Below are positions 1 through 64,000 of a DNA stretch of 64,000 nucleotides, piece by piece. The notes under the pieces are model-generated. The model saw only the letters and a list, made by a program, of their open reading frames with translations, was not told the DNA's origin and did not search any database. The position numbers and the translations under genes are program-made. Within the stretch, counting starts at the first letter, position 1. Each line of letters begins with the position of its first letter. The DNA is taken from assembly GCA_930367205.1 (NCBI GenBank), contig OV884009.1, positions 96,865,189 to 96,929,188 on the forward strand, given 5' to 3'. This DNA comes from Acanthosoma haemorrhoidale. Taxonomy: Eukaryota > Arthropoda > Insecta > Hemiptera > Acanthosomatidae.

Positions 1-1145
1 TGGACCAATGGCTACGGTGGAGTTCTAGTCGCTATACGACACGGCATCACAGGGATGAAAGTAGCTCTGCCACTGACTACATAGGATGTCAGGCTCCACC
101 AATTGACGGTAAAGATAAACTTGAGGACATCCAATTATCTCACCGTCACTTGACTAACTGCAAGAGTTATCAGCCCTTCTTAGAGAATGTGCTAAGAGAA
201 ACAACCATTGGGTCGTCGGATACATAAATCCACGGCATTCCCTGTGGAAAAATGCCCCCATCAACCCAGTGGGGAGGAAATTTGTAAAGGTGCCCTTTAC
301 TGCCGTCTATCCCCAGAACTACACTTTACGTCATAGAAGAAACAGTACAATAACTTCCACCCTAGATCTCTTGATTACGCAACAGCCATACAGGATAAAC
401 AATTGTGTGACCCTGCGCTTAGTGACGACTGACCACCGGCCAGTCCTGTATTCCATTGACGATAGAGTTTTGATCCCGCGTCCCACGAAGTACGACTATT
501 GTCGAGTCCGCACTACCGAAGAAGTGCATCGACGGGTAGCGAGATTATCCTAACCGAGGTTATCGTTGAAGCAGCTGACACTACCATCCCGACGTTTAGC
601 CCGCAGCCACCTAGGACAGAACTACAAGTTTATCTCCTTGAAGTAGCTAAAGGCGGTTCGCCGGTAATAGCTTTCGCCGACGTCATTGCGGTTTACAGCA
701 GCAACATAAATCCACAAAGAGCTCTTACACAGGCCGAGTCGGTTTGTAACGTAATCAGTGACAGACTGGATAGGTTAAACATCAGTGTTAATGCAGGGAA
801 GTTCGAATGCGTAATCTTCTCCCACCAAAAGAAGAAAAAAGCCTTGCCAAAATCCTATACTGTTGAAGGACAAAAGAACTCGTCAGCTTCCTCAATGTAC
901 TATCTGAGTATATAAATGAATAGGGATCTCCATTTCTTTACTCATTTTAGTAACAAAATGGGAAATATACGTCACAGGTCTTACCAGCTTCTCCTCTTGA
1001 TAACTTCACCCAGCTTGTCACTGAGTCACTAATGATGTATAAATGTGTCCTCCAGCCAGCTCTGCTGTACGGTGCCCCGGTATATACTCCCTTGACTGAC
1101 AATATAGCAAAAAGTCTCCAACAATTCCAGAATGGGATCATGAGA
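1..1145 (+). pseudogene. Decayed non-LTR retrotransposon (LINE) ORF2 relic
   Basis: Broken reading frames give three recognisable parts of a LINE ORF2. Bases 1-60 read GYGGVLVAIRHGI, resembling the middle of an AP-type endonuclease domain. Bases 330-450 encode STLDLLITQ and later TTDHRPVLYSI, which matches the end of the endonuclease with its SDH-like motif. Bases 660-830 encode FADVIAVYSS followed by LDRLNISVNAGKFECV, which looks like the RT palm region with the F/YADD motif changed to FADV, so a catalytic aspartate is gone. Bases 1040-1145 encode QPALLYGAPVYTPL and LQQFQNGIMR, typical of the region downstream of RT. Several stops and frameshifts separate the parts. It continues off the left edge and differs in sequence from the LINE-1 family found elsewhere in the window. 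Confidence 0.75.
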
Positions 1146-2185
1146 TAAGTGGTCTGGCATACCCCTGTCAGAAGTTAAAGAACGCCAACCAGCACCTGTT
1201 GCTTGGTGAGCCATCGGTGGGTGAGTTCATCCACCGGAGAGAAATCAAGTTTTTTAACTCGTTGCTGAACCTCACAAACCCAGTGTTTAACACGTGACCC
1301 CACCAACCCTCCCACATCGTTTTAAATTTAAGAATAAAATTTAGTTTTAAGTTTATGATAAAAAAGGTGATCCCCATAACTTTTAATAAATTCAGTTAAT
1401 TCATGTATAACGTACATCATTATACTTTGTACATAGCAGATTATTTAGTATATTAGAATTTGTATAAAATGTAGCCAAGCTACAGGAAATACAATGGCAA
1501 TTGTAAAAAAATTCGTTTGAGAATCTATATTTTGTACATGTATAAATTTTAACAAAGGGATATGGGATAAAATTAACAAAAAAAACCGGCAATTTATTCA
1601 AGCTACGGCTCGCTTCGGAGTGGTACTTGCAGCTTTTCAAGATATAGCCTTATCATTTATGAAACCACTATACTTCTGTCCTAGCCTTGCTATGTTTAGT
1701 CCGGCGTTGTCAGACCCCACACCTCTCTAGTGGGATTCTCTGCCTTCGTCTCGCTAAAGCTAGCACATCCTTGGAAGGTGTTATGGCAACTCAGGCTAAT
1801 TCTAATAAATTTTTGCAGAAGTCCCAATATAACATGAACATTACTTTATTATACATTATACACTGAAAGTGACAACTACTAAACTAATGACATAGAGAAA
1901 AGAAAATTACCTTGTGTTATAACAACTTGAGCATATAAGTCTAACATCTATCAAAATTAAAATTAAACAATATCTTTACAGAGGTCTATTGAAATTAAAC
2001 TTAAACACTGTCTTTACAGAGGCTACCAAATCCTCTAAATGAAATAAAATTAATTTAAACACATAACAACATAATGAAACGTTAACTTTGTCGAATGGTA
2101 AAATGGTAAAATTTGTCGACATCCAAATACAGGACAGGCTCACCGGATGGCTCGTCAGTCCGATGAAGCAGATTGCTCTGGAGAA
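1146..2185. other. AT-rich non-coding stretch
   Basis: No gene is recognised. It probably includes the 3' tail of the preceding LINE relic and unrelated host or repeat DNA. The only internal structure seen is a short imperfect tandem duplication at 1952-2027. Confidence 0.4.
1952..2027. repeat. Imperfect 38-bp tandem duplication
   Basis: Two adjacent copies (1952-1990 and 1991-2027) share the core AAATTAAA followed by CTTTACAGAGG. They differ by a few substitutions and small indels. Confidence 0.6.
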
Positions 2186-2190
2186 GCGAG

Positions 2191-2261
<71 letters not shown>
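2186..2261. repeat. (GA)n microsatellite
   Basis: About 75 bases of almost pure GA dinucleotide repeat with a few interruptions (GAGCGAG at the left, GAAAGAG near the right). Arg/Glu-repeat and Ser/Leu-repeat open frames across it are artefacts of the repeat. Confidence 0.95.
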
Positions 2262-3043
2262 CACCGTATGGCTACGGCAACGTCTCGCTGACGTGTGTCG
2301 GGATTGCCCCGGTAATATAGCTAATCCTATAGCTAGTATCCGGCTGGCAACAATACCTACCGAATACCAACACGGATTACATTTGTTGGCCGCAACAGAA
2401 GGGATCCCTTCCATGCAGCCGGTGGTATCTGGGGCCATACAAATATACCTAGTAGCGTCTTCCCCAGCGATCCAGTTTGTATCTTTCCGATTCACACTAC
2501 CCTTTGGGATCCGGACGGTTTTTGCCTACTCTCAGATATCGGGTGAGTGAACAGGTGGTCATCCCAAGGCAACATAGACTACCTATAAGACCTAGCCTGT
2601 ACCTCTTCTCCCGAACATAGTGCACTGTCGGAGGACATACCTAAAACGCACATACATAAAAGTTTTGGGAAAATGCTGGTACTAATATGTTTGCTGATAT
2701 GGACATCACGAGTGAGAAGTAACAGAAAATGTTCTAGCTAAAATTCATTTGGTCGTTGGTTATGTGGCTGTGAAAGTTACTGTCCTTATATCAAACATCC
2801 ACAACATACCACATGCATATTTTCATAGCTTATTTTTATCATCAGTAAAAGTAGTAAAAGTAGTACTAGCTTAGGGTCACGAAAAGTATTGATTCAATTC
2901 ATCGCGTTTATTTTTTAAGATTATTTCATATAATATTCAGATCATGCTAACTATGAGAATTGTTATTACAAAATTATTTCATAGTAAGGAAGTTGTTTCC
3001 AGACTTTAATATTCAAGAAAAGTCATGTATAATTAAAACTCAC
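2262..3043. other. Intergenic or intronic DNA with a dispersed-repeat fragment
   Basis: No gene is recognised. Around 2600-2645 the sequence (GAACATAGTG, CTGTCGGAGGACATACC) resembles the junction repeated more fully at 3645-3795 and 50278-50440. The rightmost part would be the start of the intron following the fatty-acid-synthase-like exon if that exon belongs to a gene running leftwards. Confidence 0.35.
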
Positions 3044-3251
3044 CTAATTTCCATCGGCGGTGGTCACTGGAAATCATATCTATTTTGTTGTATAAATTAT
3101 AGGATAATTCGGCCATGCCGTCAGCATCGGGAAAATTCCCGGCTATTCCAGTTATGACAATGTCATCGTCGGATTTCTGTATCAGCCTTCGTTCGGCTTT
3201 AACCGCTTCCCTGTTTATCTCCTCGTTGTTTTCAGTAACCTGTAAATTCAT
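3044..3251 (-). CDS. Exon of a fatty acid synthase-like gene (start of ketosynthase domain)
   Basis: The minus strand encodes DDDIVITGIAGNFPDADGM, then YNKIDMISSDHRRWKLG. This matches my knowledge of the N-terminal edge of the beta-ketoacyl synthase domain of animal type I fatty acid synthase, where an I-SG-FP motif is followed by NL-(Y/L)-x-K-(I/V)-DM and a conserved RRW. The open frame ends at a consensus splice donor, TTAG|GTGAGT (intron from 3043 leftwards). The split glycine codon fits the family's WKxG. The exon may begin at ATG 3251, or after an in-frame acceptor-like TTTACAG at 3240, making it 3044-3239. No second exon is visible to the left in the window. It could be a live exon of a host gene with long introns, or a stranded gene fragment. 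Confidence 0.72.
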
Positions 3252-3644
3252 GGGAAAATATTTAAATGCAATATCTATTCATTATTAAACAATTTGATTA
3301 TTTAAGTCATAAAAAAAGATTATATAAAAATAACTTTCTAGATTAAAGTATTATGTGTTATTTCCAAATATTGTATGTTGAATATTCATTGAATTAAGTT
3401 CGCGCCATTTCAAGATATATTATGGCTTTTCGCAATGTTTATCACAAAATTATCATGAGAGTGAGGTGTGAAACTAGATTATCAGCCAGGATCGATGTCA
3501 CTCAAGTTGTTCATCCTTGTGAAGTCTTAAAGTCCGTACCTTTTTACAGTATATCCATTAAAAAAAAATATATGTGGGGTAATAATAGCGCACGGAATCC
3601 CTTTAATTAGTGTCTGCGCCATAGTCATAGCTTCATTACACATT

Positions 3645-3795
3645 GTCGGGTCGTCACTAGGGGGGTGCCTGGTCACCCTAGCCCTGGTGACAAGTGAGGA
3701 TTGTTTGAGTTTATAACCTAGACAATCGTTTCATGACGGCGTTACTATCTGACTCTATTTTCGATAGGTATGTGCCCCGACAATACACGATGTTC
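3645..3795 (-). repeat. Dispersed LTR-like repeat, copy 1
   Basis: The minus strand reads TGTATTGTCGGGGCACATACC, continues AGAGTCAGATA and later CACTTGTCACCAGGGCTAG. The same succession, with moderate divergence, is at 50278-50440 on the plus strand. A start of TGTCGGG is common for Ty3/Gypsy LTRs, so this may be the 5' part of an LTR. That is an inference. Confidence 0.55.
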
Positions 3796-4837
3796 AAGAG
3801 AAGATTTACAGAGGTTTTTATATAAAGAATTAGTCAAGTTTTCAGAGTTCAAGTGGAAGCCACGCATCAACGAGTAGAGGTCACGAGAGACTAATTTACA
3901 GGGCTAGGAGCCCGCCTTAAGTACCCTATCCAGCCTTGTCTACTGGGAGGGCTGGCAAGGGTTGTGGTGGTTCCCACACATGTGGTGAGGTACCCGCGGC
4001 CCACGCCTAATTACCCGGCCAGCTATGTTCCCTGGAAGAGGCTGTAAAAGGGTTGCTTAGTACCTGCGAGTTCCCACATATAGTGAGGTACCTGGGACTG
4101 ACAGCTGGTGACCCTTTTCATGTGACTTGCTTGGCCCCGCCTTTTATTGCTTACCACATTTACAATGATTTATATTTTTTCATGTTATTTATATTTCTCT
4201 ATAATACATTTAGTTCATGTTATTTACGTTTGCTTACAATATATACACAATAGAGTATAGGGTGATTTATCTTATGTAGTTAATGGTTGCTACACACATG
4301 AACAGCTTCATTATATTTACTGGGGACTGTTAATCAGATACAGTAAACCAACATAACATGGTAAGGGGATATATGGCTGAGAATCTATTTGTGGATGATG
4401 GGGCAAAAAATACCTTTTCTTTGTAAAGAAAATTTTCAAAAAATGTTTTATTTGTTAAATTTTATATGATGTGTAGTTGTTTAAGGGGTATTTTAAATTA
4501 AGGAAAATTCGCTGTCACATATATTGATTCACCTATCCCTTTTTATTTCAATTCATTCTGATCTGAATACATTTGAATTTTATCATACGAAATGCACTCG
4601 CACCGACAACTGAAACCCGCTTCCTGCTGAAAACATGCGCAGGACACCCCTACTTGGCGATTTTCCTCCCAATTCTCTGCAAAACCTTACTTTGTTAATA
4701 ATTATCGTATTAATTATAATATACATTAATTGTCAGAAATATACAGAAATCAAGGGACTGTGACAAATAAATAAGATTTAAAAACAATAGTAGTCAAGTG
4801 TAGTGTTCACACAATTAGGGCTTCGTCACGAATGTAG
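3796..4837. other. Non-coding stretch left of the nested element stack
   Basis: Nothing recognisable is coded here. A GC-richer patch at 3840-4140 contains the near-duplicated phrase TTCCCACA(C/T)AT-GTG-GAGGTACC at about 3990 and 4070, a weak local repeat. The rest is AT-rich. Confidence 0.35.
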
Positions 4838-4966
4838 TAACACTGTTTGTAACAGCGGTTGAACCTCCAGATATAATAAACATTTAATGTGTTGTAATGC
4901 TCCCAACTTGATTGTATTTAATAAAGTTATAAACAATGACGGGAGACTTAATTATTAATTCCATAT
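4838..4966 (+). repeat. Gypsy B 5' LTR, left part (interrupted)
   Basis: Matches 39192-39319 of the 3' LTR along its length (AACAGCGGTTGAACCTCCAG, then GTGTTGTAATGCTCC). It stops at CCATAT, where Gypsy A has entered. The missing end, ATATAATACAACA, is at 34992-35004. Confidence 0.88.
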
Positions 4967-5189
4967 AGTTATGATCTCTTAAATAATCCAAAACATGGCT
5001 AATCCATGTTTACACTCCCCCCTATATATATAGGCTGAGCCTAATGCTCTCGCGATCATTAGCTCAATGTACCTCGATGTAGCTCAGTGTTAAGTTATTA
5101 CTCTGTTACTCCGCTAGTATAAGACTCTTTGTTGTATCTTTCCAATAAATCTTTTTGAAAAGGGTCTTCCGTCGAGAGATTATTTAATT
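4967..5189 (+). repeat. Gypsy A 5' LTR
   Basis: Shares most bases with 34773-34991, including TCTTAAATAATCCAAAACAT and a TATATATA box followed by GGCTGAGCC. An AATAAA polyadenylation signal lies near the end (CCAATAAATC). Differences from the 3' LTR are a handful of substitutions plus one small rearranged segment at about 5060-5085. The sequence immediately after it, TGGCGACCAAGCAGG, is a plausible primer-binding site. Confidence 0.9.
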
Positions 5190-5495
5190 GGCGACCAAGC
5201 AGGTTACTTTGGCAGCGTACGTGAAACTTCGGTAGAATCTCCCCATTTTGCGATCCCGTACTTGGCTAGGCAAGACCCGAGACATCCTCTACTCGTTCCA
5301 TGAGAAGGCCGACGAAATATTAACAGGACTTTAGGATCAGTAGAACGCTGGTATATTTTGGTATACATCTCCAAGGTATACTGAACCAGAAATCTTTGAA
5401 TATCTCAATCGGAAGACACCGCTTGGAAGAAAGAAGAACAAAGGTTCTATACTTTAGTTTATTAATTTTATTTATTCTGTATTACATTTTGTTAT
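5190..5495 (+). other. Gypsy A leader with primer-binding site and an inverted repeat fragment
   Basis: Begins with the probable primer-binding site. Bases 5224-5300 (GGTAGAATCTCCCCA ... CTTGGCTAGGCAAGACCCG) match 50487-50563 in reverse complement with few differences, so this piece exists elsewhere in the window. No coding region is seen. Confidence 0.55.
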
Positions 5496-6055
5496 ATGTC
5501 TATAACTGACAGGCTAAATAGTAACAGAAACTTACATACAATGAATACCAACAAAGAAATACATTCAAATAAATTTAAGATAGTCCCAGAATATGACGGA
5601 CATCCACAAAAACTTATTAAATTTATAACTAATATTGAACATTTAGTTCAGAAATATTGCAAAGATGATAACATATGCAAACATGAAAATCATAAATAAA
5701 TTCTCATACAAGCTAAAGCAAATTTAGTAGGAGAACCAGATTACTCATGTTATGATAAACAATTTAATACTATAAATGAATTATTTACACACTTGAAAGC
5801 ACAATTTTACGATTCTAGATGCACAGAAATATTATTCCAGGAAATCTTAGCAACGAATTCATTTCACAATGAACATCCAGTAGATTAAATTAACAGACTT
5901 ATAGAGAAAATAAGAGACTTAGTAACAAAGCTCTTCACGGTTAACGAAATAGGAAAACTATCATTGTTTGAGCCAATCTGGAATTTAATAACAAAATTTG
6001 GTTGAGCAATATAGAATACAAGGCTCTATTGAAAAACACTCAAATGATAAGAAGA
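5496..6055 (+). pseudogene. Gypsy A gag, N-terminal part
   Basis: ATG 5496 opens a frame with KFKIVPEYDGHPQKLIKFI, resembling errantivirus-type Gag, where an F-x-G-x-P-x-x-L-x-x-F pattern starts the conserved region. The frame stops at 5697 (TAA) but continues in the same frame as ILIQAKANLVGEP and TINELFTHLKAQFYD, with another stop at 5888. It is then cut by BEL-1 at about 6055-6060; the Gag C-terminus resumes after 11237. Gag would form the particle and package element RNA. At least two nonsense mutations make it non-functional. Confidence 0.65.
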
Positions 6056-6059
6056 ATTT

Positions 6060-7105
6060 CATTTCGTTGACTATCACTGCTACTGCTACCTATGACATAC
6101 AGCAGGGACTTCGTGCGTTGGACACCGGTCTGGGGTTTTGTCGAAACCGGTCACTTCTGATCGTAGCTTAGTTGGAGTAACATCAGAATTTGTCGATTGT
6201 CGAGATTAACTTATGCGATTAATTTGTCGAATCCTAGGTTATCCGTTGTAATCTGATGATAGTCATAACAGATACATGGTCGGAAGTTTTGTTGTATCCT
6301 TCGCCTGAAATCGAGGAAAACAGTCAGAAACCATCCATTAGGCCAGAAGCTATTACCCGAGGCTGGACCGATCGCCGGACAGGTAAAAGGGGATTGATTC
6401 CTAAAACTTTCCTTTTCAATTTCGATCTATCCGATCCCGCAAACCACCCCTTTTCCCTTACAGAGAGACGGGTCAGCGGCGACGGGATTTTGCCATTGAT
6501 GGTAAGTTGGAATTTTTTCGAATCTAATTTATTGATTATTAATATAATTAGTTGTTATGTTTTACTCGATTTCAGTATTTGTCGTCGTTATTTGATATTA
6601 CAGTCCACTGTTGGTTCTCTATCAGAGAAACTCGTTCGTTCTAATTCTGACCTAAAATTAAGTATTGGTGATCTCACAGCTAATTTATTCGCGTACACAT
6701 TGGTCCTAATCCGGTCGGATATAATTTTGTTTAAAGGTGTTAGAAGAGCGATTAGCTGTGGGAAGGTCGGTATATTACACATAAAGTAGATTTTGCCGTT
6801 TTTTCCCCTCTTTTTTTTTGCTCGTTATATTAATTATTATATTATCGTTAGGTTTTTCATTATTTAATTCGGGTAAGGTAATATATGTTGATTTGTGTGA
6901 CCTTTGTACTGAAATTATAATAAGATTTGTTGCCAATTCAATTTCATGGTTTATAAATTGAAATTGATAAATATTTGTGGGGAATTAAGACTAATCCTTA
7001 GTTAAAGAAATTTGTTTTTGTAACTTTATTTGTTGGGTTGAAGATAAATTTATCTATTATTTTCTTTTCTATTTTTCGATTAACAATTCATAAATTTGGC
7101 AAAAC
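6060..7105 (+). other. BEL-1 5' LTR or leader region
   Basis: Non-coding, partly AT-rich. Bases 6569-6615 recur exactly at 11191-11237, where the element is broken off. TTACAG just before TCCACTGTTGG could be either an LTR end or a splice acceptor. A long open frame at 6256-6789 has no recognisable content and probably is not coding. Confidence 0.45.
6569..6615 (+). repeat. 47-bp direct repeat, left copy (BEL-1)
   Basis: Identical to 11191-11237 (starts ATTTCAGTATTTGTCGTCG, ends CACTGTTGGT). Confidence 0.85.
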
Positions 7106-9270
7106 ATGGACGCGGCGAAAGCGAATCGATTATTGCGAATTTTAAATAAAAAAAAGGAAGGGCTATTCGCGAGAATTCAAAGAGTGTATGATTTGGCGCA
7201 AAAATATACTGATGCCACAAGTGCGGAAACATCCAAATTATCATATCCCTTGTTGGATAACACATTACGAGAATTCGATGATCTCGAAATGAGGATTAAT
7301 GAATTATCCTTAGAATTCGTAGAGAATTTCGAACCGAAATTTACGACCTCGGTATTCGATATGATCGAACGTATTGAACAGGTAGCCAGTCTTGTTATTC
7401 ACACGAAATCAAGGGGGAATCTAGCCAATCAAACGAAAACTGAAGTTACAGCCGCGCTCGAAAATAAAGCGACACGGTTACGTACAATCGAGATTCCGCG
7501 ATTTGATGGCTCACTGGAACATTGGCCTGTTTTTTATGAGTTGTTTAGCACCCTCGTCCATGAAGACTCGACTTTATCGACGTTGGAAAAAATGCAACAT
7601 TTAACATCTAGGCTTACGGGCTCTGCATTGAATATGTGTAAACATGTTGTTAAGGCCAGATAAAGTTTTTGTTTTGTTGGAAAAGTGAAGTAAATTGAAT
7701 TAATTTTTTTATCTTTATTTAAAAAATTAATTTGTTTGTTAGATTTAATTATTTATTATTTTCGTTACTGACGTAAAAGACTGTTAATAAAAATCGTTTT
7801 TTTTTATTGTTCATGTAAAATATGATTGTGTAATTTCTGTTCATTATATTTCGTAAGATTAAATTGTAATCTAAGTTAAATACCTAAAGGAAAATTCCAT
7901 ACCTAGGACAGTGGCACTTTGGACTTTTGGTAGGGGAACTTGTGGGCCCAAGCCCATTTACGTCAGTGTTGAGGTAACGTCTGAAGGGTTAAGGTGTACC
8001 GATCTCAGACTTAATTGGCCATTTGGCCAAAATCATACCTATATGATATTCAACGTTCCCCTTGGAGCTAGGAATCGCCGCCCTGCGGTTGGATTTTTTT
8101 TGAGCCTCAACCTGACCACGACAGCTCTACGTTTTGTTTGCAGCCCGCACCCGCGAGAGCGCTTGAACTGCAACTTGCCGCTGCGTGAATATACACTTAT
8201 TTCATATATACACTAAAAGTGACGAGAATTTGGTTAATTCCTTTAATTATTAAGGATAAAAGACATTTTTTATTTTGAAACCAGTCTGTCTTACATTGGC
8301 AAATTTTATTATTATTAACCAGGCCTGGATATTTTATTTTGCTCCTCATTTTTTTTTTATGAATTTTTTTTTATAATATTCTGTTTAATTTTAGAATAAA
8401 TGTATTGTGAATTGGCATCAACTCTTATTTTCATTAATTTACAGTCCACTAGTTCATGCTAATGAACCAACCTGTGTTTGAATTATCACTTGGAAGTATA
8501 TAATACTCCACGGGTAGTACAGCGTAAACACATGTAAAACCGACGGCGACTAATTATGAAATAATGTGGAAGGCTTTGGTTGATCATTATAACGATGAAC
8601 GCGCTTCGGCAAGTAGTTATGTGGAGGAAATTTTTTGTTTCAAACCTCTTCGTTCGGAATCTCGAGAGGGTATAATTTCGGTTTTAGATGGCTTTTGCGC
8701 TCCAATAGCCGCATTAAAACAGTTGAATATCGGTGATGTGGGGGAATTTGTTTTTCTGAATCGGTGTTTAACGGTTTTAGATCCAGCCACCAAAGGGGCT
8801 TTTGAGGCCGCCCATCGAGATAAAGAGCTTCCAACATATTCGGACTTGCTGACCTTTCTCGAAAAACAAATTAGATGTTTACCTCCTACCGAAACACAAA
8901 TAAAACCTAAAGTGTCTAATTCGGTACAACAACGAAAATCGACCAAGACAACTCATTTTCTTTTAGCCAAATCGGAAGAAACCAGAGGAAAAAATTGTGT
9001 GTTTTGTAACACCGATATTCATCCGTTAAAGGGATGTGCTAAATTTCTGAAACTAACCCCTTGGAAAAGATTCAAGGTCGTGAAAGCTGCCTTTCTGTGT
9101 CTCAAGTGTTTTTCCAATCAACTTCGGAATGTGACTCGGCGAATAATTGTAGGAAGTGTGAATTGGCACACAACACTTTGTTGCATTTCGAATATAGTCG
9201 TAATGAAAAGTCGGAAAGTCATCTCGAAACCACCAAACCAGTGGGGGGTCCCTCGACAACCTTGTGCTCT
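7106..9270 (+). pseudogene. BEL-1 gag (DUF1759-like), interrupted by an insertion
   Basis: ATG 7106 starts a frame with an N-terminal helical region and then RTIEIPRFDGSLEHWPVF, the hallmark opening of the DUF1759 region of BEL/Pao Gag (I-P-x-F-x-G-x-W-F/V). The frame breaks at about 7652 after LTGSALNMCK and the homologous reading continues at about 8535 with NYEIMWKALVDHYNDER, so a ~880-bp insertion splits the gene. The second part ends with a Cys-rich stretch (CVFCNTDIHPLKGCAKF), the zinc-knuckle region, where a frameshift at about 9100-9260 moves the reading to the pol frame. It would encode the particle protein in an intact element. Confidence 0.8.
7653..8534. mobile_element. ~880-bp non-coding insertion inside BEL-1 gag, possibly a solo LTR
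   Basis: The gag reading is collinear on both sides. The insert begins CATGTTGTTAAGG and ends GTAAACACATG; GTAAA flanks both sides, a candidate 5-bp duplication. It encodes nothing recognisable. A TGTT start and an ACA end with 5-bp duplication would suit a solo BEL or Gypsy LTR. It contains TTACAGTCCACT (about 8441), also present at the end of the BEL-1 leader, which may hint at a related BEL LTR. A DNA transposon with short inverted ends (CATGTTGTT / CATGTGTTT) is the alternative. Confidence 0.5.
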
Positions 9271-11190
9271 ATGAACATGGCCGCGAGTTCCGAGGACAAT
9301 TCAACTGTTATTTTGTCGACGGTGGTGGTCCATGCAGAGGACGCTGGTGGTAGTCTCCGACCCATCCGATTTTTGTTAGATAGTGGTAGTCAGTCTAATT
9401 TCTTAACCACATCCATTTGTCGCAAATTGAATCTAACCGTTGAACAAACCTTGCGTTCATCAGTGCTCGGTTTTGGTGGATCAAAATATACTGTCCGCGG
9501 TAAAACCTCGTTGCGAATTTTTTCTCGGGTATATTCCAGAGTGTCTTTTACCATAGCACCATTAGTCATCGATCGTATTGTCGATAAATTACCTTCCATG
9601 GCATTAGACGTTTCTCGTTTGGATCATTTGCTGCATTTACAGCTTGCTGATAACAATTTTCATTTGCCTGGTGAGATTGATGGGGTTCTAGGAGCGGAAC
9701 TGTTTCCGTTTCTACTGAGTGGGGTAAAGTTAGTCGACTCTCCAGATAAACCCATGGCGATTCATACTCCCCTGGGGTTCGTAATTATGGGGAAGGCGCC
9801 TATTTTAGGAAGTTCTCACGCCTGTATCTCTCTCATCACTACCGTAAATGAGTCTATCGGTCCACTGGTTCAAAGATTTTGGGAACTTGAGAATGTCTCC
9901 CCGACGGATGAGGCCTTCCTGGACCAGGATGATATTGAATGTGAGCGGGAATTCGACGAAACCGTTCAACGCGACGAAAGTGGCAAATATGTCGTCAGTC
10001 TCCCTTTCCGAGCGAGTCCTGAGTCACTAGGCCAGTCGTATCATTCGACCATAAAGCGGTTTTACAATTTGGAGAAAACCTTTTTACGTAATCCTGCATT
10101 ACATGATGCCTATGGCGCCGTAATTTCGGATTACCTCCAACAAGGACACTTGTCGCTTTCCTCTGAGGCAGGTAAGAGAGAGGGATATTTTATTCCCCAT
10201 CACGCGATTTTCAAGCCCCAGAGCTTAAGCACACCTGTGAGGGTAGTGTTCGATGCTAGCAGCAAGACTAGCTCAGGGAAATCGTTGAATGAGATTTTGC
10301 ACGTGGGCCCGAAATTGCAAACCAACATTGTTGAATTGTTGTTGAATTTTCGGGTATTTGCTTACGCCCTGACGGCAGATATTAAACAGATGTACCGACA
10401 AATTTGGGTCTGTCCCGAACACAGAAAATTCCAAAAAATTCTGTGGAGATTTGGGCCTGAGGATCCAGTGCAGGTTTATGAGGTAAATTCCGTCGTTTTT
10501 GGTATCACTTCCTCGCCATATTTGGCATTGCGGACGGTCAAACAACTTGTGCGGGATGAAGGTAGTAGGTTCCCTGTGGTTTCGGAGGTGGTACCCAGAG
10601 ACATGTATATGGACGATTTGATTACTTCTGTCCCATCGCTCGATCATGCCGAACAGCTTTACGTGCAATCAAAAAAACTGTTTCAAGCTGGTGGGTTTGA
10701 TCTTGTTAAGTGGTCTACTAATTCTGAGCAACTCAGGAAAAAATTTGCAGTCGATAGTGGCCAGAACCCTGAACATAGGGAATTTGCTACTGGGAACCAT
10801 ATTTGCTCCATTTTAGGTCTCCGATGGCACCCTGACAAGGATGAGTTTGATTTAGAATAGTACTTAAACCAAGGGTGGGTACCAAGCGTGAGATTTTGTC
10901 GACGGTTGCTCGAATTTTCGACCCTTTAGGGTTTTTAGCACCATTAACATTGTATTTGAAAATACTCATCCAAATGCTTTGGCAGGAGAAATCGGATTGG
11001 GATCAGGCTCCTGGCAATGCGATCGCTGGTAAATGGAATGTATTTCAAGAGCAGTGCTCTATTTTAAGTGCGATTAGAATCCCACGGTTCCTGGGCATAT
11101 CCCACGAGTGCCAAATCACCTTGATCGGATTTTCTGATGCTTCGGAATCTGGTTATGGGGCTGTTGTCTACCTCAAGGAGGTCCAGAACC
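9061..11190 (+). pseudogene. BEL-1 pol: protease, reverse transcriptase, truncated RNase H
   Basis: Protease is visible as FLLDSGSQSNFLTTSICRK near 9375 (DSG active site, DUF1758-like). RT spans about 10170-10860 with VVFDASSKTSSGKSLNE, LTADIKQMYRQI and the catalytic motif YMDDL at about 10606. A TAG at 10858 and a frameshift lead to 10875, where ILSTVARIFDPLGFLAPLT continues (the Pao-type connection). RNase H starts with GFSDASESGYGAVVY and stops at 11190, where the sequence jumps to the 47-bp repeat. Integrase is absent, so the copy cannot transpose by itself. Confidence 0.85.
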
Positions 11191-11237
11191 ATTTCAGTAT
11201 TTGTCGTCGTTATTTGATATTACAGTCCACTGTTGGT
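11191..11237 (+). repeat. 47-bp direct repeat, right copy at the BEL-1/Gypsy A junction
   Basis: Exact copy of 6569-6615. It follows the broken RNase H frame directly and is followed by Gypsy A gag sequence. It is probably the only survivor of the BEL-1 3' LTR, or the scar of a recombination. Confidence 0.75.
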
Positions 11238-12100
11238 GTTGGTCCACAACAGACCAGAAACGGTATCAATGAGAACAGTATCAGACAAAGCACATCCCAT
11301 GGAAGATGACGTGATACGACGACTGAGTAAAGAAAATCAACGATTAAAAGACAAAAATCAACCATTAAAAGATAAACTACACAACTTAAATGAAAATCAT
11401 TTTTTAGTCTTAGGACCGAACCAATCCACCTCCGCAAGAGGAGCAGGACCAATTTTAAATAACAATAATAAAATAAATAATACGGTGACTAGACAATGTG
11501 AAGAATTGCATCATGCAAATGATTTACCGTATATAATAGATTTTAAAAAGAATAAATAGCTCAGCGACACAGGAGCAACGAAAAATTACATTCACTCTAG
11601 CTTAGTAAATAAAAATAATTATAAGACAAAGACAAAAGAATGTTCAATAAAAACCCTATGGGAGTAGGGTAGTCTTAGTGTAACGTTAAACTTGAGGAAT
11701 CTAGTGGGCATAGATCAACCAACAGAATTGTTAGTTTACCCCTTTTCGATCGTTTTGACATTTTACTTGGATTCGAAACCAATTTTAAAGATGAACGTTA
11801 ATTGCAATGGAAATCACATAGTAATCGGTAGCAATATGTTCAAATTTAAAGATAAAGAAAATGAATTGAATATAAAAAATAACGAAAATGAAATAAAACA
11901 AATATTAAGGACGGAACATATACCGATTGAAATAACAAACAAATTAATAAAAAATAATTTCTAACAATGGAGAAATAATAAAAAAAGATAACGAAAAGCT
12001 TCGAGCTACTAATCTAATAAAACATTGGATAAGTACTAAAAATAATGACCCAATTTATACACGGAATTATCGGTACCCCATACAATTTAATAGTCAAATA
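11238..12100 (+). pseudogene. Gypsy A gag C-terminus and protease region
   Basis: Resumes Gypsy A after BEL-1. The frame from about 11280 encodes KENQRLKDKNQPLKDKL, a charged coiled-coil-like segment, then LPYIIDFKKNK. A TAG at 11557 is followed in frame by LSDTGATKNYIHSSLV, the aspartic protease active site (DTG with family-like ATKNYI). Further on, LDSKPILKMNV and IVIGSNMFKFK match the part between protease and RT in 17.6/gypsy-like Pol, and RYPIQFNSQI is the edge of RT. LINE-1 enters right there at 12100, and RT continues at 31056 in the same frame. Several stops are present. Confidence 0.7.
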
Positions 12101-12431
12101 TTATTATTATTATTACAATCCTTTATTGTGCTATAATTACAATCTGCCTTTTATAAGGCAATAAGTAATTAAAATATATGCTCTCGTTCATACCATATTT
12201 ACAGTTCATCATTCACTCGCTCATTCATACAATATTTACTGACAGCCCAGAGACCTCCCAAATCCACATGCGAAGAAAAAGCGGAGTCTTGGAAAGTCCC
12301 CCACGCTCCTCCGTCAGCCGTGTCACCGGATACTAGCCAGTGGAGGTTTATCAAGGACGCGAGAGCCACATACGCTCATGACATGATTGGAGAAACTGGC
12401 CATTTCCAGGATTCCCACTTTCACGCGTTTA
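12101..12431 (-). other. LINE-1 3' UTR and (TAA)n tail
   Basis: Follows the ORF2 end on the minus strand. The same 3' region, diverged, terminates the LINE-2 and LINE-3 copies near 54100 and 52930 (CTTTATTGT-CTATAATTACAATCTGCC on plus). Confidence 0.8.
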
Positions 12432-14679
12432 TAGCAGGTCACGAGGCCACTGCCGTTTCAGCCTCCGAGGAGGATTATAGGGATAAGTGGCGCAGTGCAA
12501 TGGCTGTGCGACAGGATTAGGGTGGTTGGAAAGCCTACTGTGGAATTTCATAAACTTGGAAAATATGAGTTCTAGAATGTAGGGTATATTATTTTCGTTA
12601 TGAAAGGTTTTGTTGCTGACATAATAAGGGGCATTTACTATTGTTCTCAGGACGTTTGATTGAAAGCATTGGATACGCTTAATGTTCGAATTTTTTGCTG
12701 TCCCCCATAGCTCTATTCCGTATGTCCAGATTGGTTTAAGTATAACTTTGTAGATTAGTAGTTTATTTTCTATTGAGAGATGGGATGTCCTTTGAAGTAG
12801 TCTGTACAGTTGTCCGAAGCGTCTGTTTAGTTCTTGTCTTTTTAGTCTCGTATGTGGGTTCCAGGTCAGTCGTTTGTCAAGATGAAAGCCAAAGTACCGT
12901 ACTGTCTCGGATACAGGGAGAGGAATAGAATTAAAATAAACTAGTGGACAAGACTTGCGACAAGGGGTGAAGGTAATGTGGGAGCATTTTGCTTCACTAA
13001 CTTTTATCCGCCATTGGTTGCACCAATACTCGATCTCGTCAAGATGTTTTTGAAGGTTATGGGATGCTATGTCGGGGTCTGAGTAGAATGACAAGATGTG
13101 GCCAAGAAGGTATTGGGAGTAGAGGGGACATCAGCGGTGTATAGGTTATAGAGTATGTGGCCCAGGATACTGCCCTGTGGAACTCTTGCATTTATGGGAT
13201 AGTAGTTAGAGTATTCTAAGCCACAGCGGACTTGCAAGAAGCGGTTTGAAAGGTAGGACTGTAGGATTAGGAAAAGGGTCTGTGGTAAAGATCTTTTGAG
13301 CTTGTAGAGCAAACCTGCGTGCCAAACCCTCTCAAAAGCTTGAGCTATATCAAGAAAGGCAGCAGTCCAATACTGTTTGGTTTCAAGGGCTGAAGAGATG
13401 TGATCAACAACGCGAAGGCCTTGTTGAGCAGTGGAATGTCGTTAGCGGAAACCAAACTGGTGTGTGGGAAAAAGCTTTTTGGATTCAACAATTGGAAGTA
13501 GACGTTTTAGTAGGAGTTTCTCAAATATTTTTGAGAGGATAGGGAGTAGGCTAAGATAAGGCGTCATTGGGTGGTTTACCGGGTTTGGGGAATAGGACAA
13601 TAATAGAATGTTTCCAGAGGGGAGGAAAGTGCGTCGTTTGGATAATGCAATTGTCTATATAGGTTAAAAAGATTATGGCTTTAGGAGGTAGTTGTTTGAT
13701 CATATGTGATCATATCATGATAGAGATCATATCCAGGGGATTTTCAGTAAGGTAAGTTTTTCAGAACATATTTGATTTCAGAGGGATTAATGGCTTTTGA
13801 GGGAAGAGAGAGAGGAATAGGTGAAGTGAGGAAATATTCCACAGTTGTGCTGTGAGTATGGCTTTGAGGTGTGTGAGGTGTGAAAGTATGGGTAAGATGC
13901 AGAGCAAATTCCTCCGACCTATCCCCATCCGAAGCCGCCCAGGACCCATCATCACGACGGAGTGGATGTGAAACAGGTTGATACTCTAGGATTTTTTTGG
14001 TTGCATTCCACAAGGAGTTATCCCTGGTAGACAGAGAGGAGAGGTAAGAAAGTATCACCGCTTTACCAATCGGCAGTACTGATTTTACGAGTGGTGATCA
14101 GCAGGATGCCGGGATCTTTGCCATACTGTTCTGGAGCGGCGTTTAGATTGGATAAGATCTTTGAGATGCTGAGGTAAACGATTATGATTGTGGATTTTTG
14201 GGTGACGATAGGGTGACGATGCCTCCCAAGCCGACCTCTGGACCAGAGTAGTGAAAGAATGCACTGCATCCTCTAGGTCATGGGATGTTTTCAGGGACAA
14301 TTTGAGGTTTACGGACTCTGTAAGAAGCTAGCAGAAGTGGTCCTAGTCAACTGGGCCTCTAATTAATGAAGGAGGAGGCAGTTTGTGAATCGGTCTTAGG
14401 GAAATGGTTAATAATAAAGGACTATGATCAGAGGAGAGTTCATCGAGGCGCGTGAGTAAATAGTTTAGTGTTCCTAAACTATTGTAAAAAAAGAAGTCAA
14501 GGAGATCAGGATTTCGGTTGGGATCAGATGGCCAATAGGTGGCTTTTTCAGGAGTGATAGTGGAGCAATGTTTCCATGTGAGTGCAGACAGCAAAGCACG
14601 TCCTCGTGTATTTGTGGATCTTGACCCCCCAGTGTTGGTGCTTCGCATTAAAGTCCCCACCCACAAGGAAATGATGTCA
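12432..14679 (-). pseudogene. LINE-1 ORF2, third piece: endonuclease end, RT and C-terminal region
   Basis: From right to left on the minus strand: DELSSDHSPLLLTI (14440), the end of the AP-type endonuclease with its SDH motif; a linker at 14060-13750; RT with RVPQGSILGHILYNLYTAD (13150-13210), the conserved PQGS-LxP-like block; and thumb/C-terminal RWRIKV-like and WTYGIELWGTAKNSNIKRIQ (12700). Near 13090 an ~18-bp deletion, relative to LINE-2, removes the YADD-type catalytic motif and shifts the frame. Several other frameshifts occur. It would encode endonuclease and reverse transcriptase for target-primed retrotransposition. Confidence 0.85.
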
Positions 14680-14684
14680 GATAG

Positions 14685-15574
14685 TGTTGGGTCCCAACTA
14701 TTTTTTTATTATTTTTTTTCACTCACGTAATTATAACGATTAATTTTATTTTATTTGTTAAAAAAAAAAAAAAAAAGACAAGATTGTATTATTTGTTGTA
14801 TTGATATGCATAATTAGTAATTAAGGTTGTTTACGTCTAAGCAAGTGATAAGGTGACCTCTAATGCGATCGGCAATTGTTTTGGCATGGCGGATCAACTC
14901 CGATCGTCATCTAATTACTGGCTCAGTTCCCTGAAAGTTGTGAATGAAGAAGGACGCTTGGAAATTTGTTGATTGATGTTGACCCCAGATTCACCCTACT
15001 TCTTCATCGCTGACTGTACACCGGACATCCACCACCCACCCACGCTCCCCATTGTTTGGAGAGTGAACATCGAGAAGAATTTTTCTTCTCCACTTTGGGA
15101 TCTCCGGTAAGCGGTTATTTTGATAGTACACACACCAATTATCTCCAGATTCAGCTCACATCATCCTTTCACTTGCAAAGAATAAAATATTATTGACTTT
15201 TGGTGATTGACAATGTTAAATTTAGTAAATATAGGATTTAATTAATTTTTATTTATACTAAAGCGTAAAGACATTTATATTTTGTTATCTATGTTTCTTT
15301 CATTTTATTTTTAGATTAATAACCCCGTTACTAACATTACTTTTTTTTGTTTATATATATACGATTATTACATATGTATTGCCAGTTTATAATTTTAGTT
15401 TTTTTTTTTGTATAATCTTTCCTCAATTATATTTTGTGTAAACAATCTTGTTTTTTGTTGTTTTTCTGGGAAAATGCAGGCATCCATTCTTGTACTTTTT
15501 TTCTGAATTTCACAGCCGGTAATTTGCAAGGGACAGAAGTTCGGCGACGTAATTTACTAGCCCCTTCTTCCACA
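14685..15574 (+). repeat. BEL-2 5' LTR
   Basis: 890 bp, TGTTGGGTCCCAAC at the start and CTTCTTCCACA at the end. It carries AATAAAATATT (about 15181) and AT-rich stretches. CTCCGGTAAGCGG (about 15103) and ATGCAGGCATCC (about 15475) resemble splice donor and acceptor sites, and BEL-type elements may splice their leader. That is inference. Confidence 0.96.
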
Positions 15575-15579
15575 TCTTT

Positions 15580-15597
15580 TGGTCCTCCGTGTTCGGA
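15580..15597 (+). other. BEL-2 putative primer-binding site
   Basis: TGGTCCTCCGTGTTCGGA lies five bases inside the 5' LTR. It begins with TGG, as needed to pair with the CCA end of a tRNA. Which tRNA was not identified. Confidence 0.6.
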
Positions 15598-15731
15598 TAT
15601 TGTGATTCAGAAAAAAGTAATTGTATTTACAACATTCCGTCTTGATCCTTTATATAATCATCTTCCCACTCACAAGATTTGTTTAATTTAATTGGTATAT
15701 TCTTTGTTTATTGCTAAATTTTGCCATCATC

Positions 15732-18700
15732 ATGCCTCCTAAAGTTAACCAGGATGATTCGGAAGAGCAAATGGATGCTCTTAGCGATGAATTCAAGGAC
15801 TTAGCTGATGATATTAATGAAACTAAGACCGTTGGGTTATCAATGGGAACTGACTCAACCAAACAAAAAATCTTCGCTGCTCGCATTTCTCGACTAGACA
15901 GTGCTTATGAGAAGTTTTCAGCGTGTTATTTGAACTTGAGAAGGGTAGTAAAAAGGTTAAAGAGGCCCTTAACAGAATACGAACTGGTTTATAAAGAAGT
16001 CCGTGCCAGCTATTACGAAGCGATAGCATTGGGTTTTTCTATTGCCCCTAAGGAATCGGAATCCACTGGAAATAGATCACTGGTTGAAAGAGGCGAAGAA
16101 TATTCGCAATTACGCCTTCCCACAATTAATATTCCTACTTTTTCAGGCAATATTTCAGATTGGCCTTCGTTTAAGGATACCTTTTCTTCCATGATTCATG
16201 ATAATACAGACTTGAATCCCATTCAAAAATTCCATTATTTGAAGTCCTCCCTAAAAGGTGGAGCGGCTCAAATTATCACGGCTATCAATGTCACTCTCGA
16301 CGGCTACGATCAAGCTTGGGCAGCTTTAACTAAAAGGTATGACAGCCAACGATTACAAGCCACCCACCATCTGATGAATATATTCAATTTTCCACCACTT
16401 CAAAAATGTTCCCTCGCAACTCTTGATCACTTTTCGTCAGTAATTCTTGAAAGCGCTGCAGCCTTTAATAGATTGAACTTAGCTGATCCCGCAGGCTTTA
16501 TATTGTACACGTTTGCCGTCAGGCTGTTAGATGCCAAAACTCGAGAGCGTTTCGAAAACGAATTTGGTTCCAGATCCGAAACTCCGACTTGGAAGGAATT
16601 TTCGGATTTTATCCACCAATTAATCATTCAGCTTCAAGCAAATACTATGACGTCAAATCAAAAAGCCACTCCAGCTAACAATGACTATAAATATACTCAC
16701 CAGGCAAAAAAGGTGTTGATGTCTTCCGGAGCAGTCACAAAACAATTTAAATGCCCCGTCTGTATGGAGAATCATAGAATTTATGATTGTCCTAAGTTTC
16801 GATCACTCTCTCCCAGACAAAGATTTGAAAAAATCAAATTGTTAAACCGTTGCCTCAACTGTTTTGCTTCAGGTCATTCAGCTTCGAAATGCCCCTCTAC
16901 CCATTGTTGCAAGCAGTGTCATTTACGGCACCATTCTCTTTTACATTTTTCGAAAGGTTCTGACACCCACTCCATATCAAATCGTAATCAAGGTCATTTC
17001 GTTTCTAGTGTACACTCATCACTGGGAACTCATTCATCTGAAAACTCTACAAGGAAATCTCACAATATACCCACACACTCCGAGTCTTCACAAATAACAA
17101 CCAATAGTCCCAACCCCCCAGCCGTACAAACATCCGTGTTGTCGTCGGCTTCGACAGAACGAATAAATGTTCTTTTGGGTACGGCTCTATTAAGGATTAA
17201 AGACTCCTTTGGTTGTTTCCAGTTGGTGCGAGCTCTAATTGATAGTGGGTCTCAACGCTCCTTTATCACCTCACAATGTGCAAGGCGATTACGTTTGCAA
17301 CTTATTCCAAATGATCATAATTTGGTTGGTTTTGGGAGCCATCCTATTTCTGGTTGTAAGCACCAAGTTTATTGCAGTATTTCTTCCAATAAGGTAGAAT
17401 CGCCAGCGCATCACACATACGCAATTGTGATTGATTGTATTAGCAACGAAATGCCCTGCGAAATCATCATGGATACGGTAGTCCAACATTATCAACATTT
17501 AGATCTTGCAGATCCAATGTTCAATCAGCCAGGGCCCATAGAATTTCTTGTTGGTGCTGATCTATTTGGGGAAATCTTGGAAGGAGAGGTAGTAAAATCA
17601 GCTCATGGATTTCCCAATGCCATAAAAACCACACTTGGTTGGATTTTATTAGGACCCATTACAACGGCAAATCCATTTCTCTGCAGCACTACCTTGCTCG
17701 CTAATTCTACACCTTCATCTGAATTTCAGGAGTTAACTCAGGTGATGACTCGTTTTTGGGAAGTCGAGGAAATAAATGATGTTCCGAGAAGCAATCCACT
17801 TGATATAAAAAGTGAGGATCATTTTAAAAGGACTCACTCTCGAACACCCTCCGGTAGATACATGGTCCGTTTACCCTTTAAAACGCAACCTCTCAACTTA
17901 GAAAGCTCCAGGTTCATGGCCTTAAAACGTTTTAAAAACTTGGAAACGAAATTTGAACGAGAACCATCCCTAAAATTGGAATATGGAAAGGTTTTCGAAG
18001 AATATTTAAAAAAATGTTATTTATCACCCAGTTCTCAAACGGGGAAATATTTTCTCCCGCACCACTGTGTATTAAAAAAGAGCACAAGTACTAAATTGCG
18101 TATAGTTTTTGATGGTTCGGCTACTACCGTTAATGGATCCCTCAATGACTACCTACTTTGTGGTCCTAAACTGCAACCTGAGATCACAGATGTATTGTTG
18201 AAATTTCGATTACCGCAAATAGTCATGACAGCCGATATCTGTCAAATGTATTTGCAGATTTTGATTGCCCCAGAGGATCGTTCCTATCTTCATTTATTTT
18301 TTAGAGCTGAAAGTTTCGATCACCTAGCCGAATTCGAATTTAATTGTTTACCGTTCGGACTTTCATGTTCTCCCTTTTTAGCAATTCGAGTAATACAACA
18401 ACTCGTAGCAGATGATGGAAACAAGTTTCCTAATGCGTCTCGAGCATTGTTAGAGGAAATGTATGTTGACGATTTATTGACTGGTGCTGATACGTTGGAA
18501 GAGGCACAGACACTTCAAAGAGAACTCGTAGCCTTGATGAGTCGAGGAGGTTTTCAATTGAAAAAGTGGTGCAGCAATGCAACGGAGCTCTTAGAACCAG
18601 TTTTGGTGAATGAGCCGAAACCCATGATCTCCTTAGCTAGTTTGGAAGATAACGTGGTGAAAATACTCGGAATGCAGTGGGATCCTCAACAGGATAATTT

Positions 18701-21014
18701 TACCTATCGAATACACTCAAGAGATTTGGTTTTAACTAAACGAGGCATCCTTTCAACCATTGCCAGGATGTATGATCCTTTAGGCTATTGCGCCCCAGTT
18801 ATCTTCAAAGCAAAGGCGATTCTTCAACTATTATGGTCAGAGAAACTCGATTGGGATGACCCAATTCCACCTGCTATTTCCAAGTCCTGGGAAATACTCT
18901 TTAAAGATCTGGCGCAATTAGAAGCTATTAAGATTCCCCGTGGTCTTAAACCACATTCCCCAGCAGAGATGTCTGTTGTGGGATTCGCTGACGCATCTTC
19001 TTTAGGTTATGCGGCAGTTCTCTATCTTCGTTCTCAGGATCAATTGGAAAGGGTAGACTCCCATCTGATGATCGCTAAAACCCGATTAGCTCCATTAAAA
19101 ACCCTCTCAATTCCAAGGCTTGAACTATGCGCTGCTCTACTTCTTGTCAACCTTTTGCGATCTGTTCAACTCATTACACAACGATTAAAACCAACCTCTA
19201 TTTTCTTGTTGTCTGATTCTTCCACCGTTTTATCGTGGTTAAATACACCTGTCCATCAACTGAAAACATTCGTGGCCAATCGAATAGTGAAAATTTTAGA
19301 TAACTCCTTTCTCCCTAATTGTCATCACATTCGTTCAGAAGATAATGCCGCTGACATTGCGTCTCGGGGAACTTCTCCATCAGACTTGGTCAATCATTCA
19401 GTTTGGTGGAAGGGACCTGACTGGATGAAGAAACCATTGTCGGAATGGCCATTAAATAAGCCAACCAAATCATCGAATTGTTCAGACTTACCTGAGACAA
19501 AACCAGTTTGTACTATCTTGGCTACCACAACCAATGCATCGTCTTTATTTGAAGTTATTGACGAATTCTCATCCTATTCCAAATTAATTAGGGTACTTGC
19601 ATATGTCCAACGCTTTATCGTAAATTCTCACCCTCATTCAACCAAGAGAAAAGGTCAATTAAGCTTAGAGGAACTTCGTCAAGCTACTCACACCTTGGTG
19701 AAAATAGTTCAAAGACATCATTTCCCCTCTGTAAGCTCCAAACCTTCTCTTATAACATCGCTAAAATCATTATCCGTTTTTATCGATTCTCGTGGAGTGT
19801 ACAGGGTGGGCGGTCGCCTCAGTAATGCCCCTATAAATTATGATGCTAAACATCCCGTGTTGTTACCCTCTAAATCACATTTTGTGGAACTACTTGTCGA
19901 CCACTACCATATTGTTTATTTACATGCAGGACATCAGCTCCTCCATTCAATACTACGTCATCATTATTGGATTATTTCAGCAAGACGTCTGATACGCACT
20001 CGAATTCACCGATGTTTGAAATGCCATCGCCTAAAAGTAAGACCTTATACACCTTACATGGGAAATTTGCCAATGTCAAGATTCGAGCAAGGCCGACCCT
20101 TTATCAATGTCGGGATTGATTTCGCTGGTCCATTCTCAATCCGTGAATCCTCTCGCCGTAAGGCTGCCCTTGGCAAAGCGTATGCCTGCTTATTTGTGTG
20201 CATGAGCACAAAGGCGTTGCACATTGAGATCGTGTCGCAATTGACAACAGTAGCCTTCTTAGCCTGTTTAGACAGATTTATAGCTCGACGAGGACTACCC
20301 AGCAGAATATTCTCCGATAATGGAACAAATTTTGTAGGAGCGTCACGACATTTAAAAGAGCTATACTCCTGGTGGAATACCTACTCCCTGAAAAAGGACA
20401 TCGAAAACTACTTCGTCAATCGAGAAATGAAATGGAGTTTTATCCCTCCATTCGCACCTCATTTCGGTGGTTTGTGGGAGGCTGGTGTGAAGTCGTTTAA
20501 GTATCACCTTAGGAGAGTAATGGATTGCCAACCCCTTACATTTGAAGAACTCTCCACCATCGCAAATCGCATAGAAGCGATTTTGAATTCTCGACCCATG
20601 CATCCTATGTCATCATCACCAGAAGACTTGGATGTCTTGACGCCGGGTCATTTCCTGATTGGTGCCCCTCTAGTTGCTCTGCCAGAACCAGAGTCAATCG
20701 AGCCATCGCGCCATCCAATCTCGAGATGGAATCTCATTCATCGCTGCATAGGCAATATTTGGAAACAATGGCGACGGGACTACTTACATTGCCTACAACA
20801 GCGTAGTAAATGGACTACTGAATCGGCAAATGTAAATATCGGCACACTTGTGCTTCTTATTGACCCTAATGTACCTCCCCTCAGTTGGCCTGTAGGGCGC
20901 ATTAAAGAAGTTTTTCCTGGACAAGACGGGATTGTCAGGGTAGTAAAGGTGAAAACCTCTACAAACGAGTATACCCGTTCCGTTACGCGCCTAGCTCCAT
21001 TGTTACCTCCATAG
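15732..21014 (+). CDS. BEL-2 Gag-Pol polyprotein (complete)
   Basis: One open frame of 1760 codons from ATG 15732. Visible domains (residues approximate): helical Gag N-terminus; DUF1759-like Gag (LPTINIPTFSGNISDWPSF, about 130-290); zinc knuckles (CPVCMENHRIYDC and CLNCFASGHSASKC, 340-400); DUF1758-like protease (ALIDSGSQRSFITS, near 500); RT with TADICQMYLQI and YVDDL near 910; Pao connection (ILSTIARMYDPLGYCAPVI) and RNase H (GFADASSLGYAAVLYL); integrase zinc finger (HAGHQLLHSILRHH, about 1397); and integrase core with D near 1460 (GIDFAGPF), D near 1527 (FSDNGTNF) and E near 1582 (GGLWEAGVKSF). A DUF5641-like C-terminus follows. All motifs checked are intact. It assembles particles, copies RNA to DNA and integrates it, so it may be competent. 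Confidence 0.96.
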   Translation: MPPKVNQDDSEEQMDALSDEFKDLADDINETKTVGLSMGTDSTKQKIFAARISRLDSAYEKFSACYLNLRRVVKRLKRPLTEYELVYKEVRASYYEAIALGFSIAPKESESTGNRSLVERGEEYSQLRLPTINIPTFSGNISDWPSFKDTFSSMIHDNTDLNPIQKFHYLKSSLKGGAAQIITAINVTLDGYDQAWAALTKRYDSQRLQATHHLMNIFNFPPLQKCSLATLDHFSSVILESAAAFNRLNLADPAGFILYTFAVRLLDAKTRERFENEFGSRSETPTWKEFSDFIHQLIIQLQANTMTSNQKATPANNDYKYTHQAKKVLMSSGAVTKQFKCPVCMENHRIYDCPKFRSLSPRQRFEKIKLLNRCLNCFASGHSASKCPSTHCCKQCHLRHHSLLHFSKGSDTHSISNRNQGHFVSSVHSSLGTHSSENSTRKSHNIPTHSESSQITTNSPNPPAVQTSVLSSASTERINVLLGTALLRIKDSFGCFQLVRALIDSGSQRSFITSQCARRLRLQLIPNDHNLVGFGSHPISGCKHQVYCSISSNKVESPAHHTYAIVIDCISNEMPCEIIMDTVVQHYQHLDLADPMFNQPGPIEFLVGADLFGEILEGEVVKSAHGFPNAIKTTLGWILLGPITTANPFLCSTTLLANSTPSSEFQELTQVMTRFWEVEEINDVPRSNPLDIKSEDHFKRTHSRTPSGRYMVRLPFKTQPLNLESSRFMALKRFKNLETKFEREPSLKLEYGKVFEEYLKKCYLSPSSQTGKYFLPHHCVLKKSTSTKLRIVFDGSATTVNGSLNDYLLCGPKLQPEITDVLLKFRLPQIVMTADICQMYLQILIAPEDRSYLHLFFRAESFDHLAEFEFNCLPFGLSCSPFLAIRVIQQLVADDGNKFPNASRALLEEMYVDDLLTGADTLEEAQTLQRELVALMSRGGFQLKKWCSNATELLEPVLVNEPKPMISLASLEDNVVKILGMQWDPQQDNFTYRIHSRDLVLTKRGILSTIARMYDPLGYCAPVIFKAKAILQLLWSEKLDWDDPIPPAISKSWEILFKDLAQLEAIKIPRGLKPHSPAEMSVVGFADASSLGYAAVLYLRSQDQLERVDSHLMIAKTRLAPLKTLSIPRLELCAALLLVNLLRSVQLITQRLKPTSIFLLSDSSTVLSWLNTPVHQLKTFVANRIVKILDNSFLPNCHHIRSEDNAADIASRGTSPSDLVNHSVWWKGPDWMKKPLSEWPLNKPTKSSNCSDLPETKPVCTILATTTNASSLFEVIDEFSSYSKLIRVLAYVQRFIVNSHPHSTKRKGQLSLEELRQATHTLVKIVQRHHFPSVSSKPSLITSLKSLSVFIDSRGVYRVGGRLSNAPINYDAKHPVLLPSKSHFVELLVDHYHIVYLHAGHQLLHSILRHHYWIISARRLIRTRIHRCLKCHRLKVRPYTPYMGNLPMSRFEQGRPFINVGIDFAGPFSIRESSRRKAALGKAYACLFVCMSTKALHIEIVSQLTTVAFLACLDRFIARRGLPSRIFSDNGTNFVGASRHLKELYSWWNTYSLKKDIENYFVNREMKWSFIPPFAPHFGGLWEAGVKSFKYHLRRVMDCQPLTFEELSTIANRIEAILNSRPMHPMSSSPEDLDVLTPGHFLIGAPLVALPEPESIEPSRHPISRWNLIHRCIGNIWKQWRRDYLHCLQQRSKWTTESANVNIGTLVLLIDPNVPPLSWPVGRIKEVFPGQDGIVRVVKVKTSTNEYTRSVTRLAPLLPP

Positions 21015-21048
21015 TGTGTTAATCTACCTGGAAATTTTCTACGCAAAT

Positions 21049-21060
21049 TTGGTGGGCGGT
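21049..21060 (+). other. BEL-2 polypurine tract
   Basis: TTGGTGGGCGGT directly before TGTTGGG of the 3' LTR. A G-rich GGGCGG(T/A) tract is usual for BEL/Pao. Confidence 0.75.
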
Positions 21061-21061
21061 A

Positions 21062-21951
21062 TGTTGGGTCCCAACTATTTTTTTATTATTTTTTTTCACT
21101 CACGTAATTATAACGATTAATTTTATTTTATTTGTTAAAAAAAAAAAAAAAAAAGACAAGATTGTATTATTTGTTGTATTGATATGCATAATTAGTAATT
21201 AAGGTTGTTTACGTCTAAGCAAGTGATAAGGTGACCTCTAATGCGATCGGCAATTGTTTTGGCATGGCGGATCAACTCCGATCGTCATCTAATTACTGGC
21301 TCAGTTCCCTGAAAGTTGTGAATGAAGAAGGACGCTTGGAAATTTGTTGATTGATGTTGACCCCAGATTCACCCTACTTCTTCATCGCTGACTGTACACC
21401 GGACATCCACCACCCACCCACGCTCCCCATTGTTTGGAGAGTGAACATCGAGAAGAATTTTTCTTCTCCACTTTGGGATCTCCGGTAAGCGGTTATTTTG
21501 ATAGTACACACACCAATTATCTCCAGATTCAGCTCACATCATCCTTTCACTTGCAAAGAATAAAATATTATTGACTTTTGGTGATTGACAATGTTAAATT
21601 TAGTAAATATAGGATTTAATTAATTTTTATTTATACTAAAGCGTAAAGACATTTATATTTTGTTATCTATGTTTCTTTCATTTTATTTTTAGATTAATAA
21701 CCCCGTTACTAACATTACTTTTTTTTGTTTATATATATACGATTATTACATATGTATTGCCAGTTTATAATTTTAGTTTTTTTTTTGTATAATCTTTCCT
21801 CAATTATATTTTGTGTAAACAATCTTGTTTTTTGTTGTTTTTCTGGGAAAATGCAGGCATCCATTCTTGTACTTTTTTTCTGAATTTCACAGCCGGTAAT
21901 TTGCAAGGGACAGAAGTTCGGCGACGTAATTTACTAGCCCCTTCTTCCACA
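21062..21951 (+). repeat. BEL-2 3' LTR
   Basis: 890 bp and essentially identical to 14685-15574; only two homopolymer lengths differ on reading. Followed by target duplication GATAG. Confidence 0.96.
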
Positions 21952-21956
21952 GATAG

Positions 21957-22126
21957 AGTCTAGAAAGGAAATGAATTGGGAGTCGGAAATGGATTTATTG
22001 GAGGGCAGTACACTGATGCTAGTGTAAGGGGAAAAGTAAAGGTGGTGATCGACACTGCAGTGGATTGAATTATTGAGTTATGGACAATGACAGCGGAACC
22101 TGCATGAGCTGTTCCATGTGGGTGAT
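21957..22126 (-). pseudogene. LINE-1 ORF2, second piece: middle of endonuclease
   Basis: The minus strand reads HPHGTAHAGSAVIVHNS, the Jockey-type endonuclease motif in which a G-T/R-A-H-G/A-G-S-A-V/I stretch precedes the strand to the next catalytic residue. It is bounded by the BEL-2 duplication on the left and the AdV-1 duplication on the right. The homologous stretch in LINE-2 lies at 56110-56300. Confidence 0.8.
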
Positions 22127-22132
22127 TAGTTC

Positions 22133-22455
22133 AGTACTACAGAAAGGCGGGTTGAGCATGAGCAAGAAGGAGATGACCTTGAAGGGTGTCGTATCGCGTT
22201 ATCGCATGACCTTGAGGTCATTGAACATCTTTGGCAGGAAAGGGGGGTGTATTTTTAGGAAAGGGGGTGTGTCCTTGAGAGGTGATAAGAGTTGATGAGT
22301 GTGGCAAGAGGGTAGGGGAATGTGGGGAATGTGGGTAGGGGAAACTGTGTCTTTAATCTCAGGGCGTCTCTTCTTTCAATTAGTTCAAGATGTGTAAGCG
22401 AACAGATTGGAGCCTGAGGTATGAGAATGATCGTCTGTCTACATTTGTTGGATGG
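22133..22455 (+). repeat. AdV-1 left terminal inverted repeat
   Basis: Matches the reverse complement of 28612-29100: GGCGGGTTGAGCATGAG, GAAGGGTGTCGTATCGCGTT, GAGAGGTGATAAGAGTT and TCTTTAATCTCAGGGCGTCT are shared. A segment of about 170 bases present in the right repeat (about 28740-28915) is absent here. The repeat runs into the first ~60 bases of the BIR gene. Confidence 0.9.
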
Positions 22456-22698
22456 TCTTCACTGGTGAGCGCCGTTAGGCTTGCATCAGCAGGATTTTAT
22501 TATTTGAAAAAATCAGACCGAACAAGGTGTCCTTTTTGTGGAGTAATATTACACGAATGGTTGGTACATGATTGTGATGTAGATCACAAGAAATGGGCTA
22601 AATATTGTCTGTTTATCGAGTACTTGGAACAACTGGAGAAGCTACCATTATTAATAATATATGAAGTTGATAATAAAAAAGAACAGGAAAACAGCTAA
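22390..22698 (+). CDS. BIR-domain (IAP-like) protein of AdV-1
   Basis: 102 residues with one baculovirus IAP repeat. RLSTFVGW (residues 15-22) is the R-x-x-TF-x-x-W entry, then LASAGFYYLKKSDRTRC with the G-F-Y-Y signature. The zinc ligands Cys47, Cys50, His66 and Cys73 are present (C-x2-C-x15-H-x6-C; the canonical gap is about x16). A hydrophobic helix-like tail (LEQLEKLPLLII) follows; no RING finger. BIR proteins bind caspases or other partners and commonly block cell death, or act in other ubiquitin-linked roles. The viral-element context suggests host-response control, but that is inference. The frame is intact. The gene's first ~20 codons lie in the left inverted repeat, so the right repeat has a decayed copy of this start. 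Confidence 0.82.
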   Translation: MCKRTDWSLRYENDRLSTFVGWSSLVSAVRLASAGFYYLKKSDRTRCPFCGVILHEWLVHDCDVDHKKWAKYCLFIEYLEQLEKLPLLIIYEVDNKKEQENS

Positions 22699-22699
22699 C

Positions 22700-22831
22700 A
22701 TGCGTAAGAGGTTTACACGTTTTATTCAAGAACATTCACATTTAAAAAACCAAATAGTTATGAAATATAAAAAAAAAACAGATAAATCAACTAGTAAAAA
22801 AAATAGAAAAACTTCATTTATTATCTGTTAA
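22700..22831 (+). CDS. Small basic protein, AdV-1 accessory (hypothetical)
   Basis: 43 residues starting MRKRFTRFIQEH, strongly basic (Lys/Arg-rich KKKTDKSTSKKNRK). The ATG is 1 base after the BIR stop codon. No family is recognised; it could be a nucleic-acid-binding peptide or a chance frame in A-rich DNA. Confidence 0.3.
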   Translation: MRKRFTRFIQEHSHLKNQIVMKYKKKTDKSTSKKNRKTSFIIC

Positions 22832-22860
22832 ATATTTTAGTCTCGTTGAAGCCAAGCAAG

Positions 22861-23082
22861 ATGGAGGGTCCACGACGATTGGAACTAGTGACTGATTACC
22901 ACATCACTTGTAGCAAACTAGTCCGAGCCGGTCTTTGTGATTTTGTGCCCACTGTCGCTGTCATCGACAAGAGAACTACAGTGTATATGGATACAGAAGA
23001 ATGGAAACCAAGTTCCAAGGATGTTGTCTCTTTTGCAAAGCAGGCCCAAGAAAGTGGAGGTCGAAGACTGAGTAGGTTGTAA
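22861..23082 (+). CDS. Hypothetical AdV-1 accessory protein
   Basis: 73 residues from ATG 22861 (MEGPRRLELVTDYHITCSKL). The preceding TATTTTAG at about 22834-22843 resembles a splice acceptor, so the transcript may be spliced. Composition looks like a real globular protein (mixed charged and hydrophobic residues, VPTVAVIDKRTTVYM), and it lies in the same direction as the BIR gene. No known family is recognised. Confidence 0.45.
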   Translation: MEGPRRLELVTDYHITCSKLVRAGLCDFVPTVAVIDKRTTVYMDTEEWKPSSKDVVSFAKQAQESGGRRLSRL

Positions 23083-23125
23083 AAATGTAAATTGCATATT
23101 TTCCACGAGAGGGAGGAACAGGATC

Positions 23126-23443
23126 ATGAAAATTGAACAGGTAATTCTTTGTTTCACAATGTTTAACTAGAGTCCATCAACCCTTCAGGTGAATACTCCT
23201 TCGGCATGTTTAAACAAAACTGATGTGACAAAGCTTTATAGAGAAGTTAAGAAAATCAACGACTCACTGGACTTGATAACCAAGATGGTTGTACTTTATA
23301 AGAAACATGAAGAAGGTGGAGAACCTGTGGAATCTACATCAATGGACTTTAATATTAATATTAATACCCTTTTTCATAATTTAAATGAACTCAAGAAACT
23401 GTGTAATAATACCCACATAAATTGTAATTTGAACTATATTTAA
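23126..23443 (+). CDS. Hypothetical AdV-1 protein, possibly two exons
   Basis: The open frame at 23189-23443 has no ATG at its beginning; a stop lies at 23168. However, ATGAAAATTGAACAG (23126-23140) is followed by GTAATT and, 48 bases on, by CCCTTCAG immediately before 23189. Joining across this small candidate intron (23141-23188) keeps the frame. The main exon encodes a mostly helical, Leu/Lys-rich protein (KLYREVKKINDSLDLITKMV and LFHNLNELKKLC), probably coiled coil. Function unknown. Spacing and orientation match the other accessory genes at this end. Confidence 0.45.
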
Positions 23444-23513
23444 TAAATAATTGTTATGTCTATACATTTTTTTTTAAACTTTTCCCTAAGCAAAAAGGAG
23501 AATAAAGGTATAA

Positions 23514-23735
23514 TTAATAATTAATATATTCATTGAGGTATGAGTTTCTTCGTTTCTGGATAAATTCCTCGTCCTCTCGCCATTCCTCAGGTAAGTTGTC
23601 CCAGATGTAGTCTAATGTGTAGTCGAAAAGGTACAAAAGTAATGATCGAGGTAAAACTCTCAATTCTTCAGTAGTTAAAGTTTCGATACCTTCCTCTCTC
23701 AAACGACGCATCACCGACTCCATTCTATCCATCAT
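23514..23735 (-). CDS. Small acidic hypothetical protein (AdV-1)
   Basis: 73 residues, MMDRMESVMRRLREEGIETL at the start and LPEEWREDEEFIQKRRNSY near the end. Highly charged and helical; no known family recognised. Convergent with the plus-strand accessory genes and just downstream of the zinc-binding protein relic on the same strand. The frame is intact. Confidence 0.45.
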   Translation of the reverse strand: MMDRMESVMRRLREEGIETLTTEELRVLPRSLLLYLFDYTLDYIWDNLPEEWREDEEFIQKRRNSYLNEYINY

Positions 23736-23759
23736 ACTAAAGCAAGTTTTTTTACTAGG

Positions 23760-24360
23760 AGGTATTTATAAATTCCCCTCCTCCTCAAACCACAAACACT
23801 GAGGACTATTTTTTTATGGTAGCTGAGAGGGTTGACTAATGATTTTCTGTCAAATACCAGTCCACAGTATACACACTTAACTCTATCCTTGACTCCTCGA
23901 ATAATTCCAGCATATTAAAGCAGATGATGAGGTGAGCCAATGTTTTTAAATGTTTGCCTTCTTATCTCTTCTTTTTTCAAATCTACAGCTTCAGAATTTT
24001 TTCCGACCCATGCAGCCAGACGACGAGCTTGATTTAATGAACAAACAAAGGAAATGTTTAAATGAAAATGACAAGTCATCTGGTCATTATCTAATTGTTT
24101 CAAGTTTGGACAGCCGAAATCATGAAGATCATAGACTGATTTATCAATGAGCTCTTCTATAAACTTCCACTTTTCCATTCCTTTGGCCCATAATATATCA
24201 TAGTCTTCTGTAGCCTATATTAAGAAATACTTCATATCTTCATATTGTACATCGCCATAGTCCTGTCCCATTCCAATCCATGAATATGCTTTTTTACCCA
24301 AAGATTTGTTTTCGACTGACTCACTTCTTAAAGGTCTTAAGGTGGTTTAAAAACCAATGC
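23760..24360 (-). pseudogene. Zinc-binding, BIR-like protein relic (AdV-1)
   Basis: The minus strand encodes SLGKKAYSWIGMGQDYGDVQ, then after an in-frame TAG, DYDILWAKGMEKWKFIEELI and NQARRLAAWVGKNSEAV. After a TAA it continues AGIIRGVKDRVKCVYCGLVF with a later YH and C. The pattern C-x2-C-x15-H-x7-8-C resembles the zinc core of a BIR domain, and the G-V-K-D-x-V-K-C approach is also BIR-like, though the upstream part is not. At least two nonsense codons make it a pseudogene. I recognise no named family for the N-terminal part. Confidence 0.5.
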
Positions 24361-24584
24361 CATGATGGACCATGGCTGAGTGAGATGATAGATAGTTCTT
24401 TAACAATTAATGAGTTAGAAGCCATCCGATAGCCCTGAAAATCAATGACCGCCGAACGCATCTTATGGTTTACGGTCCTACGGTGAAGTGAGATTATTGC
24501 ACTAGATAGAATAGCTATATATACACGTAGGTGGAATCAGTACATTTTACGGACCAAACCCGTCCCCACTTCATATTCTACTAT

Positions 24585-25752
24585 TTAATCATGAAGAATG
24601 AGACAGTATGCCTTGGTATTAGCAGAAAATGTCTCACTCGCCTCTAGTTGAAGGCGAATATCAATAGTCGTACTCATTATCGCGTCAGATTGTTTAGAAC
24701 AATCTATAACAACTATAGGTGCTAGGATCTCAAAATCGCATCGTGACAACAAAGGTTAAGAATGTCTATTGCCATAATAACTCGTTTGAAATTCTTTATA
24801 CATTTCGTAGAGGAGAGCCACTTTTCCAAGCTCGAAATCTATATTCAAATCATCATTAGGATATTGCTCACTATTCAGATAGAGTTTCAAAATTTTCAAT
24901 TACTACAATGCAACTTTCAAACTGACTGTTATCTTTGCTAGCGTTTCTCATTCGATTTGTCTGGAATGCGATAATAACATACCATGGGTTTTCTAAATTT
25001 GTCGATGTTTTTACAGTCCAGTTTTCTTGCTGCGATGCAGGTAAATTAGGGTATTCGTAAAGATCACATGATTTGAATGGAATAGAGATGACCTTGTTTT
25101 TATCAACCATTTTTAACAACCTAAGTCGATCAGAAACACGAACATGAGGCATTTTCCAAATCACATTATCTAATTTTATTAGTACATCATCATCACCCTT
25201 TAAGCAGTTAAAGTCAGTACTCGATATGATCAAAACGAGTTCTTGCTTAAGATTAATTAAAATTTTTCGATAGTCCTCACGTATATTTAAGAGAATATTC
25301 AGTGGCAGACACAGACTAAAAAAACCATTTTTATCTATTGAAAGAGTTTTGTCCGCACCTGGGATTACCCATCCTGCATTTTCTAGACCTTTGACTTGAT
25401 TAGGTGAAAAAGACGCATGGCCTTTAAGCGTTGTAGTTATTCCTGGGCTCCTCACTCTATCAACTTCAATGCCATTCAATTCATATCTGATCTCATCAAA
25501 CAAAAACGCAAACGCGTTATTAGTCAATTTTGAAGCAGTTCCAGCAGTACCATTCTTTTTTGAAATTCGTCCTTCCAGATAAACAAAACTTAATGAAGGA
25601 ATCGTATAAACATCTTGTTGATGGATCAGTATTCTGATTTCATCAGACTTGTTAAGGGTGTTCCCCACATACGGTTGATGTGAATGATATTGAAATTGTG
25701 TAAGAGATTCTTCAAATTTTACGTCTGATGTAATGTTTAGCATGTTATTCAT
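24585..25752 (-). pseudogene. Major capsid protein (double jelly-roll type) of AdV-1, frameshifted
   Basis: From ATG 25752 the protein has FDEIRYELNGIEVDRVRSPG followed by further strand-rich sequence, and WYVIIAFQTNRMRN near the end of the first frame (stop at 24871). The homologous reading then continues in another frame (SEQYPNDDLNIDF, ALLYEMYKEFQTSYYGN), passes a TAA at about 24755 and finishes with AYCLILHD at 24585. This resembles, from memory, the hexon-like major capsid proteins of Polinton/adintovirus elements of insects, about 390 residues here. It would build the icosahedral shell. One frameshift and one stop disable it. Upstream gene on the same strand: penton-like protein. Confidence 0.7.
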
Positions 25753-25908
25753 TTTTTTCTTATTTATAACCGAAAACCACACTGTTTTAAAAAGTTAGCG
25801 TTTGCAGTTGTTAACGGTCTCGTCGATATAGGTTTACTAATTCTTAACTGGGTATGACATCTCCTTGTATAACAAGCTCCAACTCGCACACAACTCTCTC
25901 TGGTAAAA

Positions 25909-26615
25909 TCAATCCCCATTCTTCTTCAAATGTATTCTCAATGTAACAGTTTCTCCCTTAAAGTCAATAAGCTCACCGTTCTGATCCACTAAGCGAACGG
26001 TAATATTGTCAACAGTCCTCACGTTAGTAGGAAAGTAAATGACGGGATTCGGGGTTTCTACTATTTTATATCCTTATTCAACAGTCGCAAAGAATTGATG
26101 TATGCTATGATCTGGCTCCCCGTTTACGTAAGACCCTGATGCGATGTTACAATGTATCGAAATAATGTTTACGGAAAGGATTTTTACAATTCCATCTGAT
26201 TCAGTATACCGGTTTACTGGGTGTATCACACGATTTGGAATATTAAAACCCAAAAGTGGGCCAATGGAATGTGGCTTATCGGGAAAGTTGAAGTAAACCG
26301 GTTTAAGTGTTATAAGTTCCACCTTTAAAGTACTCCGATTTCCCTAAGTACAAACCCAGCTCTCGGGTCTTGGTGTATAATTTCTTCGTAAAGAAAAGTA
26401 TTTAGAGCACCGATATCATACGATTCCTCAGGTATCTGGATCGTCAGATTTCCAAAATAAAACTTATCGTTAACATCCTTCCTTACATTAGGAATAGTAT
26501 TATATGTGTCAAAAGATAATAATCCAACGGTATAACTTGATCCTTATGCTAGCAGAGGTAAAAAGTTCGCATGAAGAACACTAGAATCGCCTGTAAGCGC
26601 TACTGTGTAGCTCAT
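25909..26615 (-). pseudogene. Penton-like minor capsid protein of AdV-1
   Basis: ATG 26615 starts MSYTVALTGDSSVLHANFLP, then after a TAA at about 26545, LLSFDTYNTIPNVRKDVNDK and FYFGNLTIQIPEESYD. After a TAA and frameshift near 26330, the reading continues VYFNFPDKPHSIGPLLGF, VNIISIHCNIASGSYVNG and NITVRLVDQNGELIDFKGE. AdV-2 carries the same N-terminus at 49089. This strand-rich protein next to the capsid gene fits the penton (vertex) protein of adintovirus/Polinton-type elements. The assignment rests on gene order and remembered family similarity. Broken by at least three mutations. Confidence 0.62.
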
Positions 26616-26657
26616 GAGTATGAATGATCAAAATTTATGAGAAACGTCGGCTAAACT

Positions 26658-27010
26658 TTAAACTTTAAACTTTAAGCAGAGATGTCCGCAAATCGGAGTA
26701 TTCCACTTCTGATAACAACGTCTGTTGTAAGTTATTTGTAAACCTTTAAAGGAATCAAGTAGCTGTGGTGGTGGTTTCAAATTACCAAACGAATCAAAGT
26801 ATTTTACAAGATTATCTTTTTTTATATAACAAACCCAATGAGAACCAGGTTCTGAACTAGTATGCAAATTTACAATAGCTTTCTCATGCTTTTTTGGATA
26901 TTTAGGGAGACTATCAATCATAAATAGTCCCCGAAAATTTTCAGTATTCAAAACTTTAGCTATATAATTTAATTCAAGATCGGTCAACGGTTTATTCGGC
27001 AGTCATATTT
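26658..27010 (-). pseudogene. Adenain-like cysteine protease of AdV-1
   Basis: Encodes FRGLFMIDSLPKYPKKHEKA, PGSHWVCYIKKDNLVKYFD, SFGNLKPPPQLLDSF and NTPICGHLCLKF. The His of SHWV, the acidic residue of YFDSFG and the Cys of CGH match the adenovirus-protease (C5) catalytic set, with N-x-x-x-x-Q/Y-Q-like spacing before the Cys. The family matures virion proteins. The frame starts without an ATG: an in-frame TGA sits just before LPNKPLTD at about 27005, and an ATG lies in another frame at about 27020, so a small indel at the start is likely. Lies between the core-like and penton-like genes, as in AdV-2. Confidence 0.78.
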
Positions 27011-27023
27011 TTCTCGGCCATTT

Positions 27024-27260
27024 TTATCGGTTTATAAACAGCCCGTAACCATTCCTATATGGTTTCAAAAAAAGTCCATTACCAACTTTCTGACCTTCTA
27101 TAGCCAAATTATGTCTCTTTTGCTCATCCAATTTTAGCTTGGCTTCTTTAGCCTCATTGATCGCTTTCGCTACACTTGCAGCTCCTCCTGCCAAAGAATC
27201 TACAGCGGAAAGTCCTGCCATCAACGGTACAATCTGAAGCTTTAACTCTTTTCCAAGCAT
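27024..27260 (-). CDS. Virion-core-like small protein of AdV-1
   Basis: 78 residues: a hydrophobic Gly/Ala stretch (LAGGAASVAKAINEAKEAK), a charged linker (KLDEQKRHNLAIEGQKVGNG) and a Gly/Tyr tail (LFLKPYRNGYGLFINR). AdV-2 encodes the same order (48503-48718: LDELKRHNLAMEAQKIGKG, then LYLKPYRKGHGMF), so the family is conserved between two independent elements. A membrane-active or DNA-condensing minor virion protein, comparable in role to adenovirus pVI/pX, is a guess from position and composition. The frame is intact, and the start overlaps the end of the PLA2 gene region within a few bases. Confidence 0.6.
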   Translation of the reverse strand: MLGKELKLQIVPLMAGLSAVDSLAGGAASVAKAINEAKEAKLKLDEQKRHNLAIEGQKVGNGLFLKPYRNGYGLFINR

Positions 27261-27267
27261 TATCAGC

Positions 27268-27501
27268 TTAGATTTTGTCCGCTTCCTTACGACTATCCAT
27301 ATCTTTATATTTGCTATAAGCTATCTCGTGATCATTACAGGCTTTATCAAGCTGATTTATTCCACTATCACCTTTAGTTAGTCGCTTTTCTAGATCCGTA
27401 CCAGGACCACAATAATGATACCCCGGAATATGTGATTCAATAGGCAACTTGTTTATAAAACTGTTCACTAGACCTGTTCCTTTGTGAGCTATACGAATCA
27501 T
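27268..27501 (-). CDS. PLA2-like protein (parvovirus VP1-type) of AdV-1, likely truncated
   Basis: Residues 20-60 read HIPGYHYCGPGTDLEKRL, GDSGINQLDKACNDHEIAYS. The YCGPG calcium loop and the D-x-A-C-x-x-H-(D/E) helix are characteristic of the phospholipase A2 fold used by parvovirus VP1 to pass membranes, and PLA2-like proteins are also known from adintovirus-type elements. Here the Asp after the catalytic His is Glu (NDHEIAY), while AdV-2 keeps HD. The frame ends soon after (KEADKI), whereas AdV-2 continues with a basic region, so the C-terminus may be lost. ATG 27501 is about 15-35 bases downstream of a TATA-rich element on its own strand. Confidence 0.75.
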   Translation of the reverse strand: MIRIAHKGTGLVNSFINKLPIESHIPGYHYCGPGTDLEKRLTKGDSGINQLDKACNDHEIAYSKYKDMDSRKEADKI

Positions 27502-28064
27502 ACTGTACTAATTTCATTCTTATATAAATATATATATACTGAAGCATAATGCCATCGTTTGCATTCAGAATGAAATTAGTCTAGTAAATGTTTATCTTTT
27601 TGGAAAAAGATTACATTAGCCTTTACACCCGCTGACTGCACTATCTATTCAAGGGTGCACTAAGTAATCTATTCTCACACGGGCTATCGTTCACCCGTTT
27701 GAAACCAGCACTCAACTTACACAGCAGTAAGGTCAACATTGCGCTATTTAATCTAACTATTCATTACATGAGCTCTAAGAAGACTCACACAGGACAGCAC
27801 TCTGGTTCTTGCAGCCTAGTCAAAACCCCCCGCTGCACACAGCTTAGTCAGCATTGCGCTATCTAGCGCAGCCTTATATATACGGATCGTTTCATCACAC
27901 GAGCTCTCATTCACTCGTTTGCTGACGTATTACTTATTACCATATAATTGTATTGTTCATAGCTGCTTCAGTTCTCCTTGCAGCCATTGTAAGTAAGTCT
28001 TGGGATTGTTATATCATTATTCTCTTGCACCACTAAATACCTAAGCAAATAATATGAGTTTTAG
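27502..28064. promoter_or_regulatory. AdV-1 divergent promoter and control region with internal repeats
   Basis: Separates the minus-strand structural genes from the plus-strand small gene. Leftwards, TATATATATATTTATATAA (27515-27535, minus strand) precedes the PLA2 ATG. Rightwards, TATATATA at 27875-27882 precedes a possible leader with donor GTAAGT at 27989 and acceptor GTTTTAG before ATG 28065. Imperfect direct repeats occur: CATTGCGCTAT at about 27741 and 27852, and CACACGRGCT-TC-TTCAC-CGTTT at about 27686 and 27896. Such repeats may bind a regulator or serve as replication signals; not known. Confidence 0.5.
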
Positions 28065-28307
28065 ATGTCTCTCCTTAAAAAATTGAATGAAATTAATCCC
28101 CTAAACATTGGTGAATTGACTATTAGACGGACATACAAGGTAATAAAACTGAGCAAAAAGGAGACAGAATATGGCCCATCTATTGAGGCCATAATAGAAG
28201 ATGATGAAGAAGGAAAAGTGTGAACCTTCCTACCAAAACGATACATATATGCGTTCACTGAGGAAGAATTAGCAAGCTATAGATGTACAGTATATTTAAA
28301 TATATAA
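28065..28307 (+). pseudogene. Small conserved-looking AdV-1 protein with one in-frame stop
   Basis: 80 codons from ATG 28065: MSLLKKLNEINPLNIGEL, TYKVIKLSKKETEYGPSIEA, then TGA at 28221, then TFLPKRYIYAFTEEELASY. The layout (short L-N-E-L lead, Y-x-I/V-x-x-x-x-x-x-T-x-Y/F-G-P strand pair, FLPKR, T-E-E-E) is one I associate with small proteins from insect virus-like elements that may have an OB-like nucleic-acid-binding fold. That recollection is not firm. TGA sits where a neutral residue would be expected between two strands, so this is probably a recent nonsense mutation. A candidate leader intron (27989-28064) ends exactly at the ATG. Confidence 0.5.
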
Positions 28308-28611
28308 TAAATATAGTATTTTTTTTAATTAGCTAAGTGATTATTCTTGTTTTTAGGAGAGCTGAAATTTCAATACCTCAGAAAAAAGAAAAATGCATAT
28401 GACATTAAATTCAAATAGTTGATGCATTTTATTTAGGAGGTGTTTACTATTATTTTATATTTTTATTATTTTGGTTTTGGCTTTGTATATTTTAGTGTCA
28501 AGGAGTAAAAATGAATAGTAAAAGCAACGCAAATAATTATTTATGTGATCAATGTGGATTATTAGTAGCAAATAGAAGACACAGATGTAAATGGTTGCTT
28601 TTCTATTGTCA
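28308..28611. other. AdV-1 AT-rich interval with a small possible zinc-finger frame
   Basis: Mostly AT-rich. A 59-codon frame (28511-28690) encodes YLCDQCGLLVANRRHRC, two Cys pairs with an interposed His, and runs into the right inverted repeat. Too short and too unlike known families to call a gene with confidence. Confidence 0.25.
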
Positions 28612-29100
28612 AGACCATCCAACAAATGTAGACAGAAGATCATTCTCATACCTCAGGCTCCAACCTGTTCACTTACATATCTTGAACTAATTGAAAGAAC
28701 AGACGCCCTGAGATTAAAGACACATTTTCCCCCACCCACATTACTGCCATACTACAGCTGACCCCAAGAAAAAGCCGCGGCTTGGGCGGAACTATAAATG
28801 ATAAAGAAGATTTCAGCTTGCCACACCTCATATTGCGTCACAAGGTCACTGTACGGCACAAGGACACCCCCCATGCGATGTTGTCAAATCTACATTGCAG
28901 GATTGCCACATCTACCATCTAGCGGCTCTAGACACACTCATAACTCTTATCACCTCTCAAAGGCACACGCCCTCCCCTAAAAATACACCCCCCCTGCCCT
29001 GCTAAGGATGGTCAATGGCCTCAAGGTCATGTGATAACGCGATACGACACCCTTCAAGGTCATCTCCTTACTCATGCTCAACCCGCCTTTATTTACTACT
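28612..29100 (-). repeat. AdV-1 right terminal inverted repeat
   Basis: Reverse complement matches 22133-22455. It holds about 170 extra bases (about 28740-28915, including GCCGCGGCTTTTTCTTGG on minus), so either the left repeat lost them or the right gained them. Its inner end contains, on the minus strand, a decayed version of the first ~20 codons of the BIR gene, with the start region reading ATATGTAAG, which gives an immediate stop. Confidence 0.9.
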
Positions 29101-29106
29101 CAGTTC

Positions 29107-29278
29107 AATAAGTTTGGTACTGTCGAACGGTAAATGGTCGTTTACTCGTAAGTCTTGTTTCAGTAATGAGAGCTACGTCGATGTTTTTGTCGTGGAGTAG
29201 TACTGTCAGTTCGTTAGCCTGGGTGCGAACACCATTCCCATTCCAAAGGAGAATGGATAAGGAGTAGGAAGGATCCAC
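29107..29278 (-). pseudogene. LINE-1 ORF2, first piece: start of endonuclease
   Basis: The minus strand reads SYSLSILLWNGNGVRTQA then LLHDKNIDVALITETRLTS, the conserved opening of Jockey-type AP endonuclease (N of LLWNxNG and E of ALITET are catalytic). The first codon of the homologous frame is GTG at 29278 rather than ATG. It ends with an in-frame TGA next to the AdV-1 insertion. ORF1 ends 13 bases upstream. Confidence 0.85.
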
Positions 29279-29291
29279 TTATGGATTTTGT

Positions 29292-30560
29292 TTAACAGGG
29301 ATAAGGTAGGAGACAAGATTTGTAAGAAAGGAAATGAGAGGGGTAATTAGGGTTCTGAACTCTGTAAGGAATGAGGTTAATAGGCTGGTGAGATCCACTG
29401 GAAGGTGGAGGAATATCCGAGATGTGTGGTTGAGGATGGGATTGAGCTTGAGGGTTAACGGGATGAATGGAATGCTGGGAAAGGTGATCTTGCGGACAGG
29501 AATTGGGTGGTGCCTGTGACTGCTCTCTGTTGCGAACAGCATCGGCGAAAGAGACAGAAGGCCTCAAATTTCTGGCTGGACCGCTTCTTGTTACTAGTTT
29601 TTCCTCTTCTGGCTGACCACGTTGTTCTGTCCTGGACTTCAGCGTTCTGTAGGCCTTGCAGCCCTTGTAGTTGGCCGGATGTCCTAGCTGGCAAAGCACG
29701 CATACCGCAGGCGATTTCAGGGGCTTTTTGCATAATTCGCTTTTGTGCTGCCCACTGCACTTTACACACCTTGGAGGGTGGTGGCAGTAAGATTTTGTGT
29801 GCCCATATGCCTGACAGTTATGGTACTGGACAATATGGCGTTTGGGATACGGTTTTTCAACCTGTACCCTTGTGTAGTACAGGTTTGTTAGATCATATAT
29901 TTTCTCGACTTTAGGTGGCCTCTCGAGATCAACAAAGAACAGTGGTAATTCTGTTTTTATTGTTTCATCCTGTTGCCTATCCTCACGCAACACGTTTGTT
30001 ATTTTGCGAACTTTGTATCCGAGAGCTATGAGTTCTTCTTTTATTTCGTCAGCTGGTGTGGTTGGGTACAAATTTCTGATCACGACTCGGAGTGATCGTT
30101 CCTGCTTTAATTGGTAGGTGTGGAAGTCTGCATTGGTTTCATCCAAATATTTAACAATCGCTCGATAAGTATTGGGAGTGTCTGGGGAAATTTTTGTATC
30201 CCGAGAGCGATTGAGGCACGTATATTTTCCGGTACCTACAATTTTGCTCATTTGTGAGCATATTAATTTAAAGTTGCTAATGTTGCATACAAATATAGCA
30301 GGCGGCTTGGGCTGTGTTGGAGTTTTGTTGACTTCCATTTCTTCTGCTGGGATATTTTTCAAAGCCTCAAATGTGTTTGGCGTGAAAAAAGGCGACTCTA
30401 TGGCGGTTTCTTTTTTGGATGTGCTGGCCTGTGATGGAACTAGCTGCAGAGGAGGCCATTTGTACGTTCTTATTCAACGTTCTTATGGTTTTCGCTTTAC
30501 AGGTGACGGTGTAGGAGTTGGACCTAGTGACCTTGATCTTTTTTTTTTATTTTGAGACAT
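29292..30560 (-). pseudogene. LINE-1 ORF1: Gag-like nucleic-acid-binding protein
   Basis: The first ATG (30560) gives MSQNKKKRSRSLGPTPTPSP, a basic Ser/Thr/Pro-rich start that hits a stop after 25 codons. The homologous reading resumes around 30450 in another frame and is open to 29292. It includes a domain with LRVVIRNLYPTTPADEIKEE (RRM-like/PRE_C2HC type of Jockey ORF1) and three knuckles (QYHNCQAYGHTKSYC, CVKCSGQHKSELC, CVLCQLGHPANYKGC). It would coat LINE RNA and assist target-primed integration. One early frameshift is the main lesion. Confidence 0.85.
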
Positions 30561-31055
30561 TATTTGTTGATAAAATCTCATTTTATCATAACAACGGTTT
30601 TTGTTAGTAAAAAAGAAGTACATAGCGCCGGTGGGACCCAAGCTCTCAACTCCCATTGGTGAGTCACGGGTCTTGGCTCTGAGCCACCAGATCGACTGGC
30701 TCAGAGAGCTATTACTTGTCGTTAGTGAACGATCGGTGAATGTCTAATGGCAAAGGCGTTCCAATATGGCCGACTACTCAGTCCGATATCACTTATTACA
30801 TTTCACCCAAATATAATAAGCAATTTACTCACGTCTTGAGGGCTTCCTCGTGGCCAGCTCACGTAGCTGCCTGCTAAAACAATTTTATGGGTGAACCGTG
30901 GCCTATAAACGGTAGAAAAAAGTATTCGAAGGACGAGCGAAGGTTTTGAAGAGAGGTTTTTCAGAAAGTAGCGCATGCGCAAAAACTAAAAAAACCTTGC
31001 GCAGTGGCATTATTGTAACCGATGAAGTTCTACTGAGGTGCAATTATTGCTTAAA
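30561..31055 (-). other. LINE-1 5' UTR
   Basis: Non-coding between the ORF1 start and the target duplication at 31056. It contains the near-palindromic stretch GCTCTGAGCCACCAGATCGACTGGCTCAGAG on plus, around 30680-30710, in which GGCTCTGAGCC and GACTGGCTCAGAG can pair. A Jockey internal promoter is expected at its beginning but cannot be pointed to. Confidence 0.65.
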
Positions 31056-33836
31056 AGTCAAATAAAAGAAGAAGTGCAGAAACTATTAAGGGATGGAATA
31101 ATCAGAGAAAGTAATTCACCTTATAATTCACCAAGATGGATAGTGCCAAAAAAGATGGATGCAAGTGGAATTGTGAAAGTGAGAATGGTCATAGACTACC
31201 ACAAACTTAATTTTGAAACCACTAATGATAAATTCCCCTTACCTAATATAGAAGATGTACTGAATAGACTTAAAGGAGCAAAGTATTTTTCAACTATAGA
31301 TTTGGCTTCGGGTTTCCATCAGATAGTAATGGAAGAAGATTCAATTCCGAAAACAGCCTTCAGCATGGAGGACGGACATTACGAGTTCTTGAGAATGCCG
31401 TTCTGTTTGTGCAACGCACCACCAACCTTCCAACGCACGATTAATATGGCAATAGAAAATTTACCTAGGACTATGGATTAAGTTGACGATATCATAATAT
31501 ACTCTAAAAATGAAGAAGAGCACCTAAATGATATAGAAAAGGTGTTGGAAATATCAAAAAAGAATAATCTATGCCTACAATTGGACAAAACTGAATTTTT
31601 CAAAACAGAGCTAAAATTTTTAGGATACGTTGTGACCCAGAACGGACTTAAAACTGATCCAAATAAAATCAAAGCAATTTCAGAATTAAAAATACCAAAT
31701 CACGAAAAGTGATTAAGAAGATTTTTGGGAATGACAAGTTACTACTGCAAATTTATAAAAAATTATGCCAAGATAACAAGACCTCTCAGTGCAGCCATTA
31801 AGACAAAGAGTTATGATTTGGAAGAATTTAAAAACGGATTTCATCAATTAATTCAGAAAATAACCAATACAACAATACTAGCTTATCCAGACTGGAACAA
31901 AAAATTCATATTAACAACTGACGCAAGCAATCGGTGCAGTACTTAGTCAGAAAGTAGATGACGTAGAACACCCCATTGCTTTCGCATCTAGAGTTTTATC
32001 AAAAACAGAGGAAAACTACAGCACTATAGAGAAAGAATTATTATCTATAGTTTATTCCACGCAGACCTTTTAACCGTATCTCTATGGAACAAAGTACCTT
32101 TTGTAAACATACCACAAACCATTAACATGGGTTTTTACAATGAAAACCGAGAACAGTAGGATCATGAAATGGATCTGGAAACTACAAGAGTTTGAGTTCG
32201 AAATAAAGCACAAACAAGGAAAAACAAATTATGTCGCTGACTGTCTCTCAAGAAGAAACAAAATGAACGCTTTAGAAAGTGATATTGAAATTAATATTAA
32301 CCTTCCAAAATAAGGAACTCAAGAATACGATGCTTTTATAAATCAACTCTTGGAACTTGAGGAAACAAACAATCAAAATACCTTAGAATCAGCAGAAGAA
32401 TTACCAATACTAAGTAACAAAGACAGAGAATCTAATAGCACAACATTCACAGGCCAGTAATAGTGAACAAGTATGGCTGGTAGATAGCGACAAGTGTTTA
32501 AACATTGAGAAGAATCAGATCTTAATAAAAAGAGGAACCAATAAGATTACCTATGAAAAAATATTTGAGAAGAATCGCTACACCTTACACATTAATAATA
32601 TCGAAAAGATAAATGAATTGCTATTGGAGGTATTACGACCAAACAAAGTTTACGGTATATACTGTCAAACAAACTTCAAAACTTTAAATGAGGTTTACGA
32701 AGACTATTTAAAACAGATACAAAAATTAATTGAAAAAGAAGACAAAACAGTAAAATTTAAAAGATACCTTCTATTATGTGAAGATATTACTGAATTAAGT
32801 GACCAAAAACAGGCAATCTTGGATTATCACTACGGTAAGACTTGCCATCGTGGTATTTTGGAGACTTACAATAAATTATATAATAAAGAGAAAAATTTAC
32901 TTTCCGAAATGAAGGATAAGATTACAGAAATTATAAACCAATGTGATATTTGTAAAACAAATAAATACGACAGGAACCCGATTCAATGCAAATTTATGGT
33001 AACACCAACTCCCGATAGGCCATTTCAAGAAATTATGATGGATTTATTACAATTTGACAAAAAAATAATCTTTACAACCATTGAAACTTTTTCAAAACGT
33101 CTATGTGCACAGGTGATTAATAACGAAAATGCCTTAACCATTAGCCAAAGTTTGAAGCAATACATTAGTCAGGGTATAGAATATCAGAATACCAGAGCGT
33201 ATTTAAGCAGACCATGGTAAAGAATTTAATAGTATTTTAGTTCAGCAATTTTGTAAAGCCACTGGCATAACAATTCATTATACCAGTACGAATCATTCTA
33301 ATTCACTAGGAATCCTAAATAAATGTCATGCAACGCTAAATGAAATTATACGAATAAACATTAATCAAAATAAGAATATCAAATTTGAAAGAATTGTATA
33401 AACAAGTTCGATAGCTTATAACAACACTCTAAATCAAAATTTAAAACTAACTCCAAATGAAATTACGTTCGGAAAAACGAGAGATACCTATGAAACTGAC
33501 GACATACAGGAAACATATTTTAATGGTTATTTTCAACAATTAAAAGATTTGCACAACACAGTTAAACAAAAAATTGAATACATTAAAGAACAAAGAACTG
33601 ATAGATTAAATAAAAACCGTGAAGAACCTCCTGAGCTTAACTCAGAAGAATTTGTCAAAACATCTAGGATTAATCCTAAAAAGAATCCATTGTATAATAG
33701 AATAAAAATAGGTAATACACACATTAATAACGTAAAAAGACCTAACAAAAAGAGAAAAGCACATTTTATTCCGGAAGATGATAATAATACGGACATTCAT
33801 CCTGCTCGAGGTCCTAGTAGCAGCAACAGCTATTAA
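31056..33836 (+). pseudogene. Gypsy A pol: RT, RNase H and integrase
   Basis: RT begins right at the LINE-1 target duplication with EEVQKLLRDGIIRESNSPY and has YFSTIDLASGFHQI. At 31480 the catalytic motif reads VDDIIIYSK after a premature TAA. RNase [12 protein letters not shown] (about 31900), then frameshift, [20 protein letters not shown]. Tether: EFEIKHKQGKTNYVADCLSR at 32190. Integrase: HYGKTCHRGILETYNKLY zinc finger near 32830, PDRPFQEIMMDLLQF core, TSTNHSNSLGILNKCH as a degenerate third-acid region, and a basic tail ending at 33836. Around nine stops or frameshifts. It supplied reverse transcription and integration when intact. Confidence 0.88.
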
Positions 33837-34772
33837 ATATGAAATTAATCGTTAATTGTTTTGTCATTTATATAATCTAACTATATTAAAAGAATAATTA
33901 CCCATATTTATAATTAAGTAAGAGCTATTAATCATAAGTTGAAAACCTTTCCATTACAATGTAACCTACGAAATATGTCTAGAATGCATTCTGAACAACG
34001 AGATAACTTGTAATTATTATTTTACTTATGTGTGAGAAAATTTGTAAATATCTCCTATAGTTTTCAACCTGTTAACGAGTTATAATTTGAGAAACTTGTG
34101 TGCAAGATAAGAGAGTACACATTGTTTATGCTTGAAGGATTAATAAAATTCTTTTCTAGTATTTAAGTGTTTACCCATGTTATAAAAATAGAGCATACTA
34201 ATATTGATTTAATAAGAAAATGTTATTTTAATTTGTATGTATAATTTTGATTCATTAAAACTACGGAGTGATAATTATAATTTTTATTTCATACTGTATA
34301 CTTAATAATCCCATATCGAATACTGTAATGTGCCATTTACTATATTTTTGATTCATTTTATATAAGAGAATTTCTTTAATATTTTATCAAATCAAGGAAC
34401 TAATAATAATACTATGTTAAGTATAATTTTTCCTCTTACATTGTTAAGTTATTTTGATGGAACTTTATGTTCACTTTATGCACTTTTGTAAATAATTATT
34501 ATTACCCTGAAACTATACGCATATTGTACACTTAAATTTACTTGTTAATATGAGTATTATTAATTGAGAATTAATAATACCAAAGCAATGTTACTTCAAG
34601 TATGGTATTCATTTAAAATTTATATTATGTACTTATTATTAAAAGTGTCAACTAATGTAACTCTGTAAGACCAACTATAAATGCTCTAATTGTGTCGTCA
34701 GGTATCTTAGTAAGTAAGATTATGTTCTTTTTTGCACATACCAGGAGTAATGTTTAATTTTAGCCCGCAAGG
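33837..34772 (+). other. Gypsy A 3' region without recognisable env
   Basis: About 0.9 kb, AT-rich, full of stops in all frames. An ATG at 33838 is followed by KLIVNCFVIYII and a stop, which looks superficially like a signal peptide, but nothing after it supports an envelope gene. It may be a decayed env or a long 3' UTR. Confidence 0.4.
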
Positions 34773-34991
34773 AGTTACGATCTCTTAAATAATCCAAAAC
34801 ATGGCTAATCCATGTTTACACTCCCCCCTATATATATAGGCTGAGCCTAAGGCTCTCGCGATCATTTTACCTCCATGTAGCTAGCTCAGTGTTAAGTTGT
34901 TACTCTGTTACTCCACTAGTATAAGACTCTTTGTTGTATCTTTCCAATAAATCTTATTAAAAAGGGTCTTCCGTCGAGAGATTATTTAATT
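34773..34991 (+). repeat. Gypsy A 3' LTR
   Basis: 219 bp, AGTTACGATCTCTT to GATTATTTAATT. Matches 4967-5189 apart from a few substitutions and one small indel. Followed by the ATAT target duplication (34992-34995), after which the rest of the Gypsy B LTR resumes. Confidence 0.9.
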
Positions 34992-35004
34992 ATATAATAC
35001 AACA
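34992..35004 (+). repeat. Gypsy B 5' LTR, right end
   Basis: ATATAATACAACA equals the last 13 bases of the Gypsy B 3' LTR (39317-39329). Followed by TGGTGTCAGG, the probable primer-binding site. Confidence 0.88.
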
Positions 35005-35053
35005 TGGTGTCAGGTGAAATCCTAGTTATTTAATAAAGTGAATAAGTGTCATA

Positions 35054-36116
35054 GTGGCACGATGCAACCAACCGCATTCTGTGATGGAGTTTAAACCACC
35101 CGCTGAATTAACGTTTTCTGGTAGTATTGCAGAAAACTGGAAAAATTGGAAGCAGAAATTGGAATACTATCTTTTAGCAACTGAAAAGGATAAAAAAGCA
35201 GATAAAGTTAAAAGATCAATTTTACTCAACTTGATTGGTGATGAAGGTTTGGCTATTTTTAATACGTTTGGACTATCTACTGAAACGTCGACATATGACG
35301 CTGTAATTACTAAATATGAAAACTAGTGTAAAGAAAAGAAGAATGTGTTGTTTGAGCGGCATAAATTCTTTAAAACGTTGAGAATTGATGGTCAGACTAT
35401 TGACAATCACGTGACAGTGCTTCGCACTATTGGAGCAAGCTGTGAATTCGGTGATCAGTTTTCTAACTAGGGATCAAATTGTTTTACACTTATCAGATCA
35501 AGGGCTACAGGAAAGAATATTAAGAGAAAGTGAACTAGATTTACTTAAAGTGGTTGATTTTGTAAAAGTATCTGACACTACAAAGGAACAAGTGAGAGTA
35601 ATACTAGAGAAATCCGGATTAAAAAGAGGTAATAATAAATCTAATTATAACGCAGCTAATGATGAAGGCAGTAAACTTAATAATAATCTTAGGCTTAAAT
35701 ACGGGAATCACAGTGGCATGAACATCAATATTGATGCGGTATACTATCAGTGTCAGAAGTGTGGAAATAAACATAGACCCAATAATTGTCCAGCATATGG
35801 AAAGTATTGCAGTTTATGCAATAAGCCAAATCATTTAGCAGTTGCATGTTTTAAAAACAAGAAAAATATAAGTTTAGTACAGAAAAATAAGTATGAAAGT
35901 GAACAAGGTTATGCGGATTCCCTTATTGACTCTTGTGAATTAGTTGAGAGCTCAAAGAAAAGTTTTAAAATTGATAGTTTACAGTGGTCACAAAATTTAA
36001 ATATTAATGACAAGGAATTGGAGTTCAAGCTTGATACGGGAGCTGAGAATAATGTAATGCCAATAAGCTGTCTGTTCACATTGGGAGTAAGTAAAATATG
36101 TGTAATAATAGACAAA
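35054..36116 (+). pseudogene. Gypsy B gag and protease (CsRn1-like)
   Basis: Starts MARCNQPHSVMEFKPPAEL, then ENWKNWKQKLEYYLLATEK, the usual opening of CsRn1/K02A2.6-like Gag. Stops at 35324 and 35467 with a frame change interrupt it. The second part has KCGNKHRPNNCPAYGKYC and LCNKPNHLAVACF: a C-x2-C-x3-H-x4-C knuckle (CHHC-like variant typical of CsRn1 elements), then a CCHC knuckle. The protease active site is FKLDTGAENNVMP near 36030. The particle and protease parts are fused as in the clade. Non-functional copy. Confidence 0.8.
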
Positions 36117-39081
36117 TAATGCTGGAGGGATTTGGAGGCAATCAGTTGAAATCTTTAGGAGTTATTAAATTGCAATGTAGTGACAATAATGTGAGGAATT
36201 GCCAACTTAGTTTTGTTGTAGTGAATGATGCAAACAATAATAAAATTAAACCCTTACTGTGGTTGGATGGTTGTGTTAAATTAAACTTAATTAAAACAAT
36301 AAATGATCGTGCAGTTGATAATCAAACAAAAATGGAAATTTTGAAGAGAAATGAAGACATATTTCATGGAACTGGACTGATAAAAATTATGAGTGTTACA
36401 TTAAAGTGGATAAATCTGTAGCACCAGTTATATCAGACCTCCTAGAAGAGTACCTTTATCTATTAGGGACAGGTTGCAAGAAAAGTTAAATCTTTTGGAG
36501 GGAGGAAAAATTATTGAAAAAAAAGTGGATTGTCCAGTGACATGGCTCAGCAATCTTGTGGTAATCAAAGAATTAGATGGAAGTCTTCGAGTATGTTTGG
36601 ACCCAACTGATCTAAACAAAGCCATCATTAAAACACCTCCGCTAATACCTACCTTGCAAGAAGTAACTTCTCAGTTAGTAGGTAAATGTTGGTTTTCTTT
36701 ACTTGATCTTAAGGAGGGCTTTTATAATATTAAACTAGACAAAGGATCGTCTAAATTGTGTGCGTTTTCAAAACCTTTTGGGTGCTATAAATTCCATAGA
36801 CTCCCATTTGGTGTATCCAACGCCCCTGAGGAGTTCCAAAGATAAAGTAAACACTTCCATATTTTCAGATATTCCTGGACTTATAATAAATTTTGATGAC
36901 ATTTTAAATGCAACTGAGACAGATAAAGATCATGATGAAGTGCTAAATAAAGTATTAGAAAGGACCAGGTCAAGTAATTTAAAATTTAATCCTAGTAAAT
37001 TTCAATATAAAACCAATAAAGTTACATTTTTCAGGTTTGAGTTTGAAAAAAATTGGATGAAAGTTGACCCCCATAGAATAGAAGCTATTAAAAGTTTAGA
37101 GAACCCTAGTAATAAGAAGGAATTACAGAGAATTTTGAGCATGCTTCATTACATAAGAAATTTTATTCCAAATTTAGGTGACTCAACTTCTAATTTGCGT
37201 ATCCTTTTGAAATGTAATGTGGAATTTATTTGGACACAAGCACATTTAATGCTTCTAAAAAATATAAAAAATTAATTACGAAAATTCCAGTATTAACACA
37301 TTTTGACACATCTAAGGAAATTACTATTGAATGTGATGCATCTAAGGATGCTGTTTAATGCAGGAGGGACAACCTATATCCTATGCGTCAAGGTCGTTGT
37401 CACCAACAGAAAAGAATTTTTTACAAATTGAAAAGGAATTATTAAGTCTTCTTTTTGCAACATCTAAATTCCATTTATACATCTATGGGCGTAAAACTTG
37501 CGTCAGAACAGACCACAAACCTCTTGTGTCTCTAATTAAAAGGAATGTTGGAGAAATACCATCACCCAGATAGCAGCGGATGATTCTTAAATTAATTAAA
37601 TATGACTTAGATTTGGGAAATGTGCCTGGGAAGGAATTATATATTGCTGATTTGTTGTCAAGAGGTTGTGAAAATGAGGAGAACGTCAATTCTGAAGAAG
37701 ATTGGATTAGTGAGATAGTTCATGAAGTACCATCTAATAATTATCAATTGCAGGTCACGCCTAGAAGAAAAAGGATTCTCGAAGAAGAAACCGCCAAGGA
37801 TAAGACATTACAATGCCTAGTGCAGTACTACATGAAGGGATGGCCTGCCAATAGTAAAGATGTGCCTGAAGAAATAAAAGTATCTTACAAATTTATAGAT
37901 GAAATTTGTGTTAGTGAAAACTTAGTATTTGTGGGCCGAAAGCTGTTTTCGCCTATTTACTTGAGAAAAGAAATTTTGGAGCTTCATAGTCCGCATTTAG
38001 GAGTCACCAAAACACAAGCAAGGGCAAGACAAATATTTTACTAGCCGCAAACGGACTCACAAACTCAGATATTGAAGAATATGTATTAAAATGTAGAATA
38101 TGTGAAACTTTTAGGAATAAAAATATAAAGGAACCTTTATTGCTTTACCCGGTACCATCGAGACCTTATCAACTGGTCGGTATGGATTTCTTCCAATTAG
38201 GAAACTATTTCTACTTAATAATTGTGGATTATTTATCAGCCTGGTTTGATGTAGTAAAGATGGCATATAAAACAGCATCAGAAACAATCAAGGCTATTAA
38301 ACCAATATTTGCAACACTGATGAAATTGTGGCTGATAATATGCCTTTCTCATCATTTGAGTTCAAGCAATTTTGTCAAGGATGGGAAATAAAATTAACTA
38401 ACACTATCCACAATCAAATGGAATGGTGGAGAAATCAGTTGGTATTTGCAAAAGCCTCATAATAAAATGTTACAAATCTGGACAAGATTTCAATTTAGGA
38501 TTAATGGAGTATAGAAACTGCCCAATCACAGGATTGTCAGTAAGCCCAGCACAAATACTGATGAGCAGACAGCTAAGAACAGTCATCCCAACTATTGAAG
38601 AAAACCTTCTGCCAAATGTCGTTGGGGTGAAGGAGGATAAGGAGCTTAAACAGCAAAAGTCTAAGCTAAACTATAATAAAACATCACAGCAGAGAAGAGG
38701 TGTCAATGATGGTGAAAGTGTAGTCCATAAAAGAGGAAAGAGATGGGAGCCAGCCCAGATTATTAAATCTACCAATGCACCTAGATCCTACATAATAAGA
38801 ACTGAGGATGGTCAAACATTAGTTAGGAATTCAGTCCATCTACGGAAATCAGGAAATCCTTTTGCTGTTAATAGAGAACAAAATAATTATCCCACTTAGG
38901 AAAATAACATTACCGAAAGTAATGAATTGAATACAAAGACTCAACTGGTTCCAGCTCAATCACCTCAACATCCAGAAGAGAGTCCTGAGGTCACTTCTGA
39001 AACCCAAAACCCAGCTCTACCTCAAGCTATGTCTAGATATGGTAGAAAAATTATTAAACCTAAAAGATTAGTGGAAGAATG
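36117..39081 (+). pseudogene. Gypsy B pol: RT, RNase H, integrase
   Basis: RT: VVIKELDGSLRVCLDPTDLN and WFSLLDLKEGFYNI, FGCYKFHRLPFGVSNAPEEFQ; a frame break at about 36842 then FDDILNATETDKDHDE (the YVDD-type site reads FDD). RNase H: QPISYASRSLSPTEKNFLQ, VRTDHKPLVSLI at 37360-37560. Tether: VPGKELYIADLLSRG. Integrase: HSPHLGVTKTQARARQIFY (zinc finger side), MDFFQLGNYFYLIIVDYLS core at about 38165, GMVEKSVGICKSLI-like third-acid region, MEYRNCPITGLSVSPAQILM. The C-terminus MSRYGRKIIKPKRLVEE ends at 39081. Multiple stops and frameshifts. Confidence 0.85.
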
Positions 39082-39176
39082 AACTTTAATAGTTCAATTG
39101 GTATTATGGTATTTTGTCTATTTTGAAAGTTTATTTTATTTTGTTGAACATAATTATTAATCTGAAATTTAAATAT

Positions 39177-39191
39177 AAGAAGGGAGGAGGG
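39177..39191 (+). other. Gypsy B polypurine tract
   Basis: AAGAAGGGAGGAGGG immediately before the 3' LTR. Confidence 0.8.
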
Positions 39192-39329
39192 TAACACTGT
39201 ATGTAACAGCGGTTGAACCTCCAGTTATAATAAACATGTAATGTGTTGTAATGCTCCTAACTTGGTTGTATTTAATAAAGTTATAAGCAATGGCAGGAGA
39301 CATAATTAATAATTCCATATAATACAACA
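39192..39329 (+). repeat. Gypsy B 3' LTR
   Basis: 138 bp, TAACACTGTATG to ATAATACAACA. Collinear with 4838-4966 plus 34992-35004, with about ten substitutions. Short LTRs are usual in the CsRn1 clade. Contains AATAAA (ATAATAAAC and TTTAATAAAG). Confidence 0.9.
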
Positions 39330-40782
39330 ACGACTACGAAAACGATTTTAATTATAGTTTTATTAGCGTTTCATATTTCTGGTACACTAAAGTTCCAATA
39401 AATATTAAATGTTAAATCTGGAATTCAAGCACTATAATTTGATTCCCTACTCAATATAATAGGTAAATATTTATTTTTTAAATTATAGAGTAACTGATTA
39501 CTTAATGGAGCTGTTTTTCCACGGACTTTTTTAGAATTACGTCTAATTTGCACCAAGAATACTCTGCAAATTAGTACTCCTATAGTAAGTCCCGACCCTT
39601 ATACAATTTCAAATCATTATTGTGATAAAGGTATTAATTTTTTGAATAACTGATAGCAAGTGAATACAGTACTACATACATTTTGAATTATAACAATTAA
39701 TTTAAACACTCATTGCTTTTGCAATTAAAAAACCTAAGAAATTGTAACATAATCAAACATTTTTTTCATATTTCATTGGATAGATTCTAACTAAAAATAT
39801 GCGGATGACTATTATGAAATGTTTGATTTGTATTTGTTCCTGAGAAATAATTCTTACTCAAGTCAATTTGACATAAACTAATGCTGATTAGGAACTATGA
39901 TCTATGTGTTAATGGAGCAGACGGGTACTAACCATCGTTGAAGAATGTATTCTGATATCGATGACAAGAAGGCAACTGAGACTGAAAACTCATACCGGAG
40001 CCTTAAATACCCTACCGGAACTAGACCGTATTAATATTACATTATTATAAATCAACAGCGGAAGTTACAACTGCTCCTGCTGTGTAGTAAGCACGTGGCT
40101 TCTGTTTATTAGGAACGCAAATTATGTCGTCTAAAACTATTTGAGATCTTTATCTATTCCAGTGAAGGACATTATCCTTTAATACATGAATTTCATGAAC
40201 TAATTAGACACTGGCTTGATCATTTTCAAAGTTTAGTTATTCTTGCTAACACTTATAATTTCTCCGCGGGTCTATCGGGTCCGGTGACAACAGTGCTTTA
40301 GTTATACTTAGAACGTTATCATATTAAAGGGCATGATGGGTTACAAAGGTTGAGGTACTAGTCCACTATAATTACTAGATGCCATTACAAAGGCCATTAA
40401 TATCACTTCTGCAACTTTAGCAGATATCAATGAAGCTATTGAATTTTCATTTATAGATGGGGGCTTAGAGATTTCAAGTTTGTCTTTGTTATAACAGAGT
40501 ATTGAAGAATCCGAGCTGTTCTGTATGGTCTATATCTGCTAGGGCTTCGAAGTTATTCGGATAAATATAAACTTTAGATGATTAAAAAACGAATGAAAAG
40601 TAAGGTAAATAACAACCTACAATGGTTTGCTTTTAACTGTCTTTATTTTACTTCTGATCCTCTAGATATAGTTACAGGCTTTGTTTACATGGGGCTACGT
40701 AGTATTAGACCTAATATTGTCTTGCCGCGAGCCATAACTTACATAAGGGCTGGTGGCCTATTGTATATACCTTATTCATAGA
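39330..40782. other. AT-rich interval between Gypsy B and AdV-2
   Basis: No gene is recognised. Bases 39843-39985 recur at 51022-51160 (CAAGTCAATTTG, ATAAACTAATRCTGATTAGGAA, GAGCAGACGG-TACT), evidence of an uncharacterised dispersed repeat. Confidence 0.45.
39843..39985 (+). repeat. Dispersed repeat, copy 1 (second at 51022-51160)
   Basis: About 140 bases align directly with 51022-51160 with roughly 15% differences by eye. Shared segments include TCAAGTCAATTTG, CTGATTAGGAA and TTAATKGAGCAGACGG. Confidence 0.65.
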
Positions 40783-41010
40783 TTGTAACTATGTAGCATT
40801 ATGTACGCAAATATAATATTTATATATGTATCTATGTATCAAACGTATGTATTGTATATAAATGTAACTATGTAACATATATACGTATGCATACACACTA
40901 TTTATAGGTGTAACTATATACCATCCTTATTTACATACATTATTTATAGACTTAACTATATACCTTACAAATGTAAATAAACTATTTACAGATGGGCTTA
41001 TATACCGTAT
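40783..41010. repeat. Degenerate tandem repeat, period about 43 bp
   Basis: Four to five diverged units with the pattern (T)TGTAACTAT-TA-CAT...TTTATAG. Unit starts are at about 40785, 40860, 40908, 40950 and 40993; an interstitial TATGTATC run breaks the first unit. Confidence 0.55.
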
Positions 41011-41572
41011 TATACTGTGTATATATATATATAAAAGTTAAAGTCCGGGTACCACCAGTGGTCCACCTTAACCCCCAAACTTCGAGATGTAAACATCCCG
41101 AAAATATGTATGGAGGATTACTTGACCGAATAAACTAGTCTTGCTTTCACATTCGTTGTTGTTCTTTTACTTTTCCTTTCTATTTTTTTTAGTATAATTC
41201 AACAAACATTATCGTTGGTGGATAAGTTTGATTAGAAAAAATAAAGAAAAGAGGGGAATGAACGACACTCTCAAGCTGTTGTAAAAGACTGCTTTATTCT
41301 CTCTAGTAATCCGACAGATATAGCCCAAGGAGGAGAGTTTGAAAGTACACGTAGATGGGAGGATGCCGCGAGAATACGAGGAAAATAAATAAATGAGGTG
41401 TGACCTCATAGGAAGAGTAGAAGCACGAGTGAGGTGCAGAGAGGGAACGGGATCTGTTAGGCTGGGGAACAAATCATGCTGGTGTACGGAAGCCGTGAGG
41501 GATGGTAATGCGAGAATCGGGGCAATTAATCGGCAGGACTGGACAGGTTTTAGTCGCCGACCTCGTGAGTAA
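41011..41572 (-). other. LTR-like fragment and flank left of AdV-2
   Basis: The minus strand of 41195-41320 contains AGAGAATAAAGCAGTCTTTT and GAGAGTGTCGTTCATT, matching 53130-53240 (plus strand), which reads AGACAATACAGCAGTCTCTT and GAGAGTGTCGTTAATT. Both look like the U5 end of a Gypsy LTR. AATAAACTAGTCTTGC at about 41130 on the plus strand could be another LTR end. No coding sequence. Confidence 0.4.
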
Positions 41573-44500
41573 TGTTTACGTTAGGCCAGTGTACGAAGAT
41601 TGTACATACAAAAAAAGTAATCAACATTATGAGGAATGGTCTGATACGAATTTTAAGACCCAACAACAAATCATAGATGCATCAACTGATTTGCACAAAT
41701 ATATTAGCGAATCATACGAAAAAAAAGTAACGGAATTAGATACCTTTGAAGCTAAAGGTTCCGGCTGGTCATTGGTTATTATCTTTGTTTGCATTTAACT
41801 AAATATAAACCTCTCAGTGGAAAACAATTTATTAAACTGCCGAAAGGAATAGAAAACAAACATGCTATCATTAATGTAAAAAACACAAGCAACAAATGTT
41901 TTCGATTAGGTAATCAAAATTCAGCAAATATATTAGTTCAAACAACCCATACTCATGAAAATTTAGAAAATAATTACAATTTTGATTGTATTTTATATCC
42001 TATCCCCTTACAAATTTACAAATTACAAATTCGAGAATGCGAACAATGTATCAATTAATGTGTAAGGTTTAGATAAAAAAAAACAAAGTATTTCCTTTGA
42101 GGATAAGCAAAAGAGAAACCTATAATGAGAGATTTGACCTATTATTTCTTAAAAATGAAAAAGACACTATTCTTACATCACAAATTTAAGCCAACTCGTT
42201 AGCCATCAGATATCTTGTGACAAATCTGCAAAAGAAATTTGTCATCGGTGTTTAACATCTTTTTCTTGTCGATATAAAACGAGGGATGGAAAAAATGCAG
42301 AAGAAAGATTAAAGGAACACTTGTTATTTAGCAATTTGCATAAAGCGGTTAGAGCAGAAATCCCCCGTGATAACAAAATTAAATTTAAAAAGTTTAAGTG
42401 TACACAAAAAATTAAAATTGTGGCCTACACTGATTTTGAATGTTATTTAGAAACAATTCAGGGTCCTTCACAAACTCCATCAATTTCATGGACGAAATCG
42501 GTGCAAAATCATAAACTTTTTTGTGCATCACTAATGGTTAAAGCAGATGAACCTCTATTTGACCTTCAGCCTTCACTTTATACCGGTGGTAATCGCATGT
42601 TATTGTTTATGGAAGCTCTTCATAAATCGGCTAAAAAGGCCGATGAAATATATTGCAAAGTCGAGCCTATGGCTCAAATGACTGAACAAGAAATGTTGTA
42701 TTAGCAAACAACGGATAAGTGCGTTGTCTGTCTGAAGACATTGAATAACGATCGAAAGTACGATATCACGATCATGTAACATCTAAATTTATTGACTAAA
42801 TTTATGCAGCTCATTCCGATTGCAACTTGCGAGCAAAAACGCCCGATTTCATTCCGCTATTTATGCACAACTTTTAAGATTATGACTCACACTTTTTCGT
42901 TCCATTTTTAGCCTATCATGAAGGAGATGTTAGCGTTATTCCAAGTAATTCGGAAAAATACATTAGTTTTGCTAAAACATTTAAAGATTGCAAAAACAAA
43001 ATAAGGTTCGTAGACAGTTATAAATTTTTCGCAACTAGCCTAGATACCCTCGTTCAAAACATGAACACAGGTTCTAAAAATCTCTCAATTACATTCCCTC
43101 ATTTGAACCAGTTAACCCCCCAAGAAAATAAAGTTGAATTGCTAACGACAAAAGGGATTTACCCATACTCTTACATAAATCCACTGGCCTGGTCAGAAGA
43201 AGCTCAGTTACCTGCAATCGAAAAATTTTACAATAACTTAACTTAAGAAAAAATGTCTGAGTCTGATTATCATCATGCTTAAACTATTTGGAAAAATTTT
43301 AATGTAAAAAGCTTAAAAGAATATACGGAAATATATATAAAAACGGATGTAATCTTATTATGCGAGGTATTTGGAAAATTTCGTAAGCTCTGTATGACAT
43401 ATATTGTTAAGACCCAGCATATTTTATGTCTCTTCCGGAGTTAAGCTACGAGGCAATGTTGGAAACGACAAATATTGAGGATATTATAAAGGATTTAGAT
43501 ATGGTACTATTTATCGAAAACGGCATTCGAGGGGGTATTGCATTAGTCGTCAAGCGGCATGCTAAAGCAAATAATTATCTTATTGATGGTTATGATCCCG
43601 ATCAGTCCATTAGCTACTTAATATATCCAGACGTGAATAATTTGTATGGTTATGCAATGGACTGTTTCCTTATTGCGACTTGGAATGGTATATGAAGATT
43701 TAGACGTACTAATTGTTCCTCAAGATTCGGAGGTAGGCTATATACTTGATGTTGACATTGATTATCCCGAAGCTATACACGATTTGCATTCGCAATAAGG
43801 GTATTACCTGAAAAGTCAAAACCTCCTGGCAATAAAACAACAGAAAAGTTACTAACTACGCTTACACCGACAACCCGTTATATCGTACGCCATGTCAACT
43901 TGAAACAAGCTCTGAATCTCGGGATTAAATTTAAGCCAAAAAATGGTTAGCGTCATACATCAATTTAAATACTAAACATAGAGCAAAGTCGACCAGTCCT
44001 TTTGAATCAGATTTCTTTAAGCTCATGAATAACGCTTGTTTTGGCAAATTAATGGAAAACGTGAGAAAACGCATAGACCTTTAAATTGTAATAATAGAAA
44101 AAGCATAAAACAAACTAGTTGAGAAGCCAAATTTCAAAGAAAGAATAATTTTTACTGAAAATGAAGTGTCCGTCCAGTTAGATAAGGAAAACACGTATTT
44201 GATAAGCCTCCATATGTCGGCTTTAGAATATTCAAACTCTCAAAGGTTTTTATGTACAAATTAAACTATGACGTATATCTAACAACATATACACCGCAAA
44301 ATATAAACCTCTGCTATATAGATACAGATTCGCTTTTATGCCTAATTAGTACAACAGATATTTACAATGATATAAATGAAAATTTAAAAGATTATTTTGA
44401 CACCAGCAATTATCCGACAGACCATCGATGTTACTCTGATACTGGTGACCCAATTGTCGAATACGTTGGCTTAAGACCAAACACGTATTCATTCGTCACT

Positions 44501-44770
44501 AAAAAGGGCTTATTGATAAAACGGTCCAAAGGGATAAAAAAATGTGCAGTTGGAGAATTCACCTTTAAAAATTACCCAGATACTAAAAGGAATTATGACT
44601 CGATGCATAGCCAATTTCAAATCATTCAATCAAAAAGACATCACGGTTTTATTTAATAAAAAGTCCCTCTGTCCATATGATGATAAACGTCATGCAGTGG
44701 ATACACCTCCTTATGGCCATTACACAATGAAGTGGCATAATGATGTAGTATGTAGTAATGAGTCAAACTA
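41573..44770 (+). pseudogene. PolB-type (protein-primed) DNA polymerase relic of AdV-2
   Basis: Pieces in order: FEAKGSGWSLV then KYKPLSGKQFIKLPKGIENK (N-terminal region conserved in Polinton PolB); KIVAYTDFECYLE at 42420 (exonuclease motif, D-x-E); SLPELSYEAMLETTNIED and FIENGIRGGIALVVKRHAK (43430-43570); YLIYPDVNNLYGYAM near 43640 (polymerase motif A, D-x-N-N-L-Y-G); [24 protein letters not shown] region at 43980-44040 (motif B area); INLCYIDTDSLLCLI at 44305 (motif C, DTD); and EYVGLRPNTYSFVT near 44465. At least ten stops or frameshifts. Protein-primed replication of linear element DNA is the family's role. Confidence 0.85.
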
Positions 44771-44962
44771 GGTAATAATAGTATATTGTAAGGTAAATAA
44801 AATGAACACGATAGTTATGTAAAAAGAAATCACCATTTATTAATTTAGTTAGTTAACAATTTAGTTATAGTAATAGTGTCATTAAAGTAATTCATATATA
44901 ATAATATGCTGCCACATGTATAAAATAAAACGCATATAGTAAGAACTTGTCTTTTTATTTGG

Positions 44963-45960
44963 TTACACAATGTCACTTTCATTTATCCAAGATTTTTCGC
45001 CTAATCCTAACCATTTGACATCAACTTTATTTCCTTTCTTCCTCAAAACCTTTTCAACGAGGTAAACATCTGGATTGGATGTTTTTTGAAGTTCTAGGGT
45101 ATAGAAAGATCCTTGTATTGGTTGCTCGTTCTTCTAACTAAATCTTCTAAAAGGTAAGTGATTGGCTGCGTTTGCTGAACTCAACGAATGTTAAAGATTT
45201 CCGCCGTCCACTTCGGTGTATGTCCCCTCGAAAAGACTGTTCTCTGTTTCGATATGCGTACAAAATCCCCTTTATTAAATCGGGGTTTGTTCGCTTGTAA
45301 CTTTGAAGAATAAACAGTTTTTCCACTTTTTTTGATTTAACATCAAGGGGTCTCATAGCGATCGTTCTGTGGCATGAGGAATTGTATTCAACAAGCAATT
45401 GTGGTAAAATATTAATGTAATTGTAATTACCTTTAAAACTAAATGCTTTGTACATTCTTTCTTTTAAATCGTTCAACAATGCTCACTTTTATGCTACTAA
45501 AAGTGCTGCAATGGTTAGTGTTAATTTTTTCATCAAGGAGCTAATTTGAGAATTATAAAATTCTTTTCCACGGTCTGTATGCAAATGTTTGGGTCGTTGG
45601 TTACGAATTATTTTTTTCATCACCTTGCTTATCTCATTTCCATTTTGCATTGTAATCGCGTTCTTCTCAAGGACTCCTTTGTTACGACGTCATATCCGTT
45701 ATTGGGTGGGGCGAAATTCACCGGCCTTTTATTACTTCCGCTTATATAATTGCCGGGCCACTTTTTTGAGTTTGTATAATGCATCCCCAAGTTATCCACA
45801 TATATTTTGGACAACGGATCGCCCGATTCGACCAGCCAACCGACTCTAATGATGCGAACATTACCTTACCTGCATCTATATACTGTTCAGGCTTTAGCAA
45901 ACTAAAAGGAAAAACATTGTTTCTATTTTTAGAATGCTTTTTCAAAAGGTGAGATCCATA
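44963..45960 (-). pseudogene. Polinton-type integrase with chromodomain, AdV-2
   Basis: The minus strand has a GKEFYNSQISS-like core-domain segment near 45560 (retroviral-type D,D,E core with the acidic residue after D), then LKERMYKAFSFKGNYNYINI, LPQLLVEYNSSCHRTIAMRP (45360-45470), and at the C-terminus VYLVEKVLRKKGNKVDVKWL and EKSWINESDIV, ending TAA at 44963. The last part fits a chromodomain, which Polinton integrases carry and which can read histone marks. The upstream end near 45960 is unclear. Convergent with PolB. Frameshifts in several places. Confidence 0.82.
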
Positions 45961-46013
45961 CTAGTTCGCCGTCATGACGTCGGCCAGTGACCTAATTACT
46001 GGATAGGATAAGT

Positions 46014-47102
46014 TTATAATATTATATTTTCTTCACGCAGTTCCTCAATTATTGATTCCATCTCGTTTACGTAGCCTTCGTGACCTGCACTAGATGATGC
46101 CAGTAACAACCTTAAACAATCTACAAGTTCACTCGGATCGTTCCAATATTCAAAGAGCGGTGCACCTTCCTTCATTAATCCAGTCCCATGTTTAAATGAA
46201 CGTAGTTTTTTAATCGATGAGGGCGCTGCGATCTTAAGATCATGAAGTTTAAATAGTTTTTCAATAATGTTTTTATATTTTTCAGAACGTTTACCACCCA
46301 TACCTTGTTCCGTACTATAAACTCTCTTGTGAGCATTCATCATGATTAAATTCACTTTGTACTTTGCAAGATCATTTTCCGAATACTCTTGAGGACATTT
46401 TAAAAATAACAGTTGAAATAATCCGGGAGCACCTTCATATTCTTGATCATTTCTTGAAATATCATCGCTGTTAGGTACCAAATGAACGTCTGTAGAGTCT
46501 CCTATGGTCAGTCCTCTCGCGGGCATAACTCGGATTCCATAATAGTTATCATATTCTTTTGAACCTCCTTTGAATAATTTAGACATGTACGTTTCTGAAA
46601 TTGAGTTTTTCCCTTGGGGGTATTGATTAATTCCTGAATTTGACTCATCAAAGGCTCTTCGGATTCGTATACATCTTCCAGCTGCTCCTCCTCCTCCTCT
46701 GGTTCCGGCTTGATCGCAACAGGAGTCCCTGTAAGATTTGAAAATTCATCAGTTATAGGTGCTAAGGTTCGTATGTGATAAAACCGTTTTAATCGTTCAG
46801 GAGTAGATCTATGGCGATGCTGAAAGCTGCTTGTCAGAGTTTCACAGGAGGTTATTTCATCGCCCAGAAATTCTATTGAATAAGGTTTTTTTTAAGCAGT
46901 GCCTGTTTTTATCGACGGCGGCTCTTGTACTTTCTTTTTTTTAATCTTTTCTTGAATATTTATCAAAGGCTGTGTAGCACAGGGGTAAATGTCTTTTCAC
47001 TTTCCGCTTGCCTATCTTGCATTCCTCTTTTTATTGCTTGAAACTTTTTTCTTAGAGTTTCACTAGTTTTTAATATGTCGTGAGTTACTTTAAAATCCAT
47101 TT
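46014..47102 (-). pseudogene. Polinton-associated conserved protein (DUF8207-like), AdV-2
   Basis: The best frame (46586-46014) reads GIRVMPARGLTIGDSTDVHL, YEGAPGLFQLLFLKCPQEYS and YVNEMESIIEELREENIIL. The N-terminal helical part lies upstream in other frames (KVTHDILKTSETLRKKFQAI, RQAESEKTFTPV). This G-T/A-P-G-L-x-x-L-x-F-x-K-x-P block and the SIIEELRE end are, from memory, shared by uncharacterised proteins of insect and hydrozoan Polinton-like elements between integrase and ATPase. Its function is not known to me, possibly a virion component. The name DUF8207 is recalled, not checked. Confidence 0.62.
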
Positions 47103-47159
47103 TTCCTAATGACTCGTATGCTCTGCACGCAGGTCTTTTATAAGTCTACAATAAACGTG

Positions 47160-47843
47160 CCAAGACATTTTCTAAAGCGTCCATCGTTAAAGCCTCTAGT
47201 CTTATCGATAACAAGATAATCGTACGGCTCCTCCCAGGCACAACGAACATAAATATTTGAACTGTGTGAAACTGAAATTTAAATCACCCACATGTTTATC
47301 ATAAATATGTTTTAAATTTAATTCATCTTGTTTAAAAACTGAGAAAATTGACATTACATCTGATGAGGTGCCTCGGTATGCAGACATAACTCTGCGTCAA
47401 ATAGAAGCAGTCGAGGCCATTATGTCGTCCATAACTATAGTAGCGCTTAATGTCTCCTTGATCATCCATTGTCTCATCGTCGAAAACGCAGATAGAGTTT
47501 GGTTTTACATTTTGCTCAAAGTCAAAGAGAATGTGTAAAAACCTATTTCAGGGACTCTTAGAACAGTACTACTGAATACTTTTAGAACAGTATTCAAATA
47601 TTGATATTTAGTTTGATGTAATGTTTTTCCAAAGATGTAGACGTATTCAAATTTTAAACCGTTGGAGTGTAATAAAATAGCGAGCATAGCATTAGTCTTT
47701 TCACATCCGCTAGGACCGCACATAGCAGCTCGTAAGCTGTTTGGAAATAATTCACCATGTTTTCGGCTGACGGGTTTCGTATCATCCGGCACTGCCAAGA
47801 CATTTACAGCTGGAAAACGTTCCGTATGTACTACCGATCTCAT
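47160..47843 (-). pseudogene. DNA-packaging ATPase (FtsK/HerA type) relic, AdV-2
   Basis: The N-terminal frame has ELFPNSLRAAMCGPSGCEKT: Walker A with GPSGCxKT in which the usual glycine before Lys is Glu. Then HSNGLKFEYVYIFGKTLHQ and KYQYLNTVLK, typical of Polinton packaging ATPases. After a frame break the C-terminal piece (47387-47202) has FSVFKQDELNLKHIYDKHVG and CSLC, also family-typical. The Walker B part lies in the damaged middle. It would pump element DNA into capsids. Divergent from the PLA2 gene across a ~70-bp promoter gap. Confidence 0.8.
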
Positions 47844-47914
47844 TTTGACTAGATACGTGCTGTCTACCGCACATATAAAGCCCCGTGGATTGGTTTAAGC
47901 ATCATAGTATGCGA

Positions 47915-48331
47915 CGAACCGTGCACAAAGGAAGAGGTCTCATCAATAGTATCATAAACAAGTTACCCGTGGAATTGCATATTCCAGGTTATCAATACTG
48001 CGGACCCAAAACAAATTTGAACAAGAGATTAGCGAGAGGTGATAGTGGGCTCAATCCGTTGGATCGAGCTTGTAAAGAGCACGATATATACTAAAGTAAA
48101 CGTACGGATAATGAAAGTAGCGGCATGGCCGATAAAATCCTAGGTAAAAAGGCTTGGCAAAGAGTAAGGGAATCCAATTCATCATTAGGGGAAAAATCAT
48201 CGGCTTGGTTTGTGACGAACGCGATGAAATTTAAACGAAAGCTGGGGTCAGGAATGAAAAAAGGAAATAAGAGTACAAAACTAAGTTTTAGGAATCTCGT
48301 AAAGTCCGTGAAGATTAAAGTAAAAAAATAA
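47915..48331 (+). pseudogene. PLA2-like virion protein of AdV-2, one stop
   Basis: Starts around ATG 47909 (MRRTVHKGRGLINSIINKLP), then HIPGYQYCGPKTNLNKRLAR, GDSGLNPLDRACKEHDIY. The calcium loop is YCGP-K (AdV-1: YCGPG) and the HD pair of the active-site helix is kept. A TAA at 48092 is followed by ADKILGKKAWQRVRES and a Lys-rich C-terminal region to 48331 that AdV-1 lacks. Compare AdV-1 27268-27501. Confidence 0.78.
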
Positions 48332-48718
48332 ACATCTCCTCCATCACAGACGCGTCCAAAGCGGCTATACGGCTAAACGACTTATCAAAAACAATGAGTC
48401 ACCTATGCTTCCACGCATCCTACCAAGTACCTAAGACAGGGGAGTTCTTGCCATTTATCTGCAATAGGATTTCTAGCAGGAGGTTCGGCAAGGGTTGCAA
48501 ATTTGCTCAATGATGCACGAGACACTAAAAATAAATTGGACGAATTAAAACGTCATAATCTGGCAATGGAAGCTCAGAAGATTGGAAAAGGTCTGTATCT
48601 CAAACCATACAGGAAAGGTCATGGAATGTTTATAACACCACCTTCTACTGCTACTGCAACTACTACTTCTAAAAAGAGAAGAGGGTTGTCACAAAAGAAA
48701 AAGAAACAGATGACTTGA
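48332..48718 (+). pseudogene. Virion-core-like small protein of AdV-2
   Basis: The best part starts about 48503: LNDARDTKNKLDELKRHNLA, MEAQKIGKGLYLKPYRKGHG, plus a Thr-rich and basic tail (STATATTTSKKRRGLSQKKK). The preceding hydrophobic part is out of frame. It corresponds to 27024-27260 of AdV-1 with an added basic tail that resembles DNA-condensing core peptides. Confidence 0.55.
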
Positions 48719-48739
48719 CTACCACGTAGAGCGCTAACG

Positions 48740-49070
48740 GACCTCGAGTTGAATCATTACGCTAAAAATTCCATGTTTTAGCGGCGTTTTCATGATCGAC
48801 TCCCTTCCGGATCGTCCGCCATATAGATATGAATCTGCAATCGTCAATTTGGAACCGAGTTCAAAGAAGAGTTCCCCTTGGGTATGTTATGTAAAAAAGA
48901 ATGATGTATTAAATTATTCCGATTCCTTTGGGGACCTGAAGCCTCCTCCTCAGCTATTAAAATATATGAGAGGTAATAAAATATTCTACTACCGAGAGCG
49001 TCATCAAAAAGGGCATACACTGTACTGCGGTCATCATTGTCTACAGTGCTCAATGCACAGTTCTAGTTAA
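48740..49070 (+). pseudogene. Adenain-like protease relic of AdV-2
   Basis: MIDSLPDRPPYRYESAIVNL, KKSSPWVCYVKKNDVLNYSD, SFGDLKPPPQLL, HTLYCGHHCLQC. Compared with AdV-1 the catalytic His of (S)HWV is Pro here (SSPWV), so catalysis is lost. The CGH cysteine remains. The N-terminal LTDLELNHYAKN part lies just upstream in another frame. Confidence 0.75.
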
Positions 49071-49088
49071 AGGTCCTTAGTTTAAATA

Positions 49089-49320
49089 ATGAGTTTCACA
49101 GTTAATCCATCTGGCGCTGAAAGCGTCCTTCAAGCAAATGTTTTACCTCCTATCGAACTGAACGAGGAATATGCCATAGGTCTTTTAACATTCGACACTT
49201 ACAATACTATTCCCAATATTGTTAAAGATGTGAACGACAAGTTTTATTTTGGCGGTGTCACCATCACAATACTAGAGGGGTCTTATTATCGTCCCGGATG
49301 GGCGATTCATAAAGATTTTT
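49089..49320 (+). pseudogene. Penton-like protein N-terminus of AdV-2, truncated
   Basis: MSFTVNPSGAESVLQANVLP, EEYAIGLLTFDTYNTIPNIV, KDVNDKFYFGGVTITILEGS match 26615-26380 of AdV-1 closely. At about 49280 the homology ends (YYRPGWAIHKDF, then stop), marking the break of AdV-2. No capsid gene follows. Confidence 0.7.
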
Positions 49321-50277
49321 GAATATCTCGTTTAGCCGGATATAAACGGAAGCTATAATTAAACACTCACGTGCATTCGGACCGTCTCTGTTTCCAGGTT
49401 TAGACCAGCAACCTCCTGTGAAATGTCCGTTAGCGGCTCTATCCTTATTTTTTTCCGCTGCGGAACGTAGCTCTTTTAAACAGTTTTATACCTCTCACAT
49501 ATACCTCTTGTAGCGATATGTAGCGAAGCGCTAACTATATATGTAAATTACCCTACACTCTGGTTCATAATGTATTATAATAGAAATGCAAATCTGTGTA
49601 AACTTCTTGTAATAAATCATAGAGAGGTCGGTAGCCGTAAACAAGTAACAGAGGGTCCTGCAATAAAACCTAGGGCTAGCCACCTGCACCTAATAAAACC
49701 AACACGGTTTCACACGGTTATTACTAAGACCTTCAGTCACGTTCCGGCGGTCATAAAATCATGCCAGAAACAGTTTAAGTCACGTAGCTCGGGAAGTGTG
49801 ACATCATAAAGCACACCTGCCCCTAATAAAATAGACCTTCAGTCACGTTCCGGCGGTCATAAAGCACACCCTTATAGACCAACGGGCATAATAAAACATA
49901 CCCCCTGCAGACAGGCTCCGCCTCCCGGTAGGGAGGGGCGACGGATATTTAAATCAAGGGGTTTTCGCCCTGCAACACACTCTGTTTCTTAGTCTCCACA
50001 GCCGCACTACTTGTCACTTTACACCAGGGCAACTTGGCCCTGGTTGGCTCACTCTTCACTCTTCTCCAGTCTCTGCATCTCGAAAGTCGCGATACTCCAG
50101 GGCCCCGGGGCCCTGGAATTTTCTACGAGTCTACTCTCTCTCTGCCACACCTCTGGGCAGTCACCTCACAGCCTCTAGCAGACCTCTGACGACTTGTACC
50201 TATTACGCTGCCGATATCTCGCCCAAACTCTGAAAACTGGTCTTATTCTTTATGAACCTCTGAACCTCATCCTGAAC
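49321..50277. other. Non-coding stretch right of AdV-2 with a tandem duplication
   Basis: No gene is recognised. The region 49681-49863 contains two copies of a block (below). From about 49930 the DNA is GC-richer with CCCTGG/CCAGGG clusters near 50025-50110, perhaps an LTR or promoter of an unrecognised element. Confidence 0.35.
49681..49863 (+). repeat. Tandem duplication with an exact 30-bp core
   Basis: GACCTTCAGTCACGTTCCGG plus CGGTCATAAA occurs at 49728-49757 and 49834-49863. Each copy is preceded by an ACCTGC-CCTAATAAAA block (49683 and 49815), so a unit of about 75-105 bases is duplicated. Confidence 0.75.
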
Positions 50278-50440
50278 ACAGTGTATTGTCGGGACACATC
50301 CCTACCGATAAATGGAGTCAGATATTAACGCCTACATGGAACATGGTCCATGTTGTAAACTATAACAATCCGCACTTGTCACCAGGGCTAGAGTGATTAT
50401 GCACTGCCCTAGTGACGCCCCCCAACAATTGTTGACCTTT
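50278..50440 (+). repeat. Dispersed LTR-like repeat, copy 2
   Basis: TGTATTGTCGGGACACATCC, GGAGTCAGATATTAACGCC and CACTTGTCACCAGGGCTAG match 3645-3795 in reverse complement. Followed by a near-duplicated ACAATTGTTGAC at 50425-50455. Confidence 0.6.
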
Positions 50441-50486
50441 CCGACAATTGTTGACACCCGACACCTCTCATTTCGGACTTCTCCTC

Positions 50487-50563
50487 GAACTAGTAGAGGA
50501 TGTCTCGGGTCTTGCCTAGCCAAGTGCGGGGGATCGCGAATTGGGGAGATTCTACCGATGTTA
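50487..50563 (-). repeat. Fragment homologous to the Gypsy A leader, inverted
   Basis: GAGGATGTCTCGGGTCTTGC, CTAGCCAAGT and GGGGAGATTCTACCG are the reverse complement of 5224-5300 with a few changes. A piece of the same repeat exists in opposite orientation 45 kb apart. Confidence 0.7.
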
Positions 50564-51285
50564 CTCTACGCTGCAGAGGTGCCTGCTCGAGCGCCAGTTA
50601 AAGAAGTTTTACAGATAGACTTTTTACAAGAATTTATTTCTAAAGTACAACGCAGTACCGGTTTAGTAAAAGTACTGTCTAACGTCTAGTCGGGAAGAGA
50701 GAGTGTTACTGCGTGAGGTGAGTCGGACCGAGTGAGGGAGAGTAGACTTTTGGGAAGGTATATATAGAGGAAAAATTGATCAGTGTATTTCAGCAGCGTG
50801 GGGAAATAGTTGAAATATTGCCTCACACGAGCGGTCGTCATCTGTGCCATTGGTCAGTAGGAACCGGTTTATTGTTTGCAAAACAAGGCCTGGGTCAGTG
50901 ATAAATAGGTCTCGTCTCAGTTGGTTAATTGTTATCGAAGCAACCGGCTGCTAGTGTTGGCTTATTTCATAATTGAGGTGTTTGCATATAATACCGCATG
51001 CGCAGAACTCATGTTTGTTTTTTATAAATAATTCATATTCAAGTCAATTTGGTATAAACTAATACTGATTAGGAATTATGATATGTGTTAATTGAGCAGA
51101 CGGATACTGGCCATCAATGCAGAATATATTCTAATTTAGATGACAAGAAGACAACTGAATGACATTGAGAAACTAGTGGACTAGACTTGTTGCAGAGGGT
51201 GAAGGTAATGTGGGAAGTTAAGAGGGGGGGGGCGCGAGTTGGGGCGCTAAGGCAAGTGGAAGATTGGTAAGGGGAGCTCAAGAGA
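50564..51285. other. Interval before Gypsy D
   Basis: No gene is recognised. 51022-51160 is the second copy of the repeat at 39843-39985. From about 51150 weak similarity to sequence upstream of Gypsy-type RT (ELKRKYIDIFFKEG at 51270) begins. Confidence 0.35.
51022..51160 (+). repeat. Dispersed repeat, copy 2 (first at 39843-39985)
   Basis: Aligned with 39843-39985; see there. Lies directly before the Gypsy D fragment. Confidence 0.65.
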
Positions 51286-51895
51286 AAATACATAGATATT
51301 TTCTTCAAGGAAGGCGTGCGATTGGGGCTCACAGGTAGAACTGTACACGAGATTCCGCTCAACCAAGACAGGGTTAGTTATGTGAAGGAGCACAGGTATC
51401 CGCAGGCTCTGAGGCACCACATTCGTGAGGAGCTGGACAACCTGAAGAAGCATAGGATTATAGTGGACAGTACGTCGCTATATAACCGCCTCTTGTGGGT
51501 GGTCAAGAAAAAGAATGAGGAAGGTGGGGGTCCAGAAAAATATAGAGTTGTAGTGGACTACAGAAAACTCTATGAGAATACGGTGGACAAAAAATATCCA
51601 ATCCGCTGGCTCAACGACATTTTGGACAGGATGAGCGGGGAAAAGTTATTTAGCACTCTGGATCTTAAAGCAGGATATCACCAGATTCAACTGCACCCTA
51701 GAGACGGGCACAAGAAGGCCTTAACGTTTGAGAGAGGCCACTATGAGTTTACGAGGATGTCATTTGGCCTGAAGAATGCACCCATTACATTCCAGGGGCT
51801 CATGGATGAGTTTCTACGAGGGATAGACGAGTCCGTATGCAAAGTATATATGGATGACCTCTTGATATTCAGTGCGACCGAGGCACAACATGTGG
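51286..51895 (+). pseudogene. Gypsy D: reverse transcriptase fragment
   Basis: TGRTVHEIPLNQDRVSYVKE, EKYRVVVDYRKLYENTVDKK, LFSTLDLKAGYHQIQLHPRD, RMSFGLKNAPITFQGLMDEF and the catalytic motif VYMDDLLIFSA near 51846. The frame is open through RT up to TEAQH, where LINE-3 sequence takes over at 51896. Very similar to Gypsy E (minus strand, 57.2-58.3 kb): DKYRVVVDYRKLNENTVDEK and IYMDDLLIFSATEAKH. Same family, other orientation. Confidence 0.88.
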
Positions 51896-52935
51896 CTTCG
51901 GATGGCGAGAGGGTGGAGAAATTCGCACTGCATCTATTCCGTACTTTCACTCCTCATCGTACTCCTCAAAACAATATTCATCGCCCAACTGTTTCCTCAC
52001 TATGATGATGATTTCCTCACTTCACCTATCCCTCTCTCACTGTTGTTGATCACATATCCTCAGCCTTTGAAACCAAACAATATTGCACTGTTCCCTTTCT
52101 GGACATAGCTCAAGCTTTTGACAGGGTCTGGCACGCAGGTTTGCTTTACAAGTTCAAAGGATATTTACCGCAGACCCTATTCCTAATCCTACAATCCTAC
52201 CTACAAACCTTTTCTTCCAAGTCCGCTGTGGTTAAGAATATTCTAACTACTATCCCATTAAAGCAGGAGTTCCAAAGGGCAGCGTCCAGGGTCCCATCCT
52301 CTATAATATATCTAAAGCTATGGGGGACAGCAAAAAAGTTGAACATCAAGCGCATGGAATCATTTTAATCAAAAGTCTTGAGAACAATAGTAAATACCCC
52401 TTATTACGTCAGCAACAAAACCCTTCATAATGATCTGAATATTCCCTATATTCTTGAACTCATCCTTTCCAAGTTCATAAAATTCCATAGTAACCTATCC
52501 AACTACCTTACTTCCCTAGCACAGTCATTGCACTGCACTACTCACCCCTAAAATCCTCCTCGGAGATTAAAACGGCAGTGTCCTCGTGACCTGCTATAAT
52601 CAAGTGATAGTGGGAGTCCTGGCAATTGCCAGTTTCTCTAATCATGTCCTGAGCGTCTGTGGCTCTCGCGCTCTTGGTCAGCCTCCGCTGGCTCTTATCC
52701 AGAGACGCGGTGGACGTAGGAGCGTGGGGGAATCCCCAGCTTTCCAGAAGCTTCCTCCTTCGCATCTGAGGGTGGTGACAACCTTGTGGACTTGGGGGGG
52801 CCTCTGGGCTGTTTGTAAATATTGTATGAATGAGCAAGTGAATGATGAATTGTAAATATGGTATGAATGATAACATTTATCTCAAATACTTAATGCCCAA
52901 TGAGGCAGATTGTAATTTTATCTTAATAAAAATTA
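51896..52935 (+). pseudogene. LINE-3: 5'-truncated and internally deleted copy of the LINE-1 family
   Basis: Begins inside ORF2 (ASDGERVEKFALHLFRTFTP; LINE-1 has AASDGDRSEEFALHL). It skips to LLYKFKGYLPQTLFLILQSYL-type RT sequence (52141) and to KLWGTAKKLNIKRMESF (52310) with the middle missing, and ends with the family's 3' UTR and an AAT/TAA-rich tail at about 52930. 5' truncation is common for target-primed LINE insertion. It entered Gypsy D. Confidence 0.8.
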
Positions 52936-52955
52936 CTAAATAATTAATATTTCTA

Positions 52956-53240
52956 TGATCATAAGAGAGTATTGTGCTGCTCTAGGCGAGAAGGAAAGTA
53001 TTATGTCAGAACTGTACATAATTAGCATAAGTGTTAAGTTTAAAATCATGGCGGATTGTTAGTTGAGTTTATGTTATAAACTAATACGATCATGGGATGT
53101 AAACTACCCATGATCCTGTGTAGGTCAGAATACTAGAGACAATACAGCAGTCTCTTTACAGAAGTTCGAGAGTGTCGTTAATTTCCCTCTTTCCTATTTT
53201 TTCTTTAAGCTTAACCGCCAACGATTAACTTATATATGTA
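52956..53240 (+). repeat. Candidate Gypsy LTR fragment
   Basis: Starts TGATCATAAGAGAGTATTGT and ends with CAGTCTCTTTACAGAAGTTC, GAGAGTGTCGTTAATTTCCC, CGCCAACGATTAAC. The end portion matches the minus strand of 41195-41320. No partner LTR in the window, so the boundaries are tentative. Confidence 0.4.
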
Positions 53241-54097
53241 TATACATATGTAAGTTATTTATCAATAATTGTGGGATTGATAAATAATCCGCCTGGCTTG
53301 CTACTGATGCTTGTATTTCAACTGCAAATAACAATACAATACAATATTAACAACTGTTTACAAATGTTATACCCGAGTTTAACTGGCTTGAGAATTTAAC
53401 TGACCTGAATCAATTCAATGCCAGGATTTATAAAAGCAATAACAATTCACTACGAGTGGTAACTATCGTGCATAATGGAAACATAAAGATAGACTGACTG
53501 GAGGACATTCAGAGCAGGTTACGAATGCTCCACTTATCAATAGTATCACCCCTGGTGTAGACTCAAGGAAGCTCCATGTAACCTGCGACTCCTAACGGCG
53601 TCAGAGAGAACAAGTTTGGAACGGACATATCGTTTCAAACTTACACATATATGTAAGACAATTATTGAAGGTGGGGTGAATAAACTGAAATCAGTTTCTC
53701 TGTAAACAAAGTTAGCAATTTTATTCACTAGTTTATATTATAACAATTATTCATATTGATTTACACAATCTTAGCTGTTAACAAATAAACGACAATTACA
53801 GTTTACAATTATCACTTCTCTATTCACACTCTATTTACATCATTTGTTACCTAACATAACCTTCTCTATATGATAGCTGCTCCATCTGGCGGGGGCCAGT
53901 GGAAGCAGCGCGGCTAATTCAAATATTAAAATTAAAGAGAGAATACTTTCTTTACATCTCCCCTCTCTTAGGCGAAAATTGTCAAAAAATTAAAAATTTT
54001 CAGTCTGGTAATATCGGAAGTAGTTTTGTTATGTGAAAGAATACAGTTTCTAGCTTTCCTCTTCCGGTTTTTATTTTATATATTTTTTTTATTTATT
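53241..54097 (-). other. Interval with candidate Gypsy H 3' LTR (about 53500-53956)
   Basis: On the minus strand a purine tract AAGAGAGGGGAGA (53958-53970) precedes TGTAAAGAAAGTATTCTC, a plausible LTR start (53956). An AATAAAATTG signal follows near 53720. The LTR end was not determined. Right of the purine tract, weak Pol-like sequence leads to the LINE-2 junction. Gypsy H pol pieces lie on the other side of LINE-2, consistent with LINE-2 having split Gypsy H. Confidence 0.4.
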
Positions 54098-56735
54098 AAT
54101 ATTCCTTTATTGTACTATAATTACAATCTGCCTTTTATAAGGAATTAGTAGATAAATGTTCTCATTCATACCATATTTACAATTCATCATTCACTCGCTC
54201 ATCGGAGACCTCCCAAATCCACATACGAAGAGAAAGCGGAGTCTTGGGAAGTCCCACACGCTTCTCCGTCAGCCGCGTCACCGGATACTAGCCAGTGGAG
54301 GCTGACCAAGAGCGCGAGAGCCACAGACGCTCGGGACATGATTGGAGAAACTGGAGAATTAAAATAAACTAGTGGACAAGACTTGCGACATAGGGTGAAG
54401 GTAATCTGGGAGCATTTTGCTACATTAACTTTGATCCGCCATTGATTGCACCAAGACTCGGTCTCGTCAAGGTGTTTTTGAAGGTTATGGGATGCTATGT
54501 CGGGGTCTAGGTGGGATGACAAGACTACAGTGTCATCTGTTAATATGGCCAAGAAGGTATTGGTGGTAGAGGGGACATCAGCGGTGTATAGATTATAGAG
54601 GATGGTACCCAGGCACTGCCCTGTGGAACTCCAGCTTCTATGGGGTAGAAGTTAAAATATTCTAAACCACAGACTTGGAAGAAGCGGTTTGAAAGGTAGG
54701 ACTGTAGGATTAGGAATAAGGTCTGCGGTAAATATCCTTTGAGCTTGTAGAGCAAACCTGCGTGCCAAACCCTGTCAAAAGCTTGAGCTATACCAAGAAA
54801 AGCAGCAGTGCAATACTGTTTGGTTTCAAGGGCTGAGGAGATGTGATCAACAACGCGAAGGCCTTGATGAGCAGTGGAATGTCGTTGGCGGAAACCAAAC
54901 TGGTGTGTGGGAAAAAGGTTTTTGGATTCAACAATTGGAAGTAGACGGTTTAGTGGGAGTTTCTCAAATATTTTTTAAAGGATAGGAAGTAGGCTAATTG
55001 GACGGTAAGATGAGGCGTCATTAAGTGGTTTACCGGGTTTGGCGAATAGGACAATAATGGAATGTTTCCAGAGGAGAGGAAAGTGCGTCGTTCGGATTAT
55101 GCAATTATATATGTAGGTTAGGAAGATTATGGCTTTAGGAGGAAGTTGTTTGAGAATTTGAGGAGTAAGGAGATCATATCAAGGGCATTTTCGGTAAGGT
55201 AAGTTTTTCAGCTGATATTTGACCTCAGAGGGATTAACGGCTTTTGGTGGAAGAGAGAGAGGAATAGGTGAAGTGAGGAAATCTTCGACAGTTCCGCTGT
55301 GAGTATGGCTTTGATGAGAAAGGTGAGATGTGAAAGTATAGGTAAGATGCTGAGCGAATTCCTCCAACCTATCCTCATCCGAAGCCGCCCAGGACCCATC
55401 ATCACGACGGAGTTGATGTGAAACAGGTTGATACTCTAGGATTTTTTTGGTTACATTCCACAAGGAGTTATCCCTGGTAGACAGGGAGGAGAGGTAGGAA
55501 TTGAAAGAATCGGAACGGAAGGATGCCAATCGCCGCTTTACCAATCGGCAGTACTGATTGTACAAGCGGCGATCAGCAGGATGCCGGGATCTTTGTCACA
55601 CTGTTCTGGACCGGCGTTTGGATTGGATTAGATCTTTGAGATGCTAAGGTAAACGATTATGATTATGGATTTTTGGGTGACGATGCCTCCCAAGCCGACC
55701 TCTGGACCAGAGTAGTGAATGAATGCACTGCAACCTCTAGGTCTTGGGATATTTTCAGGGACAGTTTGAGGTTTACGGACTCTGTAAGACGCTGGTTAAA
55801 GTGGTCAACAGTCAACTGGGCCCCTAATAAATGAAGGAGGAGGCAGTTTGTGAATTGATCTTAGGTAGGGAAATGGTTAATAATAAAGGACTATGATCAG
55901 AGGAGAGGTCATCGAGGCGCGTGAGTGTGAGTGTTCCTAAACTATTGTAAAAAAATAAGTCAAGGAGATCAGGATTTCGGTCGGGATCAGATGTCCAAAA
56001 GGTGGCTGTGTCAGGAGTGATAGTGGAGCTATGTTTCCGTGTGAGTGCAGACAGCAAAGCACGTCCTCATGTATATGTGGATCTGGACCCCCAATGTTGG
56101 TCCTTCGCATTAAAGTCCCCACCCACAAGGAAATGATGTCAGATGGAGTAATGATGTCTGGGAGGGCAGTACACTGATGTAAGGGGAAAATTGAAGGTGG
56201 TGATTGACACTGCAGTGGATTGAAGGAAATTGTGTGCTACCAGAGGAACTATGTGGTGGGATATGGAGTTATGGACAATGACAGTGGTACCTGAGGGGTA
56301 ATTAGGGTTCTGAACTCTGTTAGAAATGAGGTTAATAGGCTGGTGAGATTCGAAGAACTTGGTGGTGGAGGAATATGCGAGATGTGTGGTTGAGGATGGG
56401 ATTGTGCTTGAGGTTTAACGGGAAAGGTTATCTGTCGGACAGGGAGTGGGCGGTGCCTATTACTGCTCTCTGTTGCGAACGGCATCGGCAAAAGGGACAG
56501 AAGGCCTCAAATTTCTGGCTGGACCGCTTCTTGTTACTAGTTTTTCCTCTTCTGGCTGACCACGTTGTTCTGTCCTGGTTTTCAGCGTTCTGTAGGCCTC
56601 GCAGCCCTTGTAGTTGTAAGGCCGGATGTCCTTTCTGGCAAAGCACGCATACTGCAGGCGATTTCAGGGGCTTTTTGCACAATCGCTTTTGTGCTGCCCA
56701 CTGCACTTAACACACCTGGGAGGGGCTTTTTATTT
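54098..56735 (-). pseudogene. LINE-2: truncated copy of the LINE-1 family, antisense
   Basis: Minus strand: ORF1 knuckle remnant (CVLCQKGHPA, near 56660); endonuclease end (DDLSSDHSPLLLTI, near 55900); linker; RT with LLYKLKGYLPQTLFLIL (54755) and the catalytic site ILTDDTVVLSSH (54540); 3' UTR. Relative to LINE-1 it lacks the endonuclease N-terminus (junction at about 56290) and about 500 bp of the C-terminal region (junction at about 54357). It is 5'-truncated within ORF1. A run TTTTTATTTT at both ends (about 54067 and 56729) may be the target duplication. Confidence 0.85.
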
Positions 56736-56740
56736 TTTTG

Positions 56741-57120
56741 TGGTTCGCTTAAGTTTACTTATTTTCCATTGTTTTGTACTTGTTTCAAAACTGCACCGTT
56801 GCTAGAGATGCATCTGTATAAATTCTTATTGGTGAATCATTATCAAATATTTCTAACACTGGTTGGGAACATAGTAATAAGAATTTTACAATGAACACAT
56901 CAACATATTTTTCTGTCAAAATTTTTTACTTTTAAGGCTACTAAACCTTTTGTTGTGTCAGACCATTAACTGTTTTTAAATAAATCTTATTTACGTCTTC
57001 TGTTTTTTTCTTTGTCTTAATTAATTTTGAATTTATTAAAGAGTCTTGGGATCCTGTATCATATGTCCAGTTTACCTGTAACTTCTCTTCAAATAATATT
57101 TTTACTTTAATCAATGGTGT
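56741..57120 (-). pseudogene. Gypsy H: protease fused to RNase H by deletion
   Basis: The minus strand encodes LQVNWTYDTGSQDSLINSKL (about 57060-57000), a retroviral-type aspartic protease active site (DTGSQ). Less than 150 bases further on comes IFDNDSPIRIYTDASLATVQ (about 56840-56790), an RNase H start (YTDAS). RT, which should separate them by roughly 1 kb, is missing. LINE-2 entered immediately after (56735). Confidence 0.6.
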
Positions 57121-57216
57121 GATTATTCGTTTTTTTGTTTTGTATTTAGATCTACTTCTAATACTGAGTTGCTTGCTGTTATGCCTCGCTATACCTACTT
57201 TCCGCCTACTGGCGTA

Positions 57217-58660
57217 CTACGAGACGTTTCCCTCTGTCCCCTCCTGTGGATCCATGCACTTCCGAAAATATGGTTCAATATCTGGGGTGATGACCACCTT
57301 CTGACCCTTCTTCAGGAGATTGTTGACAAGCCGCAATTTCAGGGACAAATCCCCTGTAATAGTTAAGCGTACCCAGCTGGCGCCGGATCCCTTTAACGTC
57401 CCACGGAACAGCCATCTTCTGAATCGCTGCCAACTGCCCGGCATCAGGTCTCACTCTCTCCCTAGAGATCGTATGCCCCAAAAAATTAATAACATCTTGG
57501 CCTAGACGGGAGTCTGACAATTTCAAGCCAAATTGCCTCACGCGATCTAAGACCTTCCCCCGGTGATCCGCATGTTTTGCCTCGGTCGCACTGAATATCA
57601 AGAGGTCATCCATATATATTTGGCATACGGGCTCGTCTATCCCTCGTAGAAACTCATCCATGAGCCGCTGGAATGTAATGGGTGCATTCATCAGGCCAAA
57701 TGACATCCTCGTAAACTCATAGTCCTCTATCTCAAACGTGAAGGCCGTCTTGTGCCCGTCTCGAGGGTGCAGTTAATACTGGTGATATCCTGCTTTAAGA
57801 TCCAGAGTGCTAAATATCGTTGCCCCGCCCAGCCTGTCCAAAATGTCGTCGAGCCTGGGGATTGGATATTTTTCGTCCACCGTATTCTCGTTGAGTTTTC
57901 TGTAGTCCACTACAACTCTATATTTGTCTGGACCCCCACCTTCCTCATTATTTTTCTTGACCGCCCACAAGGGGCCGTTTTGTGGCGACGTACTGTCCAC
58001 TATAATCCCATGCCTCATCAGGTTGTCCAGCTTTCACGAATGTCGTGCCTCAGAGCCTGCGGATACCTGTGCTCCTTATCATTACTCACTCTGTCTTGCT
58101 TGAGCGGAATCTCGTGTACAGTTCTACCTGTGAGCCCCAATCGCACGCCTTCCTTGAAGAAAATATATATGTATTTTCTCTTGAGCTCCCCTTTCCGATC
58201 TCCTGCTTGCCTTAGCGCCCCTACTCGCGCAACCCCTCCCCATCTCGCCCTACTTCTCTCTAGTCCCAGGCACCTATACCTTAACTTACCTATTTAAATG
58301 TCCCATCGCCCCTTTTTGTTCCTAATCTTTGCTCCTACTTCACCTAGTAAATCACACCCTATGATCTGTCCATATTCCCGGGGCATCTTTTCTACCACAT
58401 GAACTCTCAAAATCTCATCGCGTTCCCATCAATCTCTTTCTATTACTGCCTCCCCTTCGACCTTACAGGAGCCCTCCATGGTGATCAAGTTAAAAGAGCA
58501 TACCAATATTTGGGGCATCCTCTCTTCTTCACATATTCTCTCTAGTGTTTCCCAACGCATTATTGTGTTAGTACTTCCCGTATCCACTAGACACTTTACT
58601 CCCCTCACGTCTCTGATTATAGGCAGATCGCTATCTACGACTTTGAAGCTGTTATTCACT
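57217..58660 (-). pseudogene. Gypsy E pol: protease and reverse transcriptase
   Basis: Protease: RGVKCLVDTGSTNTIMRWE at 58590. RT: GIIVDSTSPQNGPLWAVKKN, YRVVVDYRKLNENTVDEKYP, FSTLDLKAGYHQ, then frame breaks, MSFGLMNAPITFQRLMDEF, VCQIYMDDLLIFSATEAKH, VINFLGHTISRERVRP and GIRRQLGTLNYYRGFVPE. The homology stops near 57217; RNase H and integrase are absent. Frameshifts at about 57770 and 58020. Same family as Gypsy D. Confidence 0.88.
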
Positions 58661-59530
58661 TACCGCCACCACTCAGCTCAGATCTCACGTTCTCCCCTCT
58701 CCTCGGATGTTTGTCGTCGAGCGGTCCTCCGGGCACTGACGCTTCCTCAGCCCATTCAGTTTCATGATTCTTCCCTCTCATCTTCTGTCTTGAATGTTTC
58801 CGGGGTCTCTGACGTTTGCGGCTGCGGCCTCGCCTTTCTCCACATCCTTTGAGCGTTTATATCCATCGATTCAGGTTGGTTCCCGCCTCTGCGTCGACTC
58901 ATATATGGGCACTTCCTGGCTACATGCCCTACCGTGCCGCATTCAAAGCACCTAGTGCGTGGACACTCTGATACCGAATGTCCAGCCTTCCCGCACTCGT
59001 AGCATTTTCTGGTACTGGTGTCCACCATTTCTTAGGCACATTCCAGAAACGTGCGTTCTCTCGGTAACCCCTCCTTTCTTCCGGTTTCTTTCGCTAGCTG
59101 TACTTTTAGTATAGTTGATAAGATCGCCATCCTGGTTTTTACTGCCCCGCCACACTTACTGTCTCCCGCATCTTCTCTGTTATATTATTATATCTGGCCA
59201 GGATCGTTACGGTGTACTGCCCGTTCTCTTCGTTTCCCTTAGTATAAAAATGCCCTCTTCTGGGGTCCATCTTCACCCACCGAACGCTTTCTTCAGTCGC
59301 TCCTTCACTACGTTCCACAAGGTCTCCTCGTCGGTCTGGATCATGTTTAGGACACTTCGCTTCACTCCACTCACTAGAGCTACACTCAGCGATTCTGCGC
59401 CCCCTTCCGTTATCAGGTGCTCCAACAGTTTTCCCTCTATCCACGTAATCAGCCGATCGCCCCCTTTCAGGAAGTGATTTAGTTCCCAGGTCTCGCCTGT
59501 GAATCTCTCCAGATCCGATCTTCACAGATC
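58661..59530 (-). pseudogene. Gypsy E gag with zinc knuckles
   Basis: Two CCHC knuckles: KCYECGKAGHSVSECPRTRC and FECGTVGHVARKCPYMSRR (58890-59010). Upstream, broken frames of a charged Gag (PRRGHFYTKGNEENGQYTVT; ARYNNITEKMRETVSVAGQ, 59140-59280). Knuckles bind element RNA. The frame has shifts at about 59030 and 59140. Confidence 0.7.
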
Positions 59531-59819
59531 ATGTCCTGAGCTGTCGATGGATCTTCATCCACGCCAATGTATTCGCGTGAGCCGCTGCCATTGTAGTTTG
59601 AGGTAACTGTGGTATATCTGTTGCTGCTCTAAGTACCGCGGGTCATAACACACAGGACTTGAGTTCAGCTACTGCAATCCATGCAGTCCAGTCCACGTAG
59701 ACTCCCAGCCTGCCACACTCCAGTGACTGCCAGACAGCCATCGCACAGCTCACCCAACAAGTGACCGTTCTGGCTATTTCAATGAGCAGACGAGAAGAAA
59801 ACAGGTCCTCTCAGCGATA
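59531..59819. other. Junction between Gypsy E and Gypsy G
   Basis: No clear coding or LTR structure. CCA/CAG-rich sequence that could belong to the Gag of Gypsy G. Confidence 0.3.
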
Positions 59820-61200
59820 CCAGCTAAAACCAACTACTGAATCAATAAGATTCGGCAAGGATGCATATCGATGTCCCAGGCCCTGTAGGTGGATCGACGA
59901 CACTACCCCGCCAGGGGGAAACTAAATGCCACCATGGTTAAAGCTGTATCCATGGCAGGCCTATCCTTTCGCCGCCAATTCGTTACAGACGTCCGCACAC
60001 GGCAACACTACTTGATAGATACAGGAGCAGCTATCTCCGTACTTTCCCCGCCCAATATAAAAAAGGTTATACCCTCCGACTACCAACTCTACGCCGCTAA
60101 TGGCAGCACCATTCCAACGTATGGAGAAGTCAACAGGAACCTCGACCTAGGCATGCAGTGGATCATTAAGTGGAACTTCATAATGGAAGAAGTTCAACAA
60201 CCAATCCTAGGTGCCGACTTCCTGGCCCACTTTCATCTACTGGTAGATCTTCAGCACCGCCAGCTGATCGATGTCATTACTGATCGTTGAACCACTGGAA
60301 GAATACACGTCGCTACGCTCTCCGTGATATCAAGCCTTCCTACCGACAACAAATACGCCAACCTCTTGCGGCGCTACCCTCAGCTCACACGACCACAACA
60401 ACATGTTCCGCCCATAAAGGTAGAGCACTACACTCGTGGACGGCCCGTATGCAGCAAGGCTCGTCGATTAGCACCAGCAAAACATCAAGCCACCAAAAAA
60501 GAGTTCCGACGTATGATGGACGAAGGAATTTTTCGGCCCTCCAACTGCCATAGGGCGAGTCCTCTTCACATTGGTACGAAGAAGGACGGAACAATATGCC
60601 CCTATGGAGACTACCAACAACTGAACAACAAAACCATCCCAGACCGTTATGGTGTGCCCAACATTTCTGACATTAACAACCAGTTGTTTGGTACTACCAT
60701 ATTTTCAACGCTCGATATCAAAAGAACTTGCCATCACATTCCGGTAAACCATCAGGACATCCCCAAAACGGCTATTATCAACCCCCCTTTGGACTTTTTG
60801 AGTTTCTACTGATGACGTTCAAACTTCCCAACGCCGCCTAGTCGTTCGAGAGGTATATGGAAAACATTTTGAAAGATCTACAATTTGTGTTCGTATACCT
60901 CGGTTACATGCTGATCGCTTCAGACAACAAAGAGGAACACCAGCATCACCTGGAAACTGTCTTTGGTAGTCTGGCTGCTCAAGGCCTAACCCTTAACATC
61001 GCTAAATGCGTGCTTGGGCAACACGAGCTCGGATTCCGAGGATACCATGTCTCACCCCAGGGCATCGTTCCATCGCAAGCTAAGGTATAGGGAATCCTAG
61101 ATTATCCCCGACCTACTACGATACGGGACCTCAGACGTTTTCTCAGAATGGTGAACTATCGCCGATGCTTACCTAACGCAGTGGAACGCCAGAGAATACT
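59820..61200 (+). pseudogene. Gypsy G: gag end, protease and RT relic
   Basis: The end of gag has FGKDAYRCPRPCRWIDD (about 59850), a zinc-binding end followed by a protease with YLIDTGAAISVLSPPNIKK at 60010 and QPILGADFLAHFHLLVD at 60200. RT: EEFRRMMDEGIFRPSNCHRA-like at 60500, LHIGTKKDGTICPYGDYQQL, FGTTIFSTLDIKRTCHHIPV (Asp of LDL site present). The catalytic motif reads VYLGYMLIAS at 60890, with YVDD changed to YLGY and both aspartates lost. Then GFRGYHVSPQGIVPSQAKV and RDLRRFLRMVNYRR, to about 61180. Cut off by the Gypsy F LTR. A different Gypsy lineage from D, E and F. Confidence 0.82.
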
Positions 61201-61257
61201 TAACACCTACCCACAAGGGGCCGAGAAAAATGACCGAACCATCATAGTATAAGTTAA

Positions 61258-61757
61258 TGTTTATTGAATTACAAGCTAAGAAAGGTTGGTAATAAGAACA
61301 CGTAGAACGTTATAACAAGACTGCTTTATTTAGTCCAAGATACCTCTATCTATAGGTATTACCTGTAAACATATACAGATCACATATGTTTGGGGATTAA
61401 GGCTGGGCACTAGCGGCGCCTGGACTTAACTCCCCCCCACCAGTTTACGAACACCCATTCGCAAACTTTGAAGTCCAACACTCGGACGTCTTAGTCCATT
61501 CAAATAATGATCCGCTAATGTTACAAAGGAGCAAAGGCCAGCCCCACCCGTACACAGCCTGTAATCCCTCACATTAAGCTCTAATCCTATAAAACGTAAA
61601 AACCAACTGTCACTTGTAAACGAAAAACATAAAAGAAAACTTTGACTTTGAAAAAAAAACAATACTTCTGTGGGAAAAATCACATAACTATAACTATTTA
61701 CAATGTTCCTCGCTTGTATGCTGCGAGGACACTCCAGCTCATTCCTGATCTACAACA
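61258..61757 (-). repeat. Gypsy F 3' LTR
   Basis: On the minus strand it starts TGTTGTAGATCAGGAATGAG (61757) right after the purine tract CCAGGGGGGGA (61758-61768) and probably ends TTCAATAAACA (61258), about 500 bp. The 5' LTR lies beyond the window, so the end is inferred from the TGT...ACA form. Confidence 0.65.
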
Positions 61758-61769
61758 TCCCCCCCTGGT

Positions 61770-64000
61770 GGAAGCTTTAACTGTTCTATGTGGACATTTC
61801 GCCGCTTCTTAAGGGGTCGATACTCTCAATTGTCACGACGTTGTGTTCTCTAATCACGACCACTTTAAATGGGCCCTCATATCGCACCAGCTCTTTGCTC
61901 CTATTTGACCCTAGTTTTTTCTAGACGATAGTCCCGATTTTAAGTTCCCCCATTCGATCCCGGACTTTGAGGTTTTCCCGTTCCACTCGTCTCGCTTTGT
62001 CCCTCGTTATCCTTTCTCGGACTTTGTCACATATTTTCCTCAAACCGACAGTATTACTCGCCATTCCCTCGTCTGCTACCGTCTCTGCCCCATTTCTCCG
62101 TCTTTCGCGCAGCCCAAAGAGGATCTCGAACGGGGAGAACCCCGTCGCGGTGTGGATCGAATGATTGTAAGCGGCCACCGCCTTCGGCATCGCCTCATTC
62201 GCCGGCAGACCCTTTTCCGCGTGATATACCCGCAGGTGGTCACTCAGGGTGCTGTGCAATCTTTCTATCCCTCCTCTACTTTTAGGGTGCCCTGGGGTAT
62301 TAAGATGCCAAGAGACATCGAGAGTCTTCATTTCTTTTCGGATGTTGGCATTGTCGAATTCTCTGCCCCCATCCGACGAGATCCGGTCTGGTACTCCGTA
62401 AAACTGAAACCAGGTATTTAATGCCAGCATTACCACGTCTGATGACCGTTCTTGCACCGGGTGCGCCATGGCCACATTGCTAAAGCTGTCGATTGTGGTA
62501 ACCCACTTATACCCCTTCCAAGTGAAGGTATCCACTTGTAAGTCACTCAACGGTGGGCGATTCTTTTTGTCGCCCCCGTGGCGGATGTCTGTTATACTTC
62601 GTAGTGAGACAAACTGCACATGCCCCTATCATTTCTTGTATGCTCTTTTTCATTCCCCACCAAAAGTACCTCCGCCGCAACGCTTGCAACGTTTCCTGAA
62701 CCCCGCGGTGGTTCGTTTTTTCTTGGTGATAGGCCAGCGTCACTTCCAGCTGCTGTTCTCTGTCTTTCAGTGTCTCCACCATCGACGTGCACCGAATAAA
62801 TACCCTATCCACTCCAAGTTGTTCCGTTCGCCAAAGTCTACGAATTTTCTCCCAGATAGTGGGATTCCCTACAAATACATGATGGGTCTTCCCGGGTTCC
62901 GAGGCATCTTTCAATGCACGGCAAATTTGGTCGTTCCTAACCCCTGGTGGCGACCAAATCGTCGCGATTTTACTTCTCCCATAACTGTCATATGCGATCT
63001 GCAGCCGCCCTGAGGTCTTGGATTTCCAAATGATCTGCCGTCTTTTGTCGTTCACGATCCCTTCTGTTACTTCCATTTCAACAGGTCTTTCGGTGGCGGA
63101 ACCTTCCTCTTCAAGGGTTTCCTCGCCTTCGCTATCTCCTCGCGTACCGAGGCTTCCATCCTCCCCGGGTGTCCATTCCCGGAGAAACTGTTGGATTTCC
63201 CCGGATGGTTCCCCTTCTTCCAATGCATTCACAGTAATGGCTCTGGACAGCCAGTCTGCCACTACGTTCTCTTTCCCGGGTTTATATATGATCTCCATAT
63301 TGTACTGGGACAAAAACTCTTTCCACCTCGTGACCCGCGCCGAGGACTCCTTTAACTTTCCTACCCATTGTAGGGGTCTGTGGTCGGTGTGAACACGGAA
63401 TTTTCTGCCGAAGACATATGGGCGGAAATGGTCTATAGCCCAGACGATACCTAGGAGCTCTCTCTCTAGAGCACTATACCGCGCTTCCGTTTCTGTGAGC
63501 CGTCGACTAGCGTACGCCACCGGGCGCTCCCCACCGTCTCTCTCCTGCGACAACACTGCCCCCAGTGCGTATTCGCTGGCATCAGTGGTGATTGTGAAGG
63601 GATGTTGGAAATCGGGAAATGCTAATATTGGTTCCTCTTGTAAGCTAGACATACATTTCCGGATGTTCTGCTACATGATTGGGGTAATTACCACCCTCGC
63701 TCCCTTTCGCAGTAAATTATTAATAGGCACCAGGTATGCCGCCATGTCCGGCACAAATCTTCTGTAATAATTAAGCGTCCCCAGAAGTCGACGGATCCCT
63801 TTTACATCTGTGGGCACCACCATCCTTCTAATCGCCTCGACCTTCGTAGAGTCTGGCTTAACCCCCTCCTGTGAGATGGTGTGGCCCAAAAAATCGATTT
63901 TTTTCTTCCCCAACAGAGACTTCTCCATGGACAATTTTAATCCGAATTCGCGGACTCTTTGAAATACATTTCTTAGGTGCTTAACGTGCTGTGCCTCCGT
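61770..64000 (-). pseudogene. Gypsy F pol: RT end, RNase H, integrase (runs off the window)
   Basis: From the right edge leftwards: KIDFLGHTISQEGVKP, GIRRLLGTLNYYRRFVPDMA (RT end); a frame break at about 63660; FTITTDASEYALGAVLSQER, RYSALERELLGIVWAIDHF, VHTDHRPLQWV (RNase H); KPGKENVVADWLSRA; integrase zinc finger AYHQEKTNHRGVQETLQALR, YFWWGMKKSI, CAVC; a break at about 62560; core with VTTIDSFSNVAMAHP, ISSDGGREFDNANIRK, RGGIERLHSTL (D,D,E complete), then GPFKVVVIREHNVVTIES. Only two frame breaks are visible, so this is a relatively young copy. Confidence 0.9.

What the first reader, a model, noticed from the sequence alone, without database searches (positions are those of the whole stretch)
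22133..29100. TIR- and TSD-bounded 7-kb Polinton/adintovirus-type element with a virion gene block but no PolB or integrase
Ends (AG..., long inverted repeats, 6-bp duplication with one mismatch) are those of a genuine integration, yet only structural and accessory genes are inside. AdV-2 shows that the related lineage has PolB, integrase and ATPase. So AdV-1 may be a deletion derivative mobilised in trans, or a virus genome split over segments.
Basis: partly seen in the sequence, partly recalled or inferred. Interest (0 to 1): 0.85.

Follow-up and report, generated by a model that had tools for sequence, protein, structure and literature searches.

The report
End-duplicated defective Maverick virus fossil
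A 7-kb viral fossil in an animal chromosome is a rearranged, shortened copy of a larger integrating virus whose right end looks like an inverted copy of its left end, which suggests that a defective viral genome was integrated.

Summary
Window 22133-29100 is a 6,968-bp unit with inverted ends. An uninterrupted copy of the same LINE elsewhere shows the empty site, so the 6-bp target duplication is real. Inside is a decayed virion block (double jelly-roll capsid, penton, adenain-type protease, PLA2) and a BIR gene; no integrase, and only the first ~34 codons of the polymerase reading frame. The deletion-derivative reading is largely right; a genome segment is not supported. Three relatives of 12.9-15.5 kb, read to their right ends, carry the same block followed by PolB, integrase and ATPase. 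No second copy of AdV-1's breakpoint appeared among the 40 of 289 candidates scored. New: this is not a plain internal deletion. AdV-1's right arm carries the start of the left-end BIR gene, absent from the 16 right ends read. Its right end is thus an inverted copy of a left end, joined to the broken polymerase frame at a 3-bp microhomology. The inner arms share no changes and differ about as much as separate copies do, so the structure is about as old as the family. Best reading: a copy-back defective genome integrated in trans. Early chromosomal repair is the main rival.

The parts
22127..22132 (.). left copy of 6-bp target-site duplication (TAGTTC)
   Evidence: empty site in L028 shows CAGTTC
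22133..22462 (+). left terminal arm; tip AGTACT; runs into the BIR gene; 163 bp shorter than the right arm
22390..22698 (+). BIR (inhibitor-of-apoptosis type) gene at the left end
   Evidence: ORF; Pfam PF00653 6.7e-14
22807..23443 (+). two small reading frames of unknown function, kept in relatives
23514..24536 (-). broken conserved reading frames of unknown function; 23732-23914 is a weak, sub-threshold BIR match
   Evidence: BIR 0.0038, below cut-off; kept in relatives
24540..25752 (-). major capsid protein, double jelly roll, found in two pieces
   Evidence: Pfam PF21738 1.6e-57; relative P0001 79-82%
25912..26615 (-). penton protein, found in two pieces
   Evidence: relative P0206 76-84%; its model matches mavirus penton 6g41 E 9.5e-9
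26631..27002 (-). adenain-type maturation protease, decayed
   Evidence: relative P0121 82%; its model matches adenovirus proteinase 1nln E 3.2e-7
27024..27507 (-). unknown reading frame plus PLA2-like domain (27268-27507)
   Evidence: Pfam PF08398 5.9e-12
28065..28223 (+). small reading frame kept in relatives
28511..28613 (+). stump of the polymerase reading frame, about 34 codons, presumed N-terminus of PolB
28608..28613 (.). breakpoint between polymerase stump and inverted left-end copy; shared AAG
28608..29100 (-). right terminal arm, read as an inverted copy of a left end; 28608-28705 is BIR-gene start
29101..29106 (.). right copy of target-site duplication (CAGTTC)
21963..22132 (-). LINE flank, left side
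   Evidence: joined-flank translation; L028 copy
29107..29400 (-). LINE flank, right side

Best explanation
AdV-1 is an integrated, non-autonomous derivative of a Maverick/Polinton-type (adintovirus-like) virus family that invaded this genome. SHOWN: a 6-bp TSD in a LINE; a virion block shared with longer relatives; the polymerase frame cut after about 34 codons; the right arm carrying left-end sequence; the breakpoint seen once among scored candidates. INFERRED: during protein-primed replication a nascent strand that began at the left end left its template in the polymerase gene, paired at AAG with left-end sequence and copied back to the tip. This gave a genome with a left end on both sides, hence two working termini, which an integrase supplied by a full-length relative inserted into the LINE. 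It then decayed in place.
For: In the 8 of 20 fetched copies whose alignment reaches the point, the sequence runs on past 28613. Junction query: 41 hits, 40 of 289 candidates scored; only AdV-1 spans the joint, 30 hits end on the polymerase side, 10 start on the arm side and all 10 are left ends. None of 16 right ends read (14 if three with one flank count once) has the BIR start; 23 of 48 pieces found with a normal right end run from the tip towards the ATPase gene. Timing: in the 135-bp inner arm, left and right each depart from the majority of 20 relatives at 4 sites (one of the right's is at the junction), none in common; they differ at 8 sites, the relatives' mean being 8.4 (range 0-20). 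Tips and 6-bp TSD are as described for vertebrate Mavericks (PMC8097293 passages). A mirror-image copy with two right ends exists (L043, 4,163 bp).
Against: L043 has no TSD, so it does not show integration of end-duplicated genomes. The outer arms of one copy resemble each other, so the left or right origin of AdV-1's outer right arm cannot be told. Each genome search scored 40 candidates only, so another end-duplicated copy or an unusual right end may be missed. A 3-bp microhomology is weak. Early chromosomal repair, or repair with another copy as donor, would leave the same sequence. Two of the three complete relatives (L009/L029, L014/L030) lack a TSD and may be recombinants.
Confidence: 0.6

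Rival explanations
1. A full-length element was integrated first. Later a break removed PolB to ATPase; the surviving right repeat used a left end as repair template, copied a little way into the BIR gene and was joined to the polymerase stump (abortive gap repair).
For: Explains a right arm with inner left-end sequence and a microhomology joint; L022 is a near-palindromic copy whose outer arms are 98.7% alike, closer than separate copies are, so fold-back rearrangement or conversion in the chromosome may occur.
Against: None of the left arm's 4 departures is in the right arm, so copying from this left arm must have been early; needs loss of several kb ending near the repeat.
Confidence: 0.27
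2. Plain internal deletion of a lineage whose terminal repeats were longer and reached into the BIR gene at both ends.
For: Repeat lengths vary: in six copies the right-left similarity of the terminal blocks ends at left positions between 342 and 435, apart from a further short match in L017.
Against: None of 16 right ends read has the BIR start; all 10 arm-side hits of the junction query are left ends.
Confidence: 0.1
3. AdV-1 is one segment of a virus with a divided genome.
For: Bidnaviruses, which carry an adintovirus-type PolB, can have up to twelve segments (PMC11071296 passage).
Against: Virion and replication genes lie on one element in relatives; the breakpoint was seen once; the unit ends in a truncated polymerase frame.
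Confidence: 0.01
4. The ends belong to an unrelated DNA transposon that captured virion genes.
For: None found.
Against: The same kind of ends bound copies with PolB, integrase and ATPase frames; Pfam names PolB in L009 (4.4e-10) and rve in L018 (9.5e-9).
Confidence: 0.01

Closest known systems
Maverick/Polinton elements
   Same: AGT-type tips, long inverted repeats, 6-bp TSD, DJR capsid, penton, adenain-type protease; PolB, rve integrase and ATPase-like frames in relatives from the same genome
   Different: AdV-1 itself has only a stump of the polymerase frame, no integrase, no ATPase, and left-end sequence at both tips
Adintoviruses
   Same: adenovirus-like virion genes with PolB and rve integrase in relatives
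   Different: OTU-like PolB N-terminus not seen in two N-terminal pieces scanned; chromodomain only a weak sub-threshold match
Internally deleted, trans-mobilised DNA transposons
   Same: short copies with both ends; L017 (1,085 bp, perfect TSD) fits this
   Different: AdV-1's right end carries left-end sequence
End-duplicated defective DNA virus genomes
   Same: one end replaced by an inverted copy of the other: cytomegalovirus Towne and AD169 variants (PMC2885757, start of abstract in the listing); adenovirus left-end symmetric forms (recalled, no call)
   Different: those are laboratory strains; this is a chromosomal fossil

Membership tests
Maverick/Polinton | 6-bp target-site duplication | tested here: met
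   empty site in another LINE copy; AdV-1 5/6; of 9 tip-to-tip copies 3 perfect, 3 at 5/6 (AdV-1 included), 3 none
Maverick/Polinton | terminal inverted repeats with AG/AGT tips | tested here: met
   motif in PMC8097293 passage
Maverick/Polinton | protein-primed PolB | tested here: not met
   only the first ~34 codons of the polymerase frame in AdV-1; PF03175 in relative L009
Maverick/Polinton | rve integrase | tested here: not met
   no significant match of relatives' integrase pieces in AdV-1; rve present in relative L018
Maverick/Polinton | DJR capsid, penton, protease | tested here: met
Adintovirus | PolB with OTU-like N-terminus | tested here: inconclusive
   two N-terminal pieces of L009 scanned, no OTU match
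Adintovirus | integrase with C-terminal chromodomain | tested here: inconclusive
   Chromo E 0.024, below cut-off, in relative L016
Non-autonomous derivative of a TIR element | ends match longer relatives in the same genome | tested here: met
Non-autonomous derivative of a TIR element | same deleted form present at several loci | tested here: not met
   junction seen once; 40 of 289 candidates scored
Segmented virus | recurrent separate unit with its own complete genes | tested here: not met

The most novel reading that the evidence does not exclude
The genome is an archive of defective genomes of a Maverick virus: copy-back forms with two left ends (AdV-1) or two right ends (L043), fold-back palindromes (L022) and mini-forms (L017) were made by protein-primed replication outside the chromosome and integrated in trans, perhaps acting on later infections as inherited defective-interfering elements.
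Probability: 0.25. Interest if true: 0.7.

Novelty: new variant of a known kind. Interest (0 to 1): 0.5.

Why it matters
Whether animal Mavericks replicate outside the chromosome as linear genomes with two ends is, to my knowledge (recalled), mostly inferred from gene content. A breakpoint in which one terminus is replaced by the other is the kind of scar expected from such replication, and it can be looked for in any genome rich in these elements. Four searches for deleted, defective or fold-back Polintons (I saw listings, and passages of two listed papers, PMC6431247 and PMC8097293) showed no report of end-duplicated forms; most subscription journals are not in that library.

Tried and rejected
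The viral-contig scan with the capsid piece gave no relative. PDB sequence searches gave no match for the capsid and only what look like chance matches for the protease; PHROGs, four proteins, gave one weak match at E 0.13. In AdV-2 no inverted ends stood out among the repeats listed. Outer arms could not tell a left from a right origin. Unrelated transposon: not supported. Segment: not supported. A naming of the 23915-24536 frame as an exonuclease was only a recollection and is not claimed; Pfam found nothing in the two pieces scanned.
Full report
What was checked. The window lies in contig C6 of an 865.6-Mb assembly of 72 contigs. Inverted arms 22133-22462 and 28608-29100 were found. The flanks belong to one LINE on the minus strand (jockey-like by eye); joined with one copy of the 6-bp duplication they read in a single frame with two stops. 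A second copy of that LINE, in L028:4490-5004, crosses the site without interruption and has GAACTG once, which is the right-hand duplication CAGTTC in reverse. The left-hand TAGTTC therefore probably differs by one later change. By my arithmetic 5 or more of 6 matches would occur by chance in 0.46% of cases.

Genes. Pfam, run on 10 of the 51 frames listed (plus one more), finds BIR at the left end, a double jelly-roll capsid and PLA2. The protease and penton were found by homologs; alignments of 30 of 85 and 42 of 120 listed homologs gave models with pLDDT 92.4 and 90.8 that match adenovirus proteinase and mavirus penton. The models are of database relatives P0121 and P0206, 82% and 76-84% identical to AdV-1. 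Capsid and penton fall into two pieces each in that comparison. Polymerase, integrase, conserved-frame and ATPase pieces of L009, L016, L018 and AdV-2 were searched against AdV-1: only the first 37 residues of the polymerase-start frame match (97%, E 1.1e-20); other matches of these gave E 0.069 or worse.

Relatives. A search with the left end gave 76 pieces, 40 of 319 candidates scored; by position these are 40 left-end places, AdV-1 included. I read 20 of the other 39 over 10 kb. Order from the left tip in the fuller copies: BIR, two small frames, the virion block on the minus strand, two plus-strand frames, PolB, integrase, another conserved frame, ATPase, right end. Three copies were read to the right tip: L009/L029 12,944 bp, L014/L030 15,142, L026/L031 15,532. 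Two more have both tips mapped but were not read through: L011/L034 19,861 and L025 20,034. Lengths include any nested insertions. A fourth continuation, L032 behind L027, showed no right end and no gene match in 8 kb. L026/L031 and L011/L034 have perfect TSDs; L009/L029 and L014/L030 have none and may be recombinants. Short copies: L017 1,085 bp (TSD 6/6), L023 2,644 bp (5/6, with an inverted inner segment), L028 7,736 bp (5/6, with a nested LINE). L012 is left out of the TSD count because its ACCATT also follows right ends L036 and L037 elsewhere on C2. Over aligned parts AdV-1 differs from the 20 copies by 5.1-9.3%, with one outlier, L028, at 14.6% over 529 bases.

The junction. In eight relatives the bases before 28613 are nearly those of AdV-1 and the frame goes on; in AdV-1 the next bases are the inverted left end. 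AAG is shared by both sides; GTxAAG is 5 of 6. A query across the joint gave 41 hits, 40 of 289 candidates scored: AdV-1 alone spans it, 30 end on the polymerase side (query positions 124-135) and 10 start on the arm side, all at left ends known, AdV-1's own included. The BIR start was absent from the 16 right ends read in letters: L017, L023, L028, L029, L030, L031, L034-L038, L040-L042 and the two of L043. L036, L037 and L041 share or nearly share a flank and may be duplicates; L023's right end is of uncertain type. Ten of these right ends (L034-L038, L040-L042 and both of L043) came from a search with a normal right end, so they are not a random sample. Twenty-three of the 48 pieces of that search run from the tip to the end of the query, next to the ATPase gene.

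Timing. Over the inner 135 bp the two arms of AdV-1 differ at 8 sites; 20 relatives differ by 8.4 on average (range 0-20). Each arm departs from the majority at 4 sites, none in common; some of these states also occur in one or two relatives. If the right arm had been copied late from this left arm, shared changes would be expected. This favours formation at about the time of the family's spread, but repair soon after integration, or from another copy, is not excluded.

Other end-duplicated or folded copies. L043 (C6:127672160-127676322) has right-end sequence at both tips: 834 bp inverted at the left, arms 92% alike, with integrase part, conserved frame and ATPase between; flanks AACATC and TTCTCA do not match. 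L022 folds back within the polymerase frame; its second arm lacks the outer 765 bases. L044, at C2:146667369, goes from the terminal repeat straight into the capsid gene, a plain deletion. These show that such forms exist in the family, not how they arose.

Mechanism and its limits. Maverick PolB is described as protein-primed and the tips are expected to serve that start (PMC6431247 passages; PMC8097293 passages). Copying back from the left end gives a molecule with two proper termini, which could replicate and integrate with enzymes from a complete virus. The replication and trans steps are inferred. Whether such genomes ever interfered with the virus is unknown. Incomplete adenovirus particles are reported to hold left-end DNA (PMC5033970 and PMC12090768 passages); that they also hold inverted left-end duplications is recollection.

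Verdict. A real, well-bounded integration; the derivative reading stands at about 0.95, the left-end origin of the inner right arm at about 0.9, and formation before integration at about 0.6.

Noticed in passing
window 41499-49286: AdV-2: a more distant, decayed relative with PolB-like (+), integrase-like (-), conserved (-) and ATPase-like (-) frames, then protease and penton pieces (+). Pfam gave no match above cut-off in nine of its pieces; no inverted ends stood out. The order differs from the AdV-1 family.
   Followed up: partly
G000 contig C6: 26 of the 40 best-scored left-end places lie on C6, which is 15% of the assembly (counted; binomial tail 9e-13). The 40 are those most like AdV-1, itself on C6, so this is a biased sample. 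C6 may be a sex chromosome; not tested.
   Followed up: no
L022 (C6:79025909-79035908): Near-perfect palindrome of a family copy folding back within the polymerase frame; outer arms 98.7% alike, inner part 93.5%.
   Followed up: partly
L036, L037, L041 and L012 (C2, 8.64-9.10 Mb): Right ends L036 and L037 share one flank, L041 nearly so; it begins with the six bases left of L012, suggesting segmental duplication of one insertion.
   Followed up: no
window 15416-21955: What looks by eye like a BEL/Pao-type LTR element with a 1,775-residue open frame, next to the LINE; no family search was made.
   Followed up: no
P0001, P0121, P0206: Homologs of capsid, protease and penton of 402, 115 and 235 residues, 82-84% identical to their queries, are listed from a source given as lgn without organism name.
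   Followed up: no
window 27468-27622 and right ends of relatives: A short stretch with a stem-loop before the PLA2 gene recurs close to the ATPase gene of relatives, perhaps a shared promoter.
   Followed up: no
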